A DNA stretch of 64,000 nt. Source: Lentzea kentuckyensis (GTDB lineage: Bacteria > Actinomycetota > Actinomycetes > Mycobacteriales > Pseudonocardiaceae). The translations under genes were made by a program, and so were the position numbers. The notes under the pieces are model-generated. The model was not told the origin of the DNA. It saw only the letters and a program-made list of their open reading frames with translations, and did not search any database. Numbering within the stretch: position 1 is the first letter of the stretch; the number at the start of each line of letters is the position of its first letter. The stretch spans positions 1-64,000 of the forward strand of contig NZ_MUYM01000076.1 in the NCBI RefSeq assembly GCF_002150765.1, given 5' to 3'. Below, one piece after another: positions 1-64,000 of the stretch.

Positions 1-225
1 GTCCCGCCCACCGACTACGAGACGCTGAACGCGTTGCTGGCCAAGGGATCCCTGCACGGCGTCATCTTCGAACTGGACGACGTGGACGCGAAGTTCGAGC
101 AGGTCCGCGCGGCCGGCGCCGAGGTCCTGCAGGAGCCGATCGACCAGTTCTACGGCGTCCGCGACTGCGCGTTCCGCGACCCGTCCGGCAACATGATCCG
201 CTTCTCGACCCCGCGCGCGTCGTAA
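1..225 (+). CDS. VOC (glyoxalase/bleomycin-resistance) family protein, C-terminal part
   Basis: The frame is open from base 1 and ends at a TAA, so the 5' part lies outside the window. The 74 visible residues look like the last beta-alpha-beta-beta-beta unit of a vicinal oxygen chelate domain: HGVIFELDDVDAKFEQVRAAGAEV, then the typical closing segment FRDPSGNMIRF. VOC proteins are metal-dependent dioxygenases, glyoxalases or drug-binding proteins, and nothing here tells which. The family call is firm; the substrate is unknown. Confidence 0.8.
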   Translation, partial: VPPTDYETLNALLAKGSLHGVIFELDDVDAKFEQVRAAGAEVLQEPIDQFYGVRDCAFRDPSGNMIRFSTPRAS

Positions 226-380
226 ATCGCTTCTGGGTTTCGGCGTTGGTGTGCTTCAGTCAGGTCTTCGGTTCCACACGAGACAAGGTCGATGCCATGG
301 GCAGCCCCGGACACACCGGGTGCCTTCGCAGTACCCGGTGACACGTTTCCGCATTCGTTGCGATCACCAGGAGCTCTACC

Positions 381-1088
381 TTGACGTGGTACACCACTTT
401 CTTCACTGATCTCGCCAATGGATTCTGGCGCGGCGCCGTCCAGGCCTCGCAGACCGTTGCCGAGATCGACTTCGTGATCGGTCTCAGCTCCGGGCGCCGC
501 GTGCTGGACGCGCCGTGCGGCAGCGGCAGGCACAGCATCGAACTGGCCGGCCGCGGCTATTCGGTCACGGGCCTCGACATCTCCGCGGAGGCCATCGCTT
601 TCGCCCGTTCGTCGAACTCGGACGTCGACTGGCGGTTGGACGACGTCCGCAATCTCTCGTCGCACGGATTCTCCGCGGACATCGCCATCTGCATGGGCAA
701 CAGCTTCGGCTACCTGACCCACGCGGAGTCCTGCCGATTCCTGACCGACGTGGCGGGCGTCGCACCGGTTCTCGTGCTCGACTACGGCTGCGCGGCCGAG
801 TCGTTGCTGCCCGGAATGCCGGGCGAGATCCGGATGTCCGCGGGTGGCGTCGACATGGTCGCCACCAACTCGTACGACGTGCCCACCGGCCGGCTGTTCA
901 TCGAATTCGAGTTCACCGACGGTGAGCGGACCCAGCGGTCGACTGCCGTACAACACGTCTACCCGGCTGCCGAGCTCAGCCGAATGCTCCTGGCCGCCGG
1001 TTATGACCGGGTCGACCTGTTCGGCGACACGGACGGCAGTGCGTTCGAGATCGGCAGCCATCGATTGTTGGTGGTGGCGCGCCGCTGA
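381..1088 (+). CDS. Class I SAM-dependent methyltransferase
   Basis: A 235-residue protein with the Rossmann-fold SAM site VLDAPCGSGRHSIELA (about residues 41-56) and the acidic strand-2 end VTGLDIS (about 62-68). The start is a TTG preceded by AGGAG seven bases upstream; no better ATG or GTG exists before the conserved N-terminus. The substrate cannot be inferred. The 155-bp gap upstream contains a small inverted repeat (314-321 with 333-340) that may terminate the VOC gene. The gene ends at a strong hairpin, so it appears to be monocistronic. Confidence 0.82.
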   Translation: MTWYTTFFTDLANGFWRGAVQASQTVAEIDFVIGLSSGRRVLDAPCGSGRHSIELAGRGYSVTGLDISAEAIAFARSSNSDVDWRLDDVRNLSSHGFSADIAICMGNSFGYLTHAESCRFLTDVAGVAPVLVLDYGCAAESLLPGMPGEIRMSAGGVDMVATNSYDVPTGRLFIEFEFTDGERTQRSTAVQHVYPAAELSRMLLAAGYDRVDLFGDTDGSAFEIGSHRLLVVARR

Positions 1089-1093
1089 AAGCG

Positions 1094-1126
1094 AGGAAGG
1101 CCGGGGCGATTGGCCCCGGCCTTCCT
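1094..1126. terminator. Intrinsic terminator hairpin between methyltransferase and tRNA-Ser
   Basis: A perfect 14-bp stem (1094-1107 with 1113-1126) closes a 5-base loop. It is GC-rich and lies just after the methyltransferase stop. It also lies just past the tRNA 3' end on the other strand, so it can serve both transcripts. Confidence 0.75.
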
Positions 1127-1132
1127 GGTTTG

Positions 1133-1217
1133 CGGAAGCGGAGGGATTTGAACCCCCGGACGGTTGCCCGTCTCCCGCTTTCAAGGCGGGTGCATTCGGC
1201 CGCTCTGCCACGCTTCC
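1133..1217 (-). tRNA. tRNA-Ser, anticodon UGA
   Basis: The minus strand folds into an 85-nt class II (long variable arm) cloverleaf. The acceptor stem is GGAAGCG with CGCTTCC, the discriminator base is G, the T arm contains GGTTCAAATCC, and the anticodon loop reads CTTGAAA, giving TGA (decodes UCA). The long variable arm is typical of tRNA-Ser. The 3' CCA is only partly encoded (GCA follows the acceptor stem). Confidence 0.93.
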
Positions 1218-1266
1218 CCGACGCGAGCCACGAACCACGAACCACGGACCGCGTCAGCCGGGAAGC

Positions 1267-1743
1267 CTAGCCGTTCGACTCTCGCAGGTGTGTCATGACC
1301 CGGTCGAACACCTTGGCCAGCACCTCGCCCTCCTCTGGGGTGATGAGGTCGACGATGTGGGCTCGCACGCCGCGCAGGTGGGTTGGGGCGGCTTCTACCA
1401 GCTGGGCCATGCCCTTCTGGGTCAGTTCGGCGAGGACGCCGCGGCCGTCTTCTGTGCACTCGCGGCGCAGCACTAAGCCGGCCTTTTCCATTCGGGCCAC
1501 CTGGTGGGAGACGCGGGACTTCGAGGAGGCCACGTCTTCGGCCAGCTGGGTCATGCGCATGCGCTGGTTGGGCTGTTCGGAGAGCCTGACGAGGATTTCG
1601 TAGTCCGCCAGTGACACTCCGTGAGTGTCCTGGAGCTCTCGGTGCAGCCGGTCCATGAGCATGGAGGAACCGTTCACGTAGGTGCGCCACGCACGCATCT
1701 CGCCGTCGTCGAGCCAGCGCGGCTCCTGCTCACTTGACGTCAC
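1267..1743 (-). CDS. MarR family transcriptional regulator
   Basis: About 158 residues with the winged-helix order of MarR proteins: a dimerisation helix (MRAWRTYVNGSSMLMDRL), the recognition region LADYEILVRLSEQPNQRMRM, and the wing with TQLAEDVASSKSRVSHQVARM. I place the start at a GTG at 1743 (VTSSEQEPRW), because residues further upstream are low-complexity Arg-rich and unlike the family. No clear Shine-Dalgarno precedes it. It is divergent from the 5'-nucleotidase gene at 1865, a plausible but unproven target. The ligand is unknown. Confidence 0.85.
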   Translation of the reverse strand: MTSSEQEPRWLDDGEMRAWRTYVNGSSMLMDRLHRELQDTHGVSLADYEILVRLSEQPNQRMRMTQLAEDVASSKSRVSHQVARMEKAGLVLRRECTEDGRGVLAELTQKGMAQLVEAAPTHLRGVRAHIVDLITPEEGEVLAKVFDRVMTHLRESNG

Positions 1744-1864
1744 GCGAACAAGGCTAAACCCGCGCATGACGATCCAGTCATTGCTCTGGAAAACGTGGCG
1801 TCGGCGAGGCAGACTCCTCCGCCGTACACGCGCGTTAACCACGCCTTGGAGAGGCTTCTAACCC

Positions 1865-3580
1865 ATGAGTTCGTTCAGACGGCTTTCCGTTCTGGCGATC
1901 ACCGCCGCCGCGGCCACTGTCATCAGCGCCACCGGGCCTGCCCAGGCCGATGCCCAGTCACTGCGCGGTCGGGGCACGGTTGACGTGCGCCTGATCGGGA
2001 TCAACGACCTGCACGGCAACATCGAGCCGCCGAGCGGGTCCTCCGGACGGGTGATCCTCCCGGACGGCACGACCGTCGACGCTGGTGGCGCCGCTTACAA
2101 CGCGACGCACATCAAGAACCTCCAGAAGGAGGTCAAGAACTCCGTCGTCGTCGGGCAGGGTGACCTGATCGGCGCTTCGCCGATCGTGTCGGCGCTGTTC
2201 CACGACGAGCCGACGATCGAGGTGCTCAACAAGGTCGGCATGGACACGACCGCGGCGGGCAACCACGAGTTCGACGAGGGCTACAAGGAGCTCCTGCGCA
2301 TGCAGCGCGGTGGCTGCCACCCGACGGACGGCTGCCAGTTCCGGGACACGTACCCCGGCGCGCAGTTCCCGATCCTCGGGGCGAACGTCACCAAGGCCAA
2401 GACCGGGCTGCCGGCGCTGCCGCCGTTCTGGGTGGAGATCCGCGACGGGATGCCGATCGGGTTCATCGGCATGCCGCTCAAGGACGTGCCGATCCTGGTC
2501 GACCCGAACGGGATCAAGGAGCTGCAGTTCGGCGACGAGGTCAAGGCGGCCAACAGGTACGCCAACTTCCTCGACGCGATCGGCGTGAAGTCGATCGTGC
2601 TGCTCATCCACCAGGGCGACCAGGTCACCGCGCCGACCGGCGGGCCCAACGCGTGCAACGTCGCGCCGAACAACCCCGGCACCGCCATCGCCACGCAGGT
2701 CAGCCCGAAGATCGACGCGGTCTTCTCCGGTCACAGCCACCAGCACTACAACTGCGTGGTCAATGACCCGGCCGGCAACCCGCGCCCGTTCATCGAGGGT
2801 CTCGCGTTCGGGCGTGAGCTCAGCGTCGTCGACCTCAAGATCGACCGCCGGACCCGCGACGTCGTCCGCGGTGAGACGAAGGCCGACAACAAGATCGTCA
2901 CGCGCACGGTCACGCCGGACCCGGAGATCCAGGCGATCGTCGACGTCGCCAAGACCAAGGTCCGCCCGATCGCGAACCGGCCGGTCGGCACGATCACCGC
3001 GGACATCCTGCGGGCGGCGGTCCCGTCCGGCGAGTCGCCGCTGGGCAACCTGATCGCCGACTCGCAGCTCGCGGCCACCACGGGCAACGGCGCGGTGCTC
3101 GCGCTGATGAACCCCGGTGGCGTGCGCGCTGACCTCACCTACGCCACCTCGACTGAGAACGAAGGCAACGGTGTTGCGACCTACGGCGAGACGTTCACCG
3201 TCCAGCCGTTCGGCAACATCCTGCAGACGGTCACGTTGACCGGCACGAACATCAAGAACGCTCTGGAGCAGCAGTTCAGCGCGGCCAGGACGTTCGTGCT
3301 GCAGCCCTCCGCGGGCCTGAAGTACAGCTGGTCGGCGTCCGCGCCGTTCGGTTCGAAGATCTCGGATGTCACGATCAACGGCACTCCCCTCGACCCGAAC
3401 GCGAGCTACCGCGTGACGATCAACAGCTTCCTGCAGGGCGGCGGTGACGGCTTCAGCGAGTTCACCAAGGGCACCACCATCACCGGCGGTGGCATCGACC
3501 TGGACGCGTTCTCCGCGTACCTGAAGGCGCACCCGAACCAGGGGCCCCCGGCGACCGATCGCATCACGCGACTGCCGTAA
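1865..3580 (+). CDS. Secreted 5'-nucleotidase / UDP-sugar hydrolase family metallophosphoesterase
   Basis: A 571-residue exported protein. Residues 1-30 are a signal peptide with a likely cut after AQADA. The N-terminal calcineurin-like domain has the dinuclear metal motifs INDLHGN (46-52), a GD pair near 99-100, AGNHEFDEGY (131-140) and GHSHQHY (about 285). The C-terminal 5'-nucleotidase substrate domain begins near residue 370 and includes ESPLGNLIADSQL and the NSFLQGGGDGF segment. Family members release phosphate from nucleotides or UDP-sugars outside the cell. A purine-rich GGAG lies about 10 bases before the ATG. A strong terminator follows. Confidence 0.93.
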   Translation: MSSFRRLSVLAITAAAATVISATGPAQADAQSLRGRGTVDVRLIGINDLHGNIEPPSGSSGRVILPDGTTVDAGGAAYNATHIKNLQKEVKNSVVVGQGDLIGASPIVSALFHDEPTIEVLNKVGMDTTAAGNHEFDEGYKELLRMQRGGCHPTDGCQFRDTYPGAQFPILGANVTKAKTGLPALPPFWVEIRDGMPIGFIGMPLKDVPILVDPNGIKELQFGDEVKAANRYANFLDAIGVKSIVLLIHQGDQVTAPTGGPNACNVAPNNPGTAIATQVSPKIDAVFSGHSHQHYNCVVNDPAGNPRPFIEGLAFGRELSVVDLKIDRRTRDVVRGETKADNKIVTRTVTPDPEIQAIVDVAKTKVRPIANRPVGTITADILRAAVPSGESPLGNLIADSQLAATTGNGAVLALMNPGGVRADLTYATSTENEGNGVATYGETFTVQPFGNILQTVTLTGTNIKNALEQQFSAARTFVLQPSAGLKYSWSASAPFGSKISDVTINGTPLDPNASYRVTINSFLQGGGDGFSEFTKGTTITGGGIDLDAFSAYLKAHPNQGPPATDRITRLP

Positions 3581-3596
3581 CCGCAGACCGCGGCTG

Positions 3597-3637
3597 AAGG
3601 CCATCTCGGCGACGAAAGTCGCCGAGATGGCCTTTTT
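3597..3637 (+). terminator. Rho-independent terminator after the 5'-nucleotidase gene
   Basis: A perfect 17-bp stem (3597-3613 with 3618-3634) has a GAAA tetraloop and runs into a T-rich tail. This is one of the best intrinsic terminators in the window. Confidence 0.9.
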
Positions 3638-3677
3638 CGCGTGTCGGACTGCTCCATTTGATCTAGGGTGAGGGCCG

Positions 3678-4244
3678 ATGTCCTGGTTGCGTCGGCTCCT
3701 GCTGCTCGCCGGTCTGGTGACCGGCGCCTGGCTGCTGGGCAGCGCAGGCGAGGCGAACGCCGACGTCAAGGTCGAGATCGACCACCTCAAGGTCGAGGTC
3801 CGGCTCCCCGTCGCCGACATCGGGCTCAAGATCGAGACGGGTCTCGCGCCGCAACAGCCACAAGAGCCCGTACCTCCGAGGCCGGCCCCGCGGACGGACA
3901 CTCCCGCGCCGCCGCCTCCCGCAGCAGCGCGGACACCGTCGAAGCCGGCCGAAACGCCCGTCCAGGCCGAGGTGCCGCAGCAACAGCACACAGCACCACC
4001 GTCGACGACGCGGCCCACGAACCCCGTGCCCGTCCCGCAGCAGCCGCATCCGCAGGCCGAGCAGCCGATTCCCGGCACGCTCCCGCAGAGCGGCGCGGGG
4101 ACCACCTCGGGCAACCAGATTCCGGCGGGCACGCTGCCGCACGCGATGCGGCCGCCCACCACCACGACGTCGCTCATCAGCACCGAACAGCAAGACGTGC
4201 CGCGCATCGTGCGCGCGGAGGAACCGACGTTCTCACCTGACTGA
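3678..4244 (+). CDS. Secreted proline-rich protein of unknown function
   Basis: 188 residues. An N-terminal signal peptide (MSWLRRLLLLAGLVTGAWLL, cut near ANA-DV at about residue 28) is followed by a short ordered segment with alternating charged and hydrophobic residues (about 29-55). The rest is a low-complexity Pro/Gln/Thr-rich tail of roughly 130 residues. The composition suggests an extracellular, wall-spanning or disordered linker protein. There is no LPXTG motif and no C-terminal membrane segment, so anchoring is not explained. A GGGTGAGGG ribosome-binding site precedes the ATG. I do not recognise a family. It sits just upstream of the chaplin-like gene and may be cotranscribed with it. 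Confidence 0.75.
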   Translation: MSWLRRLLLLAGLVTGAWLLGSAGEANADVKVEIDHLKVEVRLPVADIGLKIETGLAPQQPQEPVPPRPAPRTDTPAPPPPAAARTPSKPAETPVQAEVPQQQHTAPPSTTRPTNPVPVPQQPHPQAEQPIPGTLPQSGAGTTSGNQIPAGTLPHAMRPPTTTTSLISTEQQDVPRIVRAEEPTFSPD

Positions 4245-4298
4245 CCGTGCGAAGCCTCCACAGCCACGCACAGGTCATTCACTCCAGGGAGAACCGTC

Positions 4299-5036
4299 AT
4301 GCGCAAGAACCTCAACCGGACCATGTCCGCCGCACTGCTGACCGGCGGCATCATGGTCGCCACCGCCGGGTGGGCCCAGGCGATTCCGGTGCCGCTCAAC
4401 GTCGACGACGAGATCCGCGTCGGCAACCTGGTGAGCGTCCCGGTCAAGGTCTGCGGCAACGCGATCAACGTGCTCGGCACCAGCGACGCCACCTGCGAGG
4501 AGGCGCCCGCCGCGCGCATCCAGACCGACAAGGCGCTCGTCTCCGCTCCCGTCACTGTGTGCGGCAACTCGGTCGGCGTCGCCGGCGGCGGCAACGGCAG
4601 CTGCGGCTCGACCAAGCCCGAGGAGCCCAACGGCACCGTCGAGGCCCCGGTGACGGTCTGCGGCACCAGCGCGGCCGTGCTCGGCACCGCGAGCGGCGAC
4701 TGCGGCAAGACCGACGTGCCCGAGGAGCCGCAGCCGGAAGACCCCAAGCCCGAAGACCCGAAGCCCGAGGACCCCAAGCCGGAGCAGCCGGGCGAGAACC
4801 CCGGCAACGGCAACCCCGGCGGCGGCAACGGCAGCGACAACTCCGGTGGCGGCAACACGGGCGACGACTCGGGCGCCGGCACCCCGCAGACCGGCGAGAA
4901 GGCCGCGCTGGCCACGCCGATCCCGAACCTGTCGAAGACCGGCGCCGACCCGTTGGAGTTCCTGCTGGTGGGTCTCGGCCTGATGAGCGCGGGTGTGATG
5001 GCCCGCCGCGGCGCGCGTCGCGTCACGAAGGCCTGA
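4299..5036 (+). CDS. Chaplin-like secreted protein with three cysteine-paired repeats and a sortase-like tail
   Basis: 245 residues. The signal peptide ends near AQA (about residue 28). Three repeats carry the chaplin (DUF320) signature PVxVCGN followed 14 residues later by a second Cys (C52/C66, C88/C102, C121/C135). Next come an acidic Pro-rich linker with repeated PKPED units (about 141-165) and a Gly/Asn-rich stretch. The C-terminus has LSKTG (211-215), a hydrophobic segment and RRGARR, the layout of a sortase cell-wall sorting signal with Ser in place of the usual Pro. Streptomyces long chaplins are wall-anchored amyloid surfactants of aerial hyphae; a similar coat role here is inferred. 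The ribosome-binding site is strong (AGGGAGAA). Confidence 0.8.
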   Translation: MRKNLNRTMSAALLTGGIMVATAGWAQAIPVPLNVDDEIRVGNLVSVPVKVCGNAINVLGTSDATCEEAPAARIQTDKALVSAPVTVCGNSVGVAGGGNGSCGSTKPEEPNGTVEAPVTVCGTSAAVLGTASGDCGKTDVPEEPQPEDPKPEDPKPEDPKPEQPGENPGNGNPGGGNGSDNSGGGNTGDDSGAGTPQTGEKAALATPIPNLSKTGADPLEFLLVGLGLMSAGVMARRGARRVTKA

Positions 5037-5085
5037 CACCAGGGCCTTTTCTGCGAGGCCTGATCGTTTCCTGATCGTTTTCTGA

Positions 5086-5121
5086 CAATCGCCCGGCGAG
5101 TGGGTTCTCGCCGGGCGATTG
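5086..5121 (+). terminator. Terminator hairpin after the chaplin-like gene
   Basis: A perfect 15-bp GC-rich stem (5086-5100 with 5107-5121) encloses a 6-base loop, about 50 bp after the stop. There is no strong T tract. Confidence 0.7.
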
Positions 5122-5631
5122 CTGTCTGCACAGTCGATCTCCGCAGGTCACCCGTCTGACTTCACCAATTCAGGTTTCGGGTGAGGTGTTGAGAAATGCG
5201 CTGATCAAGCGCATGCTCGATAACGAGCTGGCAACCGGAAGGTGAATGAACTAGACCACCGGAGGCCACGCCCAGAAGGGGTAGGTGGTGCTGTGCAGGT
5301 ATCTCCTCGCTGTGGCGAAACGCGGTCTGTTGCATCCCCGCGAGTGGATCGGACGTGAACGGTCCGGTCGCGACTGTGTAGCAACGGACACGAGGTTTCG
5401 GGTGCCCCGGCGCCATCGGCGTCGCTCGGCGCACTTCGACGCTGTTGAGCTCGGCATCGGTGTCGTCTCATGGCGTCACCGGCTGAGCCCCACGCCAACC
5501 TTCGTGGGCCGTAGTCGTCACTACCAAATGGGAAAGCCTCGGTGCGGGCCCCGACGTCGGGCTCCGCACCGAGGCATGTTTCGTGCTTTATCGTTTGCGG
5601 CACCCATGGGGTCCTTGGCAGGAGGATTGCG
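5122..5631. other. Non-coding stretch of about 510 bp with no recognised gene
   Basis: I find no convincing gene here. Short open frames exist on both strands, but none has a recognisable protein, good codon bias or a ribosome-binding site. One plus-strand fragment, near 5190-5240 and ending in a TGA, reads like the tail of a helical protein (LRNALIKRMLDNELATGR) and could be a gene remnant. GC content is somewhat lower than in the flanking genes. A long hairpin occupies 5536-5575. Confidence 0.5.
5536..5575. terminator. Long hairpin upstream of the zinc peptidase gene
   Basis: The arms gcctcggtgcgg (5536-5547) and ccgcaccgaggc (5564-5575) pair perfectly. The enclosed bases contain a second palindrome (5550-5561). 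It ends about 56 bp before the metallopeptidase start, so it could be a terminator for something in the preceding gap or part of that gene's leader. Confidence 0.5.
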
Positions 5632-6528
5632 GTGCAGTTCAACGAAGGCGCGGAACTCGATCTCTCTCAGGTCTCGGACCAGCGGGGCGTCGGTGGCCGG
5701 GTGGCCGGCGTCGGCGGTGGCCTCGGCGTGGTCGGCCTGATCATCTACTTCCTGGTGCAGCAGTTCACCGGCATCCAGCTGCCCGCGGGCGGTCTGGAGG
5801 GCATGGGCGGCAACAGCCAGGTCGAGTCGAGCCAGCTGGCCGAGAAGTGCAAGACCGGCGCCGACGCGAACCGCGACAGCGACTGCCGGATCGTGGCCAC
5901 GATCAACTCGATCCAGGCCTTCTGGACGGACCAGTTCGCCCGCTCTGGCAAGTCCTACCAGGTCACCAAGACCAACTTCTTCCGCACCAGCGTGAACACC
6001 CGCTGCGGCAACGCCACCTCCGCGGTCGGCCCGTTCTACTGCCCCGCCGACTCCCAGGTGTACATCGACCTGGACTTCTTCAACGAGCTGCGCACCAAGT
6101 TCGGCGCGACCGGCGGTCCGTTCGTCGAGGCCTACGTGCTGGCCCACGAGTACGGCCACCACGTGCAGAACCTGCTCGGCACGTCCGACCGCGTCAGCTC
6201 GCGCACCGGCCCCACGTCGGACTCGGTCCGGCTGGAGCTGCAGGCCGACTGCTACGCCGGTGCGTGGGGCAAGGCCGCGACGACGGTTCCGTCGGCCAAC
6301 GGTCAGCCGCTGATCTCGAACATCACCCAGGAGGACGTGAACGCGGCTCTGGACGCGGCTTCCCGCATCGGTGACGACTTCATCCAGCGCGAGCTCGGTG
6401 GCGGGCGGGTCGACACGACCAAGTTCAGCCACGGCAGCTCGGCGCAGCGGCAGAAGTGGTTCACGACCGGGCTGCAGACGGGCGATCCGGCGCGCTGCAA
6501 CACGTTCGACACGAACAACCTGGGCTGA
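5632..6528 (+). CDS. Membrane-anchored neutral zinc metallopeptidase (YpfJ family)
   Basis: 298 residues from a GTG with GGAGG six bases upstream; this start gives the family N-terminus MQFNEGAELDLSQVSD. A short cytoplasmic segment is followed by one membrane segment (about 22-44, LGVVGLIIYFLV). The outer domain carries the zinc motif VLAHEYGHHVQNLLG (H172, E173, H176), the family features FYCPADSQVYIDLDFF and LELQADCYAGAW, and several Cys. Members of this family (predicted neutral zinc metallopeptidases) have no well-defined substrate. The length is normal. A very long hairpin follows immediately. Confidence 0.9.
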   Translation: MQFNEGAELDLSQVSDQRGVGGRVAGVGGGLGVVGLIIYFLVQQFTGIQLPAGGLEGMGGNSQVESSQLAEKCKTGADANRDSDCRIVATINSIQAFWTDQFARSGKSYQVTKTNFFRTSVNTRCGNATSAVGPFYCPADSQVYIDLDFFNELRTKFGATGGPFVEAYVLAHEYGHHVQNLLGTSDRVSSRTGPTSDSVRLELQADCYAGAWGKAATTVPSANGQPLISNITQEDVNAALDAASRIGDDFIQRELGGGRVDTTKFSHGSSAQRQKWFTTGLQTGDPARCNTFDTNNLG

Positions 6529-6532
6529 GCTC

Positions 6533-6581
6533 GATGAAGGGCTCCTTCATCCACGTGAGGTGGATGAAGGAGCCCTTCATC
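6533..6581. terminator. Bidirectional terminator between convergent peptidase genes
   Basis: A perfect 21-bp stem (6533-6553 with 6561-6581) closes a 7-base loop. It lies between the stops of the plus-strand zinc peptidase and the minus-strand aminopeptidase. Each arm is itself nearly self-complementary (tgaagggctccttca), so smaller hairpins can also form. Confidence 0.8.
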
Positions 6582-6583
6582 CG

Positions 6584-8092
6584 TTAAGACACGGCCGCGT
6601 GCGAGTGGTCCTCGTGCGCGGTCAGCGACATCTTGGCCGCCGAACGGGCGTCGGCGCGCTTGGAGCGCGGCGGCACACCGTTGACGTCCTCGGTCGAGAC
6701 GCCGTAGGCAGCGGTCACGAACGCGATAGCGCCCGCGTTGCGGCCGAGCGCCACCCGGTCGAGGTTGCCGAGGTTGTCGCACTTCGAGTGGTAGCAGGGG
6801 TCGTAGGCAACGCCCGCCGTACCGCCCCACTTGGCCGCCTGGGCCGCCGTCTTGACGCCCTCGGCGCCGGTGAAGAGGCCGCCGGCCGGGATGCCCTGCG
6901 CGATGAACTCGCCGTAGTCGGAACGGCCCGAGAAGTCGGTGCCTTCGGTCGGGACGCCCTTGGCCACGAAGTAGTCGGCGAAGGCCTTCTCGATCTGGGC
7001 CGAGCCGTACGGGCCGGGGCCCGCGCCGGTCGCGTCGGAGTCGTCGCCGTCGTAGATGAAGTACGCGGCGTTCGGCGAGGCGACCATGTCGAAGTTCAGG
7101 TACAGCGCGATGTCCAGCTGCTGCTCGAACGTCAGCGAGCGGACCCACTCCTCGGAGCCGATCAGGCCGCGCTCCTCGGCACCCCACCAGGCGAACCGGA
7201 TCGCGTTGTCGACCTTCGGGCGCGAGCCCAGCTGCAGCGCGGTCTCGAGCAGCGACGCGGAACCCGAGCCGTTGTCGTTGATGCCGGGGCCGACCTCGAC
7301 GCTGTCGAGGTGCGCGCCGGCCATGACGACGTTGTTGGTGCGGCCGGTGCGGGTCTCGGCGATGACGTTGCGCTGGGTGCGGTTCTCGAGGTGGTAGCGC
7401 ATGTCGACGGTGATGGCGGACCCGGCCTTGCCTGCCAGCGTGGTGCCGTCGGCCTTGGAGACGCCGCCGGTGGGGATCTTGCCGGGGTTCGTCAGCGTCA
7501 CGTTCGACAGCGGGCCGTCGGCGTTGTTCGAGACCAGCACCGCGACGGCGCCGGCGGCGAACGCGTTGAGGTGCTTCTGCTCGAACGTGCAGCCACCGCG
7601 GCGGATCAGGGCGACGGAGCCGGTGAAGTCCTGGCCCGCGAAGTCGGTGGCTTCACAGCCCGTGGTCGCGTCTTCGGGGACAACGCGCAGCGGGCCGGTC
7701 ACGCCGCCGACCGGGGTCTGCGGCGAGGCGGTCATGACGAGCGCCTCGTAGCTCACGCCGCCGACGGTGGCGGTCTTGGCGTCCACGACCTGGATGTCGA
7801 AGTTGAAGGTCGGCGTCGTGACGATGAAGCCCTCGTCGCGGAGCTTGCCCGCGACGTACTCGACGCTCGCGTCGTAGCCGGGGGTCAGGGCGGCGCGGGT
7901 GCCGCCGTTGCGGTCGGCGATGCGCTGGAGGGCGATCAGGTGGCGGTTGATTCCCTCAACGGTCACCTTCTTGGCGAGCTTCTTGGCGAGCGCGGGGCCT
8001 TCGGGTTCTGTTGCGGCGGTCGCGGTGGCGGTGGGGGCTGCGATCAGTGCCGAGATGGCAAGCACGGTCGCCAGCTTGGATCTGCCGGACAT
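6584..8092 (-). CDS. Secreted M28 family zinc aminopeptidase with PA domain
   Basis: 502 residues with a signal peptide (about 1-27, cut after ATA/TAA). A protease-associated (PA) domain spans roughly 130-230 (GSVALIRRGGCTFEQK). The M28 catalytic domain has the two-zinc ligands in order: H261 (AGAHLDSV), D273 (INDNGSGS), E306/E307 (WWGAEERGLIGS), D335 (YLNFDMV) and H435 (YHSKCDN). This matches Streptomyces griseus-type leucine aminopeptidases plus an inserted PA domain. It should release N-terminal residues from peptides outside the cell. The gene appears monocistronic. Confidence 0.94.
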   Translation of the reverse strand: MSGRSKLATVLAISALIAAPTATATAATEPEGPALAKKLAKKVTVEGINRHLIALQRIADRNGGTRAALTPGYDASVEYVAGKLRDEGFIVTTPTFNFDIQVVDAKTATVGGVSYEALVMTASPQTPVGGVTGPLRVVPEDATTGCEATDFAGQDFTGSVALIRRGGCTFEQKHLNAFAAGAVAVLVSNNADGPLSNVTLTNPGKIPTGGVSKADGTTLAGKAGSAITVDMRYHLENRTQRNVIAETRTGRTNNVVMAGAHLDSVEVGPGINDNGSGSASLLETALQLGSRPKVDNAIRFAWWGAEERGLIGSEEWVRSLTFEQQLDIALYLNFDMVASPNAAYFIYDGDDSDATGAGPGPYGSAQIEKAFADYFVAKGVPTEGTDFSGRSDYGEFIAQGIPAGGLFTGAEGVKTAAQAAKWGGTAGVAYDPCYHSKCDNLGNLDRVALGRNAGAIAFVTAAYGVSTEDVNGVPPRSKRADARSAAKMSLTAHEDHSHAAVS

Positions 8093-8173
8093 GTGAACGT
8101 TCCCCTTCGTTCGAGATGCCTCAAACAGTCACAAAGAGGAGACCTGGGCCACAATCCATCGCTCGGCGGGTGT

Positions 8174-8806
8174 TCAGGCGGTGATCAGCTGAACACACTC
8201 AGCAAGCCCTTCGACGGCGACGTTCCACTCCGGGCGCACGAAGTTCTCCTTGTCCAGACGCAATCGCACGTGCTCAAGGCGCTCGCCGCGGGGTGCGGCA
8301 CCGATCGTGCCGTCGTGCACGTAGCCGAGCTTTGCGCTGACACGGTTGGACGCGTGGTTGCCCAGCCATGCCGCCGAACGAGCGATGCGCGCGTCCAGGT
8401 GGTCGAAGGCGAACTGCAACACGGCGATCCGCATCTCGGTGCCGAACCCGTGGCCCTGAAACTTCTGGCCGAGCCACGAGCCGGTGTTCACCTCGCGCAG
8501 CACGCCGAAGTCCCGTGCGCCGATGTCCTGCACCCCGATGACCTCGCCCTCGTGCCGGACCAGGAAGCAGATCGTCCAGTCCTTCGGCGCGAGCTTCGCG
8601 CGAGTGCCCCAGAAGTGCTGCAGCATGCCGAAGCCGTGATCGTCCGGGAGGGTGTCGGTCCACGGCACGTAGAACGGCATCTCCGCCGGGTCGTGCACGC
8701 CTTCCTTGGCGACCTCGACGAGCTCGAACAGGCCGGAGTCGTCGTCCGGGCGCAGTTCCAGGCGCGGGGTGCGGAGAATCAGATGTCGTAGTGGCCAAGC
8801 GTCCAT
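8174..8806 (-). CDS. GNAT family N-acetyltransferase
   Basis: 210 residues from the ATG at 8806 (MDAWPLRHL). The RimJ/RimL-type layout is clear: the opening LILRTPRLELRPDD, the acetyl-CoA site region GSWLGQKFQGHGFGTEMR (about 115-132) and the ASNRVSAKLGY segment near the C-terminus. Proteins like this acetylate ribosomal protein termini, antibiotics or small amines; the substrate is unknown. It is divergent from the quinone oxidoreductase gene with a 45-bp gap, and a GTAATAC element in the gap (8835-8841) could act as a -10 in either direction. Confidence 0.86.
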   Translation of the reverse strand: MDAWPLRHLILRTPRLELRPDDDSGLFELVEVAKEGVHDPAEMPFYVPWTDTLPDDHGFGMLQHFWGTRAKLAPKDWTICFLVRHEGEVIGVQDIGARDFGVLREVNTGSWLGQKFQGHGFGTEMRIAVLQFAFDHLDARIARSAAWLGNHASNRVSAKLGYVHDGTIGAAPRGERLEHVRLRLDKENFVRPEWNVAVEGLAECVQLITA

Positions 8807-8851
8807 GATCCGATGGTGCCGGACCTGTCGATCGGTATTACGGTCGACTGT

Positions 8852-9817
8852 ATGCATGCCATCACTGTTCGCGAACCTGGCGGCCCGGACGCGCTCGAGT
8901 GGACCGAGGTCCCCGACCCCGTGGCCGGTCCCGGTGAGGTGCTGATCGACGTCGCCGCGAGTGCGGTGAACCGCGCGGACCTGTTGCAGCGGCAGGGTTT
9001 CTACCCGCCACCGCCGGGCGCGTCGGACATCATCGGGCTGGAGTGCTCCGGCACGATCGCGGCGCTCGGCGAGGGTGTGACCGGCTGGAAGGTCGGCGAC
9101 GAGGTGTGTGCGCTGCTGGCCGGCGGCGGCTACGCGGAGAAGGTCGCGGTCCCGGCGCAGCAGGTTCTCCCGCTGCCACAAGGCGTCGACGTCGTCACGG
9201 CGGCCGCGCTGCCCGAGGTCGCGTGCACGGTGTGGTCGAACGTCGTGATGGACGGCCGGTTGAAGACCGGCGAGACGTTTCTCGTGCACGGCGGTGCGGG
9301 TGGCATCGGCACGCACGCGATCCAGGTCGCCAAGGCACTTGGTGCCACTGTCGCGGTCACGGCCGGTTCGGACGAACGCCTGCGGAAGTGCGCGGAGCTC
9401 GGCGCGGACATCACGGTCAACTACAAGACCCAGGACTTCGTGGCCGAGGTCAAGCAGGCGGACGTCGTCCTCGACAACATGGGCGCGTCCTATCTGCCGC
9501 GCAACATCGACGTCCTCGCCCCGGACGGCCGGTTGATGATCATCGGCATGCAGGGCGGTGTGAAGGGCGAGCTGCCGATCGGCAAGCTGCTGTCCAAGCG
9601 GGCGTCGGTGATGGCGACGGGTCTGCGCGCACGCACCATCGACAACAAGGGCGCGATCGTGGCGCAGGTCCGCGAACACCTGTGGCCGTTGATCGAGAGC
9701 GGTGCGGTGAAGCCGATCGTCGGCCAGGTCGTGCCGATGTCGAACGCCGCGGAGGCGCACCGGATGCTGGAGGCGAGCGACGTCTTCGGGAAGGTGCTGC
9801 TCAGGCGAGAGCGGTAG
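8852..9817 (+). CDS. NAD(P)H-quinone oxidoreductase, zinc-independent MDR family (QOR/PIG3-like)
   Basis: 321 residues. Features are the GroES-like N-terminal domain (MHAITVREPGGPDALEW, then SAVNRADLLQRQGFYPPPPG and GLECSGTI) and a Rossmann domain with VHGGAGGIGTHAIQVAKALG. Zinc ligands of alcohol dehydrogenases are absent, as in quinone oxidoreductases of the PIG3 group. It should reduce quinones or enals with NADPH. The start MHAITV has no Shine-Dalgarno and may be leaderless. By recalled gene order it corresponds to M. tuberculosis Rv3777. Its 3' end overlaps the convergent methyltransferase gene by 17 bp. Confidence 0.9.
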   Translation: MHAITVREPGGPDALEWTEVPDPVAGPGEVLIDVAASAVNRADLLQRQGFYPPPPGASDIIGLECSGTIAALGEGVTGWKVGDEVCALLAGGGYAEKVAVPAQQVLPLPQGVDVVTAAALPEVACTVWSNVVMDGRLKTGETFLVHGGAGGIGTHAIQVAKALGATVAVTAGSDERLRKCAELGADITVNYKTQDFVAEVKQADVVLDNMGASYLPRNIDVLAPDGRLMIIGMQGGVKGELPIGKLLSKRASVMATGLRARTIDNKGAIVAQVREHLWPLIESGAVKPIVGQVVPMSNAAEAHRMLEASDVFGKVLLRRER

Positions 9818-10445
9818 CAGCGGCCAGCGAGGTCCGGGGAGCCGTGCGGAACTCCAGCCCGAACTCCTCGGACCACCGCGTCAGCACCGCCTGCTCGTCC
9901 GGCCGGTCCACGTCGTCCGCGAGCACGGTCGCTCCCGGCGCCAGCACCGCACGCAGCACGGGCAACGCCGGATAACGCGAGTCGCCGAACCCCGGGCCGT
10001 CCACCAACAGCAGGTCGACCAGACCGAACCGCTCGACGTACCCGAGCACTTCGTCGTGCACCTGCTGCGGCGCGTACCACTGGCCGTGCCGCGACAACGC
10101 CGCCGGATGACGCGACAACGGTGCGTGCACAACGCGCGCGACAGAGCCCAGACCTTCGCGTCGTAGTTGTGAGGCAACGAAAGCAGCCGTGCGTTCGTCG
10201 TGCTCGATCGCCAGCAGGTGCCCGAAACCGCGCTGCTGCAACAACCGTGCCAACAGGACGGACGAAGAGCCGCAGCCCAGTTCCACCAGAACGGTCCGGG
10301 CGCCGAGCACGATCTCGTCCATCACGGCGACGAGGGCGGCCGGCCGGAGGTCACCGGACAGCTGGGGCAGGTACTCGGTGTCGAGTGAGCCGATGCGCTG
10401 CAGGGCCGAGAGATCGGCGAGCTCGCGAGCCAGCGAGTCGTCCAA
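9801..10445 (-). CDS. Class I SAM-dependent methyltransferase-like protein
   Basis: 214 residues with a SAM-binding loop VLVELGCGSSSVLLARLL (about 51-68), the strand-2 acidic motif LLAIEHDE, and LVDLLLVDGPGF in the position of strands 4/5, as in Methyltransf_24-type proteins. The substrate is unknown. It lies 19 bp downstream of the aminotransferase-like gene on the same strand and is probably cotranscribed with it. It overlaps the 3' end of the convergent quinone oxidoreductase by 17 bp. Confidence 0.78.
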   Translation of the reverse strand: MDDSLARELADLSALQRIGSLDTEYLPQLSGDLRPAALVAVMDEIVLGARTVLVELGCGSSSVLLARLLQQRGFGHLLAIEHDERTAAFVASQLRREGLGSVARVVHAPLSRHPAALSRHGQWYAPQQVHDEVLGYVERFGLVDLLLVDGPGFGDSRYPALPVLRAVLAPGATVLADDVDRPDEQAVLTRWSEEFGLEFRTAPRTSLAAATALA

Positions 10446-10464
10446 AAAAAGATCTCCCCAACAC

Positions 10465-11664
10465 TCAGCCCAGTTCGGCCACCGCCCGCACCAGGTCGTC
10501 CACTTCCAGCGCGTTCGTGTAGTGCGCGAGCCCGACGCGGATGGCGCCGCCGACCTCGCCGACGCCCAGCACCGAGAACACCCCGTGCTGACCGGGGTCG
10601 GCGAACGCGCAGACGCCTCGCGAGGCGAGGTGTTCGACGCCGTCCTCCGCCTTGACCCCGGCGATCGTGAACGCCAGCGCGGGAACCCTGCGCATGGCGT
10701 CGCCGATCACCATCACGTGTCGCAGCGAACGCAGTTCGTTGATGAGATTAGCGAGCAGCCCGGCCTGGTATGCCTTCACGGATCCCAAAGACGTGACCAG
10801 CCGCTCACGGCGCGTGCCCGAGGCCGAGTCGTCGAGGTCCGCCAGGTACTCCACGGACGCGACGAGACCGGCGAGCATCGGGTAGGCGTGCGGACCGAGC
10901 TCCAGCCGCTCCGGACCGCGGGCGGTCGGGTCGACCGAGACCGACGGCAGCCGCTCCAGCACCGACGGATCGCGGAACACCAGCGCGCCGACCGGCGGGC
11001 CGCCCCACTGACCAGCGGAAAGAGCCACGACGTCGGCACCCATGCCGACGATGTCCAACGGCACGAACGGCGCGGCCGACGAGGCGTCCACGACCATCAG
11101 CGAACCGTGCGCCCGCGCCACCGCCGAGATCTTGCCCAGGTCCGGCCGGGTGCCGACGACACCGGACGCCGCGGTGATCGCGATCAGCTTGGTGCGGTCG
11201 GTGACCAGCTCGTCGTACTGCCAGCTCGGCAGCTCGCAGGTCTCGATGTCTATCTCTGCCCATTTGACCGCGCTGCCGGTGCGCTGGGTGGCGCGCAGCC
11301 ACGGCGCGATGTTCGTCGGGTGGTCCAGCCGGGACACGAGCACCTCGTCGCCCATGAACCAGTCGTCGGTCATCACCTCGGCGAGGCGTTGCAGCAGCAC
11401 CGCGGAGGACGGGCCGAGCACGACGCCCGCCGGGTCGCCTCCGACGAGGTCCGCGACGGACCTGCGCGCCGCGTCGACGATGGCCTCTGCACGTTGTGAG
11501 GCGGGGAAGATGCCACCGGGACCGGAGACCGGGGCGCGCAGCGCGGTGGAGACGGCGGTGGCGACCTGTTCGGGCACCTGCATGCCGGCGGGTGCGTCCA
11601 GGTGGACCCAGCCGTCGCCGAGCGCCGGGAAGAGTCCCCGTACCCGTGCGACGTCGAACGCCAT
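10465..11664 (-). CDS. Class V aminotransferase / cysteine desulfurase-like protein lacking the PLP lysine
   Basis: 399 residues with the fold signature of the cysteine-desulfurase-like group: VHLDAPAGMQVPEQV (20-34), SRLDHPTNIAPWLRA (111-125), ITAASGVVGTRPD (163-175) and the cofactor-ring Asp in VVDASSA (D193). Where family members have Ser-x-x-Lys for the Schiff base, this protein reads LSAGQWGGPPVG, with Gln219 at the lysine position. Either it is catalytically dead or it works without an internal aldimine. By recalled gene order it matches Rv3778c of M. tuberculosis, next to Rv3777 and bpa. The start is the ATG giving MAFDVARVRGLF; it is divergent from bpa. Confidence 0.85.
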   Translation of the reverse strand: MAFDVARVRGLFPALGDGWVHLDAPAGMQVPEQVATAVSTALRAPVSGPGGIFPASQRAEAIVDAARRSVADLVGGDPAGVVLGPSSAVLLQRLAEVMTDDWFMGDEVLVSRLDHPTNIAPWLRATQRTGSAVKWAEIDIETCELPSWQYDELVTDRTKLIAITAASGVVGTRPDLGKISAVARAHGSLMVVDASSAAPFVPLDIVGMGADVVALSAGQWGGPPVGALVFRDPSVLERLPSVSVDPTARGPERLELGPHAYPMLAGLVASVEYLADLDDSASGTRRERLVTSLGSVKAYQAGLLANLINELRSLRHVMVIGDAMRRVPALAFTIAGVKAEDGVEHLASRGVCAFADPGQHGVFSVLGVGEVGGAIRVGLAHYTNALEVDDLVRAVAELG

Positions 11665-11755
11665 GCCACACACCGTACGTATGAAGGCAAACACGGTGTC
11701 GGCCAGCCCCCACCCGGATAACCCCTGTCGGATGAAAGAGGCGAGGATGGAGACC

Positions 11756-12232
11756 ATGAACCAGGAGCAGCCCGTTGTGATCGTCGGCGGCCAGGACGGC
11801 GACATCACCGACATGGTCGAGCAGCCCGCGAAGGTCATGCGGATCGGCACGATGATCAAGCAGCTGCTCGAGGAGGTGCGCGCGGCACCTCTGGACGAGG
11901 CCAGCCGCAACCGCCTCAAGGAGATCCACAAGCGGTCCATCGAGGAGCTCGAGGACGGTCTGGCGCCGGAGCTGCGCGACGAACTGGAGCGGCTCTCGCT
12001 GCCGTTCACCGAGGACGGCACCCCGTCCGACGCCGAGCTGCGGATCGCCCAGGCCCAGCTCGTGGGCTGGCTGGAAGGCCTGTTCCACGGCATCCAGACG
12101 GCGCTGTTCGCCCAGCAGATGGCGGCGCGGGCGCAGCTGGAACAGATGCGCGGCCGGGCACTGCCCGCCGGCAGCGGTGGTGACGGCGCCGACGGTGCCA
12201 CCACGGGGAAGGGCACCGGCCAGTACCTCTAG
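11756..12232 (+). CDS. bpa: Bacterial proteasome activator Bpa
   Basis: 158 residues with the highly conserved core VEQPAKVMRIGTMIKQLLEE, the AELRIAQAQLVGWLEGLFHG helix, and a C-terminal GTGQYL tail. Bpa forms a dodecameric ring; its GQYL tails dock into the 20S proteasome alpha ring and open the gate for ATP-independent degradation, for example of HspR in mycobacteria. The core resembles M. tuberculosis Rv3780. An alternative ATG lies 9 bp upstream (METMNQEQ); the downstream one is chosen because GGAG lies just before it, though the spacing is short. The proteasome genes are not in this window. Confidence 0.95.
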   Translation: MNQEQPVVIVGGQDGDITDMVEQPAKVMRIGTMIKQLLEEVRAAPLDEASRNRLKEIHKRSIEELEDGLAPELRDELERLSLPFTEDGTPSDAELRIAQAQLVGWLEGLFHGIQTALFAQQMAARAQLEQMRGRALPAGSGGDGADGATTGKGTGQYL

Positions 12233-12291
12233 CCGAGATACCGGGTGGTGGCCCTACGATGCGCGCTGAACTTCCCGTGAGAGGAGCCATC

Positions 12292-13131
12292 GTGCTCGAG
12301 CAGGTGCGTCGCGGCCTGTCCGCCAAGCAGTTGCGCCACAAGCTGCGCATCAAGGCCATCGAACTCGTCACGGACGCCGTGGCACCGATCCGCGCGCAGA
12401 TCGACGACCTGCAGAAACAGGTCGACGAGCTGCGCGTCGAGATCCGTCACCAGGGCGACCGCGCCGTGGAACAGACGCGCCAGCTGGAGGTGCGCACGCG
12501 CCGCGACCTCGTGTTCCAGGGCGAGGCGGAGGCCGCGCTGCAGAGTGCGAACTTCGTGCGGGACAAGATGCCGCACACCCCGCAGTTCGGTCACCCGCAC
12601 GAAACGCTCGAGTACGCGCTGTCGCTCGCGCCGAAGGACGGCCTCGCGCTGGAGTTCGGTGTCTACACGGGTACCACGCTCAAGATCATCGCGACCGCCC
12701 GCGAAGGGGCCGGCGTCTTCGGCTTCGACTCCTTCGAGGGCCTGCCGGAGAACTGGCGCAACAGCTTCCCGGCGGGCACGTTCAACGTCGAGGGCCTGCC
12801 AGAGGTGCCGGGTGCCGAGCTCGTCGTGGGCTGGTTCGACGACACCCTGCCGGGCTTCCTGGAGGCCCACGAGGGCCCCGTGACGTTCCTGCACGTCGAC
12901 TGCGACCTGTACTCCTCGACCAAGACCGTGCTGGATCTCGTCGGGCCCCGCCTGGTCGAGGGCAGCGTCATCCTGTTCGACGAGTACTTCAACTTCCCCG
13001 GCTGGCAGGACCACGAGCACAAGGCGTGGACCGAGTACCTCGAACAGACCGGCATCGAGTTCACCTACGAGGCGTTCACCTTCGACAACGAGCAGGTCGC
13101 CATGAAGGTGATCAAGATCCCGGCCCGTTGA
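12292..13131 (+). CDS. SAM-dependent methyltransferase with N-terminal coiled coil (TylF-like)
   Basis: 279 residues from a GTG with GAGAGGAG six bases upstream; an ATG 33 bp further up is possible but has a weaker signal. Residues about 20-70 form an amphipathic coiled coil (IRAQIDDLQKQVDELRVEI). The catalytic domain has LEFGVYTGTTLKIIA, FGFDSFEGLPENW, FLHVDCDLYSSTK and ILFDEYFNFPGW, the pattern of TylF/macrocin-type O-methyltransferases that use acidic metal ligands. Such enzymes often methylate sugars. Its place between bpa and the galactan exporter suggests a role on a surface glycan, which is inference. Confidence 0.82.
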   Translation: MLEQVRRGLSAKQLRHKLRIKAIELVTDAVAPIRAQIDDLQKQVDELRVEIRHQGDRAVEQTRQLEVRTRRDLVFQGEAEAALQSANFVRDKMPHTPQFGHPHETLEYALSLAPKDGLALEFGVYTGTTLKIIATAREGAGVFGFDSFEGLPENWRNSFPAGTFNVEGLPEVPGAELVVGWFDDTLPGFLEAHEGPVTFLHVDCDLYSSTKTVLDLVGPRLVEGSVILFDEYFNFPGWQDHEHKAWTEYLEQTGIEFTYEAFTFDNEQVAMKVIKIPAR

Positions 13132-13142
13132 CCAGTCCGTGA

Positions 13143-13180
13143 CGTACCGGCGTCCAGGTCGTTCTCAGGACGCCGGTACG
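13143..13180 (+). terminator. Hairpin between the methyltransferase and wzm
   Basis: A perfect 13-bp stem (13143-13155 with 13168-13180) with a 12-base loop ends only 10 bases before the wzm GTG. It may terminate the upstream transcript. Because it covers the space where a wzm ribosome-binding site would lie, it could also affect wzm translation. Confidence 0.6.
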
Positions 13181-13190
13181 CTCAGTCCTC

Positions 13191-14108
13191 GTGCAAGCCA
13201 CCAGTACCCTCGACCACCCCGAGGCGCCGCCTGCCGTCAAGTCGCGCAGCTTCAAGCGCGCGTTCGCCGACGTACGCGAGGCGTGGGACCACCGCGAACT
13301 GTGGGGTCACCTCGGCTGGCAGGACATCAAGCAGCGCTACCGCCGCTCGGTCATCGGACCGTTGTGGATCACGATCTCGATGGGCACGACAGCCCTCGCG
13401 CTCGGCTTGCTGTACTCGGTGCTGTTCAAAGCGACCGTTCCGACGTTCCTGCCGTACGTGACGGTCGGCTTCATCGTCTGGAACTTCATCGTCGGCTGCG
13501 TCACCGAGGGCACCGACGTCTTCATCGCGAACGAGGGGATCATCAAGCACCTCCCCGCGCCCATCACGGTCCACGTGATGCGCATGGTGTGGCGCCAGGT
13601 GCTCTTCCTGCTGCACAACCTCGTGGTCTACGTGATCGTGCTCGCCATCTTCTTCACCTCGCTCAACCACGAGTACCGGATCGCCGCGGACAGCCCGCTG
13701 CAGCCAGGCCTGAGCTGGACCATCGTGCTCGCGATCCCCGGTTTCGCGCTGCTCGCGGTCAACGCGGTCTGGATCTCGCTGCTGTTCGGCGTCATCAGCA
13801 CCCGCTTCCGCGACATCCCGCCGGTGGTGAACAGCTTCATCAACCTGGTGTTCTTCATGACGCCGATCGTCTGGGACACCGGTGTGCTGAACCGGGTCAC
13901 CGGTGGTGGTGGCGGCGGAGACTGGCGCATGCTCATCGCCGAGCTCAACCCCGTGTACCACTTCGTCGAGATCGTCCGCGCCCCGCTGCTCGGCCACACG
14001 GTCGACTGGCACCACTGGGCGGTCGCCGGCGGCTTCACCGTCTTCGGCTGGTTCGCCGCGCTGGTGATCCTGCGCAACTACCGTGCCCGCGTTTCCTACT
14101 GGGTCTAG
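13191..14108 (+). CDS. wzm: ABC-2 type exporter permease for cell-wall galactan (Wzm/RfbD-like)
   Basis: 305 residues with a cytosolic N-terminus and about six membrane segments. It has the polysaccharide-exporter permease signature WQDIKQRYRRSVIGPLW at about 45-61, ending in the segment GGFTVFGWFAALVILRNYRA. It pairs with the ATPase gene that starts 16 bp downstream. In mycobacteria the orthologous pair Rv3783/Rv3781 exports lipid-linked galactan for arabinogalactan assembly, with GlfT1 encoded between them; here the order is wzm, wzt, glfT1. The start is a GTG with no visible Shine-Dalgarno. Confidence 0.9.
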   Translation: MQATSTLDHPEAPPAVKSRSFKRAFADVREAWDHRELWGHLGWQDIKQRYRRSVIGPLWITISMGTTALALGLLYSVLFKATVPTFLPYVTVGFIVWNFIVGCVTEGTDVFIANEGIIKHLPAPITVHVMRMVWRQVLFLLHNLVVYVIVLAIFFTSLNHEYRIAADSPLQPGLSWTIVLAIPGFALLAVNAVWISLLFGVISTRFRDIPPVVNSFINLVFFMTPIVWDTGVLNRVTGGGGGGDWRMLIAELNPVYHFVEIVRAPLLGHTVDWHHWAVAGGFTVFGWFAALVILRNYRARVSYWV

Positions 14109-14124
14109 AGGAGGTCGACAAACC

Positions 14125-14925
14125 ATGGTCAGCATCGACGTCTGGAACGCATCGGTCGACTTCCCGATCTTCGACGCCAAGTCGAGGTCGCTGAAGAAGC
14201 TCGCGCTCGGCAAGGTCGGCGGCAAGATCGGCTCGGAGGGCCGGGTCCCGATCATCGAGGCGCTGCACGACATCACGCTGTCCCTCAAGGAGGGCGAGCG
14301 GGTCGGCCTGGTCGGCCACAACGGCGCCGGCAAGTCCACGCTGCTGCGCCTGCTCGCGGGCATCTACGAGCCGACCCGCGGTCAGTCGCGCATCGTCGGC
14401 AAGGTGGCGCCGGTCTTCGACCTCGGCGTCGGCATGGACCCGGAGATCTCCGGGTACGAGAACATCATGATCCGGGGCCTGTTCCTCGGCATGACCCGCA
14501 AGCAGATGGAAAAGCGCGTCGACGACATCGCGGAGTTCACCGAGCTCGGTGACTACCTGCAGATGCCGCTGCGCACGTACTCGACCGGCATGCGCGTCCG
14601 GCTGGCGCTGGGCGTGGTCACCTCGATCAACCCCGAGATCCTCCTGCTCGACGAGGGCATCGGCGCGGTCGACGCGGCGTTCATGGCGAAGGCCCGCGAC
14701 CGGCTCAAGGACCTGGTGGCCCGCTCCGGCCTGCTGGTGTTCGCGAACCACTCCGACGAGTTCCTGGCGGAGTTCTGCGACACCGCGATCTGGATGGACG
14801 AGGGCCACGTGAAGATGCACAGCGGTCTGCGCGAGGTGCTGACCGCGTACAAGGGCTTCGACCCGTTCGAGCGGATGCACGAGCACGACCCGACCCCCGT
14901 GCTCAGCGGAAATGGTGGCGAGTAA
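14125..14925 (+). CDS. wzt: ABC exporter ATPase for cell-wall galactan (Wzt/RfbE-like)
   Basis: 266 residues. The Walker A is GHNGAGKST (64-72), the signature YSTGMRVRL (152-160) and the Walker B ILLLDE (172-177), followed by the H-loop ANHSDEF. It has the short form without the C-terminal carbohydrate-binding domain of O-antigen Wzt proteins, like the mycobacterial Rv3781. GAGGAGG precedes the ATG. Together with Wzm it would flip polyprenyl-diphosphate-linked galactan across the membrane. The stop abuts the GTG of glfT1, so translation is probably coupled. Confidence 0.93.
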   Translation: MVSIDVWNASVDFPIFDAKSRSLKKLALGKVGGKIGSEGRVPIIEALHDITLSLKEGERVGLVGHNGAGKSTLLRLLAGIYEPTRGQSRIVGKVAPVFDLGVGMDPEISGYENIMIRGLFLGMTRKQMEKRVDDIAEFTELGDYLQMPLRTYSTGMRVRLALGVVTSINPEILLLDEGIGAVDAAFMAKARDRLKDLVARSGLLVFANHSDEFLAEFCDTAIWMDEGHVKMHSGLREVLTAYKGFDPFERMHEHDPTPVLSGNGGE

Positions 14926-15828
14926 GTGATCCCCGAGGCACTGCCCAAGGGCTCCGTGGTGGCGGTGGTGGTCACCCGCCACCGCAGGGAGCTGCTCTCC
15001 GAGTCGCTCAAGGCGCTGTCGACCCAGACGCGCGTCCCCGACCACCTCGTGGTCGTCGACAACGGCCCGGACCAGCCGGTCAACGACCTGGTCGAGCAGT
15101 GCCCGCTGCCCACGACGTACCTCGCCTCGCACCGCAACCTCGGTGGCGCCGGTGGCTTCGCGCTGGGCATCCTGCACGCCCTCTCGCTGGGTGCGGAGTG
15201 GGTGTGGCTGGCCGACGACGACGGCCGCCCTGCGGACGAGAACGTGCTGGCCGTCCTGCTGGAGGAGGCCGAGCGCCGGGGCCTCGCCGAGATCTCGCCG
15301 GTCGTCACGAACATCGACTCCCCCGACAAGCTCGCGTTCCCGCTGCGCAGGGGCCTGACCTGGAAGCGGCAGGCCGCTGACCTGGGCACCGACTTCCTGC
15401 CGGGGATCGCCTCGCTGTTCAACGGCGCCCTGTTCCGCGCCACGACGCTCGACGTCGTCGGCGTGCCGGACTACCGGCTGTTCTTCCGCGGCGACGAGGT
15501 CGAGGTGCACCGCCGCCTGGTCCGCAGCGGACTGCCGTTCGGCACCTCGCTGAAGGTCGCCTACGTCCACCCGGACGGCTCGGACGAGTTCAAGCCGATG
15601 CTGGGTGGCCGCTTCCACGCGCAGGACCCGGAGAACCCGGTCAAGCGCTACTACACCTATCGCAACCGCGGGTACCTGCTCGCCCAGCCAGGCATGCGCA
15701 AGCTGGGCGTCTTGGAGGTATTCCGGTTCGGCCTGTACTTTCTCGGGGTCCGCAAGGATCCGAAGGCCTTCATCGAGTGGTTGCGCCTGGTCCGTCTGGG
15801 GCGGCGTGAGCAATTCTTCCGCAAGTGA
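14926..15828 (+). CDS. glfT1: Galactofuranosyltransferase GlfT1 (galactan initiation)
   Basis: 300-residue GT-A glycosyltransferase. N-terminal VVAVVVTRHRRELLSESL, the nucleotide-sugar loop NLGGAGGFALG (71-81) and the metal-binding LADDDG (95-100) are present, as is the downstream FRGDEVEVHRRL. GlfT1 adds the first galactofuranose residues to the rhamnosyl-GlcNAc-PP-polyprenol linker before GlfT2 elongates. The assignment rests on this motif set and on position directly after wzm/wzt, as in mycobacteria. The GTG start immediately follows the wzt TAA. Confidence 0.9.
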   Translation: MIPEALPKGSVVAVVVTRHRRELLSESLKALSTQTRVPDHLVVVDNGPDQPVNDLVEQCPLPTTYLASHRNLGGAGGFALGILHALSLGAEWVWLADDDGRPADENVLAVLLEEAERRGLAEISPVVTNIDSPDKLAFPLRRGLTWKRQAADLGTDFLPGIASLFNGALFRATTLDVVGVPDYRLFFRGDEVEVHRRLVRSGLPFGTSLKVAYVHPDGSDEFKPMLGGRFHAQDPENPVKRYYTYRNRGYLLAQPGMRKLGVLEVFRFGLYFLGVRKDPKAFIEWLRLVRLGRREQFFRK

Positions 15829-15852
15829 GCGCTTCGAAACCGATTGCTTGAG

Positions 15853-18123
15853 ATGACTGCGACTCTGAGCCCGGCAGTGCCGTCGGGCAAACCCGGATTC
15901 CGGGAACGCGTGACGCCACCGTTCACCATGGTGGTCCTGGTACTGCTCGGTGCGATCATCCCGATGTACCGCAACCACATCTTCTACTTCTGGGACGACA
16001 CGGCCGCGGCCGCCGTCCCGGTGTGGCAGCGGGTCGGCGAGGCGTTCAGCGAAGGCCGGATGCCGCTGCTCGAGCTCGACATGTGGCGCGGCGGTAACTT
16101 CGCCGCTGAGGTCGCCACCGGCATGTGGAACCCGGTCGAGGTCCTCCTCGCCGTGAGCACCGGCTGGATCGACAACATCGCGCTCGGCATCACGATCGTG
16201 AAGTTCGCGTTCCTGGTGGCGTTCTCGATCGGCACGTTCCTGCTGGCCCGCGAGTACGGCGCACGGCCGTGGATCGCGGCGGCCATCGGCACCGCGCTGC
16301 CGCTGTCGGGCTACGTCCTGTTCATGGACGGCACGTCCTGGATCAACGCCCTCACGACGTACGGCTTCCTCCCGTACGTGTGGTGGACGGCCAGGCGCAC
16401 GGCGCGGCTCGGCAAGTCGACGGCGTGGGTGGTCCTCACGGGCTTCCTGGCGGCGACCACCGGCAACCCGTACGTGCTGGTCTCGATCTTCCTGATCGTG
16501 CTCGCGGTCTCGCTCGAAGCGTGGCTCGCGTTCGACAAGCGCAAGGTCATCAACCTGTTCGCGGCCGGCTTCGCCGTGCTGATGCTGAACGTCATCGTGT
16601 ACCTGCCGTTCTCGCTGACCTCGTCGGTGAGCTACCGCAAGGACAGCAGGACGTTCAACGACGGGTTCCTCTCGCCGCAGCTGCAGGACTTCTTCGGAAT
16701 GTCCAACCCGGCCGCGCAGCCGTTGATGAACATCTGGAGCGGTCTCAACCCGACGTTCCCGGCGCTTTACCTGGCGTGGTTCTTCCTGCCGCTGCTCCCG
16801 TGGTTCCGCTGGAGCGTGCTGTGGGAGAAGCGCAAGGAACTGCTCGGCCTGTACCTGTACACGCTGGCCTACCTGCTCCTGGTGCTCGGCCCGTCGAACC
16901 TCAACGTGTTCCGCTGGCCCGCCCGGTTGATCCCGTTCTTCTTCATCCCGCTGGTCATCATCTGGGCGATCGTGGCCAGTGAGGGCCTGCAGAAGACCAA
17001 GACGAAGGCACGCACGCTCGGATCGCTCGGAATCGTGCTGGTCGGGGCGTACTTCGGCTGGGCAGCACTCCCGCAGACCAACGTGCGCCAGGCCTACACG
17101 ATGGTCATCGTGATGATCGCGGTGCTCGTGCTGCTGCGCGTCGGCATCGGCTCGTTCAAGGGCTTCGCGGTGATGGCGGTCGGCACGATCGGCTTCCTCG
17201 CGATGCAGACCGCGTGGTTCCCCGGCAACTACAGCGTGGCCGACTACAAGTTCCCGACCAGCGAAAAGGGTCTGGAACAGCGGTTCGAACACCGCTACGA
17301 GGGCGTGACGGTCTCGCTCAGCGACATCGGGAAGGTCAAACCGGGCGATCTGTACCCCGGTGGCGCCTACCAGGACTTCATCTTCGGCACGAACTTCAGC
17401 GTCGCCAACGTAGAGGCCCTGACCGCGTACAGCGGCGTCGGCTTCAACGCCATGGACCAGGCGCTGTGCACCGCCTACAACGGCGCAGTCACGTGCCCCG
17501 AGTCGTGGAAGTCCCTGTGGACTCCCCCGCCGGGCTCGAACAAGCCGCTGGCCGACCTGCTCCGCGCAGAAACCGTCGTCGTCCAGAACAACCTCATCGA
17601 CACCCGGGACGTCCCTGCACCGGAGGGTTGGCACAAGGCCGAGTCCTCCGACCGCGTGGTCGTCTGGAAGCGCAACGACAAGCTCGCGTTCCCGGACGGC
17701 AGGCTGTCGTCCTACCCGGACGGCACCAGGATCGAATCCGACCGCATGACCGGCAAGGTCAGCGAAGAGGTTAAGTTCAGCGGCGCGAACGGCGGCAAGC
17801 TGGTCTTCTCCCGCCTCGCGTGGCCGGGCTACGTGGCCAAGGTCAACGGCCAGGACGTGCCCGCGAAGCTCGGACCTGCCGGTTTGCTCGAGGTCGAGCT
17901 GCCGAAGGGCGTCCGGGAGGGCACACTGCAGATCGACTGGGTCATGCCGGGCATGACCATCGGCCTCATCACCGGCGCGGTGGGTATCGTGCTGACCCTG
18001 GGGCTGATCTTCCTAGACCGCTCGCAGCGGCGCAGGCGCCGTGACGAGCCACAACGCAACTCAGACCTCGAGCCACTGGACGACGTGATCCGTGAGACCG
18101 TCGGAACAGGAGACCGAAAGTGA
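15853..18123 (+). CDS. Large polytopic membrane protein, YfhO/GT-C-like
   Basis: 756 residues. About 12 hydrophobic segments occupy residues 20-460; an early loop carries FYFWDDTAAAAVPVW, with the acidic pair seen in GT-C glycosyltransferases. The C-terminal outer region (about 460-710) contains LVFSRLAWPGYVAKVNGQDV, the beta-domain motif of YfhO-type proteins, and a last membrane segment follows. YfhO-type proteins glycosylate wall polymers using polyprenyl-phosphate sugars. The next gene encodes just such a donor synthase and overlaps by 4 bp, so the two probably work together. I chose the ATG at 15853; a TTG nine bases earlier is in frame. Confidence 0.8.
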   Translation: MTATLSPAVPSGKPGFRERVTPPFTMVVLVLLGAIIPMYRNHIFYFWDDTAAAAVPVWQRVGEAFSEGRMPLLELDMWRGGNFAAEVATGMWNPVEVLLAVSTGWIDNIALGITIVKFAFLVAFSIGTFLLAREYGARPWIAAAIGTALPLSGYVLFMDGTSWINALTTYGFLPYVWWTARRTARLGKSTAWVVLTGFLAATTGNPYVLVSIFLIVLAVSLEAWLAFDKRKVINLFAAGFAVLMLNVIVYLPFSLTSSVSYRKDSRTFNDGFLSPQLQDFFGMSNPAAQPLMNIWSGLNPTFPALYLAWFFLPLLPWFRWSVLWEKRKELLGLYLYTLAYLLLVLGPSNLNVFRWPARLIPFFFIPLVIIWAIVASEGLQKTKTKARTLGSLGIVLVGAYFGWAALPQTNVRQAYTMVIVMIAVLVLLRVGIGSFKGFAVMAVGTIGFLAMQTAWFPGNYSVADYKFPTSEKGLEQRFEHRYEGVTVSLSDIGKVKPGDLYPGGAYQDFIFGTNFSVANVEALTAYSGVGFNAMDQALCTAYNGAVTCPESWKSLWTPPPGSNKPLADLLRAETVVVQNNLIDTRDVPAPEGWHKAESSDRVVVWKRNDKLAFPDGRLSSYPDGTRIESDRMTGKVSEEVKFSGANGGKLVFSRLAWPGYVAKVNGQDVPAKLGPAGLLEVELPKGVREGTLQIDWVMPGMTIGLITGAVGIVLTLGLIFLDRSQRRRRRDEPQRNSDLEPLDDVIRETVGTGDRK

Positions 18124-19166
18124 CCGACCAGACGCGCCGACCTCTGGTGTCGATCGTGGTGCCGGCCTATGACGAAGCTCCGAACGTCAAGGGCACGGTC
18201 TCTCTCTTCCGCCAGATCAAGGAGTCGCAGCCGGACGTCGACTTCGAGCTCGTCCTGATCGACGACGGCTCCAGCGACGGCACGGCCGACCTCTTCATCG
18301 CCGAGCTCGGCGAGCAGGACGTGGCCAGGGTCGCGTCGTTCTCCCGCAACTTCGGTTCGCACGCGGGGCTCAGCGCGGGTTTCGCGCTGTGCCGCGGCGA
18401 CTGCGCCCTCACCCTGTCCGCCGACCTGCAGGAGCCGGTCGAGGTCATCGACCGCTTCCTCGCGGAGTGGCGGGCCGGCAACGACATCGTGTGGGCCGTT
18501 CGCGCGGTCCGTTCGGTGCCGAAGGGCATCGCGAACAAGCTGGCGCTGAAGTTCAACGACTTCTTCGCCAAGCACTCCGACGTGCCGGAGACCTTCCCCA
18601 AGGAAGGCCCGTCGCAGATGCTGGTCAGCCGTCCCGTGCTGGACGTCGTGAACCAGATGCCGGAGCTCAACCGCAACATCCTGGCGCTCGTCGCGTGGGC
18701 CGGCTTCAAGCAGACCACCGTGGCGTTCGAGCAGAAGCCGCGGGCGGCCGACGACAGCAAGTGGACGACCAGCAAGAAAATCAAGCTGGTGTTCGACTCG
18801 TTCGTCGAGTTCTCGGTCATGCCGATCATGCTGATGATGGTCGCGGGCGTCGCCTTCACGGGCGTCGGCCTGACCACGATCTTCGGCTTCCTGCTCGGCG
18901 CCCTGATCACGCTGTCCGCGCCGAACGCGATCGGCATCATCGTCGGCGTCGTGCTCTTCGCGGCCGGTGCGAACCTCGGCTGCACCGCGATGCTCGGCCA
19001 GTACCTGTACCGCGCCGGTGACGACGCCCGTCGCCGCCCGCTGTACGTGATCCGCCAGGTCCGCGACGTCAACGCCCTCGCCGGTCAGCCGCCGCAGGGT
19101 GTCGTCAACGTGAACCCGCTGGACATCCCGGGCCTCACCAACGTCAACGGTCTGGGCCGGCCCTGA
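18120..19166 (+). CDS. Polyprenyl-phosphate glycosyltransferase (GT2, GtrB/DPM1-like)
   Basis: 348 residues. The GT2 domain has VSIVVPAYDEAPNV (10-23), LIDDGSSDGTADL (46-58) and the acceptor-side motif LSADLQEPVEV (99-109). Two membrane helices follow near 235-300, the layout of GtrB-type enzymes that load a sugar onto undecaprenyl or decaprenyl phosphate. The sugar is unknown; glucose, GalNAc and others are all precedented. The GTGA overlap with the upstream gene indicates translational coupling. Its lipid-linked product is the likely donor for the flanking GT-C-like proteins. Confidence 0.87.
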   Translation: MTDQTRRPLVSIVVPAYDEAPNVKGTVSLFRQIKESQPDVDFELVLIDDGSSDGTADLFIAELGEQDVARVASFSRNFGSHAGLSAGFALCRGDCALTLSADLQEPVEVIDRFLAEWRAGNDIVWAVRAVRSVPKGIANKLALKFNDFFAKHSDVPETFPKEGPSQMLVSRPVLDVVNQMPELNRNILALVAWAGFKQTTVAFEQKPRAADDSKWTTSKKIKLVFDSFVEFSVMPIMLMMVAGVAFTGVGLTTIFGFLLGALITLSAPNAIGIIVGVVLFAAGANLGCTAMLGQYLYRAGDDARRRPLYVIRQVRDVNALAGQPPQGVVNVNPLDIPGLTNVNGLGRP

Positions 19167-19276
19167 TAGCAGCCCTTGCTCTGACGGCGGCCCTGCTCTG
19201 GGCCCCCGGAACTCTGCTGGCAGCCATCCTCGGTCTCCGGGGGTGGCTGCTCGCAGGTTCGGCCCCTGTCATCACG

Positions 19277-21052
19277 ATGGGGCTGATCGGAGTGGGCGCG
19301 CCGCTCACGTCGGCCGTCGGGCTCCGCTGGAACGTCTGGGTGCTGCTCGGCTGCACTCTCGCCGTCGCGGTCGTGCTGCTGGTCGTCCAGCGCTTCGCCC
19401 GCACGCCGGTCGCCGTGCCCGCCTGGTCGCCGATCGGGTCGCTGACGGTCTTCGCCGGTGTCGCGGTGGCGGCGGGGATCGCGATCCTCACGATCGTCAA
19501 GGGCGCCTACGGGCTCGACTCGGTGCCGCAGGGCTGGGACGCGCCGTACCACGGCAACGGGATCCGGTTCATCGCCGAGACCGGCAACGCGGGCAACAGG
19601 GCGTTCGGCTGGATCGACGTGCCGGACAACCCCGCCGGTGCCTTCTACCCGAACGCTTACCACGCGTTCGAGGCGCTCATCTACAAGCTGACCGGCGTGA
19701 CGATCCCGCTCACGATGAACACCGGAATGGTGATCACGGCGGCGCTGGTGGTGCCGCTGGGCACCGTGGCAATCATCAAGGCGTTCGGCGGCCGGGCGGG
19801 GTTCGCGGCGGCGTCGGCGCTGCTCTCCACGTCGTTCGCGGCGTATCCGTTCGACCTGTGGCAGTGGGGGCAGCTGTACCCGTACGTCGCCGGGCTGACC
19901 CTGATCCTGCCGTTCCTGGCGTTGTTCGTGCGGTGGCTGGACACGCGGGCCGACCGGCTCGGCGTCCTCGTGGCCGTGTCCGCGGTGGGGCTGGCCGCCG
20001 TGCACTCGGCGATGATGTTCGTCGCTGCCCTGCTCGTGCTCTGCCTCCTCGTGCAACGGGCCGTTCCGGCGCCGCGTGAGTTCCTCCGCCGCGACCTGCC
20101 GCGGCTCGGTCTGCTCGGTGTGGGCGCCGCGGTGATCGCCGTCCCGTACCTGATCGGTGCCTCGACGATGGCCGGCCGGACCTCCGCCTACAACTGGGCC
20201 GCGGTCACCACACCGTCGCGCGCGTTCGGCGACGCCGTGCTGTTCGGACACGAGGCGGAGGCACCGCAGTACCTGCTGGCCGCGTTGTCGCTCCTCGGCC
20301 TCTACCTGCTGCTCCGCGTGCCGATGTGGCGGTGGCTGCTGGGCGCGTACGGGATCTTCCTGGCGCTCTTCGTCGCGGCCGACGCCGTGGACGCCGACTG
20401 GGCCACCGCGATCACCTCGCCGTGGTGGAACGATCGCTGGCGGCTCGTCGCGGTGCTGATCCTCCCCGCCACCCTCGCCGCCGGGTGGGCGCTGAACCAT
20501 CTGGTCAAGCTGGTGGAGCCACGTGGACACGTCGTGCTGCTCGTGGTCGCCGCGCTGGCCGCCGGTGGCTATGTCGCCGTGACGGACGGGTACGTCGAAC
20601 GCAACGCGATCCGGCTGCACTGGACGTTCCGCAGCACCGTGGTGACCGACCAGGAGCGAGAAGGGCTGCTGGAGCTCGGGAAGATCGTCAAGCCGGGCGA
20701 GCGGGTGATGAACGACGGCGTCGACGGCACGGTCTGGTTGTACGCGTTGAGCGGCGCTGAACCGATCGTCGGCCACTACCCCAACCCGGCCACCCTCAGC
20801 CCGCGGCGCAAGGTGCTGCTCGACCGCTTCAACAAGATCGCCACCGACCCCGAGGCGGCGCAGATCGTGCGCGACCTCAACATCCGCTACGCCGTGGTGT
20901 CGAGCGGGCTGATGGCCGACTTCAAACGCTCTCCCGGCATGACGGACCTCGACGACGTGCCGGCGTTGAAGGCGGTCTACCGCAACCGGGACTTCCAGCT
21001 GTACGAGGTGGACTGGTCGAAGCTGGCGATCCGCCCGGAGCAGAACCGCTGA
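19277..21052 (+). CDS. Polytopic membrane protein, GT-C-like (DUF6541 type; possible Rv3779 counterpart)
   Basis: 591 residues from the first standard start, ATG. About 11 membrane segments come first, with the outer loop SVPQGWDAPYHGNGIRFIAE near the N-terminus, whose acidic and His residues fit a GT-C active-site loop. A C-terminal soluble tail of about 150 residues follows (VVTDQEREGLLELGKI onward). The frame stays open for another 38 codons upstream and encodes a hydrophobic PG-containing segment typical of this family, so the true start may be a CTG at 19163 overlapping the previous stop. In M. tuberculosis the GT-C protein Rv3779, next to bpa, adds galactosamine to arabinogalactan; a similar job here is inference. 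Confidence 0.78.
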   Translation: MGLIGVGAPLTSAVGLRWNVWVLLGCTLAVAVVLLVVQRFARTPVAVPAWSPIGSLTVFAGVAVAAGIAILTIVKGAYGLDSVPQGWDAPYHGNGIRFIAETGNAGNRAFGWIDVPDNPAGAFYPNAYHAFEALIYKLTGVTIPLTMNTGMVITAALVVPLGTVAIIKAFGGRAGFAAASALLSTSFAAYPFDLWQWGQLYPYVAGLTLILPFLALFVRWLDTRADRLGVLVAVSAVGLAAVHSAMMFVAALLVLCLLVQRAVPAPREFLRRDLPRLGLLGVGAAVIAVPYLIGASTMAGRTSAYNWAAVTTPSRAFGDAVLFGHEAEAPQYLLAALSLLGLYLLLRVPMWRWLLGAYGIFLALFVAADAVDADWATAITSPWWNDRWRLVAVLILPATLAAGWALNHLVKLVEPRGHVVLLVVAALAAGGYVAVTDGYVERNAIRLHWTFRSTVVTDQEREGLLELGKIVKPGERVMNDGVDGTVWLYALSGAEPIVGHYPNPATLSPRRKVLLDRFNKIATDPEAAQIVRDLNIRYAVVSSGLMADFKRSPGMTDLDDVPALKAVYRNRDFQLYEVDWSKLAIRPEQNR

Positions 21053-21101
21053 CAGCGAACCCTTCTTGTCGCCGATGTGCGCTCGATGGTCCGCTTTGTT
21101 C

Positions 21102-21299
21102 ATGAACAAACATCTCGTGCTCTTCATGGCCGGCAACCCGAACGCGATCACGCTCGCCGTCGAGCCGGAGGTCGCAGAGGACCTCGGCGACCGGCTCGTC
21201 CAGATCGTGCGAAACGGCCACACGCAAACGATTGCGGGCACTCAAGGTCAACAGTATGCAGTGAACTTCTCGCACGTTGTGATCGCTTACTTCGAGTAA
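21102..21299 (+). CDS. Small conserved-looking hypothetical protein
   Basis: 65 residues, MNKHLVLFMAGNP to HVVIAYFE. High GC at third codon positions in the first half and a compact alpha/beta-looking composition support a real gene. There is no signal peptide or membrane segment, and I do not recognise a family. No Shine-Dalgarno precedes the ATG, so it may be leaderless. It ends 18 bp before the sugar-binding lipoprotein gene, so the two could share a transcript. Confidence 0.55.
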   Translation: MNKHLVLFMAGNPNAITLAVEPEVAEDLGDRLVQIVRNGHTQTIAGTQGQQYAVNFSHVVIAYFE

Positions 21300-21317
21300 G
21301 GGGAGTAAACGTGAGGG

Positions 21318-22547
21318 GTGATCTCTCGACGCAGACTGCTCAGCGCCGGCGCCGCGACCATGCTTCTCGCGGCGTGCGGCTCGAACACCGGTCGTGGGGG
21401 CGACGGTCAGGCCCTGCGGCAGTGGTACCACGCTTACGGCGAGCCCGGTGTGCAGCAAGCCGTGGAACGTTATGCGAAGGCGTACGGCAAGGTCCCCGTG
21501 GACGTGCAGTGGAACCCCGGCGACTACGACTCCAAGCTCGCGACGAGCCTGCTGTCCGACGGCGGACCGGACGTCTTCGAGTCCACCCTGCAGATCAGCT
21601 CCGTCCGGGCGAATCAACTCGTGCCGCTCGACGACGTCTTCGGCGACTCCAAGAGCGACTTCACCGCCTCGATTCTCGCCGGGCACACCGCTGACGGGAA
21701 GATCTACGGGGTGCCGCAGGCGGTGGACATGCAGATGCTGTTCTACCGCAAGAGTTTCTTCGCCCAGGCAGGCGTCCAGCCACCGTCCACTGTGGATGAG
21801 CTGATCGACGCGGCCAAGCGGCTCACGACGGGCGGGGTGAAGGGTCTCTTCGCGGGCAACGACGGCGGTGGGGGTGTGCTGGGCGGCCCGGCGCTGTGGT
21901 CGGCGGGGCTCGACTACGTGCGGGACCACCAGGTCGGGTTCGACGATCCCGTTGCGGCACAGGCGATCGGCAAGCTGCGTGAGCTGTATTCCAGCGGTGC
22001 GCTGCTGCTCGGCGCGGTGAAGGACTGGGCGGAGCCGGACGCGTTCACGCAGGGGCTGGTCGCCATGCAGTGGACCGGGTTGTGGGCGGTGCCCGCGGTG
22101 CAGAAGGCGCTCGGGGACGACTTCGGGGTGCTGCCGTTCCCGAAGCTCAACGCGAACGGCAAAACCAGCGTGCCGGTCGGGGCGTTCGGCGCGATGATCA
22201 ACGCCAGGTCGAAGCGGATCGACGAGGCCAAGGAGTTCGTCAAGTGGTTGTGGATCGAGAAGACTGACTACCAGGAGGACTTCAACCTCAGCTACGGGTT
22301 CCACATCCCGCCGCGCAGGTCGCTGGCCGAGAAGGCGACGAAGCTGACCTCCGGCGCCGGTGCCGAGGCGGTGAAGTTCGTGCGGGACAACGCGAAGGCG
22401 TCGAACCCGCCGGACTGGACGTCGGTGATGCGGACGGCGTTCAACGACGCCGTGTCCCGGGTCGTGCGGGACGGCGCCAAGGCCGACGACGAGCTCAGGA
22501 CCGCGGCGGCCAAGGTGAAGGACGAGTTGAAGCGCCTGTACGGATGA
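21318..22547 (+). CDS. Sugar ABC transporter substrate-binding lipoprotein (family 1)
   Basis: 409 residues. The N-terminus MISRRRLLSAGAATMLLAAC carries twin arginines and a lipobox ending at C20, so it is probably a Tat-exported lipoprotein. The mature part shows the family-1 solute-binding features: QWNPGDYDSKLATSLLSDGG, VPQAVDMQMLFYRKSFF and AMQWTGLWAVPAV. It should bind a mono- or oligosaccharide outside the membrane and deliver it to the two permeases that follow with 4-bp overlaps. The sugar is unknown. The start is a GTG with a weak GAGG nearby. Confidence 0.9.
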   Translation: MISRRRLLSAGAATMLLAACGSNTGRGGDGQALRQWYHAYGEPGVQQAVERYAKAYGKVPVDVQWNPGDYDSKLATSLLSDGGPDVFESTLQISSVRANQLVPLDDVFGDSKSDFTASILAGHTADGKIYGVPQAVDMQMLFYRKSFFAQAGVQPPSTVDELIDAAKRLTTGGVKGLFAGNDGGGGVLGGPALWSAGLDYVRDHQVGFDDPVAAQAIGKLRELYSSGALLLGAVKDWAEPDAFTQGLVAMQWTGLWAVPAVQKALGDDFGVLPFPKLNANGKTSVPVGAFGAMINARSKRIDEAKEFVKWLWIEKTDYQEDFNLSYGFHIPPRRSLAEKATKLTSGAGAEAVKFVRDNAKASNPPDWTSVMRTAFNDAVSRVVRDGAKADDELRTAAAKVKDELKRLYG

Positions 22548-23422
22548 AACACGGCCGGGCCTTCTGGCTGTTCGTCGGACCGTTCGCCGTTGGGCTGCTC
22601 GTGTTCGTGTACGTGCCGATCGGGTGGAGCCTGTTGCTGTCGTTCTTCGACGCGCGCAACACGGTGACACCGATGACGTTCGTCGGGCTGGGCAACTACG
22701 CGGACATGCTGACGGACGGGCCGTTTCTCCAGTCGTTGGGGACGTTCAGCGTGTTCGCGGCGTTCATCGTGCCGCTGACGTTCATGCTGGCGCTGGCGCT
22801 CGCGTTGCTGGTCAACCAGATCAGCTTCATGCAGGCGTTCTTCCGATCGGTGTTCTTCCTGCCGACGGCCTGCTCGTACGTGGTGGCGTCGCTGGTGTGG
22901 AAGCTGTCGATCTTCAACGGCGTGCGCTTCGGGCTCGCGAACACGGTGCTGGGCTGGTTCGGCGCGGAACCGGTCGCGTGGACCGTGTCGACGTCACCGC
23001 CCTGGTACTGGCTCGTGCTCGTGACGCTGCGGCTCTGGTTGCAGCTCGGGTTCTACATGATCCTGTTCATCGCCGGGCTGCAACGGATTCCGCAGCATCT
23101 CTACGAAGCCGCGTGGATCGACGGTGCTTCTCGCGGCTGGCAGACGTTGCGGTACATCACGCTCCCGCAGCTGCGCACGACGTCGGTGGCCGTGCTGCTG
23201 TTGCTGCTCGTCGCGGCGTACCAAGCGTTCGACGAGTTCTACAACGTGCTGGGCACTGATCGCGGGTACCCACCGTTCGCGCGACCACCGTTGATCTATC
23301 TCTACTACACGGCGCTGGGTTCCGGCGGGCAGGACTTCGGGCACGGCAGCGCGGGCGCGATGATCCTGACCTTGCTGATCGCCGGCGTGACGTTGTTGCA
23401 GGGCAAGGTGATCACGCGATGA
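22544..23422 (+). CDS. Sugar ABC transporter permease (MalF-type)
   Basis: 292 residues and six membrane segments. The cytoplasmic EAA loop that contacts the ATPase reads EAAWIDGASRGWQTLRYI (about 188-205). The ATG overlaps the stop of the binding-protein gene (ATGA). It forms the translocation channel with the next permease. Confidence 0.92.
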   Translation: MKHGRAFWLFVGPFAVGLLVFVYVPIGWSLLLSFFDARNTVTPMTFVGLGNYADMLTDGPFLQSLGTFSVFAAFIVPLTFMLALALALLVNQISFMQAFFRSVFFLPTACSYVVASLVWKLSIFNGVRFGLANTVLGWFGAEPVAWTVSTSPPWYWLVLVTLRLWLQLGFYMILFIAGLQRIPQHLYEAAWIDGASRGWQTLRYITLPQLRTTSVAVLLLLLVAAYQAFDEFYNVLGTDRGYPPFARPPLIYLYYTALGSGGQDFGHGSAGAMILTLLIAGVTLLQGKVITR

Positions 23423-24231
23423 AGGTGGCCAGGTACCTGGCGTTGTCGGTCGCCGCGGTGTTGTTCCTGATCCCGTTCTACCTAGTGCTGCGCAACGGGT
23501 TGGCGAGCGAGCAGGAGATCACTTCGCCGGCGTGGACGTTCTGGCCGAGCGAGATCCGCTGGGAGAACTTCACCGAGCTCTTCGCCAACCCCGCGGTGCC
23601 GCTGGTGCGCAGCCTGATCAACTCGCTGCTGGTCGCCGTCCTGCAGACGGTGGGACAGCTGGTGTTGTGCGGGCTGGCGGGCTACGGCCTCGCGCGGATC
23701 CCCTACCGGTACACGAACGTCGTGCTGTACCTGGTGATCGCGACGCTGATGATCCCGGCGGCCGTCACGTTCGTGCCGACGTTCGTGGTCGTCTCCACCC
23801 TCGGCTGGATCTCCGACCTGCGCGGGCTGGTGATCCCCGGGCTGTTCAGCGGGTTCACCACGTTCCTGTTCCGGCAGTACTTCCTGAACTTCCCCAGGGA
23901 GATCGAGGAGGCCGCCCGGATGGACGGCCTCGGCCACTGGGGCACGTACTGGCGGGTCGTGGTGCCGAACTCGAAGGGGTTCTTCGCCGCGCTGGGCGTG
24001 ATCGCCTTCATCACCAGCTGGAACCAGTTTCTCTGGCCGCTGGTGATCGCGCAGGACCAGGACTCGTGGACGGTGCAGGTCGCACTGTCCACGTTCCTCA
24101 CCGCTCAGTCGATCGAGGTCGAGCAGCTGTTCCTGGCCGCCGCCGTGTCCATCACCCCGCTGGTGATCGTGTTCGTCGCGCTGCAACGGTTCCTGGTGCG
24201 CGGAGTGACGGAGACCGGGATCAAGGGCTAG
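23419..24231 (+). CDS. Sugar ABC transporter permease (MalG-type)
   Basis: 270 residues and six membrane segments. The EAA loop is EEAARMDGLGHWGTYWRV (about 157-174), followed by the WNQFLWPLV motif typical of MalG-like permeases. It overlaps the previous permease by ATGA. No ATPase gene follows; as in other actinomycetes, a shared MsiK-type ATPase elsewhere probably powers the system. The 3' end overlaps the convergent methyltransferase by 11 bp. Confidence 0.92.
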   Translation: MKVARYLALSVAAVLFLIPFYLVLRNGLASEQEITSPAWTFWPSEIRWENFTELFANPAVPLVRSLINSLLVAVLQTVGQLVLCGLAGYGLARIPYRYTNVVLYLVIATLMIPAAVTFVPTFVVVSTLGWISDLRGLVIPGLFSGFTTFLFRQYFLNFPREIEEAARMDGLGHWGTYWRVVVPNSKGFFAALGVIAFITSWNQFLWPLVIAQDQDSWTVQVALSTFLTAQSIEVEQLFLAAAVSITPLVIVFVALQRFLVRGVTETGIKG

Positions 24232-24976
24232 GAGTCCTGGTCACCAGCAGGAAGATGCTGGGTCCGAACCGGCACCGGGCGAGTGCGGGTTGCGCCGCCC
24301 GTTCGACGCGCAGCAGAACGCGGTGCGGCACGACCCGCTTCAGCGCGCCCGACCGCAGGTTCGACACGGACAGGCTGCGCACGACGCGCAGTCCGGCGTC
24401 GGAGAGCTGCCTGGTCACGGTGTCGAGGTTGTGGTTGACGAACGGGATCTCGTCGTCGTGGCGGTTCTCCGGCGACCGGATGTCCACCGGTTCGGTCGGC
24501 ACGCCCCGGCCGAGGTGGCGCAGCCGGTTGCGGGCGTGGCCGAGGTTCGCGACCTCGATGACGGCGAGACCGACCGGGTCCAGCACCCTGGCGATCTCGG
24601 CCAGCTCGGCGGTCGGGTCGGGCAGGTGGTGCATGACCCGGACCATCGTGACCAGGTCGATCGAGCCCGTCGCGAACGGCAGTGCCGCCGCCTGCGCCTG
24701 GATCCGTTCGACTCCCTCGCCGAGGTACTTCGCCGCCTTGTCCAACTGGACCTTGCTCGGCTCGGCCAGCGTGACGTGGTCCGCGTACTGCGGCAGCAGC
24801 GCGGTGATCCGGCCGTAGCCGCCTCCCACATCGACCGCGTGCGCGAAGTGCCGGCCGCTCAGCAACCGGTCGATCGCGATGCGCTCAGCCTCGTGCTCGT
24901 AGTCGCGGCCCTTCCAGTAGCCCAGGTAGTCGTGGGCGGGTCCGTCGTAGAAATCAGCTCGCCTGATGTCCCCCAT
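24221..24976 (-). CDS. Class I SAM-dependent methyltransferase (UbiE/Methyltransf_11 type)
   Basis: 251 residues from the ATG giving MGDIRRADFYDGPAHDYL. The SAM site is AVDVGGGYGRITALL (about 49-63), then VTLAEPSKVQLDKA and the post-II motif LVTMVRVMHHLPDP. The substrate is unknown. It lies downstream of glfT2 on the same strand but is separated from it by a strong terminator, so it is likely expressed on its own or by read-through. Confidence 0.83.
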   Translation of the reverse strand: MGDIRRADFYDGPAHDYLGYWKGRDYEHEAERIAIDRLLSGRHFAHAVDVGGGYGRITALLPQYADHVTLAEPSKVQLDKAAKYLGEGVERIQAQAAALPFATGSIDLVTMVRVMHHLPDPTAELAEIARVLDPVGLAVIEVANLGHARNRLRHLGRGVPTEPVDIRSPENRHDDEIPFVNHNLDTVTRQLSDAGLRVVRSLSVSNLRSGALKRVVPHRVLLRVERAAQPALARCRFGPSIFLLVTRTPSP

Positions 24977-25017
24977 GCAGCCAAGACGCACCGGCACGGG
25001 ACGTGGTTGCCACGAAA

Positions 25018-25045
25018 AAGGCCCCCAAAAAGTTTTGGGGGCCTT
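25018..25045 (-). terminator. Rho-independent terminator after glfT2
   Basis: A GC-rich stem with A/T ends (25018-25030 with 25033-25045) is followed on the minus strand by a run of five T. It sits 18 bp beyond the glfT2 stop. Confidence 0.88.
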
Positions 25046-25062
25046 CTCCTGGATCACGAAGC

Positions 25063-26967
25063 TCAGCTGTTGGCTTCGAACACCTTGCGCCACGACTCGA
25101 CCGAGGTCAGCTCGGGCAGCGCGTCGCGGTACACCTTCTGCATCCGCGGCCACTCCGAGGACAGTCGGCGGTAGTTGCGGACCGCGCGCCTCATCAGCTG
25201 GCGGAACTCCTTCGGGTCGCGCTTGCGGAACGCGACACCGCTGCCGTCCGCGTTGGACACCGTCGCGCTGTCGAGGTTGCCCAGCAGGAACCAGCGGGCG
25301 TTGGACGCCGGCACGTTGATCTGCGGACGCTGGGTCGTGGCCGCCTGCGGCTCACGCAGGTTGTGCATGAGCGCCTTGGCGGCCTCGGACGCGATGGTCA
25401 CCGGGTTGGTCGGCGGGGTCAGCATCTGCTCCGCGCGCACCATGTCGAACGTGGGCGGCGGGAACTCCCGCGCCGACGGAAGCACCTGGGCGTCCGCGTA
25501 GTTCTTGCGCAGCTCGCGGATCTCCGGCAGGGCCGTGCGCAGCGAGTCGAACAGCTTCGACGGGCCGGCCAGGAAGTCCTCGATCGCCTTCTGCTGCACG
25601 ACCACCGTCGAGTACTCCATCGACAGCAGGTGCCGCAGCGACAGCTTCAGACCCTGCTTGAGCAGCGTCGACCGGACGTCGTACGGGCTGTGCAGCGCGG
25701 CCAGGATCAGCCGGTTGCGGGTGTGGAAGTACGCCTGCCAGTCGGTGGCGTCGTTCTTGTCCGTCCACGGCATGTGCCACACGGCCGAACCCGGCAGCGA
25801 GACCGTCGGGTAGCCCTTCTCCAGGGCGCGCAGCGAGTACTCCGCGTCGTCCCACTTGATGAAGAGCGGCAGCGGGTAACCGGTGCGCTGCACGACCTCG
25901 CGCGGGAACAGGCACATCCACCAGCCGTTGTAGGTGGCGTCGATGCGGGCGTGCAGTTCCTCGGTCTCGCGCAGCGACTCGGCACCGAAGTCGTGGTCGG
26001 TGAGCGCGCCCGGCGCGGCCCGCCAGTAGCAGGTGCCCAGGTCGACGACCTCGCCCATGCTGTGCAGCCGGGCGCGGGCCTGGAGGTTCAGCATGTGCGA
26101 ACCGACGATGACCGGCTGGGCGGCGGCGCGCGCGAACGCGTTCGAGCGCAGGACGGCGTCCGGCTCCAGGCGGATGTCGTCGTCCATCAGCATGATCTGG
26201 TCGGCGTCGGTGTGCTCGATCGCCTCGTACAGACCGCGGGTGAAGCCGCCGGAGCCACCGAGGTTGTCCTGCTCGATGATCTCCAGCTTGTCGCCGAGGG
26301 CCTTGACGGCCTCGTCGTAGCCGGGGGTGTTGCGGACCTTGACCGAACCCTGGTCCGCGACGAAGACCTTCTTCAGCACGGAGAAGACGGCCGGGTCCTC
26401 GCCGAGGGCGCGCAGTGCGATGACCGCGTCGACCGGGCGCATGGTGGTCATGCCGATGGCGACCGTCTGCGCGGGCAGCGGCTGGTCCGTGGTCCAGGCG
26501 GCCTCGTCGATCTCCATGGTCGTGTCGTCGGTGAAGACGTCGAACCAGATCCAGCCGCCGTCCTCGAACGGCTTGAGCGAGACCGGCACCTCGACCTGGA
26601 TCCACGCCTTCGGGCTGCGGATGACCTGGCCGTCCAGGTGGACCATGTCGCCGTTCGCCTTGGAGCGGTAGACGTCGATGCGACCGGCACCGCGCACCGT
26701 CATGCGCAGGACGACGTCCTCGACGACGGTCCAGCGCTTCCAGTAGCTCGCCGGGAACGCGTTGAAGTACGACGAGAAGGACACCTTGGCCGAGGTCGGC
26801 ACCGTCACCGCGCGCCGGCCCGACACGTGGCTGTGCACGTTCTCCGGCTCGTCGAGGTAGAGAGGCCGCACGTCCAGCGGGTCCTCGTCCCGCGGCATGA
26901 TCACCCGCTGCAGGACCTGGGTCGGGCTGATCTTGGTGGCGCTTGCGGCCTTGGCCTGCTCGGTCAC
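25063..26967 (-). CDS. glfT2: Galactofuranosyltransferase GlfT2 (galactan polymerase)
   Basis: 634 residues from a GTG with GGAGGAA four bases upstream. An N-terminal beta-sandwich (about 60-165) precedes the GT-A domain with the metal-binding LMDDDIRLEP (D262-D264), the catalytic LFIKWDDAEYSLRA (D373, D374) and WHMPW (H398). A helical C-terminal region follows. These residues line up with the DDD, WDD and His active-site elements of mycobacterial GlfT2, which alternately adds beta-1,5 and beta-1,6 galactofuranose from UDP-Galf. It lies next to glf, which supplies UDP-Galf, as in mycobacteria. Confidence 0.96.
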   Translation of the reverse strand: MTEQAKAASATKISPTQVLQRVIMPRDEDPLDVRPLYLDEPENVHSHVSGRRAVTVPTSAKVSFSSYFNAFPASYWKRWTVVEDVVLRMTVRGAGRIDVYRSKANGDMVHLDGQVIRSPKAWIQVEVPVSLKPFEDGGWIWFDVFTDDTTMEIDEAAWTTDQPLPAQTVAIGMTTMRPVDAVIALRALGEDPAVFSVLKKVFVADQGSVKVRNTPGYDEAVKALGDKLEIIEQDNLGGSGGFTRGLYEAIEHTDADQIMLMDDDIRLEPDAVLRSNAFARAAAQPVIVGSHMLNLQARARLHSMGEVVDLGTCYWRAAPGALTDHDFGAESLRETEELHARIDATYNGWWMCLFPREVVQRTGYPLPLFIKWDDAEYSLRALEKGYPTVSLPGSAVWHMPWTDKNDATDWQAYFHTRNRLILAALHSPYDVRSTLLKQGLKLSLRHLLSMEYSTVVVQQKAIEDFLAGPSKLFDSLRTALPEIRELRKNYADAQVLPSAREFPPPTFDMVRAEQMLTPPTNPVTIASEAAKALMHNLREPQAATTQRPQINVPASNARWFLLGNLDSATVSNADGSGVAFRKRDPKEFRQLMRRAVRNYRRLSSEWPRMQKVYRDALPELTSVESWRKVFEANS

Positions 26968-26980
26968 GTGCTTCCTCCGA

Positions 26981-27071
26981 CGAACCGAACTCACTCGGTT
27001 CGGGTCAGCTTCATGGATGGCTTCCGCCACAGAAAGTTTGCGGTGGCGCGGCGCGTCAGGCGCCAATAGTA
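26981..27071 (-). promoter_or_regulatory. glfT2 leader: 5' hairpin and possible -10 box
   Basis: The inverted repeat cgaaccga (26981-26988) with tcggttcg (26995-27002) lies directly upstream of the glfT2 Shine-Dalgarno (26972-26979). A TACTAT hexamer on the minus strand (27066-27071) could be the -10 of a promoter giving a leader of about 100 nt; no good -35 is visible. The hairpin could tune ribosome access. All of this is from pattern alone. Confidence 0.35.
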
Positions 27072-27089
27072 CTCACTGTCCAAAGACGA

Positions 27090-27122
27090 TCGCCCGGCCG
27101 CACAGGTTGTACGGCCGGGCGA
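27090..27122 (-). terminator. Terminator hairpin after glf
   Basis: A perfect 11-bp GC-rich stem (27090-27100 with 27112-27122) with an 11-base loop lies 19 bp beyond the glf stop. It suggests that glf and glfT2 are mostly transcribed separately. Confidence 0.7.
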
Positions 27123-27140
27123 AATGCGTCTAGAACACCA

Positions 27141-28375
<1,235 letters not shown>

Positions 28376-28393
28376 CGACGTTTTAGCTGATCA

Positions 28394-29281
28394 TCAGGGC
28401 TTTTTCGTGATCAATTCCGGTAGCACGTCCTCGGCGACCTGTTCGAGGACCGACTCGCGCCCCATGTAGACGCCGTCGTGCCGGGGCCAGTGCGACACGG
28501 CGTCGGTGAAGCCCAGCTCACGCGCGCGGCCCACGACGTCGCGGAAGCACTCGACGCTCGACAGCGAGTACACCGGTGCGGAGTCCAGGTTGAGGTACCG
28601 GTCGGCGGTGTGCCGCATCCTGCTGATCTCGTGCAGCTTCTCGTCGAACCGCTCGGCCATCTCCGCCACTCCGCGCCACCACTGCTCGACGTCGTCGGTG
28701 GCCGGGCCCGTGGTCACCCAGCCGGTGCCGTAACGCGCGGCGATCGACATCGCGTTCGGCCCGTTCGCGGCCACCACGAACGGCAGCCGCGGGCGCTGGA
28801 CGCAGCCGGGGGCGCTGCGCGCGTCGACGGCGCTGAAGTAGCTGCCGGCGTAGGTCGTGCGGTCCTGGACCAGCAGCGAGTCGAGCAGCTCGACGAACTC
28901 GCCGAAGCGCTTGGTGCGTTCCGCCGGCATCAACGGCTGCGAACCCATGACCGTGGTGTCGTACCCGGCCCCACCCGCGCCGAGGCCGACGGTGAGCCGT
29001 CCGTCGGACAGGTCGTCGATGGTCATCAGCTCGCGGGCGAACGGCACTGGGTGACGGAAGTTCGGCGACGCGACGAACGTGCCGAGCCGGATGCGCGACG
29101 TCACCAGGGCGGCCGCGGTCAGGGTCGGCACAGCACCGAACCACGGGCCGTCCACGAGGGTCCGCCAGCCGAGGTGGTCGTAGGTCCACGCGTGGTGGAA
29201 GCCCATCTCCTCGACCGCACGCCACTTGTGTTCAGCGACCCACCAGCGGTGTTCGGGCAAGATGACGATGCCGATACGCAC
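28394..29281 (-). CDS. LLM class F420-dependent oxidoreductase
   Basis: 295 residues from a GTG giving VRIGIVILPEHRWW. The luciferase-like TIM barrel is visible: WTYDHLGWRTL, IRLGTFVASPNFRHP, LSDGRLTVGLGAGG and FVVAANGPNAMSIAARYGTGW. In actinomycetes most such proteins use coenzyme F420. Although the family is named after bacterial luciferase, nothing links it to light emission. It is divergent from the HAD phosphatase, with 49 bp between the starts. Confidence 0.88.
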   Translation of the reverse strand: MRIGIVILPEHRWWVAEHKWRAVEEMGFHHAWTYDHLGWRTLVDGPWFGAVPTLTAAALVTSRIRLGTFVASPNFRHPVPFARELMTIDDLSDGRLTVGLGAGGAGYDTTVMGSQPLMPAERTKRFGEFVELLDSLLVQDRTTYAGSYFSAVDARSAPGCVQRPRLPFVVAANGPNAMSIAARYGTGWVTTGPATDDVEQWWRGVAEMAERFDEKLHEISRMRHTADRYLNLDSAPVYSLSSVECFRDVVGRARELGFTDAVSHWPRHDGVYMGRESVLEQVAEDVLPELITKKP

Positions 29282-29330
29282 GACGGAACAGTATCCACAC
29301 GTCCGTATTACGGCGAAGCGGCAAGGCAGG

Positions 29331-30131
29331 ATGGTTGTCGTGGAGAAGCCCCTGTTGATCGCATCGGACGTTGACGGAACTCTGCTCGGCCTCGACGAAC
29401 GCGTGAGCGCGCGCACTGCGGCCGTGGTCGGCCGCGTACTGGCCACGGACACGCCGTTCGTGCTGGTCACCGGCCGTCCGCCGAGGTGGATTCCGGTGGT
29501 CGCGACGCAGGCGGGGCTCTCCGGGTACGCCGTGTGCGCGAACGGGGCCGTGCTCTACGACATCGCGGCCGACGAGGTCGTGTGGCGGCGCGATCTCGGC
29601 CCGGTCGAACTGCACGACATCGCGCACGCCCTGGGCGAGGCGATCCCGGACGTGACCTTCGCCACCGAACGGGTCGGCGACGGGCCGACGTTCGTCGCCG
29701 AGCACGACTACCTGCACGCCTGGGCGGAGAATGCCGGCCGCTACTCGCGGGCCGAGGTGTTCGGTTTTCCGGCGGTGAAACTGCTGGCCAGACAAGCGGA
29801 CATGACCAGCTCGGAGATGGCGGAGGCCGCCGTGGACGTGCTCGGCGCCGAGGTCACCGTCACCTTCTCGACGAACTCCGGGCTGATCGAGATCTCCCGC
29901 GCCGACGTGACCAAGGCCACTGGCCTGGCCGACGTGGCCGAGCGGTTCGGGATCGAGGCGACCGGCGTGATCGCGTTCGGCGACATGCCCAACGACGTGC
30001 CGATGCTGGGATGGGCCGGGCACGGGGTCGCGATGGGCAACGCGCACCAGGCCGCGCTGGACGCCGCCGACGAGGTGACGGCGTCCCACGAGGAAGACGG
30101 TGTGGCGCAGGTGCTGGAGCGCTGGTTCTAG
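29331..30131 (+). CDS. HAD superfamily hydrolase, Cof type
   Basis: 266 residues. Motif I is IASDVDGTLLG (D13 nucleophile, D15), motif II is FVLVTGRPP, and motif IV is AFGDMPNDVPML. The cap is of the Cof/class IIB kind (VWRRDLGPVELHDIAHAL onward). These enzymes dephosphorylate sugar phosphates or similar small molecules. I chose the ATG at 29331 with AAGGCAGG before it; a GTG nine bases later is possible. Its last four bases overlap the convergent LpxA-like gene. Confidence 0.9.
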   Translation: MVVVEKPLLIASDVDGTLLGLDERVSARTAAVVGRVLATDTPFVLVTGRPPRWIPVVATQAGLSGYAVCANGAVLYDIAADEVVWRRDLGPVELHDIAHALGEAIPDVTFATERVGDGPTFVAEHDYLHAWAENAGRYSRAEVFGFPAVKLLARQADMTSSEMAEAAVDVLGAEVTVTFSTNSGLIEISRADVTKATGLADVAERFGIEATGVIAFGDMPNDVPMLGWAGHGVAMGNAHQAALDAADEVTASHEEDGVAQVLERWF

Positions 30132-30847
30132 CGTTGCTCGGAGAACGTCTGGGCGAGGGGCCGGGCCGGCTCGACGGAGTTCCACCAGGCGAAGGCCTCG
30201 GTGAGCGACTCCGGGATCTCGCTCGGCACCCGCAGTTCGGCGTAGGCGGCGTCGAGCAGGCGCACGACGTCCTCGGGGACGCCCGAGCGGGTCATGCCCA
30301 CCGCGTTCACGCCGTGCAGCTTGGCCGGGCTGCCGTACGCCTTGGCGAACGGCGGCACGTCCCTGGTCACCGCGCTGCCCATGCCGACCATCGCACCGGG
30401 GCCGATGATGCGGCGCTGGTGCACGACGGCGTTCATGCCGACGTTGACCCGGTCGCCGACCTGGATGTGGCCGCCGAGGCTGGTGCCGGCGGACAACGTC
30501 ACCGCGTCGCCGACCTGGCAGTCGTGGGCCACGTAGACGCGGTTGAGCAGCCAGCAGTCGGCACCGATCCTGGTCGGGCGGTAGCTGCCCTGGTGGATCG
30601 TGCTGAGCTCGCGGATCACCGTGCGCGGGCCGATCTCGACGCCGATGTGCGCGAGCTCGCCGTCCCACGCCCTGTTGTGGGGCTCGCTGCTGATCTCCGG
30701 CGGGGTGCCGATGACGCAGCCGGGGCCGATCCACACGTCGTCACCGATGCGCACGGGGCCGAGCACGACCGCGTTCGGGCCGATGGTGACCCGCTCACCG
30801 AGCTCGACGCCTTCGCCGACGAGGGCGCTGGGGTGGACCTTGCTCAC
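30128..30847 (-). CDS. LpxA-like acyl-ACP:UDP-sugar O-acyltransferase (left-handed beta helix)
   Basis: 239 residues of hexapeptide repeats forming a left-handed beta helix, with a helical C-terminus. Against E. coli LpxA as I recall it, the catalytic His in VAHDC is kept, as are the His residues in LGGHIQV and VVHQR; the His three residues before the catalytic one is Tyr. LpxA starts lipid A in Gram-negative bacteria, which actinomycetes lack, so the acceptor here must be something else, perhaps a nucleotide sugar of a surface glycolipid. A GTG start fits the opening MSKVHPSALVGEGVELG. Confidence 0.82.
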   Translation of the reverse strand: MSKVHPSALVGEGVELGERVTIGPNAVVLGPVRIGDDVWIGPGCVIGTPPEISSEPHNRAWDGELAHIGVEIGPRTVIRELSTIHQGSYRPTRIGADCWLLNRVYVAHDCQVGDAVTLSAGTSLGGHIQVGDRVNVGMNAVVHQRRIIGPGAMVGMGSAVTRDVPPFAKAYGSPAKLHGVNAVGMTRSGVPEDVVRLLDAAYAELRVPSEIPESLTEAFAWWNSVEPARPLAQTFSEQR

Positions 30848-30901
30848 GATGCTCCTCAGGACGTTGGGGACGCCCCGGAGTCTACGTAGCGGCAGCGAAG
30901 A

Positions 30902-32356
30902 TCATCCTCGACGGGCGATGGCGACCCTCGTGCCCTGGCGGCGGACCTCCTCCGCCGTCATCTGCCCGCCGTAGCGACACTCGGCGATGTTGTAGTCGCA
31001 CACGATCCAGCCGTGCTCGAAGCCCTGCACCACCACGCCGGGTTCGGTCGTCTGCTGGTCCAGCCGAGACATGCCGAGCGGGCTGCTCGTACCGCCGGAG
31101 GTCCACCAGGTGTCGCGGACCTCCCAACCGATCGTCCTGCCGACGCCGCTGTTCACGAAGATCGACGCCTTCTCGAACTGCACGAAGCCGTCCTCGCCGT
31201 ACTGCGTCCCGTGGACGTACTGCGGAAGGCCGTACACCGCGACGTCACCACCAGCGCGCAACTTCCGCAGGGCTTCGTCCCGGACGGCGTGGCCACCGGT
31301 GCGCGGACCCCAGAGCAGCACCGTGCGATCGCCGAACAGCACGTACTGGCCGTCGGTGCCGGGAGCCGGGGTCTGGTTCGAGGTCGGCCAGCCGAACCCC
31401 TGGCCGTATTGGCTGCGCCGGCTCTCTTCGAACGTGTCGCGGACCTGGCCACTCATCCAGAAGATGCCGGCGTCGCCCTTGTACAGCGACGCGTTGACGA
31501 ACGTCGTGAAGTGGAGACTCCAGCCCTCAGCCGTCGTATCGGTCTTGGGGTAGCCGAACGGACCCGAGGGACCGCCGTGTGCCTGGTACGCGGCGGTCGC
31601 GTCCCAGCTCAGCTCGTGCGCTCCGGTCGCGGCGGACCAGTAGATCGCCTGCGGTGAGCCGAACTCGGCCTTCCACCCGTTGCCGGGCTGTTCGACCTGG
31701 TCCGAGGTGAGCCAGTCGTTCAAGCCGTTGGGCGCACCGGTGTCCCGGTACTTGTCACGCAACGCGCCGCTGATCCAGAACGGCGTGGGCTCGCCCAGCT
31801 TGTGGAAGAAGCTCACGGCCTCGCTGAACCGCTGCTCGGTCCCGCTGCCGTTCCCCACGTCCAGAAGGCCACTGGCGGGCCAGCCGAACCGGCCCGTGAC
31901 GCTGCCGTTCGCCCAGTACTTGTCCCGCGCGGCGCCACCGATCGCGTGCGCGCCGTACGCGTCGGAGTAGTAGACGGAGTAACCCGTGTCGTAGGCCGTG
32001 GCCGCACCCGCCTGAGAACCGCGGTTCACCGACACCTGGTCCATGATCGCGGCCGCCGTCGCCGGGCTGGTGCCGAGCCACAACCGTGAGATCGCACCGG
32101 ACATCCAGTGCGCACCGGCGGCTTCGCGCCAGGTGATCACGATGTCGTACTTGGAGAACTTCGCCCAGCGAATGCCGTTGTCGAGCACGACCTCGTCGCC
32201 GACCTTGTCACCGGCGAACGACGCGCCACCCAGCGCGAGCCACTTCGCGCGGACCGGCGAGGTTTCCCATTCACCGGCCGCGTTCGCGGTGCCGGTCACG
32301 ACGCTGGTCGCCGCCACGAGGGCAGCGACCAGCGCAATGCAACGTCTTACCAACAA
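30902..32356 (-). CDS. Secreted LGFP-repeat protein, array member 1
   Basis: 484 residues from a TTG; alignment with the paralogues' N-termini (MVARRSAALV, MSVRRSVALV) and a GGGGG tract 6 bases upstream support this start. The signal peptide ends near ANA. About seven units of 55-70 residues follow, with LGFP-type motifs FGWPASG, FGYPKTD, FGWPTSN and the block NQTPAPGTDGQYVLFGD. The C-terminus has CDYNIAECRY and then an extra tail. LGFP repeats occur in wall-associated proteins of mycolate bacteria and are thought to bind the arabinogalactan layer. A substrate-binding or catalytic role is not visible. Confidence 0.88.
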   Translation of the reverse strand: MLVRRCIALVAALVAATSVVTGTANAAGEWETSPVRAKWLALGGASFAGDKVGDEVVLDNGIRWAKFSKYDIVITWREAAGAHWMSGAISRLWLGTSPATAAAIMDQVSVNRGSQAGAATAYDTGYSVYYSDAYGAHAIGGAARDKYWANGSVTGRFGWPASGLLDVGNGSGTEQRFSEAVSFFHKLGEPTPFWISGALRDKYRDTGAPNGLNDWLTSDQVEQPGNGWKAEFGSPQAIYWSAATGAHELSWDATAAYQAHGGPSGPFGYPKTDTTAEGWSLHFTTFVNASLYKGDAGIFWMSGQVRDTFEESRRSQYGQGFGWPTSNQTPAPGTDGQYVLFGDRTVLLWGPRTGGHAVRDEALRKLRAGGDVAVYGLPQYVHGTQYGEDGFVQFEKASIFVNSGVGRTIGWEVRDTWWTSGGTSSPLGMSRLDQQTTEPGVVVQGFEHGWIVCDYNIAECRYGGQMTAEEVRRQGTRVAIARRG

Positions 32357-32372
32357 CTTCGACCCCCAGGAG

Positions 32373-32389
32373 CGCAACTCAGTTGCGCG
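32373..32389. repeat. Palindrome in the leader of LGFP gene 1
   Basis: Eight-base arms gcgcaact and agttgcgc flank one C. The palindrome sits between a possible minus-strand -10 (TATTGT, near 32392) and the Shine-Dalgarno, a position suited to an operator or a leader hairpin. Confidence 0.4.
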
Positions 32390-32422
32390 GACAATACGTG
32401 GTCACCTGGGAAAAATCGCCCC

Positions 32423-33829
32423 TCAATTCGTTCCGTAGTAGCACGAACCGATTTTGTAATCGCACTGGATCCAGCCGTTGTCGAACTTCTGCCGCTTCAC
32501 GTTGTTCCCGACCAAGCCGGCGTCTTCGGTTGCCATTCCGAGCGGGCTCTGCATGCCGCCGGTCTGCCACCAGAGGTCGCGGAACTCCCAGCCGATCCTC
32601 ACGTACCGGGTAGCGCCTTTGAAGATCGAGACGTGCTCGAACTGCTGGAACTCGTACTCGCCCACGGTCGTCCGGTCGTTCTGCGGCAGTCCCCAGACCG
32701 CGACGTCGCCGCCGCCGCGCAGCGACTCCAGGAAGTCGAACTTGACGGCGTGCCCACCGGTGCGCGGGCCCCAGAGGATCACCTTGTCCTGCAGGTGCGC
32801 CGAGTTGAACAGCACGTACTGACCGTCGGTGCCGGGAGCAGGGGTCTGGTCCGACATCGGCCAGTTCAGGTCCCCCTCGTCGGCGCCGTAGCGGCGGTAG
32901 GTCTCGCGGACTCCGCCACTCATCCAGAACGGGCGATCCGTTCCGTAGCGGTGCCGGTGGTAGATCGTCGTGTCGTTGACGAAGTCGGTGCTGATCCCGT
33001 AGCGCAGCGACGTCGTGTCCGATGCCGGGTAGCCGAAGGGACCGGTGGGGCCGCCGTGCTGTTCGTACTTGTCCGCGATCGTGGAGCCGACCCAGTGTGC
33101 TCCCGCCTCAGGCGACCAGAAGATCGTGGTCCCGGCGTCGAGCCACACCTTCCACCCGTTCCCCGGCGCAGCGACCTGGTCGGCCGAGACCCAGCGCAGC
33201 TGACCTGCGGGTCCGCCCTGCTCCAGATACTTGTCCCGAAGCGCACCGCTGATCCAGAACGGCTGCGGCGCACCCGGTTCGTGGAACAGGCTCACGGCCT
33301 CGCTGAACCGCTGCTCGATGCCGCCCTCGACGGCGAGCGGGCCGCTGACCGGCCAGCCGAACCTGCCGGTGACGCTGCCGTTCGCCCAGTACTTGTCCCG
33401 CTCCGCGCCGGAGATCGGGAACGCCCCGAAGGCGTCGGAGTAGTAGACGGAGTAGCCGGTGTCGTAGGCGATCGCCGCACCCGCCTGCGAACCGCGGCTG
33501 ACCGGCACCTGGTCCATCGCCGCCGCCGCCACGGCCGGACTGGTGCCGAGCCACAACCGCGAGACGGCGCCGGACATCCAGTGCGCGCCGGCACCCTCGC
33601 GCCAGGTGATCACGATGTCGTACTTGGAGAACTTCGCCCAGCGGATGCCGTTGTCCTGGACGACCTCGTCGCCCACCTTCTCGCCGGCGAACGACGCACC
33701 GCCGAGCGCTTGCCACTTCGCGTGGACCGGCGAGTCCTCCCAGCCCGCGGGCGCTGCGTGCGCGGTGCTGAACGTGACGGTCGACGCCACGAGAGCGGCG
33801 ACCAGAGCAGCAGAACGTCTTGCGACCAT
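32423..33829 (-). CDS. Secreted LGFP-repeat protein, array member 2
   Basis: 468 residues from the ATG at 33829 with a GGGGG tract 9 bases upstream. The signal peptide is cut near AHA-AP (about residue 25). Repeat motifs include FGWPVSG, FGYPASD and LNWPMSDQTPAPGTDG, and the protein ends CDYKIGSCYYGTN. It is the shortest of the five and has almost no tail after the Cys motif. The gap of 66 bp to gene 1 holds no strong terminator, only the palindrome and a possible promoter for gene 1. Confidence 0.88.
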   Translation of the reverse strand: MVARRSAALVAALVASTVTFSTAHAAPAGWEDSPVHAKWQALGGASFAGEKVGDEVVQDNGIRWAKFSKYDIVITWREGAGAHWMSGAVSRLWLGTSPAVAAAAMDQVPVSRGSQAGAAIAYDTGYSVYYSDAFGAFPISGAERDKYWANGSVTGRFGWPVSGPLAVEGGIEQRFSEAVSLFHEPGAPQPFWISGALRDKYLEQGGPAGQLRWVSADQVAAPGNGWKVWLDAGTTIFWSPEAGAHWVGSTIADKYEQHGGPTGPFGYPASDTTSLRYGISTDFVNDTTIYHRHRYGTDRPFWMSGGVRETYRRYGADEGDLNWPMSDQTPAPGTDGQYVLFNSAHLQDKVILWGPRTGGHAVKFDFLESLRGGGDVAVWGLPQNDRTTVGEYEFQQFEHVSIFKGATRYVRIGWEFRDLWWQTGGMQSPLGMATEDAGLVGNNVKRQKFDNGWIQCDYKIGSCYYGTN

Positions 33830-33871
33830 GTTCTCAGACCCCCTCTTCAGACAACCCTGGAGAACACGCGA

Positions 33872-33906
33872 AAGGGCCGGCACCGGTTGCCCCGGTGCCG
33901 GCCCTC
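33872..33906 (-). terminator. Terminator after LGFP gene 3
   Basis: A perfect 14-bp GC-rich stem (33873-33886 with 33892-33905) lies 20 bp beyond the stop of gene 3, with a TTT on the minus-strand side. It separates genes 2 and 3. Confidence 0.8.
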
Positions 33907-33926
33907 GTTTCCGCCGATCCGTCAGC

Positions 33927-35375
33927 TCACCTGCGCGGGCCGGACGTGGTCGTGTGGAACTGCGTCTGCGGCTGCGCCTTCGATCCGGTGACCGAGTAGA
34001 CGCACTGACCGCCGTTGTAGTCGCAGGTGATCCAGCCGTTCGTGAACTGCTGGTGGAACACCTTGGGCTGCACCTCCAGCGCGTCCGACGCGACCAGGCC
34101 GAGCGGGCTCTCGGTGCCGCCCGTCTGCCACCAGATGTCGCGGAAGTCCCAGCCCAGGGTGTGGGTCGCGGTCCCCATCGGGAAGATCGACGCGAACTCG
34201 AACTGCTGGAACGTGAACGTCGGCTGGATCCACTCGCCGGTCTGCGGCAGGCCGTAGACCGCGACGTCACCGCCGCCCCGCAGCTCCTCCAGGATCTGGC
34301 CGCGCACGAGGTGGCCGCCGGTGCGCGGGCCCCACAGGATCACCTTGTCCCGCGCGTCGCCGAACAGCACGTACACGCCGTCCGTGCCCGGTGCGGGGGT
34401 CTGGCTCGACCTCGGCCAGCCGAGCGGACCGGCGAGGCCGCCCTGCATGCCGTACTCGTCGCGCACCCGGCCGCTGATCCAGAACGCGCCGTCGTCGGCG
34501 GGACCGAGGTAAACCGTCGTCTTGTTGACGAAGTCCGTGGTGAACCCACCGTCGTGCGCCGTGGTGTCCGTAGCCGGGTAGCCGAACTGGCCACCGGGGC
34601 CACCGTTGGACTCGAGTGCGTTGCTCGCCTCGTAGTCGAGCAGGCGCGCTCCCGTCTGCGTCGACCAGTAGATCGCGCCCCTGTTCATCCTGATCGACCA
34701 GCCGTTGCCCGCCCGCTGCAGCTGGTCGCCGGCGGGCCAGTTCCGGCGGCCGGCGGCGAGCTCTTCGCGGAACCTGTCCCGCAGCGCACCGCTGATCCAG
34801 ACCGCCGACCGTTCGGGTTCGCGGTAGGTGCTCACGGCCTCGCTGAACCGCTGCTCCCAGCCCAAACGCTCCCCCACGGGGAGCAGATCACTGGTGGGCC
34901 AGCCGAACTTGCCGGTGGGGCCGCCGTTCCCGAGGTACGTGTACCTCTCCGTGCCGTGCACCCAGAACGCGCCGTAGGCGTCGGAGTAGAAGACCGAGGA
35001 TCCGTACTCGAAGTCGACGCTCGCACCCGCCTGAGCACCGCGGTTCACCTGGACCTGGTCTGTGACCGCGACCGGCCCGGAGCCGCTGCCGAAGAACCAC
35101 CTCCGGGAGATCGCACCGGAGAACCAGTGCGCGCCGGCGCTCTCCCGCCAGGTGATCACGATGTCGTACTTCGAGAACTTCGCCCAGCGCTTGCCGTCGC
35201 GCTCGACGACCTCGTCACCCACCTTGTCGCCGGCGAACGCGGCGCCACCGAGCGCCTGCCACTTCGCGTAGACGGGCGACTTCTCCCACTCGTCCGCCGC
35301 GTGAGCGGTGCCGAACGGGAGGGCGGCCGCGGCCAGCAGAGCCGCGACCACCACCAAAGAACTTCTGACCGACAT
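33927..35375 (-). CDS. Secreted LGFP-repeat protein, array member 3
   Basis: 482 residues from the ATG at 35375; GGGGGG lies about 10 bases upstream. The signal peptide MSVRSSLVVVAALLAAAALP is cut near AHA-AD. Repeats include FGWPTSD, FGYPATD and LGWPRSSQTPAPGTDG. The C-terminal Cys pair is CDYNGGQCVY, followed by a 20-residue basic, Thr/Gln-rich tail. It starts only 38 bp after the stop of gene 4, so the two are probably one transcript. Confidence 0.88.
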   Translation of the reverse strand: MSVRSSLVVVAALLAAAALPFGTAHAADEWEKSPVYAKWQALGGAAFAGDKVGDEVVERDGKRWAKFSKYDIVITWRESAGAHWFSGAISRRWFFGSGSGPVAVTDQVQVNRGAQAGASVDFEYGSSVFYSDAYGAFWVHGTERYTYLGNGGPTGKFGWPTSDLLPVGERLGWEQRFSEAVSTYREPERSAVWISGALRDRFREELAAGRRNWPAGDQLQRAGNGWSIRMNRGAIYWSTQTGARLLDYEASNALESNGGPGGQFGYPATDTTAHDGGFTTDFVNKTTVYLGPADDGAFWISGRVRDEYGMQGGLAGPLGWPRSSQTPAPGTDGVYVLFGDARDKVILWGPRTGGHLVRGQILEELRGGGDVAVYGLPQTGEWIQPTFTFQQFEFASIFPMGTATHTLGWDFRDIWWQTGGTESPLGLVASDALEVQPKVFHQQFTNGWITCDYNGGQCVYSVTGSKAQPQTQFHTTTSGPRR

Positions 35376-35413
35376 GTCTTCCGTACCCCCCAGGGAACGA
35401 CGGATCTTCCAGA

Positions 35414-36964
35414 TCACTTGCGCGGACGTGCCGCGGTCACGCGGAACTTCGTGGCCTCCGCCTTCTCCCGCGTCGCCGCCGCCGGCGAGCGGTCGCTCGC
35501 GATGGAGTAACCGCACTCACCAACGCTGTAGTCGCACCACATCAGGCCCTTGTCGAAGTCCTGCACCAGGAAGTCGGGGGACCCGAGCTGGTGGACGTCC
35601 CCGCGCGGAATGCCGAGCGGGCCGTCCACGCCACCGAGCTGCCACCAGAACGCGCGGAAGTCGCCGGCGAGCGTCGGGACGTGGTTGTCACTGCGCAGGA
35701 ACACGGTGGCCTTCTCGAACTGCTGGAACTCCGCCGTGGTCCCGATGGCCATCTGGCCGTACTGCGGGAGTCCGTACACCGCGACGTCACCGCCGGCGCG
35801 CAGCTTCTGCAGGATCAGGCCGCCGACGACGTGGGCGCCGGTGCGCGGACCCCACAGGATGACCTTGTCGAGGCTCTCGCGGAACAGCACGTACTGGCCG
35901 TCCGTGCCGGGCGCGGGCGTCTGGTCCGACTTCGGCCAGCCCAGCGGACCGGCGGTGCCGCCGTTCACGTTGTACTCGTCGCGGACCCGGCCGCCCATCC
36001 AGAAGGCGTTGCCGTCCGGGGTGACGTACACCGTCTTGCCGGTGGCGAAGTCCGTGGTCTGGCCGCCGGCGACGTCCGCGGTGTCGCTGCTCGGGTAGCC
36101 GAAGTGGCTGACGACGCCACCGGCGCGGTTGAGCTTCTCGACGGTCTTCGGGCTGATGGCGTGCGCGCCGGTGCCCGCCGACCAGTAGATGCCGCCCTTG
36201 GCCGTCTGAGCGGCCCACCCGTTGTCGTGCTGGACGGACTGGTCGTAGGAGAGCCAGCCGAAGCCGTTCGGGCCGCCCTTCTCGAGGTACTTGTCGCGCA
36301 GCGCACCGCTGATCCAGTACGCCTCCGACACGCTCGGCACCTGCTGGAACAGGCTCACGGCCTCGCTGAACCGCTGCTCGACGCCGCCGTTGTCCGCCAT
36401 CGCGATCTGGTCGCTGATCGGCCAGCCGAACAGACCGGTGACGCTGCCGGTGGCCCAGTACTTCTCCCGCTGCTTGCCGGAGAGCGCGAACGCGCCGTAG
36501 GCGTCGGAGTAGTAGACGGAATAGCCGGTGTCGTAAGCGATCGCCGCACCCGCCTGCGAGCCGCGGTTCACCGGCACCTGGTCCATCGTCGCGGCCGACT
36601 TGACGATCGCGTCACCGGGCTGCCAATGCCGCGAGATCGCACCGGACATCCAGTGCGCCCCCAGGCCTTCCTTCCAGGTGATCACGATGTCGAACTTCGA
36701 GAACCTGGCCCAGCGGATGCCGTTGGACAGGTTGATCTCGTCGCCCACCTTGTCGCCGGCGAAGGAAGCGCCGCCCAGCGCCTGCCACTTCGCGTAGATC
36801 GGCGAGTCCTCCCAGCGGCCGGCCGGCAGCTGCACGACCTCGTCGTCCGCGGCCTGGTGGACGGGAACAGGAGCGGCGCTCGCGGTACCGAGCGTGATCG
36901 GCAGGAGCGCGGCGGTCGACGCCGCGAGGGCGGCGACCAGCGCAACAGAACGTCGAACGGACAT
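35414..36964 (-). CDS. Secreted LGFP-repeat protein, array member 4
   Basis: 516 residues from the ATG at 36964, preceded by a GGGGG tract. The signal peptide ends near ASA-AP (about 42) and is followed by an acidic linker before the first repeat (WEDSPIYAKWQALGG). Motifs include FGWPISD, FGYPSSD, LGWPKSDQTPAPGTDG and LGIPRGD, the last close to the classical LGFP. CDYSVGECGY and a basic tail close the protein. It is first in a unit with gene 3, downstream of a terminator. Confidence 0.88.
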   Translation of the reverse strand: MSVRRSVALVAALAASTAALLPITLGTASAAPVPVHQAADDEVVQLPAGRWEDSPIYAKWQALGGASFAGDKVGDEINLSNGIRWARFSKFDIVITWKEGLGAHWMSGAISRHWQPGDAIVKSAATMDQVPVNRGSQAGAAIAYDTGYSVYYSDAYGAFALSGKQREKYWATGSVTGLFGWPISDQIAMADNGGVEQRFSEAVSLFQQVPSVSEAYWISGALRDKYLEKGGPNGFGWLSYDQSVQHDNGWAAQTAKGGIYWSAGTGAHAISPKTVEKLNRAGGVVSHFGYPSSDTADVAGGQTTDFATGKTVYVTPDGNAFWMGGRVRDEYNVNGGTAGPLGWPKSDQTPAPGTDGQYVLFRESLDKVILWGPRTGAHVVGGLILQKLRAGGDVAVYGLPQYGQMAIGTTAEFQQFEKATVFLRSDNHVPTLAGDFRAFWWQLGGVDGPLGIPRGDVHQLGSPDFLVQDFDKGLMWCDYSVGECGYSIASDRSPAAATREKAEATKFRVTAARPRK

Positions 36965-37003
36965 GCTTGGAAACCCCCGTGGTGAAGCTGCGAACATGCG
37001 AAC

Positions 37004-37033
37004 GGGCTGGCGTCCGAGTGCGGACGCCAGCCC
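37004..37033 (-). terminator. Terminator after LGFP gene 5
   Basis: A perfect 13-bp stem (37004-37016 with 37021-37033) with a tetraloop lies 24 bp beyond the stop of gene 5 and upstream of gene 4. Confidence 0.8.
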
Positions 37034-37056
37034 CTTCAGCCTTCAGAACTGCGAGA

Positions 37057-38613
37057 TCACTTGCGCGGAGCCGACTTGGCCACGCCGAGCTTCGTGCCCT
37101 CCGTGCGCGCCTGCTCCAGCGTCACCTTCGGCTGCGAAGACGCGGCCTGGAGCTGCGACGAGGTCCAGTAGTCGTAGTAGCACTGGTTCTCGTTGTAGTC
37201 GCAGAGCAGGTAGCCACCGTCGAAGAGCTGCACCAAGGTGTTCGGCTCCGAGCCGAACTGCACGTCACCCGTGGCCATGCCGAGGCGGCCCGAGTAGCCA
37301 CCGAGCTGCCACCAGCCGGCGCGGAAGTCCCAGCCGATGGTGATCGTCTTGCGGCCGTTGCCGTCGAAGATCGACGCCCTCGTGAACTGCTGGAAGTTGT
37401 ACGGGCCGACCGGCCCCACGCCGGTCTGCGGCAGGCCGTAGTCGCGGACGTCGCCGTCAGCGCGCAGCTTGGCGAGGTACTGGTCCTCGACCACGTGCGC
37501 ACCGGTGCTCGCGCCCCACAGGATGACCTTGCTCGGGCCGAACAGGACGTACAGACCGTTGGCGCCGGTGGTGGCGAACTGGTCCGAGGTCGGGAAGCCG
37601 AGGCGACCCGTGGGACCACCCATGTTCGTCAGGTGGTCGCGCAGCGCACCGCTGAGCCAGTGCGCGCCGGTCGTCGGCGAGTGGTAGATCGACACCGAGT
37701 TGGCGAACGTGGCGAACGTGCCGTTGCCGACGGCCTGGGTGTCCGAGTTCGGGTAGCCGGCGTGACCACCGGGGCCGCCCTGCTCGTAGTACTTGGCCGC
37801 GACCTCGCCGGTCAGGCGACGAGCACCGGTGCCGGCGCTCCAGTAGATCGTGCCGTTGGTGGCGCCGGCGTTCCAGCCGTTGTTGGCGTCGGCGGCCTGG
37901 TCACGCAACAGCCAACCCGGCGCACCGGCCGGACCGCCGTCGGCGATGTACTTGTCACGCAGCGCGCCACTGATCCAGAACGGCTCGCCGTCGGGCTTCT
38001 TGTACAGGCTGACCATCTGGCTGAAGCTCTGCGTGGTGCCACCGCCGAGGTGCGGGACCTCGTCGCTGATCAGCCAGCCGAACCCGCCGGTGATGCTGCC
38101 GTTGGCCCAGAACTTGGCCCGGTTGCTGCCGCTAATGGCGAACGCGCCGTACGCGTCCGAGTAGTAGACCGAGTTGCCGTTGTCGAACGCGGACGCGACC
38201 CCGAGCTGGGAACCGCGGTTGATCTGCACCTGGTCCATGATGGCGACGGTCTTCGTGACGCCGTTGCTGTCCAGCCACAGCTGCCACTTCGCGGCCACGG
38301 CACCGGAGAACCAGAACGCGCCGACGCCGTCCTTCCAGGTGATGACGACGTTCTTGGAGAACTTGGCGTAGTGGATGCCGTCCTCCTGGACGACCTCGTC
38401 CCCGACCTTGTCACCGGCGAACGAGGCGCCACCGAGCGCCACCCACTTCTTGTAGACCGGCGAGTCCTCCCACACACCGGCCTGCGCCCTCACGACGGGA
38501 GCCTGCTGCTGCACCACGGGTGCGGCAGAGGCTGCCGTGGAAGTGACGATGGGCAAAAGTCCCGCCGTCGCGGCCGCAATGGCAGCGACGAGCGAGACAG
38601 CACGACGAGACAT
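37057..38613 (-). CDS. Secreted LGFP-repeat protein, array member 5 (most divergent)
   Basis: 518 residues from the ATG at 38613 with GGGGGAG upstream. The signal peptide ends near ASA-AP (about 50), then a Gln/Val-rich linker. The repeats are the same in order, but the sequence departs most from the others: FGWLISDEV, HAGYPNSD and RLGFPTSDQF, the last an exact LGFP. The Pro-Ala-Pro-Gly-Thr-Asp block of the others reads ATTGANGLYVLF here. The C-terminus is CDYNENQCYY plus a 40-residue tail. Being first in the array and most divergent, it may be the older copy; that is inference. Confidence 0.88.
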   Translation of the reverse strand: MSRRAVSLVAAIAAATAGLLPIVTSTAASAAPVVQQQAPVVRAQAGVWEDSPVYKKWVALGGASFAGDKVGDEVVQEDGIHYAKFSKNVVITWKDGVGAFWFSGAVAAKWQLWLDSNGVTKTVAIMDQVQINRGSQLGVASAFDNGNSVYYSDAYGAFAISGSNRAKFWANGSITGGFGWLISDEVPHLGGGTTQSFSQMVSLYKKPDGEPFWISGALRDKYIADGGPAGAPGWLLRDQAADANNGWNAGATNGTIYWSAGTGARRLTGEVAAKYYEQGGPGGHAGYPNSDTQAVGNGTFATFANSVSIYHSPTTGAHWLSGALRDHLTNMGGPTGRLGFPTSDQFATTGANGLYVLFGPSKVILWGASTGAHVVEDQYLAKLRADGDVRDYGLPQTGVGPVGPYNFQQFTRASIFDGNGRKTITIGWDFRAGWWQLGGYSGRLGMATGDVQFGSEPNTLVQLFDGGYLLCDYNENQCYYDYWTSSQLQAASSQPKVTLEQARTEGTKLGVAKSAPRK

Positions 38614-38755
38614 GCTGCTGCTCCCCCAGGATTGTGTACGTCTGTCAACGAAACCCGAAGGCCCCACCAGAGGGTTCCGTCAGCAGGAAACGACGCCAGT
38701 CTGCCCGAAGAATGGCGTTCTGGCGAGAAAAATCTGAAGATGCTTCAAACACATC

Positions 38756-38794
38756 CGGCGGACAGTTTCGTGTGTAACGAAACTGTCCGCCGGA
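38756..38794 (-). terminator. Terminator after the six-gene acyl operon
   Basis: A perfect 17-bp stem (38756-38772 with 38778-38794) with a 5-base loop lies 45 bp beyond the stop of the membrane protein gene. It insulates that operon from the LGFP array. Confidence 0.85.
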
Positions 38795-38838
38795 CCGATG
38801 GAATGATTCTTTGAAGAAAAACGATCAGTCTTGAATGG

Positions 38839-39846
38839 TTACTGGGCCGCTGCGGCGGCCGCGGCGATCCGCGCCTCCGCCTGACGCTTGCGGTACGTCG
38901 CGATGGCGGCGGCCGCACCCGCGGTCACGACGTCGGCGATGATGAACATCAGGCGCGAGGCGACCGCGAAGGCCAGGGCCTGCACCGGGTCGATGCCACT
39001 GGCGGCGAGCACCGCGACGATGACGCCCTCACGCACGCCCGCACCGGACGGCAGGAAGAACGCGAACAGGCCGGCGGTCAGGCTGATCGCCATGGCGCCG
39101 ATGCACAGGATCAGGCCGTTCACGCCGGGCGCGCCGACGGAGTTCGCCAGCAGCCACATGTGGGCGCCGAACGCCGCGTAGCCGAGCATGGAGAAGCCGA
39201 GGACCTTGCCGATCGTGCCCCAGCGCAGCTGGTGGTCGAGCGGCGGGCGGCGCAGCGTCTTGAGCACCAGCGAGGTGCCCCACGTCAGGATCTTCGGGTG
39301 CAGCGCGATCAGGCCGATCGGCAGCAGCGCGAACAGCCAGACCGCCTGCGGGGTCTCCTTGAAGATCACCGGCAGCGCCATGATGCCGAGCAGCAGCGAC
39401 GCGACGGTGGCGATGCCGAGCTGGATCAGCGAGCCGGTGAAGATGCGGGCACGCGGGAGGCCTGCCTTGCGGCCCAGCTCCATCTGCAGAAGGTAGGCCC
39501 ACACCGAGCCGGGCACGTACTTGCCGAGGCCGCCGACCAGGCAGATCATGCCGCCGCGGAACACGCCGATCGGCTTGCCCAGGTCGTCGATGATCGTCTG
39601 CCACGCGATGGTGTTGAACCCGATGGCCGCCATGACCGCGATCTGGCTGAGCAGGCTCGACTGCCACGCGACCGCCGAGATCGTGTGCCACACGTCGTTC
39701 CACTTGGTGATCAACGCGTAGGCGGTGAACCCGATGACCAGGACCACCATGAGCCGACGACCCCACTGGATGATCTTGCCCTTGGTCGTCTTAGTGCTCT
39801 CTGGCGGAACCTCGGCGATGTCCGCCTCTGCCTCGACAGTGGTCAT
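38839..39846 (-). CDS. Polytopic membrane protein of the lysylphosphatidylglycerol-synthase TM / AglD family
   Basis: 335 residues with about eight membrane segments after a charged N-terminus. It carries the family pattern GGLGKYVPGSVWAYLLQ (about 106-122) and FFLPSGAGVREGVIVA (about 274-289). Members with only this domain are suspected lipid or glycolipid flippases or transporters. GGAG lies 9 bases before the ATG. It starts 43 bp after the LuxC-like stop and is the last gene of the acyl operon, so it may move the operon's product across the membrane. That role is inference. Confidence 0.83.
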   Translation of the reverse strand: MTTVEAEADIAEVPPESTKTTKGKIIQWGRRLMVVLVIGFTAYALITKWNDVWHTISAVAWQSSLLSQIAVMAAIGFNTIAWQTIIDDLGKPIGVFRGGMICLVGGLGKYVPGSVWAYLLQMELGRKAGLPRARIFTGSLIQLGIATVASLLLGIMALPVIFKETPQAVWLFALLPIGLIALHPKILTWGTSLVLKTLRRPPLDHQLRWGTIGKVLGFSMLGYAAFGAHMWLLANSVGAPGVNGLILCIGAMAISLTAGLFAFFLPSGAGVREGVIVAVLAASGIDPVQALAFAVASRLMFIIADVVTAGAAAAIATYRKRQAEARIAAAAAAAQ

Positions 39847-39889
39847 CTTGTGGTCTCCGGTGGAGTGTGGTGGTTGCGGCGGCATCGAA

Positions 39890-41119
39890 TCAGACGGTGA
39901 CCGTCGTGATGCGGCTGAACTCGGACAGCAGATCGTAGCCGTCCCAAACAGCCGCGAAACTGAGGGCCGACCCGAACGGCACGACGCGGTCGATGCCCCG
40001 GCCGGCGAGCCGACGGGTGAAGGTCAGCACCTCGTCCCGGTCGAAGCCGAACACGCTGAGCGTCTGGTCCTTGCGTTGCACGATCCGGCCGAACTCGGCC
40101 AGGTCGGCGAGGGTCGTCTGCGGGAACGTACCGACGCCGAGCCATTCGCGCGGGACCTCGTCCGGCGCGGTCAGTTCGATCGTCGCCACCGCGTTGCCGT
40201 CGAAACGGATCTCCGTGGCGTGCCCTTCGGCCGCGACGCCGTACGCCGAAACGCGCTTCTGCACCGCCATGGCGGGCTCGACCACGAACTGCTTGCTCGC
40301 CACGACCTCGGCGAGCAGCGTGCGGAACTCGTCGCGGGCCGGCTTGGCGCGCTCGGCGTCGCCGACCCAGAACAGGGTGCGCGGCGACGAGCAGGCGGCC
40401 TGGTCGAACCAGTAGGAGTCGTTGTAGAACCCGATGGCCGCGTCCCTGCGCTGCTCGGGCGTCGCGGCCTCCCAGCCGGCGACCGAGACGGCGGCGAACG
40501 ACGCTCGGTCCGGGAACGTGAGGTCGCGGGCGTGCGGGGCCAGCGCGGACTTGCGCACCTCGGCCACCGATCGGTCGCCACCCCAGATGACCCGCAGGTC
40601 ACAGGCAGCGGACAGGGCGGAGGTGACGGCCTCGTCGCGACCATAGGTGATCATGCGCTGGGTCTGCGCGATGGCCGGGTGGGCCTCCGCGAGCGAGGAG
40701 TTCAGCGCCTCGATCACGGCCTGCGCGGCACCGGCGGAACGCGGCGAGATCCGCACGACGTTCGGGTTGCCGGCGAGCGCGGACAGCGCCCACGAGTACA
40801 CGAAGATCGTGTCCACGTTGGCCGGTGGCACGTGGAAGACGAGTCCGCGCGGGAACCTCAGCCGGTCGCCGGTGGTCTCCAGGCCGGCCAGCGCCTTCGC
40901 GATCTCGCCCTTGCGCAGGAAGAAGCCCAGCGACGCGAGTTCCGGGTAGCGCCGCGCGGTGGCAGGCGCGAGGAGCTTGCGCGCGAACTTCACCAGGAAC
41001 TGGACGACGCGCTCGTCGCCCACGGACAGATAGCCGCCTTCGGGCTCCGCCGTGATCTCGGCGAGCAGGGCGTCGACCTCGACGGCCGGGCCTGCCGGGA
41101 AACGCTGCTCAACACTCAC
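39890..41119 (-). CDS. LuxC-like acyl-CoA/acyl-protein reductase
   Basis: 409 residues from a GTG overlapping the stop of the LuxE-like gene (GTGA). It has the LuxC pattern: LVFHVPPANVDTIFVYSW (93-110), LAGNPNVVRISPR, and the probable catalytic cysteine in FDQAACSSPRTLF (C243). LuxC reduces an acyl thioester to an aldehyde with NADPH, taking the acyl group from its LuxE partner. There are no luxA/luxB genes here, so the aldehyde must serve something other than light. It lies between the LuxE-like protein and a membrane transporter-like protein. Confidence 0.88.
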   Translation of the reverse strand: MSVEQRFPAGPAVEVDALLAEITAEPEGGYLSVGDERVVQFLVKFARKLLAPATARRYPELASLGFFLRKGEIAKALAGLETTGDRLRFPRGLVFHVPPANVDTIFVYSWALSALAGNPNVVRISPRSAGAAQAVIEALNSSLAEAHPAIAQTQRMITYGRDEAVTSALSAACDLRVIWGGDRSVAEVRKSALAPHARDLTFPDRASFAAVSVAGWEAATPEQRRDAAIGFYNDSYWFDQAACSSPRTLFWVGDAERAKPARDEFRTLLAEVVASKQFVVEPAMAVQKRVSAYGVAAEGHATEIRFDGNAVATIELTAPDEVPREWLGVGTFPQTTLADLAEFGRIVQRKDQTLSVFGFDRDEVLTFTRRLAGRGIDRVVPFGSALSFAAVWDGYDLLSEFSRITTVTV

Positions 41120-42183
41120 GCCGGGCTCCCGCTGAACGTGTCGGAACATCCGCGCGCCTCGGCGCGGGGAAGACGGCCGAGCACCGAGAAGCGCTTGCCG
41201 GGCCAGTCGCCGTCGTCGACGCCGTGCACGACACCGAGGTCCTCGGTGAGCAGGACGTGGCCGGGGTAGGACCGCGGCACCGTGCTCACCACCTCGATGA
41301 CGCCCGGCACGCCGACGGGTTGCTCGCGCCACGTCTCCGGGTCACGGATGACGACGTCCGCGAAGTCGGGGCAGTACAGCGAGTTGCCGCTCGGGCCCTC
41401 GAGGAAGACGGTGCCGAGCTGCTCGACCATGCCGTAGTAGTTGTGGATCCGGGTCAGGCCCGTGTCCTGCGCGAACGCGCGGCGGAACTCCGCGTTGTCG
41501 ACGGCGCGGTCGATCAGCTTCTTCCAGCCACCGGAGTGGATGAGGATGCCGTTCGACAAGTCCAGCTTGTGCTCGCGCGCGACCTCGTAGAGGTACTGCC
41601 ACACCATGAAGGTGAAGCCGAAGATGAGGAACGGCTCGTTGCCGTGGTTCGCGAGGAAACCCTTGATGGCCTCGACGTCCGGGCGGTCGTTCTCGTCCAG
41701 CGCGTAGACGTGCTTGCGGCCGAAGTTCGCCATGCCGAGCACGCCGGCACCGCGCGCCGAGAACGAGCGGCGGTTCTTGATGATGCCGATGGTGTCGACC
41801 ATCAGCATCGGCAGGCGCTGGTCGCCGAGCACGGTGCGCAGCGTCTTGCCGAGGTAGCGCGGCTGGTCGGCCGCCGCCTGCTTGTCCAGATAGATCCGGG
41901 ACACCTCGGCGCCGGTGGTGCCGGACGAGGTGAGCACCTTGAAGACCTCGTCGTCCGGCACGCTCTTGAGCACGTGGTGCTTGAACATCCGCACCGGCAG
42001 CCACGGCAGCTGCTCGACCGAGTCGAACGAGGTGCCACGGGCGATCCCGAGCGAGCTAAGGATCCGGTCGTACGGCTCGCCGCCGGCGCGGTGGTGCTCG
42101 GTCAGTTCGGTGAGCACGGGCAGCAGCGCCGCCTCGCGCTCGGCCTGGCTCAGGCCGAACACGCTCTCGGCAGTGGTGGTCAC
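41116..42183 (-). CDS. LuxE-like acyl-protein synthetase
   Basis: 355 residues with the adenylating signature VLTSSGTTGAEVSRIYLD (83-100) and the LuxE-type segments LPMLMVDTIGIIKNRRSFSARG, IFGFTFMVWQYLY and NYYGMVEQLGTVF. LuxE (Pfam acyl-protein synthetase) activates a fatty acid as acyl-AMP and passes it to a Cys before transfer to LuxC. It is joined on both sides by GTGA overlaps to the AMP-ligase and LuxC-like genes. Chain length and the natural acyl substrate are unknown. Confidence 0.87.
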   Translation of the reverse strand: MTTTAESVFGLSQAEREAALLPVLTELTEHHRAGGEPYDRILSSLGIARGTSFDSVEQLPWLPVRMFKHHVLKSVPDDEVFKVLTSSGTTGAEVSRIYLDKQAAADQPRYLGKTLRTVLGDQRLPMLMVDTIGIIKNRRSFSARGAGVLGMANFGRKHVYALDENDRPDVEAIKGFLANHGNEPFLIFGFTFMVWQYLYEVAREHKLDLSNGILIHSGGWKKLIDRAVDNAEFRRAFAQDTGLTRIHNYYGMVEQLGTVFLEGPSGNSLYCPDFADVVIRDPETWREQPVGVPGVIEVVSTVPRSYPGHVLLTEDLGVVHGVDDGDWPGKRFSVLGRLPRAEARGCSDTFSGSPA

Positions 42184-43565
42184 GCGCGTCCCTCCAGGGA
42201 GCGGTAGTCGATCTTGCCGCTGGCCAGCAGCGGAAGTGCGTCGATGTCCCGCACGTCGAATCCGGACACGTGCATGTGCAGCTTCTCGGACAGTGCCTTG
42301 GCAGCTGCCTTGCGCGTGTCGGCGGCACAGTTCTCGACCCAGACGACGACCTTGTCGCCGGCCGGCACCGCGGCCGCCGCACCGATGTCCAACCCGGAAC
42401 CGCGCAGCATTTGTTCCAGGTCGTCGAGGTTGACCCGGTTGCCGAAGACCTTGCCGATCCGCTTCAGCCGGCCGGTGATGAACAGGTAGCCGTCCGCGTC
42501 CAGGCGGCCGAGGTCGCCCGTTTCGAGCAGACCGTCGCGAGTGTCTGGTTCGGACAGCTCCTCTTCGGACTCCGCGTAACCCATCATCACGTTCGGGCCG
42601 CGGTACAGCACTTCGCCGACGACGTCCGGATCGGAGGTCTCGGAGCCGTCGTCGAGACGGATCGAGAACGCGCCGCCGGGCAACGCGGGACCGGCGCTGC
42701 CGATCTTCTCGGCCAGCTTCTCCGCGGGCACGGTGGCCATCCGCGGCGCCGCCTCGGTCTGGCCGTACATGACGAACATACGGCCACCAGCGGCGATCAT
42801 CTTGTCGTTGAACTCGACGACCAGGTCCTCGCGCAGCTTGCCGCCCGCCTGCGTGATCGTGCGCAGGCTCGGGTACTTGGCCGGGTCGAAGCGCAGCCTT
42901 TTGAGCATCTCGTAGTGGTACGGGACGCCGGCCAGCGAGGTGATCTTGTGTTCCTCGACGGCCGTCCAGAACGGACGCCCCATCACACCGGTCGGCTCCA
43001 CCACGACGGTCGCGCCGCGCAGCAGGTGGCTGTTCAGCACGGACATGCCGTAGCTGTAGTGCAACGGGAGGCTGGTCGGCGCCACCTCGTCGGCGGTGAT
43101 GCCCAGGACCTCGGCGATCGCCTCGGCGTTGGCCAGCACGGCCTGCCGTGACAGCCGGACGAACTTGGGGTTGCCGGTCGAGCCGCTGGTCGGCAGCAAC
43201 ACGGCGAGGTCGGGGTGCGGCACGACGCCGGTGGCTTCCTCGCGCACCCAGTCCGCGCTGTAACCGGCGGGCGGCTCACCCTCGCCACCGAGCACGGCGG
43301 CTGGACGGAAGCGCTCGACCAGGCCGAGGAGAACCTCGCGGTCCTGACCGGCGTCGAGCAGTGCGACGGCCCGGCCGGACTCGAACGCGGCGACGTAGCG
43401 CAGCACGCTCGGCACGTCGACGGACGTGCGGGCGAACAGCACACCGGCGGGCAGCGCGGTGAGCTCAGCAGCAATCTTGTCGACGGCAGCGCGGAGCTCG
43501 GGTCCGGCGAGCACCTCGCCGGACGTCGCGTCCACGAGGCGTGCGCCGGGGGCCAGCAGGCTCAC
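42180..43565 (-). CDS. AMP-dependent acyl/amino-acid ligase (ANL superfamily)
   Basis: 461 residues, somewhat short for the family. The P-loop is PTSGSTGNPKFVRLSR (125-140), the A5 motif is MYGQTEAAPRM, the A7/A8 region runs TGDLGRLDADGYLFITGRLKR, and the final lysine lies in ASGKIDYRSL. With the ACP gene in the same operon, the likely job is to adenylate a carboxylic acid and load it on the ACP phosphopantetheine. The acid is unknown. GTG start, with 4-bp overlaps at both ends. Confidence 0.88.
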   Translation of the reverse strand: MSLLAPGARLVDATSGEVLAGPELRAAVDKIAAELTALPAGVLFARTSVDVPSVLRYVAAFESGRAVALLDAGQDREVLLGLVERFRPAAVLGGEGEPPAGYSADWVREEATGVVPHPDLAVLLPTSGSTGNPKFVRLSRQAVLANAEAIAEVLGITADEVAPTSLPLHYSYGMSVLNSHLLRGATVVVEPTGVMGRPFWTAVEEHKITSLAGVPYHYEMLKRLRFDPAKYPSLRTITQAGGKLREDLVVEFNDKMIAAGGRMFVMYGQTEAAPRMATVPAEKLAEKIGSAGPALPGGAFSIRLDDGSETSDPDVVGEVLYRGPNVMMGYAESEEELSEPDTRDGLLETGDLGRLDADGYLFITGRLKRIGKVFGNRVNLDDLEQMLRGSGLDIGAAAAVPAGDKVVVWVENCAADTRKAAAKALSEKLHMHVSGFDVRDIDALPLLASGKIDYRSLEGRA

Positions 43566-44293
43566 AGCACGAGCCCCCCGTCGACGCCGAGCACCTGCCC
43601 CGTCACGAACGAGGCCTCGTCGCTGACCAGGAACTTGATGACCTTCGCGACCTCGTCGGCGGCACCGAGGCGGCCGAGCGCGGTGTCCTTGCGGACGCGG
43701 TCCAGCACCTCTTCGGACTGGCCTGCGGTCAGATCGGTCTCGATCACGCCGGGCGCGACCGCGTTGACGCGGATGCCGTACCGGCCGAGCTCCTTGGCGG
43801 AGGACTTCGCGAGCGACGCGACCGCGGCCTTGGTGGCGGCGTACACGGACTGACCCGCGTTGCCGCGTTCACCGACGATCGAGGCGAGCAGCACGATCGA
43901 GCCGGTCTTCTTGCGCATCATGGCGCGCGCGGCCGCCTGGACGGACGCGATCGCACCGGTGACGTTCGTGTCGAACATGCGTGCCACGTGGTCGTCGCCG
44001 ATCATGCCGATCAGCGCGCCCTCCATGACGCCGGCGCTCGCGACCAGCGCGTCGATCCGGCCGTGCTCCTTGGCGATCTGCCGGAACACGTCCTTCACCG
44101 CAGTGGTGTCCGTCACATCGAGCGCGAGGCCGCTGACCTGGGGACCCAGCTCGGCGGCGCGCTGCTTGGCGACTGCCTCGTCCCGGCCGGTCAGCACGAC
44201 CGTCGCCCCGGCTTCGGCCAGCGCGGCGGCGGTGGCGAGACCGATGCCCCTGGTACCACCGGTGACGACTGCGACCTTGCCGGAGAGAGTCAC
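43562..44293 (-). CDS. Short-chain dehydrogenase/reductase (FabG-like)
   Basis: 243 residues. The NADP site is VVTGGTRGIGLA (9-20), the catalytic Ser/Tyr/Lys lie in LLASIVG and YAATKAAVA, and the C-terminal SFVTGQVLGVDGG is typical of 3-oxoacyl-ACP reductases. In this operon it probably reduces a 3-keto group on the ACP-bound acyl chain or the aldehyde product. The GTG start overlaps the ACP stop (GTGA). Confidence 0.88.
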   Translation of the reverse strand: MTLSGKVAVVTGGTRGIGLATAAALAEAGATVVLTGRDEAVAKQRAAELGPQVSGLALDVTDTTAVKDVFRQIAKEHGRIDALVASAGVMEGALIGMIGDDHVARMFDTNVTGAIASVQAAARAMMRKKTGSIVLLASIVGERGNAGQSVYAATKAAVASLAKSSAKELGRYGIRVNAVAPGVIETDLTAGQSEEVLDRVRKDTALGRLGAADEVAKVIKFLVSDEASFVTGQVLGVDGGLVL

Positions 44294-44526
44294 TCCGCGC
44301 CCAGGTCCTTGACCATGTCGAGCGCGACCTTGAAGCTGCTCATGTCGATGACCTGCTCGGTCTCGAACTGCACGTCGAACTCGTCCTCGATGGCCGCGAC
44401 CAGCGCCATGTGGCCGACCGAGTCCCACTCGTCGATGTCGCGGTACTTCAGGTTCTCGACGTCGACGTCCTCACCGAGCGCGAGCGCCTCGACGAACGTG
44501 TTCCGCAGCCGATGCTGCAAGTCCAT
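44290..44526 (-). CDS. Acyl carrier protein
   Basis: 78 residues, acidic and helical. The phosphopantetheine serine is S36 in IDEWDSVGHMALV. The DSVGHM form rather than DSLDTVE marks a specialised carrier, not the housekeeping fatty-acid ACP. It is the first gene of the operon that continues with SDR, ligase, LuxE-like, LuxC-like and membrane protein genes, and it would hold the acyl group through those steps. It is divergent from the aminotransferase gene across a 259-bp gap that should hold both promoters. Confidence 0.9.
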   Translation of the reverse strand: MDLQHRLRNTFVEALALGEDVDVENLKYRDIDEWDSVGHMALVAAIEDEFDVQFETEQVIDMSSFKVALDMVKDLGAE

Positions 44527-44785
44527 GCTGTGCTCTCCCGTGTTATGGCCTGCGTGACGTGCGGCCGCCCGGACTACGAGGGTAACTGGTCACGCGGGGC
44601 CGTCTTGCCGTGGTACGGGGTGAGGCTGGTTACGGCCTTGTACCCCCGCCGTTTCGTCTCCACTAACACAGGTAGCCTGCGACGGTGTTCGCGGCGCTGA
44701 CGTGCCCGGCAGCCCATGACAATCCGCATTCGCGCAGGCCGGACCGGTCGGAGCGGGAGCGGTCTCCCGAGGGAAGTACGGAGTA
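44527..44785. promoter_or_regulatory. Divergent intergenic region between ACP operon and aminotransferase gene
   Basis: 259 bp without a gene, between two divergent operons, so promoters for both are expected here. A TAGCCT hexamer on the plus strand near 44673 is -10-like but lacks a well-spaced -35. No operator repeat stands out. Confidence 0.35.
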
Positions 44786-45883
44786 ATGATCCCAATCACC
44801 GTTGTCGACGTGAGCGACGCGGAGCCCTATGTGCTCGAGGTGCTTCGCTCGGGCGTCATCGCTCAGGGTCCGATGGTCAAGCGCTTCGAGGACACCTTCG
44901 CCGAGATCGCGGGTGTCGACCACGCCATTGCCGTCAACAACGGCACGACGGCTCTCGTCGCGGCGATCCAGGCGCTGGACCTGCAGCCCGGCGACGAGGT
45001 CGTGACCTCGCCGTTCACCTTCATCGCCACGCTCAACGCGATCCTCGAGGCCGGCGCCACCGCCCGGTTCGCGGACATCCGCGAGGACGACTTCTGCGTC
45101 GACCCCGAGGCGATGGCGGCCGCGATCACGCCGCGGACCAAGGTCCTCATGCCGGTCCACCTGTACGGCCAGACCGCCGACATGGGCAAGATCGCCCCGC
45201 TGGCCGAGGAGCACGGTCTCGCGCTCGTCGAGGACAGCGCGCAGGCGCACGGCGCGAAGTTCGACGGGAAGGGCGCCGGCAGCTTCGGCCTCGGCTGCTT
45301 CTCCTTCTACGCGACCAAGAACATCACAACCGGCGAGGGTGGCATCATCACCACCAACGACGCCGAGATCGCCGACAAGCTGCGGGTCATGCGCAACCAG
45401 GGCATGCGCGCCCGCTACGAGTACGTGATGGCCGGTCACAACTACCGCCTCACCGACCTCGCGGCCGCCGTCGCGATCCCGCAGCTCGCGAAGATCGACG
45501 AGATCACCGCGAAGCGCAAGGCGAACGCCGCCAAGCTCAACGAGGGCCTCGCCGGCATCACCGGCCTGCGCACGCCGTCCGAGCTGCCCGGCCGCTCGCA
45601 CGTGTGGCACCAGTACACGGTCCTGATCGGCGACGACGCCGCGCTGACCCGTGACGAGTTCGCCGCCAAGCTCACCGAGCGCGGCATCGGCAACGGCATC
45701 TACTACCCGAAGCTCGTCACGGACTACGACGCGTACCGCGGTCACAAGCAGGTCGTCATGTCGGAGACCCCGGTGGCGGCGAAGATCGCGCAGCAGTGCT
45801 TGTCGATCCCCGTGCACGCCCACCTGACCGACGACCAGCTCGACACGGTCATCGGCACCATCCGGGAGGTGCTGGGCGCATGA
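44786..45883 (+). CDS. DegT/DnrJ/EryC1/StrS-type sugar aminotransferase
   Basis: 365 residues. The PLP lysine is K178 in CFSFYATKNITTGEGG, with D150 and Q153 in VEDSAQAHGA contacting the cofactor; NNGTTALVAA binds its phosphate. Such enzymes transaminate keto nucleotide-sugars with glutamate. The next gene, a Gfo/Idh dehydrogenase, overlaps by ATGA and would make the 3-keto substrate, as in the WlbA/WlbE and GnnA/GnnB pairs that yield 3-amino sugars. A GGAG close to the ATG serves translation. Confidence 0.92.
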   Translation: MIPITVVDVSDAEPYVLEVLRSGVIAQGPMVKRFEDTFAEIAGVDHAIAVNNGTTALVAAIQALDLQPGDEVVTSPFTFIATLNAILEAGATARFADIREDDFCVDPEAMAAAITPRTKVLMPVHLYGQTADMGKIAPLAEEHGLALVEDSAQAHGAKFDGKGAGSFGLGCFSFYATKNITTGEGGIITTNDAEIADKLRVMRNQGMRARYEYVMAGHNYRLTDLAAAVAIPQLAKIDEITAKRKANAAKLNEGLAGITGLRTPSELPGRSHVWHQYTVLIGDDAALTRDEFAAKLTERGIGNGIYYPKLVTDYDAYRGHKQVVMSETPVAAKIAQQCLSIPVHAHLTDDQLDTVIGTIREVLGA

Positions 45884-46857
45884 CCGCGAACCCCCGCATC
45901 CTGCTCGTCGGCACCGGCACGATGGGCTCGCTGCACGCCCGCGTGCTCGCCGGTTCCGACCGCTGCGACCTGGTCCGCGTGGCCGAGCCCCGCGAAGAGG
46001 CCGGTCGCATGATCGCCGAGCGCTACGACGCGCAGTGGAGCCCCGAGATCGGCGACCTGTCCGACGTGGACGCCGTCGTCATCGCCGCCGCGACCGAGTA
46101 CCACCACGGTCTCGCGGTCGAGGTCCTGAACCAGGACAAGCCGCTGCTCATCGAGAAGCCGGTCTGCCCCGGCATCGAGGCCTCCGAGGAGGTCGTGGCG
46201 CTGTCCGCCCAGCGCGGTGTGCCGCTGATGTGCGGTCTGCTGGAGCGCTACAACCCGGCCGTCCTCACGGCGTTGTCGCTGGTCGACAACCCGGTGCACG
46301 TCACGGCGACCCGCCACTCCCCGTACGCGCCGCGCATCCGCACGGGCGTCTCGTGGGACCTGCTGGTGCACGACGTCGACCTGGCGATCCGCGTGTTCGG
46401 CGGCCAGGACCCGACGGACGTGCAGGGCACGTTCGGCTACTTCCACCCGACCTCGGTCGAGGGCGCGGAGGACGTGGCAGAGACGGTGCTGGGCTTCGCC
46501 AACGGCGGCCTCGCCACCGTGTCCGCGAGCCGCATCGGCCAGCGCAAGGTCCGGTCGCTGACGATCACCGAGGTCGACCGCCTGATCGAGGCCGACCTGC
46601 TGCGCCGCGACGTGACGATCTACCGCCACGTCTCGAACGACGCCGCCACGCCGGACGGCCGCGGCTACCGCCAGCAGACGATCATCGAGATCCCCGAGCT
46701 GATCTCGGCCCGCGAACCGCTGGCCGCGCAGCTCGACCACTTCCTCGACATCGTCGCGGGCAAGGCCGACGCGGACGCCGAGCGTTCCGCGATCCTGCCC
46801 TCGCACCGCGTTGTGGCGAAGGTGTTCGACCAGCGGACTCAGGTCGCCGGCGTCTGA
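45880..46857 (+). CDS. Gfo/Idh/MocA family sugar dehydrogenase
   Basis: 325 residues. The Rossmann motif LLVGTGTMGSLHARVLAG is at 8-25, the family motif LLIEKPVCPG carries the conserved Lys near residue 90, and the VSWDLLVHDVDLAIR segment carries the active-site His. It should oxidise a sugar or nucleotide-sugar hydroxyl using NAD. The ATGA overlap ties it to the aminotransferase, and a terminator ends this two-gene operon. Confidence 0.9.
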   Translation: MTANPRILLVGTGTMGSLHARVLAGSDRCDLVRVAEPREEAGRMIAERYDAQWSPEIGDLSDVDAVVIAAATEYHHGLAVEVLNQDKPLLIEKPVCPGIEASEEVVALSAQRGVPLMCGLLERYNPAVLTALSLVDNPVHVTATRHSPYAPRIRTGVSWDLLVHDVDLAIRVFGGQDPTDVQGTFGYFHPTSVEGAEDVAETVLGFANGGLATVSASRIGQRKVRSLTITEVDRLIEADLLRRDVTIYRHVSNDAATPDGRGYRQQTIIEIPELISAREPLAAQLDHFLDIVAGKADADAERSAILPSHRVVAKVFDQRTQVAGV

Positions 46858-46871
46858 TAGAACCAATTGAT

Positions 46872-46910
46872 GGCCGGATCGCGCCGTAACAGCGCGATCC
46901 GGCCGTTTTA
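46872..46910 (+). terminator. Rho-independent terminator after the dehydrogenase gene
   Basis: A perfect 13-bp stem (46872-46884 with 46892-46904) is followed by GTTTTAG. It closes the aminotransferase-dehydrogenase operon. Confidence 0.85.
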
Positions 46911-47024
46911 GTTTCAGGCCGGATACGTTTGCATCACGACGCGAAAATCCGGCAAACGTCGCGCCACTCCCCGACGACTCGCCAGTACCAGGTCACGAGC
47001 CTGGGCGGACTCATAGGGGGACTC

Positions 47025-49061
47025 ATGGCATACGACCAGCACCAGCGGTTCGTGCAATTCGTTCCTGGGGGGAACGGAGTCATCTACGCGATTCAAGCGG
47101 ACGGACTGCTGCTGCGTTACGAGCATTCGGGCTGGCTGACCGGAACGCCGACGTGGGCCAACGGCGCGGGGGCGCAGATCGGCAACGGCTTCCAGCAGTT
47201 CCGCACCGTCTTCGCCGCGGCGGACGGCCAGATCTTCGGCGTCACCGCGAGCGGTGACCTCCGCTGGTACAAGCACCTCGGCGGCGGGGCCTGGCACGTG
47301 AACAGCGGCTCGACCATCCGCACCGGCCTGCAGGTCTACCCGCGGATCTTCGGTGGCTGGAACGGCGTCTTCTACGCCGTCGACACCAACGGCAAGCTGC
47401 GGTGGTTCAAGTACCTGGCCGGCGACGGCACCAACTCGTGGCACACCAACAGCGGCAACATCATCAGCAACAACAGCTGGAAGCCGTTCTACGAGCTGTG
47501 GGCCGACCCGAACGGCGTCATCTACGGCATCCACACGGGCAGCAACGTGCTGCAATGGTGGCGCTACACGTCCGGTGACGGCACGAACGGCACGTGGGTG
47601 AACGGCGGCAACGCCTACTCGATCGGCAGCGGCTGGTCCGACGACACCCAGAAGACCTGGCTCTCCAACGGTTCCGGCACCCACTACGTGGTGTGGCTGG
47701 ACGGCGCCACCACGCCGGGTTTCGACGACAAGCTGATGTGGTTCCGGCTGTTGAACTCCGAGACGATCAGCGGCAACTTCACGGGCCAGTGGGTCAACGG
47801 CGGAGCGCCGCTGCAGGTCGGCTCCGGGTTCACCATCGAGAAGACCGCGTCGCTGCAGGGCTACGCCACCGACACCAGCCCGCGACCCACCTATCCGCAG
47901 GGGTTCGCGGTGTCGAGCAGCTTCACGACGGTCGAGGCGACGATCGAACGCCTCGCCGTGCCGGGCCAGACGTCCGGCACCGTCGTGTGGGGCCCGCAGT
48001 CGGTGGCCGGCAGCCTCCAGTACGTGCCGGGTGACTACCGGTCGGGCGGCTGCGACTGGGCCACGACGTTCTCGCTGACCATCCCGGCGACCTGGAAGTC
48101 CGGCGCGTACGTGTGCCGGCTGCGCGGCCTGCTCAACGGCACCCCGCACCTGCGCTACGAGATTCCGTTCGCCGTGAAGCCCCCGGCGCCGACGGCGAAG
48201 CTCGCGGTGCTCCTGCCGACGAACACCTACAACGCGTACAACACGTGGGGTGGCCACAACAACTACACGACCGTCGGCCAGGGCGGTGTGCAGCGCGTCT
48301 GCACGTCGTTCCGTCCCAACAACGCCGTGTGGACCGACGACCGTGCGGTCCTGAGCCACACCTACTACTCGGACCTGCTGTTGCTGCGGTGGATGGTGCA
48401 GAACAACATCGAGTTCGACCTCTACCAGGACGGTGACCTGAACGCCGACGGCACGTGGCTGGGTCAGTACAAGGCCCTCGTCATCGGCAGCCACTCCGAG
48501 TACTGGTCGCAGCTCATGAAGGACAGGGTCAACACCTACCTGTCCAACGGCGGCCGGGTCGTGAACACCGGCGGCAACACCTTGTTCGCGCGCATCTCCT
48601 GGAACGCGGGCGGCGACGCCGTCGTCTTCCGCGCCGCCAACGGCTCGCAGACCGACAACTGGTACGCCAACCTCGGCCAGCCCACCCGCGACGTGCTCGG
48701 CGCCGACTGGGACGACTCGGAGTTCCTGACCTGGGGCGCGTACGAGACGCTGCTGCCCGCGCACCCGTTCCTCGCGGGCACCAGCCTCTCGCTGGGCAGC
48801 ACGTTCGGTGCCGTGTCGTACAACATCTCCGGCAGCGGCTGGGAGACCGACCGCTGCCCGACTCCGCCGAAGCCGGGCACGGAGATCATCGCCGTGGGGA
48901 ACAACAGCGGCGGCCCCAACGGCGGTCACATGTTCAAGTGGACGCGGTCCGGCGGTGGCTGGGTGTTCAGCACCGGCTCGATCTCGTTCAACGGGACGCT
49001 CGCCGTGGACGCGGTGGCGTCGAAGATCCTGCTGAACGTGATGACCGCGGCGGCTCTTTAG
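47025..49061 (+). CDS. Tachylectin-domain protein fused to an N,N-dimethylformamidase beta-like domain
   Basis: 678 residues from an ATG with GGGGG six bases upstream. The first 240 residues are a tachylectin-2-like beta propeller with five or more repeats (GVIYAIQADGLLLRYEHSGW, GVFYAVDTNGKLRWFKYLAG). The rest resembles the N,N-dimethylformamidase large-subunit C-terminal domain: APTAKLAVLLPTNTYNAYNTWGG, YKALVIGSHSEYW and RVVNTGGNTLFARISW, a glutamine-amidotransferase-like fold. There is no signal peptide. Lectin domains of this type bind GlcNAc/GalNAc, so a glycan target is plausible. The 3' end overlaps the next, convergent gene by 4 bp. Confidence 0.8.
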   Translation: MAYDQHQRFVQFVPGGNGVIYAIQADGLLLRYEHSGWLTGTPTWANGAGAQIGNGFQQFRTVFAAADGQIFGVTASGDLRWYKHLGGGAWHVNSGSTIRTGLQVYPRIFGGWNGVFYAVDTNGKLRWFKYLAGDGTNSWHTNSGNIISNNSWKPFYELWADPNGVIYGIHTGSNVLQWWRYTSGDGTNGTWVNGGNAYSIGSGWSDDTQKTWLSNGSGTHYVVWLDGATTPGFDDKLMWFRLLNSETISGNFTGQWVNGGAPLQVGSGFTIEKTASLQGYATDTSPRPTYPQGFAVSSSFTTVEATIERLAVPGQTSGTVVWGPQSVAGSLQYVPGDYRSGGCDWATTFSLTIPATWKSGAYVCRLRGLLNGTPHLRYEIPFAVKPPAPTAKLAVLLPTNTYNAYNTWGGHNNYTTVGQGGVQRVCTSFRPNNAVWTDDRAVLSHTYYSDLLLLRWMVQNNIEFDLYQDGDLNADGTWLGQYKALVIGSHSEYWSQLMKDRVNTYLSNGGRVVNTGGNTLFARISWNAGGDAVVFRAANGSQTDNWYANLGQPTRDVLGADWDDSEFLTWGAYETLLPAHPFLAGTSLSLGSTFGAVSYNISGSGWETDRCPTPPKPGTEIIAVGNNSGGPNGGHMFKWTRSGGGWVFSTGSISFNGTLAVDAVASKILLNVMTAAAL

Positions 49062-49702
49062 GCCTCTGCGTCTTCCTCGGCCTTCGCGAACTCGCCGGCG
49101 GGCGCGCCCCAGAGGACTTCCTCACCGCGCGCCTCGGCGAGTTCACGACGGCGCTTGTTCTCCGCGCGCACCCGCTCGATCTCGGCGTCGATGTACTCCT
49201 GCTCGTAGCGCTGGAACACCCGTGCGGGGTTGCCGGCGACGAGCGAACGCGCGGGCACGTCCTTGGCCACCACGGACAGCGGCTGCACGGTGGCGAAGTC
49301 GCCGATGGTCACGCCCGGCATGATCACGCTGTTGCCGCCGATGAAGCAGCCCTTGCCGATGCGGACCGGCTTGCGCTCGATCAGGTCGCTGCCGGAGTGG
49401 TTCTCCAGTGCCATGTTCGCGAGCCAGCTGGAGTGCGTGAAGATCAGGCAGTTGAGGCCGATCGACGTGTGCTCGCCGATCTCCATGCCACCGGAGGCGT
49501 CCAGCACGGCGCCCTCGCCGATCCAGCAGTGGTCGCCCATCTTCAGCTGGTCGGGGCTGATCACCTTGGCGCGCTCGCGAATGCGCGTGGTGGCGGGAAG
49601 ACCGTAGAGCGCGGCGCGCTCGGAGTCGTTCATGTACTGCCCGACGAGGTCGGTGAGGATGTGCTTGCGGAGGCGGTTGCTCCGCTCGTCGTCGAAGAAC
49701 AT
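49058..49702 (-). CDS. Hexapeptide-repeat O/N-acyltransferase (LbetaH)
   Basis: 214 residues. The central part is a left-handed beta helix with hexapeptide repeats (MGDHCWIGEGAVLDASGG, IGKGCFIGGNSVIMPGVTIG) and the family His in IFTHSSWLANM. A charged helical tail follows. It should acetylate or acylate a sugar. Its ATG overlaps the stop of the upstream glycosyltransferase gene (TGATG), so it acts in the same pathway, perhaps on the aminosugar made by the DegT enzymes. Confidence 0.85.
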   Translation of the reverse strand: MFFDDERSNRLRKHILTDLVGQYMNDSERAALYGLPATTRIRERAKVISPDQLKMGDHCWIGEGAVLDASGGMEIGEHTSIGLNCLIFTHSSWLANMALENHSGSDLIERKPVRIGKGCFIGGNSVIMPGVTIGDFATVQPLSVVAKDVPARSLVAGNPARVFQRYEQEYIDAEIERVRAENKRRRELAEARGEEVLWGAPAGEFAKAEEDAEA

Positions 49703-50901
49703 CAGCGCGTACCTGCCGGGGTCGGAGCGGTCATCATGTCGAACACGGCGAGGTGCTTGTCCGTCACCACGTCGAGCGTGAAGTCGCCGAGCACCACGTC
49801 CCGCTGCCTGGCGGCGATCCGTTCCCGTTCGTCCGGGTCGTCCAGCAACCGGATCAGCATCGCTGCCAGTCCGGCCGGATCGTCTGGCCGGACCAGCAGC
49901 GCGTTGTCCCAGTTGCGCAGCTCGACCCAGGGGAAGTTCGTCTCGCGCACGGCGCAGACGGTGGCCTTGCCCGCCGCCATCGCCTCCAGACTCGCAGTGC
50001 CACACCCTATGCCCTGCAGATCGTGGGCGACGACATCGGCCTCCGCCAGGTAGGACGGCACCTGACCCTTCGCCACCGGCCCGGTGGCCACGAAGACGTC
50101 CCGCACGCCCAGCTCCTCCGCGAGTTTGAGGAACCTGTCGTAGTAGATGTGACCCACCACCAGCACCTTGACCTTCGGGTGCTTCTCCAACACCGCGGGC
50201 ATGGCCCTGACCAGCGCCAACCGGTTGCGTAGCGGGATGACGTGGCCGAGCGAGACGATCAGCGGCGCCGCGCAGAGCCGGTAGCGGTCGCGCACGTCGA
50301 ACGTCGGCAGCGCGGTGATCTCACGAGGGTCGATGGCGACCGGGATGTGGTCGAACTCTCTCTCGGAAGCGCCGTAGCGTTGCGCACAGTAGCTCTCCGC
50401 CATCTCGTCCATGATCACGAACCGTGGCTGGTACAGCCGCAGGATCGGGCGGACCAGGAAGCGGTCTAGCAGCCTGAACAGGATCGAGTACAGCCGCAGC
50501 GTGCTTTCCAGTCGCGTGTGGACGGACAGCAGCGCGGGAACCCGGCGCCTGCGCGAGTACCAGCCGGTGAGCCAGCTCAGGTCGAGGAACTGGCCGTGCT
50601 GGTGGATGACGTCCGGCTGGAACTCGTCCAGCAGCCGGAACACGCGGCGCAGGTTGGACGGCCGGGCGGTGAAGGTGATGTCGAAGTCGATCGACAGACC
50701 CAGTTTGGGCATCTTGAACGCGGGCAACCTGTGCACGCGGTACCCGTTGATCTCTTCCTCGGCCGGAGCGTCGCGGTAGGCCGCGGTCAGCACGATGACC
50801 TCGTGCCCGCGTTCGACGAACTTCTCGGCCAGCGATTCCGCGAGGTGCGCGCTCCCTCCCACGCGCGGTGGGAAGAAGTTGTTCACGACAGCGATGCGCA
50901 C
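49702..50901 (-). CDS. Family 4 glycosyltransferase
   Basis: 399 residues with a GT-B fold. The N-terminal acceptor domain opens with VRIAVVNNFFPPRVGGSAHL, and the C-terminal donor domain has LIVSLGHVIPLRNRLALVRA and the EX7E-like GIGCGTASLEAMAAGKATVC. It transfers a sugar with retention of configuration, probably during surface-glycan assembly. GTG start with GGAG nine bases upstream. It lies between the epimerase and the acyltransferase on the same strand. Confidence 0.9.
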   Translation of the reverse strand: MRIAVVNNFFPPRVGGSAHLAESLAEKFVERGHEVIVLTAAYRDAPAEEEINGYRVHRLPAFKMPKLGLSIDFDITFTARPSNLRRVFRLLDEFQPDVIHQHGQFLDLSWLTGWYSRRRRVPALLSVHTRLESTLRLYSILFRLLDRFLVRPILRLYQPRFVIMDEMAESYCAQRYGASEREFDHIPVAIDPREITALPTFDVRDRYRLCAAPLIVSLGHVIPLRNRLALVRAMPAVLEKHPKVKVLVVGHIYYDRFLKLAEELGVRDVFVATGPVAKGQVPSYLAEADVVAHDLQGIGCGTASLEAMAAGKATVCAVRETNFPWVELRNWDNALLVRPDDPAGLAAMLIRLLDDPDERERIAARQRDVVLGDFTLDVVTDKHLAVFDMMTAPTPAGTR

Positions 50902-50971
50902 CTGGGCAGCTCCAATCCGATTGGCGTGGACGCGGCCGGGTTGCCGCGCCCACGCTGTTCGGTGCCGAGCG

Positions 50972-51913
50972 TCAGCTGGTGGCGCTGAGCTTCACCAGCT
51001 CGGTCATGCCGTCCTCGACGGTGATGGTCGGCTCCCAGCCGAGCACCTCCTTGGCGCGGGTGATGTCCGCGGCCCGGCGAGAGACGAGCACGTCACGCGG
51101 GTTGAACTGCGGCTCGACGTCCACGCCGACCGCGTTGATCAGAATCTTGGCCAGCTCGGCGACCGAGGTGTCGATACCCGTTCCGATGTTGACCGGAACA
51201 TTGTCCTTCTCCGACTCGAGCGCCGCGACGACGGAACGAGCGATGTCGGTGACGTGGATGAAGTCCATCGACTGCTCGCCCTTGCCGTCGATGACCGGCG
51301 GCAGGCCCTGGCGGAGGCGGTTGACGAAGTGGTTGATCACCGAGGTGTAGTACGCGGTGGTCTTCTGGCCGGGGCCGTAGACGTTGAAGAAGCGCAGGCC
51401 GACCCAGGACAGGCCCTTGGTCCGTTCGTAGAAGCCGAGCAGGTCCTCACCGGAGCGCTTGGCGATGCAGTACGGGGTGAGCGGCGAGAGCTCGTCGTCC
51501 TCGTGCATCGGCAGCTTCTTCGGGTCGCCGTACACCGAGGCGGACGACGCGAACACGAGCCGGCGCACACCCTGGTCCGCGGCGGCCGCGAACACGTTGT
51601 GGTTGCCGACCATGTTGATGTCGACGCTCTCGTACGGGTCCGCGACGCTCTTGTTGATGGAGACGGCGGCGAGGTGGATGACGCTCTCGCAGCCCTTCAT
51701 CGCGTTCTGCACCGCACCGCCGTAGCGGACGTCCTGGTCGATGAGCTCGACGTTGCCCGTCGCCACCAGCTGGCCGACCGCGTCACGGTCGCCGCGGAAC
51801 ATGTTGTCGAAGATGCGAACCTTGTAGTCACGCTCGAGCAGCATCGGGATGACGTGCATACCGATGAAGCCCGCGCCACCCGTGACGAAAACGGTGCGCT
51901 GGGACGAGGACAT
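50972..51913 (-). CDS. NAD-dependent nucleotide-sugar epimerase/dehydratase
   Basis: 313 residues of the extended SDR family. The NAD site is VFVTGGAGFIGMHVIP (8-23), the catalytic region is FASSASVYGD with YCIAKRSGEDL (Tyr-x3-Lys), and FFNVYGPGQKTTAY follows. UDP-glucose 4-epimerase or a GDP/UDP-sugar epimerase is most likely. It is probably transcribed with the DegT gene just upstream (32-bp gap) and the GT4 gene downstream. Confidence 0.9.
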   Translation of the reverse strand: MSSSQRTVFVTGGAGFIGMHVIPMLLERDYKVRIFDNMFRGDRDAVGQLVATGNVELIDQDVRYGGAVQNAMKGCESVIHLAAVSINKSVADPYESVDINMVGNHNVFAAAADQGVRRLVFASSASVYGDPKKLPMHEDDELSPLTPYCIAKRSGEDLLGFYERTKGLSWVGLRFFNVYGPGQKTTAYYTSVINHFVNRLRQGLPPVIDGKGEQSMDFIHVTDIARSVVAALESEKDNVPVNIGTGIDTSVAELAKILINAVGVDVEPQFNPRDVLVSRRAADITRAKEVLGWEPTITVEDGMTELVKLSATS

Positions 51914-51945
51914 GCGGAGACTCCTGTGCGTTTGCTCGGGGTGGT

Positions 51946-53076
51946 TTAGCGGACGGTGCTGAGCACTTCGCGGAGCGTCTTGGCGACTCGCTCCACCTCA
52001 TCGTCGGTCAGGTTGGCGTGCATCGGGATCGCCAGGTGACGACGGAACAGATCAGCCGAGACCGGGCACGGCGTCGACTGGCCGTACACGGGCTGGACGT
52101 GCGAGGCGTACGTGCCGAAGTTGCACTGCACGCCGTTCTCCCGCAGGCCCTTCGCCACGGCGCCGCGGTCGATGCCCGCGTCGAGCGTGATGACGTAGGA
52201 CTGCCACGGGTGGACCCTGTCCTCGAGCGCGACCGGCAGGGTCACGCCCTCGAGGTCGCCGAGCAGCGCCTCGTAGGACTTCGCCACGCGGGCGCGGTTC
52301 GCGAGCAGCGTGGGCAGGCGGTCGAGCTGGGCGAGCATGATGCCGGCCATCACGTCCGACATGCGGTAGTTGTAGCCCGCCACGTCGAACGACGGCACCG
52401 GCAGGTCGTTCGAGGCTTCGCGGGCGAGCGCGGGCTCGATGCCGTAGGTGTGCATCTTGCGGGCCTTGGCTGCCCACTCGGCGTTGTTGGTGGTGAAGGC
52501 ACCGCCCTCACCGGCCGTGATGCCCTTGCGGCCGTGGAAGCTGAAGGTCGCGGCGTCGGCGAGGCTGCCGGCCGGGCGGCCCTTGTAGCTCGCACCCGCG
52601 GAGCAGGCGCCGTCCTCGATCAGGAACAGGCCGTGCTTGTCCGCGATCGCGCGCAGCTCGTCGTAGTCGGCCGGCTGGCCGAAGACGTCGACGGCGAGGA
52701 TGCCTACGGTGCGCGGGGTGATGGCGGCCTCGACCGCGGCCGGGTCGACGCTCCAGATGTCCGGGCGGACGTCCGCGAAGACGGGCTTGGCACCGGTCCA
52801 CATGACCGAGTGACCCGTGGCCGGGAAGGTGTAATCGCCGACGATGACCTCGTCACCCGACTTGACCCCCGCCACTTCGAGCGACAGGTGCAGCGACGCC
52901 CCGCAGTTGTTGGTCGCCAGCACGTGGTCGACACCGGCGACCTCGCTGAAGCGCTCCTCGAACTTCTTGCAGGTCGGACCGGCACCGGAGAGCCAACCGG
53001 ACTCGAAGACCGCAGCGACCGCCGCGAGCTCTTCATCGCCCACCGTCGGCTGACCCAAAGCAATGCTGTCGGACAT
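51946..53076 (-). CDS. DegT/DnrJ/EryC1/StrS-type aminotransferase (second)
   Basis: 376 residues from the ATG at 53076 with AGGGAGAGG before it. The PLP lysine is K184 in FSFHGRKGITAGEGG; the cofactor Asp is D155 in IEDGACSAGA, where the Gln common in the family is Cys158. It is distinct from the aminotransferase at 44786 and is the first gene of an operon with an epimerase, a glycosyltransferase and an acyltransferase. A perosamine-synthase-like role on a 4-keto sugar is possible, which is inference. A TATACA box about 27 bp upstream (minus strand, near 53104) may be its -10. Confidence 0.9.
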   Translation of the reverse strand: MSDSIALGQPTVGDEELAAVAAVFESGWLSGAGPTCKKFEERFSEVAGVDHVLATNNCGASLHLSLEVAGVKSGDEVIVGDYTFPATGHSVMWTGAKPVFADVRPDIWSVDPAAVEAAITPRTVGILAVDVFGQPADYDELRAIADKHGLFLIEDGACSAGASYKGRPAGSLADAATFSFHGRKGITAGEGGAFTTNNAEWAAKARKMHTYGIEPALAREASNDLPVPSFDVAGYNYRMSDVMAGIMLAQLDRLPTLLANRARVAKSYEALLGDLEGVTLPVALEDRVHPWQSYVITLDAGIDRGAVAKGLRENGVQCNFGTYASHVQPVYGQSTPCPVSADLFRRHLAIPMHANLTDDEVERVAKTLREVLSTVR

Positions 53077-53288
53077 ACCTCTCCCTGGCTGGATGGGCCC
53101 GAGTGTATAGGTGCTGGAGAGGATCATCGCCTATGGGCCGTTACTGTCCTCAGTGCCGCGACCGGCGGCCTTTGCCCCGTATTCGGTGTCCAGACGGGTG
53201 CATCACGCCCTGCTGGGCGCCGGAAGACTCGGCAAAGGCGGCCGGTCGCGGGACTGACACGAACGGACCCGGAAGACGAGGATTTGAC

Positions 53289-54482
53289 GTGCGACACATC
53301 GCGGTGATCGGCGGTGGCATCGTCGGTTTGGCGGTCGCCAACGAGCTGGCGGGACGCGGCCATCAGGTGACCGTGCTGGAGAAGGAATCCCACTGGGCGG
53401 CGCACCAGACGGGCCACAACAGCAACGTCGTGCACGCTGGTCTGTACTACAAGCCGGGTTCGTTCAAGGCGCGGATGTCCGTGGCCGGCAACGCTTCCAT
53501 TGTGGACTTCGCCAAGGAGCACGGCGTTCCCTACGAGGTCTGCGGCAAGCTCGTCGTGGCCACCTCCGAGGACGAGATCCCGCGGCTGAACGTGCTCGCC
53601 GAGCGCGCGGAGGCCAACGGCGTCCCGGCCCGGATGATCTCCGCCGCCGAGGCCCGCGAGTACGAGCCCGAGGTCGCGACCGTCGCCGCGCTGCGCGTCG
53701 AGACCACCGGCATCATCGACTTCCCCGCCGTGTGCCGCGCGCTGGTGAAGCTGCTCCACGCACACGGCGCTGACCTGCGGCTCAACAGCCCGGTGCTGGG
53801 CATCCGCTCGTCGCCGGTCGGCGCGGGTGTGGAATTGGCCACTCCGCAGGGGATCGTGCGCGCCGACGCGCTGGTGAACTGTGCCGGACTCCACAGCGAC
53901 CGCATCGCGCGGATGGCCGGTTTGAACCCGTCCGCGACGATCGTCCCGTTCCGCGGCGAGTACTTCGAGCTCACGCCGGAGCGCCGCGGCCTGGTGCGGG
54001 GCCTCATCTACCCGGTGCCGGACCCCACGCTGCCGTTCCTCGGCGTCCACCTGACCCGGATGCTCGACGGCAGTGTCCACGCCGGACCGAACGCGGTGCT
54101 CGCGCTGCGCCGCGAGGGTTACAAGTGGTCGCAGTTCTCGGCCACCGACCTGTTCGAGGTCGCGAAGTTCCCCGGCACCTGGCGGTTGGCGAGGAAGTTC
54201 GCCCGCACCGGTGCCGAGGAGGTGCTGCGTTCGTTCTCCCGCAAGCGTTTCGCCGCTTCGCTCGCCCGGCTCGTGCCGGCCGTGCAGGAGCAGGACCTCG
54301 TGCGCGCGGAGGCCGGTGTGCGGGCGCAGGCGATGCTGCCCGACGGTTCGCTGGTCGACGACTTCCTGTTCGAGACGGCGGCGCGTCAGGTGCACGTGCT
54401 GAACACGCCGTCGCCCGCGGCCACCTCGTCGCTGGAGATCGCCAAGCACGTGGCCGACCAGGCCGAGTCTCAGCTCGACTGA
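53289..54482 (+). CDS. lhgO: FAD-dependent oxidoreductase, L-2-hydroxyglutarate oxidase (LhgO) family
   Basis: 397 residues from a GTG with GAGG seven bases upstream. The FAD site IAVIGGGIVGLAVANELAGR is at 4-23, followed by QTGHNSNVVHAGLYYKPGS, the conserved LhgO segment, then VNCAGLHSDRIARM and VPFRGEYFELTP. LhgO oxidises L-2-hydroxyglutarate to 2-oxoglutarate at the membrane. An open frame continues 62 codons upstream, but that part is Cys/Arg-rich and unlike the family, so I exclude it. It overlaps the convergent acyltransferase gene by 13 bp. Confidence 0.88.
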   Translation: MRHIAVIGGGIVGLAVANELAGRGHQVTVLEKESHWAAHQTGHNSNVVHAGLYYKPGSFKARMSVAGNASIVDFAKEHGVPYEVCGKLVVATSEDEIPRLNVLAERAEANGVPARMISAAEAREYEPEVATVAALRVETTGIIDFPAVCRALVKLLHAHGADLRLNSPVLGIRSSPVGAGVELATPQGIVRADALVNCAGLHSDRIARMAGLNPSATIVPFRGEYFELTPERRGLVRGLIYPVPDPTLPFLGVHLTRMLDGSVHAGPNAVLALRREGYKWSQFSATDLFEVAKFPGTWRLARKFARTGAEEVLRSFSRKRFAASLARLVPAVQEQDLVRAEAGVRAQAMLPDGSLVDDFLFETAARQVHVLNTPSPAATSSLEIAKHVADQAESQLD

Positions 54483-55648
54483 GCCGCTCGTTCCAGGTCC
54501 CGGTCGAGCTGCTGGAGTTCGACCGGGACCTTCGGCTCGATCAGGTACTTCACCCGCAGCCGCAGGAACGGCGACTCGATGCCGTGATAGGTCACCAGCG
54601 CCACCGCGATCGAGACCGGCAGGAACAGCGCCGCGACGGTGACCAGCGCGCTCGCCATCGCGCCGATGCCGGGAATCTCGATCCACCAGCGGTTGCTCAC
54701 CAGCACGCCCGCGATCACCAGGTGCAGCAGGTAGAGCGAGAAGCTCAGCTCACCGATCTTCGTGACCGTGCGCGCGACGATGTTCGTCGCCCGGACCGTC
54801 GCCACGTACGTGAGGACGACGAACGCCCACATGCCGCCCTCGACGTCGACCCAGATCAGGCGCCACCAGCCGTGGTTGAAGAACCCGTGCACCTGGTTGA
54901 ACGCCCACAGCGCCGCGACGACGATCACCGCGCTGGCGCCGATCTTCCACCAGCCGCGGAAGTGGTCCGCGTACCTGAGGTAGAGCCACGCGGCGATCAT
55001 GCCGATCAGGAACTGGTCGATCCTGCCGACGAGGTTGTAGTAGAGGATCGAGTCCGGGTTCGGCGCCTTCGTGACGAACCAGACCAGTGCCCTGATCACC
55101 GCGATCGCGGCGCACAGGCGCAGGAACGTCGGCAGCCCGAACCGCGTCAGCAGCTTGTTGAGCAGCGGGAACAGCAGATAGAACTGCATCTCCACGGCGA
55201 CCGCCCACAGCGCGCCCGAGGAGATGTCGCCGAGCACCAGCGCGCCGGGCAGGTTGCCGAGGCCGAGCACGGTCTGCAGGAACGGCAGGAAGCCGAACGC
55301 GCCGGGGTTGGCCGCGAGCGCGACCAGCACGATCACCAGGAACAGCGGGTAGATCCGCAGCAGCCGGTTGGCCATGAACCGCGGGTAAGAGACGTCCCGG
55401 CCGATCGTGCCGACGGCGAAGATGAACCCGCTGAGCACCATGAACAGCGTGACGCCGGTGTGCCCCTCGAAGATCACCGTGGCGGCCGGGTTGGCGGAGT
55501 ACAGCCAGTCCTTGCCGAACTCGAACGGCCGGTCGTGCGCGATCCAGGTGCCGAAGATCTGCGTGCCGTGGAAGAAGATGACGAGCAACACCGCGTACGC
55601 GCGGAGCTGGTCCACGGAGGCCATGTACGGCCTGTTACTGCTGCGCAC
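54470..55648 (-). CDS. Membrane acyltransferase 3 family protein
   Basis: 392 residues from a GTG with GGGGGACGGAA directly upstream. It has about ten membrane segments. The family's first-helix motif is SVDQLRAYAVLLVIFFHGTQ (D13, R16 and H27 probably functional). LWAVAVEMQFYLLFPLL is the other conserved stretch. Such proteins O-acylate surface polysaccharides or glycolipids across the membrane. Its place at the edge of the glycan locus fits an acyl-decoration role; the acceptor is unknown. Confidence 0.9.
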   Translation of the reverse strand: MRSSNRPYMASVDQLRAYAVLLVIFFHGTQIFGTWIAHDRPFEFGKDWLYSANPAATVIFEGHTGVTLFMVLSGFIFAVGTIGRDVSYPRFMANRLLRIYPLFLVIVLVALAANPGAFGFLPFLQTVLGLGNLPGALVLGDISSGALWAVAVEMQFYLLFPLLNKLLTRFGLPTFLRLCAAIAVIRALVWFVTKAPNPDSILYYNLVGRIDQFLIGMIAAWLYLRYADHFRGWWKIGASAVIVVAALWAFNQVHGFFNHGWWRLIWVDVEGGMWAFVVLTYVATVRATNIVARTVTKIGELSFSLYLLHLVIAGVLVSNRWWIEIPGIGAMASALVTVAALFLPVSIAVALVTYHGIESPFLRLRVKYLIEPKVPVELQQLDRDLERAAQSS

Positions 55649-55765
55649 TTCCGTCCCCCACGCTTGGCAAGCACGCAGAGTACCTGTGGCTGCCAAGTGC
55701 CTTCACCTGATCGATGAACCAGGCGCACGTTCGTGAAGAACTGCACGCCTGGTCATCGAACGTGG

Positions 55766-57016
55766 CTAGCGGGGCTTCAGCACGTCCGTTCCCATGAACG
55801 GGCGCATCGCCTCCGGAACCACCACGGAGCCGTCGGCCTGCTGGTGGTTCTCCAGGATCGCGACGATCCACCGGGTCGTGGCCAGCGTGCCGTTGAGCGT
55901 GGCGGCGATCTGCGACTTGCCGTTCTCGTCCCGGTAGCGCACGTTGAGCCGGCGCGCCTGGAACGTGGTGCAGTTCGACGTCGAGGTGAGCTCGCGGTAC
56001 TTCTGCTGGGTCGGCACCCACGCCTCGCAGTCGAACTTGCGGTGCGCCGACATGCCGAGGTCGCCGGTCGCCGTGTCGATGACGCGGTACGGCACCTCGA
56101 TCTTGGCGAGCATCTCCTCCTCCCAGCCGAGCAGCCGGGCGTGCTCCGCCTCGGCGTCTTCTGGCTTGACGTAGGAGAACATCTCGACCTTGTTGAACTG
56201 GTGCACGCGGATGATGCCGCGGGTGTCCTTGCCGTACGAGCCGGCCTCGCGCCGGTAGCACGACGACCAGCCCGCGTACCGCTTCTCGCCGTCGAGGATC
56301 TCGTCGGCGTGGTAGCCCGCCAGCGGCACCTCGGACGTGCCGACGAGGTACAGGTCGTCGTCGGGCAGGTGGTAGATCTCGCTCGAGTGCGCACCGAGGA
56401 ACCCGGTGCCCGCCATGATCTCCGGCCGCACCAGCGTGGGCGTGATCATGAGGTCGAACCCGTTGGCCGTGGCCTGCGCCGCCGCCATGTTGAGCAGCGC
56501 GAGCTCCAGCTGCGCGCCGACGCCCTTGAGGAAGTAGAACCGGCTGCCACCGACCTTGGCGCCGCGCTCCATGTCGATCGCGCCGAGCCTGGTGCCCAGG
56601 TCGAGGTGGTCGAGCGGCTCGAAGTCGAACTGCCGCGGCTCGCCGACCGTCTTGACGACCACGAAGTCGTCCTCGCCACCGACCGGTGCGTCCGGGTGCA
56701 CCAGGTTCGGAATCTTGGCCAGCAGTTCGGTGACCAGCTCGCTGGTGGCGTTCTGCTCGGCCTCGGCGGCCTTGACCTCGGCGGCCAGGTCCTTCGCCTT
56801 GGTGAGCAGCGCTGCGCGCTCGTCGCCCTTGGCCTTGCCGACTTCCTTGCCGAGCACCTTCTGCTCACCGCGCAGGGTGTCCGCGCGGGAGATCGCGCTG
56901 CGGCGCCGCTCGTCAGCGGACAGCAGGGAGTCGACGACGCCCTCGTCCTCGCCGCGAGCGCGCTGCGAAGCGCGCACGATCTCCGGGTTTTCGCGCAACA
57001 CCTTGAGGTCAATCAC
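55766..57016 (-). CDS. serS: Seryl-tRNA synthetase
   Basis: 416 residues. The N-terminal coiled-coil arm that grips the tRNA-Ser long arm spans about 25-100 ([19 protein letters not shown]). The class II catalytic core has motif 2 [17 protein letters not shown] and motif 3 [18 protein letters not shown], with the serine-binding region [14 protein letters not shown]. It charges tRNA-Ser and tRNA-Sec. A GTG start is expected from the N-terminus [17 protein letters not shown]. The genes to its right keep the mycobacterial Rv3834c-Rv3838c content. A tRNA-Ser gene lies at the far left of the window. Confidence 0.97.
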
Positions 57017-57023
57017 CCTTTAA

Positions 57024-57029
57024 AGGGTA
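57024..57029 (-). promoter_or_regulatory. Candidate -10 box for a leaderless serS transcript
   Basis: TACCCT on the minus strand ends 7 bases before the serS GTG, the spacing expected for transcription starting at the start codon. AAAGGG directly before the GTG could instead act as a ribosome-binding site. Confidence 0.4.
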
Positions 57030-57070
57030 GACCTGCGGTTCATCCGAATTCTGGCCGGGGAGGGGACGCG

Positions 57071-57541
57071 GTGCAGAACGACTTCCTGCCGGATCAGAAC
57101 GGAGCGGAGCGGGCCAGGAAGCTCCCGGCGGAGGCCTGGGCGGTCGCGATGATCGTTGGCGGTGTCGCGCTGCTGGCCATCGCCATCAGCTATCTGCCGA
57201 CCGCCATCAGGCTCGACTCCAACCAGGCCGTGCCCGGCACCTACGTCGTCGAGGGCTCCGTGTCCTGCAACCGCGGCGGCCACGTCTGCCGCAGCCACAC
57301 CGGCAGCTTCACCAGCGATGACGGCACGGTCGTCCGCACCGGAGCAGGCCTGCGAGGGATTCCGAAGGCGGCACAGCCCGGGTACCGCGTCCGCGCGGTC
57401 GACGTCGGCGAGCCGGGAATGGTGTTCACCTCAGTCGGCGACGGCGGCTGGCCGTTCACGGGGCTGATCGCCTTCGGTGGGCCGGGTGTGCTGCTGTTCG
57501 GCTTCGGGTGGTGGCGGCTGTGGCGCTGGTGGAAAAGCTGA
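57071..57541 (+). CDS. Small two-helix membrane protein, function unknown
   Basis: 156 residues from a GTG with GGGGAGG upstream. A membrane helix (about 24-43) is followed by an outside domain with two Cys in SVSCNRGGHVCRSHTG and a compact beta-rich segment, then a second helix (about 133-150) ending in RLWRWWKS. The layout resembles DUF3592-type proteins, but the match is not strong enough to name. It is divergent from serS and ends at a terminator hairpin. Confidence 0.75.
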   Translation: MQNDFLPDQNGAERARKLPAEAWAVAMIVGGVALLAIAISYLPTAIRLDSNQAVPGTYVVEGSVSCNRGGHVCRSHTGSFTSDDGTVVRTGAGLRGIPKAAQPGYRVRAVDVGEPGMVFTSVGDGGWPFTGLIAFGGPGVLLFGFGWWRLWRWWKS

Positions 57542-57570
57542 GGGACCCGGCGCCTGAGCACCGGGTCCCT
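57541..57570. terminator. Terminator hairpin between two convergent membrane protein genes
   Basis: Ten-base arms (57541-57550 with 57561-57570) pair perfectly. The hairpin begins at the last base of the upstream gene's stop codon and faces the DUF350 gene from the other side. Confidence 0.7.
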
Positions 57571-57587
57571 TCGGCCGAACCCTGCGG

Positions 57588-58043
57588 CTAGCTGATGGCG
57601 ACGGCGACCACGAGACCGAGCGCCACGTGCGCCGACGCGACGACCACGGAGGCCGGCGCGAACTGGTCCGACTCGATGATCGAGCCGATGTCCAGCCTGG
57701 TCACCCACTCCAGCAGACGCACGGCGGCGACCTGCACGATGATGCCGACCAGGCCGTAGATCAACGCGGACAGCAGGCCCTCGTCGAGCTTGCCGACCGA
57801 GCTGGTGATGGCGATGACGACGATGAACGCCATCGAGAGGAGGCCGGAGGCGGTCACGATGACCGCGTTCGGGGCGCCGTTGCGGACGAGGGCGGACAGC
57901 TTGCCCGGCGTCGTCCAGTCGATGGCGTAGAAGCCGAACACCATGAGGACGAGACCGACGACGGCGTACAGCGCGATCGCGCCGATGTTCCGACCCAAGG
58001 TCGCGCCGAAGCCGGGATCCAACGCGAGCAGCGTGGTCGTCAT
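57588..58043 (-). CDS. DUF350 family membrane protein (YjfL-like)
   Basis: 151 residues with four membrane segments and the DUF350 pattern: AIALYAVVGLVLMVFGFYAIDW, an internal repeat of that unit, and a polar loop LDIGSIIESDQFAPAS. In E. coli the DUF350 protein YjfL is encoded near YjfM and the ATP-grasp protein YjfC. The same combination occurs here: the next genes upstream are a GSP-synthase-like protein (21-bp gap) and a short membrane protein. The function is unknown. Confidence 0.88.
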   Translation of the reverse strand: MTTTLLALDPGFGATLGRNIGAIALYAVVGLVLMVFGFYAIDWTTPGKLSALVRNGAPNAVIVTASGLLSMAFIVVIAITSSVGKLDEGLLSALIYGLVGIIVQVAAVRLLEWVTRLDIGSIIESDQFAPASVVVASAHVALGLVVAVAIS

Positions 58044-58064
58044 GTGCTGTTCCCTTTCGGAGTC

Positions 58065-59228
58065 TTACTCGACAATTCGATGCGGCACGAACGCCGCGCC
58101 ATCGTCGGTCACGAGACCGACTGTTTCCCGGATGCCGAGGCCGGCCGACGTGTCGCCGACGACCCAGGCGCCCAACGCGGGGCGGTAGCCGTCGAATTCC
58201 GGAAGCGGATCGAACAGCTGGTACACGAACCCTTCTTTGCCGTACACGCCACCGGTCTGCGTTTCGTAACCAGGGGCGACGATCTGGATGTTCGACCCCT
58301 CACGGCCGAGCAGCGGCTTGCGCACGTACTCGGTGAGCATGCCGGGGTCGTTCAGGTAGGCCGGGAGCAGGTTGGGGTGGCCGGGGTACATCTCCCACAG
58401 GATCGCGAGCAGCGCCTTGTTGGAGAGCAGCATCTTCCACAGCGGCTCGACCCACAGCGTGCCGGGCAGCGACTCGACGGCGTGGCGGCCGAACTGCTCC
58501 TCGACCACCCACTCCCACGGGTAGAGCTTGATCACCGTGTTCATCGGGGACTCTTCGAGGTCGACGAACCGGTTGAGCAGCGTGTCCCAGCCGATGTCCT
58601 CGATCGCGAGGCCCACGGTGTTCAGCCCCGCCTCGGCGGCCGTCTCCTGCAGGTAGGCCACGGTGAGGTGGTCCTCGCCGGACGGGTCGGCGCCGGACCA
58701 GCTGAAGTGCACCTCGCTGGACGGCAGCTTCGAACCCACCTCGGTCCACCGCTCGACCAGCTGTTCGTGCAGCGAGTTCCACTGGTCGCCGTCCGGGAAC
58801 ACGTCGGTCTTCCAGTGCCACTGGATGATCGCGGCTTCCAGCAGCGACGTCGGCGTGTCGGCGTTGTACTCGAGCATCTTCGCCGGCCCGGACCCGTCGT
58901 AGCGCAGGTCGAAACGGCCGTAGACGTGCGGGTCGCGGCGCCGCCAGGACTCGGCGATGTGCGGCCACACCCACTCGGGGATGCCGAAGTCGCGGTACCG
59001 CTCGGTGAGGACCACGTTGTCCACCGCGTCGAGGCACATGGAGTGGAGCAGCTCGACGTCGGCTTCGAGCGAGAGGATCTCGCTCATCTCGAACACGTAG
59101 TGGACCGACTCGTCCCAGTACGGACGGTCGGAACCGTTCGCGTACTTCGCGGGCAGGCCGAACACCAACCCCTGGTCCGAGACCGTGCGCTGCCAGTTCG
59201 GCCGCGGTTGCGAGGTTTCACGACGCAA
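58065..59228 (-). CDS. Glutathionylspermidine-synthase-like ATP-grasp protein (YjfC/YgiC-like)
   Basis: 387 residues. The C-terminal synthetase domain of glutathionylspermidine synthase is recognisable by FDLRYDGSGPAKMLEYNADTP (about 104-124), MNTVIKLYPWEWVVEEQFG and RKPLLGREGSNIQIV. The amidase domain of the E. coli bifunctional enzyme is absent, as in YgiC/YjfC, so it is an ATP-dependent ligase with unknown substrates. The start is a TTG with GGAGG 10 bases upstream, inside the end of the preceding gene. Confidence 0.88.
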   Translation of the reverse strand: MRRETSQPRPNWQRTVSDQGLVFGLPAKYANGSDRPYWDESVHYVFEMSEILSLEADVELLHSMCLDAVDNVVLTERYRDFGIPEWVWPHIAESWRRRDPHVYGRFDLRYDGSGPAKMLEYNADTPTSLLEAAIIQWHWKTDVFPDGDQWNSLHEQLVERWTEVGSKLPSSEVHFSWSGADPSGEDHLTVAYLQETAAEAGLNTVGLAIEDIGWDTLLNRFVDLEESPMNTVIKLYPWEWVVEEQFGRHAVESLPGTLWVEPLWKMLLSNKALLAILWEMYPGHPNLLPAYLNDPGMLTEYVRKPLLGREGSNIQIVAPGYETQTGGVYGKEGFVYQLFDPLPEFDGYRPALGAWVVGDTSAGLGIRETVGLVTDDGAAFVPHRIVE

Positions 59229-59234
59229 CTCGGA

Positions 59235-59882
59235 TCAGCCTCCGCTGCTCGACGATCCGCTGCTGACGCCGAAGCCGCCGCGTTGGACCGACGTGCCCGA
59301 CTTGGTCGTGACGTTCGCGCCCTTGGGGACCGTGTAGCTGCCGCCGACCGCCTTCTGGCCGACCACGCCGGAGCCACCGTAGTTGTAGCGGTACGAGCTG
59401 CCGCCGATGTAGATGAAGCCGCCGCTGCTGTACCCGCCGTGGCTGCGGTAGTAGCTGTCGGAGCAGTAGTCGTCGTCGACGATGACGTTGTTCTGGTCCG
59501 TGCACTGCGCGGTGACGTTCTTCGGGCTGGCGGCCGCGTACCAGATCGCGACCAGCGCGACCACGCCCACGGTGACACCGCCACCGATGAGCCAGCGCTT
59601 GCGCGTCTTGCGGCGTTTCTCGAACGCGGCGGACTCGGCGGCGAACCGCTCCTGCTGCGCCTTCAACGCGGCAGCGCGGGCGCGCTGCTCGGCGACCGTC
59701 GCCTGGCGCGGCTTCGTCACGCCGGCCTGCTGCTCGCGCATGCTGCCCTTGCCCTTGACGGGCGCGTTCGGCTGCGGAGCCGGCTGGTACGGCGGCGGCT
59801 GTTGAGGTTGGCCGGCCGGTCCCGACGGCTGCCCTGGCTGGGGCGTCGGCTGGCCAGGTCCTGGCAGGTTGTTGTCAGTCAT
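59235..59882 (-). CDS. Single-pass membrane protein with Pro-rich cytosolic part and Gly/Ser/Tyr-rich outer part (YjfM/YgiB-like)
   Basis: 215 residues from the ATG at 59882 with GGGAG upstream. The order is a Pro/Gln-rich head (1-45), a basic helical segment, one membrane helix (about 97-117), and an outer part with two Cys (AQCTD, DYCSD) and a Gly/Ser/Tyr-rich tail including GGYSSGGFIYIGGSSYRYNY. It lies immediately upstream of the GSP-synthase-like gene. In E. coli the equivalent neighbour is the DUF1190 protein YgiB/YjfM, which has a similar Gly/Ser-rich tail; homology is inferred from context and composition. Confidence 0.78.
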   Translation of the reverse strand: MTDNNLPGPGQPTPQPGQPSGPAGQPQQPPPYQPAPQPNAPVKGKGSMREQQAGVTKPRQATVAEQRARAAALKAQQERFAAESAAFEKRRKTRKRWLIGGGVTVGVVALVAIWYAAASPKNVTAQCTDQNNVIVDDDYCSDSYYRSHGGYSSGGFIYIGGSSYRYNYGGSGVVGQKAVGGSYTVPKGANVTTKSGTSVQRGGFGVSSGSSSSGG

Positions 59883-60004
59883 CACCACTCCCGCGGGCAA
59901 GGTACCTAGCGAGGCGGCTGAAACACGGCCGATTCAGTGACGAGTGTCCTAATAGCAACACTCCACCAACCCGGCGCACAGCCGCCTCACACGGCACGGG
60001 CATC

Positions 60005-61108
60005 ATGGATGAGATGTCTCCGAGCGCCGGTTGGTTGAGTCGATCTGGTCACATCCGCGACACGCGGCTTGTGATGGTCGGCGCTTTCGTGGGCGCGTTC
60101 GGCTTGTTGATGTTGTCCGCGTTCACCTCGGTGCTGGCCGGCGGCCCGCTCTCGCTCAAGCGCGAACAGGTCAACGCGGCCTACCAGGCAGCCCCCGGCG
60201 AGTGCCTGAACTGGGGAAAGGCCGATCTGTCCGACGCGCAGAAGGTTGACTGCTCGACGGCCCACAAGTTCGAGGTCACCAGCACGGCGGACATCACCGC
60301 GGCCTACCCGAAACAAGCGCCGTTCCCGCAGCCGGACGCCTGGGAGAAAATCGCCCAGGACAACTGCGCGCAGGCCGCCACCACCTACATGGGCGGCAAG
60401 CTCGACCCGGACGGCAAGTACGGCATCAGCACGCTGAACCCCGACGAGAAGCGCTGGTCCGGCGGCTACCGCGAGATCCGCTGCGGCCTGCAGGTCACCG
60501 CACCCTCCGGCGCCGCCCTGCCGTCGTTCGGCAGCGCCAAGTCCCAGGACCAGTCGAACGTGTACGACCCCGGCGTGTGCGTCGCGCTCGGCGAGAAGAA
60601 CACGGTCGGCGACCCGATCGAGTGCGCCAAGCCGCACGCGTTCGAGATCGTCGGCGTCGTGCAGCACCCCGAGGGGCCGTTCCTCCCGACGGAAGCGCAG
60701 GACGCCGCGATGGTGGAGAAGTGCGCGGCGATCGCCGCCGAGTACACCGGCGGCGCGGACCTGAAGGCCAAGGGCCTGCTGATCACCTGGGACACCCGCT
60801 CCGAGAAGAGCTGGGCCGTCGGCTCCCGCAAGGCCAACTGCAAGGTCGGCGCCCCTCCCCAGGGCGAGAACCTGGTGGCCTGGGAGGGCACCGTCCGCAA
60901 CCCCAACGGCGCCCCGCTGACCACCTCGAACCCGCCGCAGACCACCTCGGTCAGGCCGCAGGACGAACCGACCGGCGCCCCGCTGCACTCCGAGACCGGC
61001 CAGCCGCCTTCGGAGTCCGGCAAGCCCTCCGACTCCGGCAAGCCCGACAAGCCCGACAAGCCCTCGTCCAGCGCGCCCACCACCACGACCGCGGCGGAGA
61101 ACCGATGA
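60005..61108 (+). CDS. Septum-formation family membrane protein (Rv3835-like)
   Basis: 367 residues. A short cytosolic N-terminus, one membrane helix (about 23-46), then two extracellular copies of a Cys-containing domain: GECLNWGKADLSDAQKVDC near 65-83 and GVCVALGEKNTVGDPIEC near 192-209, each followed by HxFEV/HAFEI. A Pro/Ser/Thr/Lys-rich tail ends the protein. This matches the Septum_form domain found in Rv3835, which lies next to serS in mycobacteria. The role is unknown. A second ATG nine bases downstream is also possible. It overlaps the next gene by ATGA. Confidence 0.84.
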   Translation: MDEMSPSAGWLSRSGHIRDTRLVMVGAFVGAFGLLMLSAFTSVLAGGPLSLKREQVNAAYQAAPGECLNWGKADLSDAQKVDCSTAHKFEVTSTADITAAYPKQAPFPQPDAWEKIAQDNCAQAATTYMGGKLDPDGKYGISTLNPDEKRWSGGYREIRCGLQVTAPSGAALPSFGSAKSQDQSNVYDPGVCVALGEKNTVGDPIECAKPHAFEIVGVVQHPEGPFLPTEAQDAAMVEKCAAIAAEYTGGADLKAKGLLITWDTRSEKSWAVGSRKANCKVGAPPQGENLVAWEGTVRNPNGAPLTTSNPPQTTSVRPQDEPTGAPLHSETGQPPSESGKPSDSGKPDKPDKPSSSAPTTTTAAENR

Positions 61109-61455
61109 CCGTCGAGATGACCAGGGCTCGCTTCGACGAGCTGGTCGAAGAGGCGCTGGACCTGGTCCCGCCCGACTTCATGCACGCGATGAACAACGTC
61201 GTGGTGCTCGTCGAGGACCGCAACCCCGACGAGCCGTCACTGCTCGGGCTCTACCAGGGCATCGCGCTGACCGAGCGCAACACCGACTACGGCGGCGCGC
61301 TGCCCGACCACATCTTCATCTACCGCGAGGCGATCCTCGACATCTGCGACACCGAGGACGACGTCGTGGAAGAAGTGATCATCACCGTGGTGCACGAGAT
61401 CGCGCACCACTTCGGGGTGGACGACGCCAAGCTGCACGAACTCGGCTGGGGTTAG
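61105..61455 (+). CDS. Small metallopeptidase-family (minimal zincin) protein
   Basis: 116 residues. The zinc-binding helix is VVHEIAHHFGVDDAKLHELG (about 96-115), with the Met/acidic features LLGLYQGIALTERN and PDHIFIYREAILD typical of the minimal zincin family (Rv3836-like, Pfam zincin_1). These lack a signal peptide and act in the cytosol; the substrate is unknown. It is translationally coupled to the septum-formation-like gene and overlaps the convergent phosphatase gene by 4 bp. Confidence 0.9.
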   Translation: MTVEMTRARFDELVEEALDLVPPDFMHAMNNVVVLVEDRNPDEPSLLGLYQGIALTERNTDYGGALPDHIFIYREAILDICDTEDDVVEEVIITVVHEIAHHFGVDDAKLHELGWG

Positions 61456-62057
61456 GCCACCTCGACGCCGGCCCAGGAGCGGCACACCCAGCCGTCGCCC
61501 TCGATCTCCAGCACCACGACACCGGTGTTCGGCAGCAGGTTCTCCGCCAACTCGACCGGCACGTTCGACGCCAGCGCCAGCGCGCCCATCCGGCCCGCAC
61601 CGCCGTGCGTCACGACCATGACCGTGCCGTCCTGGTGAATCGACCGGATCGACTCGATGGCGGCGAGGAACCGGTCCAGCACCTGCTGCCCGCTCTCACC
61701 GCCGTCGGGGAATGCGACGTCCAAAGCCCCTTCCGCCCACCTGATCACCGTCTCCAGGTAGGTCTTGTAGGCCTCGGTGTCGTTGCGGCCTTCGAGCGAA
61801 CCGACCTGGATCTCGTGAATGCCCGCCAGGATCTGCACGGGCAGGCCGAAGCGTTCGGCGGTGGGCGCGGCCGTCTGCTGGGCGCGCAGGCCGATGCTGG
61901 CGTAGACGGCCACCAGGCCTTCCGCGCCGAGGGTGTCGGCGAGCTCGCGGGCCTGCTTGTGGCCCAGCTCGGTGAGCGGGGGACCCGGCATGGCCGTGTC
62001 CAGTTTGCGTTCGATGTTCGACGCCGTCTCACCGTGCCTGACCAGCAGCAACCTCAC
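61452..62057 (-). CDS. Histidine phosphatase (phosphoglycerate mutase) family protein
   Basis: 201 residues from a GTG giving VRLLLVRHGETASNIE. The catalytic RHG is at residues 7-9, and the second His lies in VMVVTHGGAGRM. It is a cofactor-independent-looking phosphatase of the broad PhoE/GpgP group; the Rv3837c counterpart sits in the same place in M. tuberculosis. The natural substrate is not clear. The GTG overlaps the pheA stop (GTGA), so the two are coupled. Confidence 0.9.
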   Translation of the reverse strand: MRLLLVRHGETASNIERKLDTAMPGPPLTELGHKQARELADTLGAEGLVAVYASIGLRAQQTAAPTAERFGLPVQILAGIHEIQVGSLEGRNDTEAYKTYLETVIRWAEGALDVAFPDGGESGQQVLDRFLAAIESIRSIHQDGTVMVVTHGGAGRMGALALASNVPVELAENLLPNTGVVVLEIEGDGWVCRSWAGVEVA

Positions 62058-62944
62058 CCGCGCTCGCCCTTTCTGACAGCATCGACCCAAGCGGCGGCTG
62101 CGGCGAACTCGTCGTTGTGAGCCTCGACGGGCTCGTGGTCGGCCTTCGGGAAGGACCCGAGGAACCGGATCTCGCGCGAGTGTCGGTGCAGCGCGGCCAG
62201 CGCGTCACCGATCCTCGGTTCTGCGATGTGCCCCTCGACGTCGATGTAGAAGCGGTACGTGCCCAGTTTGCCCTTTTGGGGACGCGATTCGAGGCCGGTG
62301 AGATTGATGCCACGCAACGCGAGCTCGGTGAGCAGCTCGGACAGCACGCCCACGCGGTTCGGGGTGGTCACGACGACGCTGGTGCGGTCTGCTCCGGTCG
62401 GCTCAGGCAACTGACCCGGTTGGGCCAGCAGCAGGAACCGCGTGCGCGCGTCGGGCACGTCCAGAACGTCCACCGCGAACTCTTCCAGCGCGTAGTGCTG
62501 CACGGCCACCGGAGCGGTCACGGCGGCGTCGAACTCGCCGCGCTCCACGGCGGCAGCGGCAGCGGCGGTGGACGAGGTGGCGATCGACGTGACACCGGGC
62601 AGTTCCGCCGCGATCCACTCGCGGACCTGAGCCAGCGCGTGCGGGTGGGAGGCGATCGTGCCGATCGACGTCGTGCCCGGCCGGACGAGGACGCTGAACC
62701 GGACGTCCAGCACGGTCTCGGCCACCGCGACGACCGGCTCGTCCCGCACGAGCGCGTCCAGGGTCGCGGGCACGGCGCCCTCGACGGAGTTCTCGATCGG
62801 CACGCACGCGAACTCGGTCTCGCCCTTGCGCAGCGCGGCGATGGCGAGCGGGATGGTCTCGACCGGGACGAGCTCGCCCTCGAAGCGGAGCGCTGCCTGC
62901 TCGGTGAAGGTCCCCTGTGGTCCGAAGTACGCAATGCGCGGCAT
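62054..62944 (-). CDS. pheA: Prephenate dehydratase
   Basis: 296 residues. The dehydratase domain (about 1-185) opens with IAYFGPQGTFTEQAALRF and has VPIENSVEGAV and the catalytic Thr-Arg-Phe in DARTRFLLLAQ. A C-terminal ACT regulatory domain has GVLSELLTELALRGINLTGL and ESRPQKGKLGTYRFYIDVEG, which binds phenylalanine for feedback control. It converts prephenate to phenylpyruvate in phenylalanine synthesis. The length and layout match Rv3838c. Confidence 0.97.
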   Translation of the reverse strand: MPRIAYFGPQGTFTEQAALRFEGELVPVETIPLAIAALRKGETEFACVPIENSVEGAVPATLDALVRDEPVVAVAETVLDVRFSVLVRPGTTSIGTIASHPHALAQVREWIAAELPGVTSIATSSTAAAAAAVERGEFDAAVTAPVAVQHYALEEFAVDVLDVPDARTRFLLLAQPGQLPEPTGADRTSVVVTTPNRVGVLSELLTELALRGINLTGLESRPQKGKLGTYRFYIDVEGHIAEPRIGDALAALHRHSREIRFLGSFPKADHEPVEAHNDEFAAAAAWVDAVRKGERG

Positions 62945-63043
62945 CAGGTCAGCGTAGTGCGGCGATCAGAGGCGCAAATCACGCCTGTGTCAGCGGCCAA
63001 ACCTGGGTTCCGTCAGGACCGTTCGAACTGGAATGCTTGAGGC

Positions 63044-63610
63044 GTGCCCGCTCTAGCGCCTGAACTCGTGTTGTGCGCGGTCGACGAACCGATGGCGAAC
63101 GCCTGGCTCGCTGTCGCGGTCGGACGCGCCGGAGTGCGGGTGCATCGCGGGTCCGTGCTGGACATCCACGCGCAGGCCATCGTCAGCCCGGCCAACTCCC
63201 AGGGCTGGATGCGCGGCGGCATCGACGCCGTCTACGCCACGGCGTTCCCCGAGGTCGAGACCAACGTCCGCAGCGCGGTCCTCACGCTGCACGGCGGTGA
63301 GCTCCCGGTGGGCGAGGCGCAGATCGTGGCGACCGGCGAGACCGAGCCGGCGTGGCTCATCAGCGCGCCGACCATGCGCCGGCCCGGCGAGCGGCTGCCG
63401 GTCGACACCGTCCACCCGTACCTGGCCGCGCGGGCGGTCCTGCGGCTGTGGCTCGAAGGACGCCTGGAGGACGGCACGCCAGTGCGCGACGCCGTCCACA
63501 CCATCGCGATGCCGGGGCTCGGCACCGGGGTGGGAGGCGTCGCGCCGTCCACATGTGCGCATCAGGTCGCCGCCGCGTGGGACGAGGCCTTCAACCCGCT
63601 GCACGTGTAA
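63044..63610 (+). CDS. Macro-domain protein
   Basis: 188 residues from a GTG. It shows the ADP-ribose-binding macro fold: VHRGSVLDIHAQAIVSPANSQ (about 33-53), GWMRGGIDAVYATAF, and the phosphate loop MPGLGTGVGGVAP near the C-terminus. The Asn of the SPANS motif and the Gly-rich loops are kept. Macro proteins bind or hydrolyse ADP-ribose derivatives or O-acetyl-ADP-ribose. It is divergent from pheA by about 100 bp. The ligand is unproven. Confidence 0.88.
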   Translation: MPALAPELVLCAVDEPMANAWLAVAVGRAGVRVHRGSVLDIHAQAIVSPANSQGWMRGGIDAVYATAFPEVETNVRSAVLTLHGGELPVGEAQIVATGETEPAWLISAPTMRRPGERLPVDTVHPYLAARAVLRLWLEGRLEDGTPVRDAVHTIAMPGLGTGVGGVAPSTCAHQVAAAWDEAFNPLHV

Positions 63611-63611
63611 G

Positions 63612-63655
63612 AGGGTTGTGCACAACCCTGTGGACAGAGTTGTGGATGCTTGTGG
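63612..63655. promoter_or_regulatory. Cluster of DnaA-box-like nonamers and an 18-bp palindrome
   Basis: Between the macro-domain gene and the GNAT gene lies the perfect palindrome agggttgtgcacaaccct (63612-63629), followed on the plus strand by three TGTGGA-containing words. Read on the minus strand these are CTGTCCACA, GCATCCACA and TAGTCCACA, close to the actinomycete DnaA box TTGTCCACA. With the TTGTGCACA at the palindrome centre this gives four nonamers in 44 bp. Its function is unknown; it may be a DnaA-binding site or simply a terminator. Confidence 0.4.
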
Positions 63656-63656
63656 A

Positions 63657-64000
63657 CTACTGGCGTGGAGCGACCCATCGTTCCAGGTCCAGCTCATCTG
63701 TGATGGGGATGCCGAAATCCCCAACCGCGGGGATCTCCGGCTTGAGCTTGCGGGCTTCGCGCACGGCGTCGGGTCTCAACGCCGACAGCTTGAAGCCGCG
63801 CCGCTGGTAGAAGCGGATCGCGTCCAGGTTGTCGTTGGTGGTCGTCAGGCGCACCCGAGTGCAACCGAGTGTGCGCGCCTGGCGAACCGCGGCGTCGACC
63901 AGCGCGGTGCCGACGCCGCGGCCCCGCCGAAGCGCGTCGACCGTGACGATCTCCAGCTGGTGGTTCGCCACCGCGTAGGTCAGCAGACCCAGCACGTGAC
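63657..64000 (-). CDS. GNAT family N-acetyltransferase, C-terminal part
   Basis: The frame is open to the window edge, so the N-terminus is missing. The visible 114 residues carry the acetyl-CoA loop RRGRGVGTALVDAAVRQA and the strand-helix pair RVRLTTTNDNLDAIRFYQRRGF typical of GNAT enzymes, then a basic C-terminus ending RWVAPRQ. The substrate is unknown. Confidence 0.87.
   Translation of the reverse strand, partial: HVLGLLTYAVANHQLEIVTVDALRRGRGVGTALVDAAVRQARTLGCTRVRLTTTNDNLDAIRFYQRRGFKLSALRPDAVREARKLKPEIPAVGDFGIPITDELDLERWVAPRQ

Follow-up and report, generated by a model that had tools for sequence, protein, structure and literature searches.

Organization of the operon and assignment of its genes

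We read the operon at positions 39890-44526 of the window (the whole stretch of 64,000 nucleotides analyzed), with a modest balance of probability in favor, as a cassette that supplies the hydroxy-acyl group for an amino sugar of the cell surface. We directly observed its gene content, its conserved active sites, the amino-sugar and transferase genes to which it is linked, and loci with the same sugar genes that lack the cassette. The five-gene operon is real: its genes lie on the minus strand in the order ACP, short-chain dehydrogenase (SDR), AMP ligase, LuxE and LuxC, and a GTGA overlap is found at each of the four junctions. The first gene (44290-44526) encodes a 78-aa ACP with a DSVG serine (S36) and is followed by genes for a FabG-like SDR (43562-44293, 243 aa; S138/Y151/K155), an AMP-forming acid ligase (42180-43565, 461 aa; TSGSTG and K451), a LuxE-like acyl-protein synthetase (41116-42183, 355 aa; SSGTTG and C346) and a LuxC-like acyl-protein thioester reductase (39890-41119, 409 aa; C243). 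A gene for a flippase-like membrane protein (38839-39846, minus strand) starts 43 bp past luxC. The original prediction had given the same coordinates, strand and gene content, which gene calls and Pfam bore out, as well as the overlaps and the membrane gene after 43 bp, both of which were read in the sequence.

Pfam placed LuxC in PF05893 (88.4 bits, cut-off 21), LuxE in PF04443 (144.8 bits, cut-off 24.9), the ligase in AMP-binding (141.6 bits, cut-off 29.9), the SDR in adh_short_C2 (212.2 bits, cut-off 27) and the membrane protein in PF03706 (54.5 bits, cut-off 33.4). The ACP gave no Pfam match at E 0.001 and matched the NCBIfam ACP models weakly (22.4 bits, cut-off 106); the DSVG motif with its invariant Ser is present. 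The best PDB sequence matches of the ligase were oxalate-CoA and feruloyl-CoA ligases. C346 of LuxE aligned with the cysteine of the C-terminal KGCS motif in Photobacterium LuxE (7xc6_E), and C243 of LuxC, singled out as its cysteine in the original prediction, with that of the DQQAC motif in Photobacterium LuxC (E 0.0011). At the level of predicted structure, the AlphaFold model of LuxC (pLDDT 89.3) confirms the fold, as its best match was LuxC 7xc6_A (TMq 0.76), with 18% identity over the fold alignment.

According to the original prediction, LuxE and LuxC reduce a fatty acid, and the resulting aldehyde or alcohol becomes a lipid anchor or a decoration of a surface glycan. LuxE and LuxC of lux systems act, going by family names, on long-chain acids, and the PF03706 membrane gene adjoins luxC. 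However, the proteins of the window were far from reaching the cut-offs of the long-chain equivalog models (35.6 of 750 bits for LuxC, 60.2 of 550 bits for LuxE), and in a midpoint-rooted LuxE tree (row L095 left out) a long, well supported branch parted cassette LuxE from lux LuxE, in a tree that itself warns of long branches. Moreover, a lipid anchor alone needs no second ligase, ACP or N-acyltransferase. We regard the fatty product as unlikely; this claim stands unsupported, and a small hydroxy-acyl group on the nitrogen of an amino sugar is better supported.

Conservation of the cassette across relatives

The cassette was compared over the best 80 of 193 LuxC relatives, with 20 kb fetched for each LuxC-anchored locus; LuxC is thus present in every sampled locus by construction. 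The five genes were colinear in 78 of these 80 loci, indicative of an operon order kept beyond chance. The catalytic residues (ACP S36; SDR S138/Y151/K155; ligase TSGSTG and K451) and both acyl-relay cysteines (LuxE C346, LuxC C243) were invariant in 80 of the best 80. As LuxE, a ligase and a single ACP occur together with active-site motifs conserved in all 80 loci, two activations of one molecule are the simplest account of the gene set.

In 45 of the 80 loci of this sample (best 80 of 193) the flippase gene directly followed luxC on the same strand, no more than 600 bp away, and in 40 the cassette lay directly between an LpxA-like gene and the flippase gene. An LpxA-like acyltransferase gene was present in the fetched 20 kb of 64 loci, in 59 of them directly upstream of the ACP gene. 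PseH-like genes were seen in eight loci and never together with an LpxA-like gene (0/80), and three loci had none of three transferase types. A Gfo/Idh and DegT amino-sugar pair was found in 63 of the best 80; the surface-glycan setting proposed originally agrees with this pair and with the same gene types in flagellin-glycan islands, as far as the available passages describe them. Pseudaminic-acid (Pse) genes stood beside the cassette in Hamadaea (L061), Salinispora (L080) and Nonomuraea (L086). Kinship by sequence was shown to the sets of Deinococcus, Ponticoccus and Rhizobium plasmids only, with LuxE 55, 48 and 41% identical to that of the window, respectively; there the cassette genes have as neighbor a hexapeptide gene in Deinococcus, a PseH-like gene in Ponticoccus and an LpxA-like gene in Rhizobium.

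In the Rhizobium relative, LuxE and LuxC have a DegT aminotransferase and a transketolase split over two genes as neighbors, and the split transketolase suggests another fate of the aldehyde there. The aldehyde itself might then be what is used, either by accepting a two-carbon unit or in the reductive amination or C-branching of a sugar. Yet no transketolase or aldolase was recognized among the window genes scanned, and ACP and ligase would stay unexplained in the actinomycete loci; for the window this is an improbable account.

To follow the cassette within the family of the source organism, 200 genomes were surveyed. A LuxE match with E < 1e-100 defined 41 of 200 as cassette genomes; 15 other LuxE-matching genomes (E 1.2e-14 or weaker) were left out of the count. 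An LpxA-like gene was present in 38 of 41 cassette genomes vs. 26 of 159 others, and a Gfo/Idh gene in 38 of 41 vs. 18 of 159, counts from related genomes for which Fisher p-values overstate independence. One cassette genome (G404) has the Gfo/Idh gene and no LpxA-like gene nearby. The original prediction had named wide occurrence apart from glycan genes as evidence against itself. A Gfo/Idh gene accompanied the cassette in the 38 genomes above, and the other side was seen in 3 of 41, which hold a diverged ligase-LuxE-LuxC set (LuxE 54-56%) with no sugar gene among the 19 neighbors scanned. These neighbors (P450, methyltransferase and AurF genes, or argininosuccinate and formyltransferase genes) look like secondary metabolism. 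Pse genes had been expected in these three genomes, which lack LpxA-like and Gfo/Idh genes, and none were found in the fetched 20 kb.

Among 17 genomes with Gfo/Idh and LpxA-like genes, 12 related cassette-less loci were chosen because these genes lie close together; in the other five they lie apart. All 12 kept DegT, Gfo/Idh and LpxA-like genes, and profiles for ACP, ligase, LuxE and LuxC found none of the four in any of them. Related genomes that differ in the presence of the cassette at the same locus can thus be compared directly.

Neighboring genes and candidate acyltransferases

Divergent from the operon, on the plus strand, lie genes for a DegT/DnrJ/EryC1 aminotransferase (44786-45883; closest PDB match perosamine synthetase) and a Gfo/Idh/MocA dehydrogenase (45871-46857; best PDB match 7bvj). 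We propose them for GnnB-like and GnnA-like (UDP-GlcNAc 3-dehydrogenase) steps, respectively; the best model of the dehydrogenase was NF040723 (UDP-GlcNAc 3-dehydrogenase), at 132 bits below the cut-off of 450. Further on, all on the minus strand, are genes for a WcaF/maltose-acetyltransferase-type hexapeptide acyltransferase (49058-50005), a GT4 glycosyltransferase (49702-50901), an NAD-dependent sugar epimerase/dehydratase (50972-51913) and a second DegT/DnrJ/EryC1 aminotransferase (51946-53127). An open reading frame at 53124-54686 (minus strand) was rejected as a conserved gene of unknown function, being the antisense shadow of a FAD oxidoreductase gene (53103-54482, plus strand), so its apparent conservation is that of the oxidoreductase gene. 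PseB and PseI were not found among the window genes scanned.

On the other side, past the flippase gene, an array of five related LGFP-repeat proteins (30902-38667, minus strand), which cluster together and of which the two tested are LGFP by Pfam, is noted for its position only. Beyond it, 9 kb from the operon, lies a gene for an LpxA-like left-handed beta-helix acyltransferase (30128-30847, minus strand; H108 of a VAHDC motif) that scored 171.9 bits with the lpxA model, below the cut-off of 231; this His is kept in 64 of 68 rows. A tree of LpxA-like proteins was built from every third of the 59 ACP-adjacent rows (20), all six non-adjacent and all 12 cassette-less ones. The clade of the window protein contained six cassette-less loci, with proteins 68-82% identical to it, and none of the ACP-adjacent rows; with the ACP-adjacent protein of L014 the window protein shares 41% identity. 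The other clade held the ACP-adjacent rows and six cassette-less loci, and these enzymes are therefore independent of the cassette. As the window gene stands outside the ACP-adjacent clade, its product is one of two candidates for the transferase partner of the window ACP, the other being the hexapeptide transferase encoded at 49058-50005.

A luciferase-superfamily gene at 28394-29470, about 10 kb from the operon, had been overlooked originally. Its product is an F420-type monooxygenase with a gene also near 9 of 12 cassette-less loci, and for these two reasons we rejected it as a luxA/luxB partner. No luxA/luxB or luxD was found among the window genes scanned, in which this F420-type gene was the sole luciferase-like one; LuxE/LuxC chemistry with no recognized luciferase partner, as first proposed, is supported. 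A lux-like redox or stress system of the kind of the mycobacterial mel2 locus, which in the passages available has LuxA- and LuxC-like members, might accommodate the monooxygenase gene. Those passages describe no clear LuxE in mel2, though, and given the F420 type and the cassette-less loci we consider such a system highly improbable.

Proposed pathway

We infer every reaction, the C4 acid and the acceptor in the following scheme. LuxE would adenylate a small di-acid, malate-like or succinate-like, at one of its carboxyls and hold the acyl group on C346, from which it would pass to C243 of LuxC and be reduced with NAD(P)H to a semialdehyde. The SDR would convert this aldehyde into a hydroxy-acid, whose remaining carboxyl would be activated by the AMP ligase and loaded on the dedicated ACP. 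A left-handed beta-helix or GNAT transferase would then place the acyl group on the nitrogen of a nucleotide-activated amino sugar, in the window presumably the product of the Gfo/Idh and DegT pair (GnnA/GnnB-like), and the glycan would be assembled or moved by glycosyltransferases and the PF03706 protein. Our best guess for the C4 acid is 2,4- or 3,4-dihydroxybutanoate.

Since the SDR is FabG-like by family, reduction of a 3-ketoacyl group is as natural for it as reduction of an aldehyde; its closest NCBIfam-type models were FabG (227 bits, cut-off 298). LpxA-type enzymes use 3-hydroxyacyl-ACP as donor. The ligase might thus load a 3-keto acid on the ACP for reduction by the SDR and use by the transferase in an ordinary 3-hydroxyacyl (e.g., 3-hydroxybutyryl) N-acylation, with LuxE and LuxC acting separately. 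This has little probability in our view, as it leaves no role for LuxE and LuxC, which are overlapped with the other genes and keep the same order in 78 of the best 80 of 193 loci; a predicted Pse mass of 360.15 also disagrees with the 376.14 observed (see below).

If the small-hydroxy-acid scheme is true, a widespread cassette gains a definite and testable chemistry, and an acyl group can be predicted for the amino sugars on the surface of Amycolatopsis, Lentzea and Micromonospora. More tentatively, at somewhat less than even chances, we extend it to a portable cassette, seen in three phyla, whose product, a small hydroxy-acyl-ACP, could feed various amino-sugar pathways: those of LpxA/Gnn-type cell-wall glycans in Pseudonocardiaceae and Micromonosporaceae, of pseudaminic acid in other groups and of exopolysaccharide in Deinococcus. 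Actinomycete surface glycans would then carry a tetronate-like N-acyl group, and the 102 Da and 376 Da units found in Aeromonas flagellin would be explained.

Comparison with known systems

The lux LuxC-LuxE complex (7xc6) has the fold, the relay cysteines and the adenylating site in common with the window proteins; the operon differs in its extra ligase, ACP and SDR, with no luxD/luxAB among the window genes scanned. To our knowledge the source, a Gram-positive actinomycete, has no known lipid A. The GnnA/GnnB/LpxA branch makes acylated UDP-GlcNAc3N for some lipid A (roles in the accessible part of PMC5644692) and combines a dehydrogenase, a transaminase and an LpxA-like acyltransferase in one locus, as is predicted for the window, where the model matches were below the curated cut-offs.

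The passages at hand from PMC7874193 and PMC4875605 describe the same five gene types in identical order in Aeromonas flagellin-glycosylation islands, where amino-sugar and glycosyltransferase genes are their neighbors, and similar gene types in enterobacterial islands. The gene set is thus already known from Gram-negative flagellin-sugar clusters, with a putative function, and only part of the original claim of an undescribed pathway stands: the genes are in print, and the function is suggested there, with no test in these passages, as a "liposugar" on the glycan because LuxE and LuxC were read as fatty-acid reduction. The likeness to the window lies in gene types and order, as taken from the published gene order and not from sequence; the Aeromonas islands have pseudaminic-acid neighbors and a flagellin target, in contrast to the Gfo/Idh and DegT pair of the window and of 63 of its best 80 of 193 relatives. 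Among the literature matches listed (titles, abstract starts, term counts and passages) no description of the cassette in actinomycetes was seen. Shewanella sfmABCDE was rejected as a counterpart, being a different gene set in the text available.

Published masses, as given in the passages seen, bear on the nature of the acyl group. The five genes occur in A. piscicola AH-3 together with a pseudaminic derivative of 376.14 Da and an unassigned unit of 102 Da; the 376 Da sugar is kept after deletion of a glycosyltransferase gene that follows luxC. We computed 376.148 for Pse5Ac7Ac with one acetyl replaced by C4H6O3, and 102.03 for C4H6O3. For an Aeromonas that bears the cassette, the published assignment accounts for the 1491 Da glycan with no mass left over for a fatty chain. 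The masses from cassette-bearing Aeromonas thus fit a C4H6O3 acyl group, not a lipid; isomers such as O-methylglyceroyl exist. The single-sugar strain A. caviae Sch3 has plain Pse5Ac7Ac (m/z 317.1), and the passages do not say explicitly that this strain lacks the five genes. No paper was found that links dihydroxybutyryl with pseudaminic and flagellin in a literature search; if the small-hydroxy-acid scheme holds, it offers a candidate structure for a flagellin mass of Aeromonas that has had no assignment.

In the tetronate module of Vibrio cholerae O1, RfbN joins LuxE and LuxC in one protein, and RfbM belongs to an alcohol dehydrogenase family distinct from that of the SDR in the window. An RfbM-type enzyme is not part of the window operon, in which Pfam recognizes the SDR instead. 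Compared by gene roles only, the module (VC0248-VC0252) shares with the window a carrier (RfbK), an AMP ligase (RfbL) and LuxE-type activation, by a LuxE domain in RfbN, according to the passages available from PMC4772473, PMC12208996 and PMC3441752. RfbL is given there as a ligase for a small hydroxy-acid, 2,4-dihydroxybutanoate, and the acyl group is carried on the nitrogen of an amino sugar.

Operon structure and neighborhood

The window covers most of a 66-kb contig of a 10.2-Mb genome. In it, genes for an ACP, a FabG-like SDR, an AMP ligase, LuxE and LuxC run on the minus strand from 44526 to 39890, with a GTGA overlap at each of the four junctions. This confirms the five-gene lux-like operon observed in the original prediction. 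A PF03706 membrane gene follows 43 bp after luxC, and a divergent pair of DegT aminotransferase and Gfo/Idh dehydrogenase genes (44786-46857) lies upstream; past this pair there are a hexapeptide acyltransferase gene, a GT4 gene, an epimerase gene and a second DegT gene. Downstream we found genes for five related LGFP-repeat proteins, an LpxA-like acyltransferase, a HAD hydrolase and an F420-type luciferase-family protein, together with glf and GlfT2.

Several of these neighbors deserve a separate description. The LGFP-repeat proteins are encoded in tandem (30902-38667, minus) between the flippase and LpxA-like genes, and Pfam LGFP was shown for two of the five; when genes were clustered across loci, this group was confined to the window, L002, L003 and L012. 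The galactofuran synthesis genes glf and GlfT2 (25063-28325) adjoin the amino-sugar locus, while the luciferase-family (28394-29470) and HAD hydrolase (29226-30131) genes occur near it with or without the cassette. A tachylectin domain fused to a DMFA2_C (N,N-dimethylformamidase-like) domain is encoded at 46929-49061 (plus); this gene clusters with genes of only four of the 80 loci with the best LuxC relatives (of 193).

Conservation and occurrence of the cassette

For comparison we used the best 80 of 193 LuxC relatives, which include Lentzea, Umezawaea, Saccharothrix, Kibdelosporangium, Amycolatopsis, Micromonospora and Dactylosporangium; LuxC of Lentzea alba is 95% identical to that of the window. 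The five genes were colinear in 78 of the 80 loci, the exceptions being an insertion (L005) and a relocation of the ACP and SDR genes (L071). Invariant in all 80 were ACP S36, SDR S138/Y151/K155, ligase TSGSTG and K451, LuxE SSGTTG and C346, and LuxC C243. In alignments, C346 and C243 fall on cysteines taken to carry the acyl group in the LuxE-LuxC complex of Photobacterium (7xc6), and by fold the predicted LuxC model (39 rows, pLDDT 89.3) was closest to 7xc6_A (TMq 0.76). In profile searches LuxC reached 35.6 of 750 bits with the long-chain LuxC model, and LuxE 60.2 of 550 bits with the long-chain LuxE model. In a LuxE tree that carried long-branch warnings, a branch of 2.33 (support 100/99) parted the lux protein from the cassette LuxEs. 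Judged by sequence, the cassette LuxC and LuxE are far from the lux enzymes.

The cassette is uncommon among actinobacteria. In an even sample of 396 genomes, 22 passed the PF04443 cut-off, and only three of the 20 best loci (the window's own, L089 and L091) had strong cassette-type LuxE and LuxC.

A probable optional module of the amino-sugar locus

We compared 200 genomes from the same family as the window; 41 of them encode a LuxE of the cassette type (at least 54% identity). LpxA-like genes (E ≤ 1e-30) were detected in 38 of these 41 vs. 26 of the 159 cassette-less genomes, and Gfo/Idh genes (E ≤ 1e-60) in 38 of 41 vs. 18 of 159; the Fisher p-values (~3e-20 and ~1e-23, respectively) are overstated because the genomes are related. 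In one family genome (G404) the LpxA match was weak and on another contig, with none at the cassette locus. Of the 18 genomes that have Gfo/Idh but lack the cassette, 17 also had an LpxA-like gene, and from these 17 we picked 12 loci for closeness of the two genes. All 12 kept DegT, Gfo/Idh and LpxA-like genes, and eight kept PF03706; HAD and luciferase-family genes flanked nine and serS eight. Profile searches of the 12 loci found no ACP, ligase, LuxE or LuxC, and one weak SDR match (L120). As the sugar genes are kept without the cassette, the amino-sugar locus exists independently, and the cassette seems to be an optional part of it.

Within ~10 kb on each side of the cassette, 64 of the best 80 loci had an LpxA-like gene and eight a PseH-like gene, but none had both. 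A WcaF-type hexapeptide gene stood alone in five, and none of the three types rose above threshold in three (L047, a short contig, L053 and L071). The LpxA-like gene was directly 5′ of the ACP gene in 59 of the 80 and PF03706 directly after luxC in 45, both arrangements coinciding in 40. Pseudaminic-acid genes surround the cassette in two loci, Hamadaea L061 (PseB 494, cut-off 408; PseI 461, cut-off 340) and Nonomuraea L086 (PseI 439), with PseC, PseG and PseH matches below cut-offs. By tblastn, Salinispora L080 resembles these two loci; neither PseB nor PseI was found in the flanks of the remaining six loci with a PseH-like gene. In L068 the PseH-like product scored 63 bits against a cut-off of 93.

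Proposed chemistry

In lux chemistry a free acid is activated by LuxE and handed via cysteines to LuxC for reduction. Since the cassette encodes a second acid-activating enzyme and its own ACP, either another carboxyl or a separate acid is needed, and two activations of one small di-acid would be an economical scheme. LuxE and LuxC would convert the di-acid to a semialdehyde, the SDR would reduce this to a hydroxy-acid, the ligase would load it on the ACP, and an LpxA-like, PseH-like or hexapeptide transferase would pass the acyl group to an amino sugar, giving an N-acyl product.

A. piscicola AH-3 carries the gene set, and published work on this strain describes a pseudaminic derivative of 376.14 Da and a unit of 102 Da. 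If C4H6O3 takes the place of one acetyl in Pse5Ac7Ac, the computed mass is 376.148, compared with 360.15 for 3-hydroxybutanoyl and 456.28 for dodecanoyl. The AH-3 masses agree with a small hydroxy-acyl group, and an isomer such as O-methylglyceroyl would fit equally well. Deletion of the glycosyltransferase gene after luxC in AH-3 left the 376 Da sugar in place and removed everything beyond it, the 102 Da unit included. The single-sugar strain A. caviae Sch3 is described with plain Pse5Ac7Ac (m/z 317.1; PMC9290775); single-sugar strains are assigned to groups I and III, and the five-gene set is reported from group II.

The original prediction had a fatty aldehyde or alcohol attached to a surface glycan or serving as a lipid anchor. 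This is partly supported: the glycan setting held, and the lipid or fatty-aldehyde product is probably wrong. A lipid part has been suggested for Aeromonas and enterobacterial glycans (PMC7874193, PMC4875605). Two observations on the window count against the scheme proposed here: its LpxA-like gene lies 9 kb from the operon, and the clade of this gene holds six cassette-less loci and no ACP-adjacent rows. Every one of the 20 ACP-adjacent rows in the tree falls in the other clade, as do six cassette-less loci.

Sets outside the sugar locus

A further point against the proposed scheme is that three of the 41 cassette genomes (G453, G461 and G506; LuxE 54-56%) lack the sugar genes. Pseudaminic genes had been expected at these three loci; other genes were there instead. 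Diverged ligase-LuxE-LuxC sets lie beside P450, methyltransferase and AurF genes in L122 and L123, where no ACP was found, and beside argininosuccinate synthase/lyase and formyltransferase genes in L121, where all five gene types are present and SDR and ACP have changed places. These three clusters are likely secondary metabolic, and the same chemistry may be used there. Another LuxE type occurs in Streptomyces (L088, 7857-10435), with LuxE-LuxC beside DUF692 and YcaO genes, and in Priestia (L087, 7884-9053) a LuxE without LuxC adjoins fatty acyl-AMP ligase, carrier and cysteine desulfurase genes.

Comparison with known systems

Related sets extend to other phyla. On a Deinococcus plasmid the cassette genes keep their order; sugar transferase and EpsG genes precede the five, and a gene for an acetyltransferase follows. 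In Ponticoccus, ACP-SDR-ligase-LuxE is followed by an overlapping PseH-like gene, with LuxC 2 kb on, on the opposite strand. A Rhizobium anhuiense plasmid (L084, 3200-12239) combines LpxA-like, ACP, ligase, DegT, LuxE and LuxC genes with a split transketolase, which hints at another use of the LuxC aldehyde, possibly a two-carbon extension, and counts against the proposed scheme. RfbN of the Vibrio O1 tetronate pathway contains a LuxE domain, RfbL is said to activate 2,4-dihydroxybutanoate and RfbK is a possible carrier (PMC4772473, PMC12208996, PMC3441752).

Group II islands of Aeromonas carry these five genes in identical order, which in AH-3 follow pseH (PMC7874193), and enterobacterial islands contain the corresponding gene types (PMC4875605). 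The gene set is already known in Gram-negatives, and in this respect the suggestion of an undescribed pathway in the original prediction is only partly right. Two points were not found in the literature searched on the cassette: its placement as an optional part of an amino-sugar locus in actinomycetes, and the specific chemistry proposed for it.
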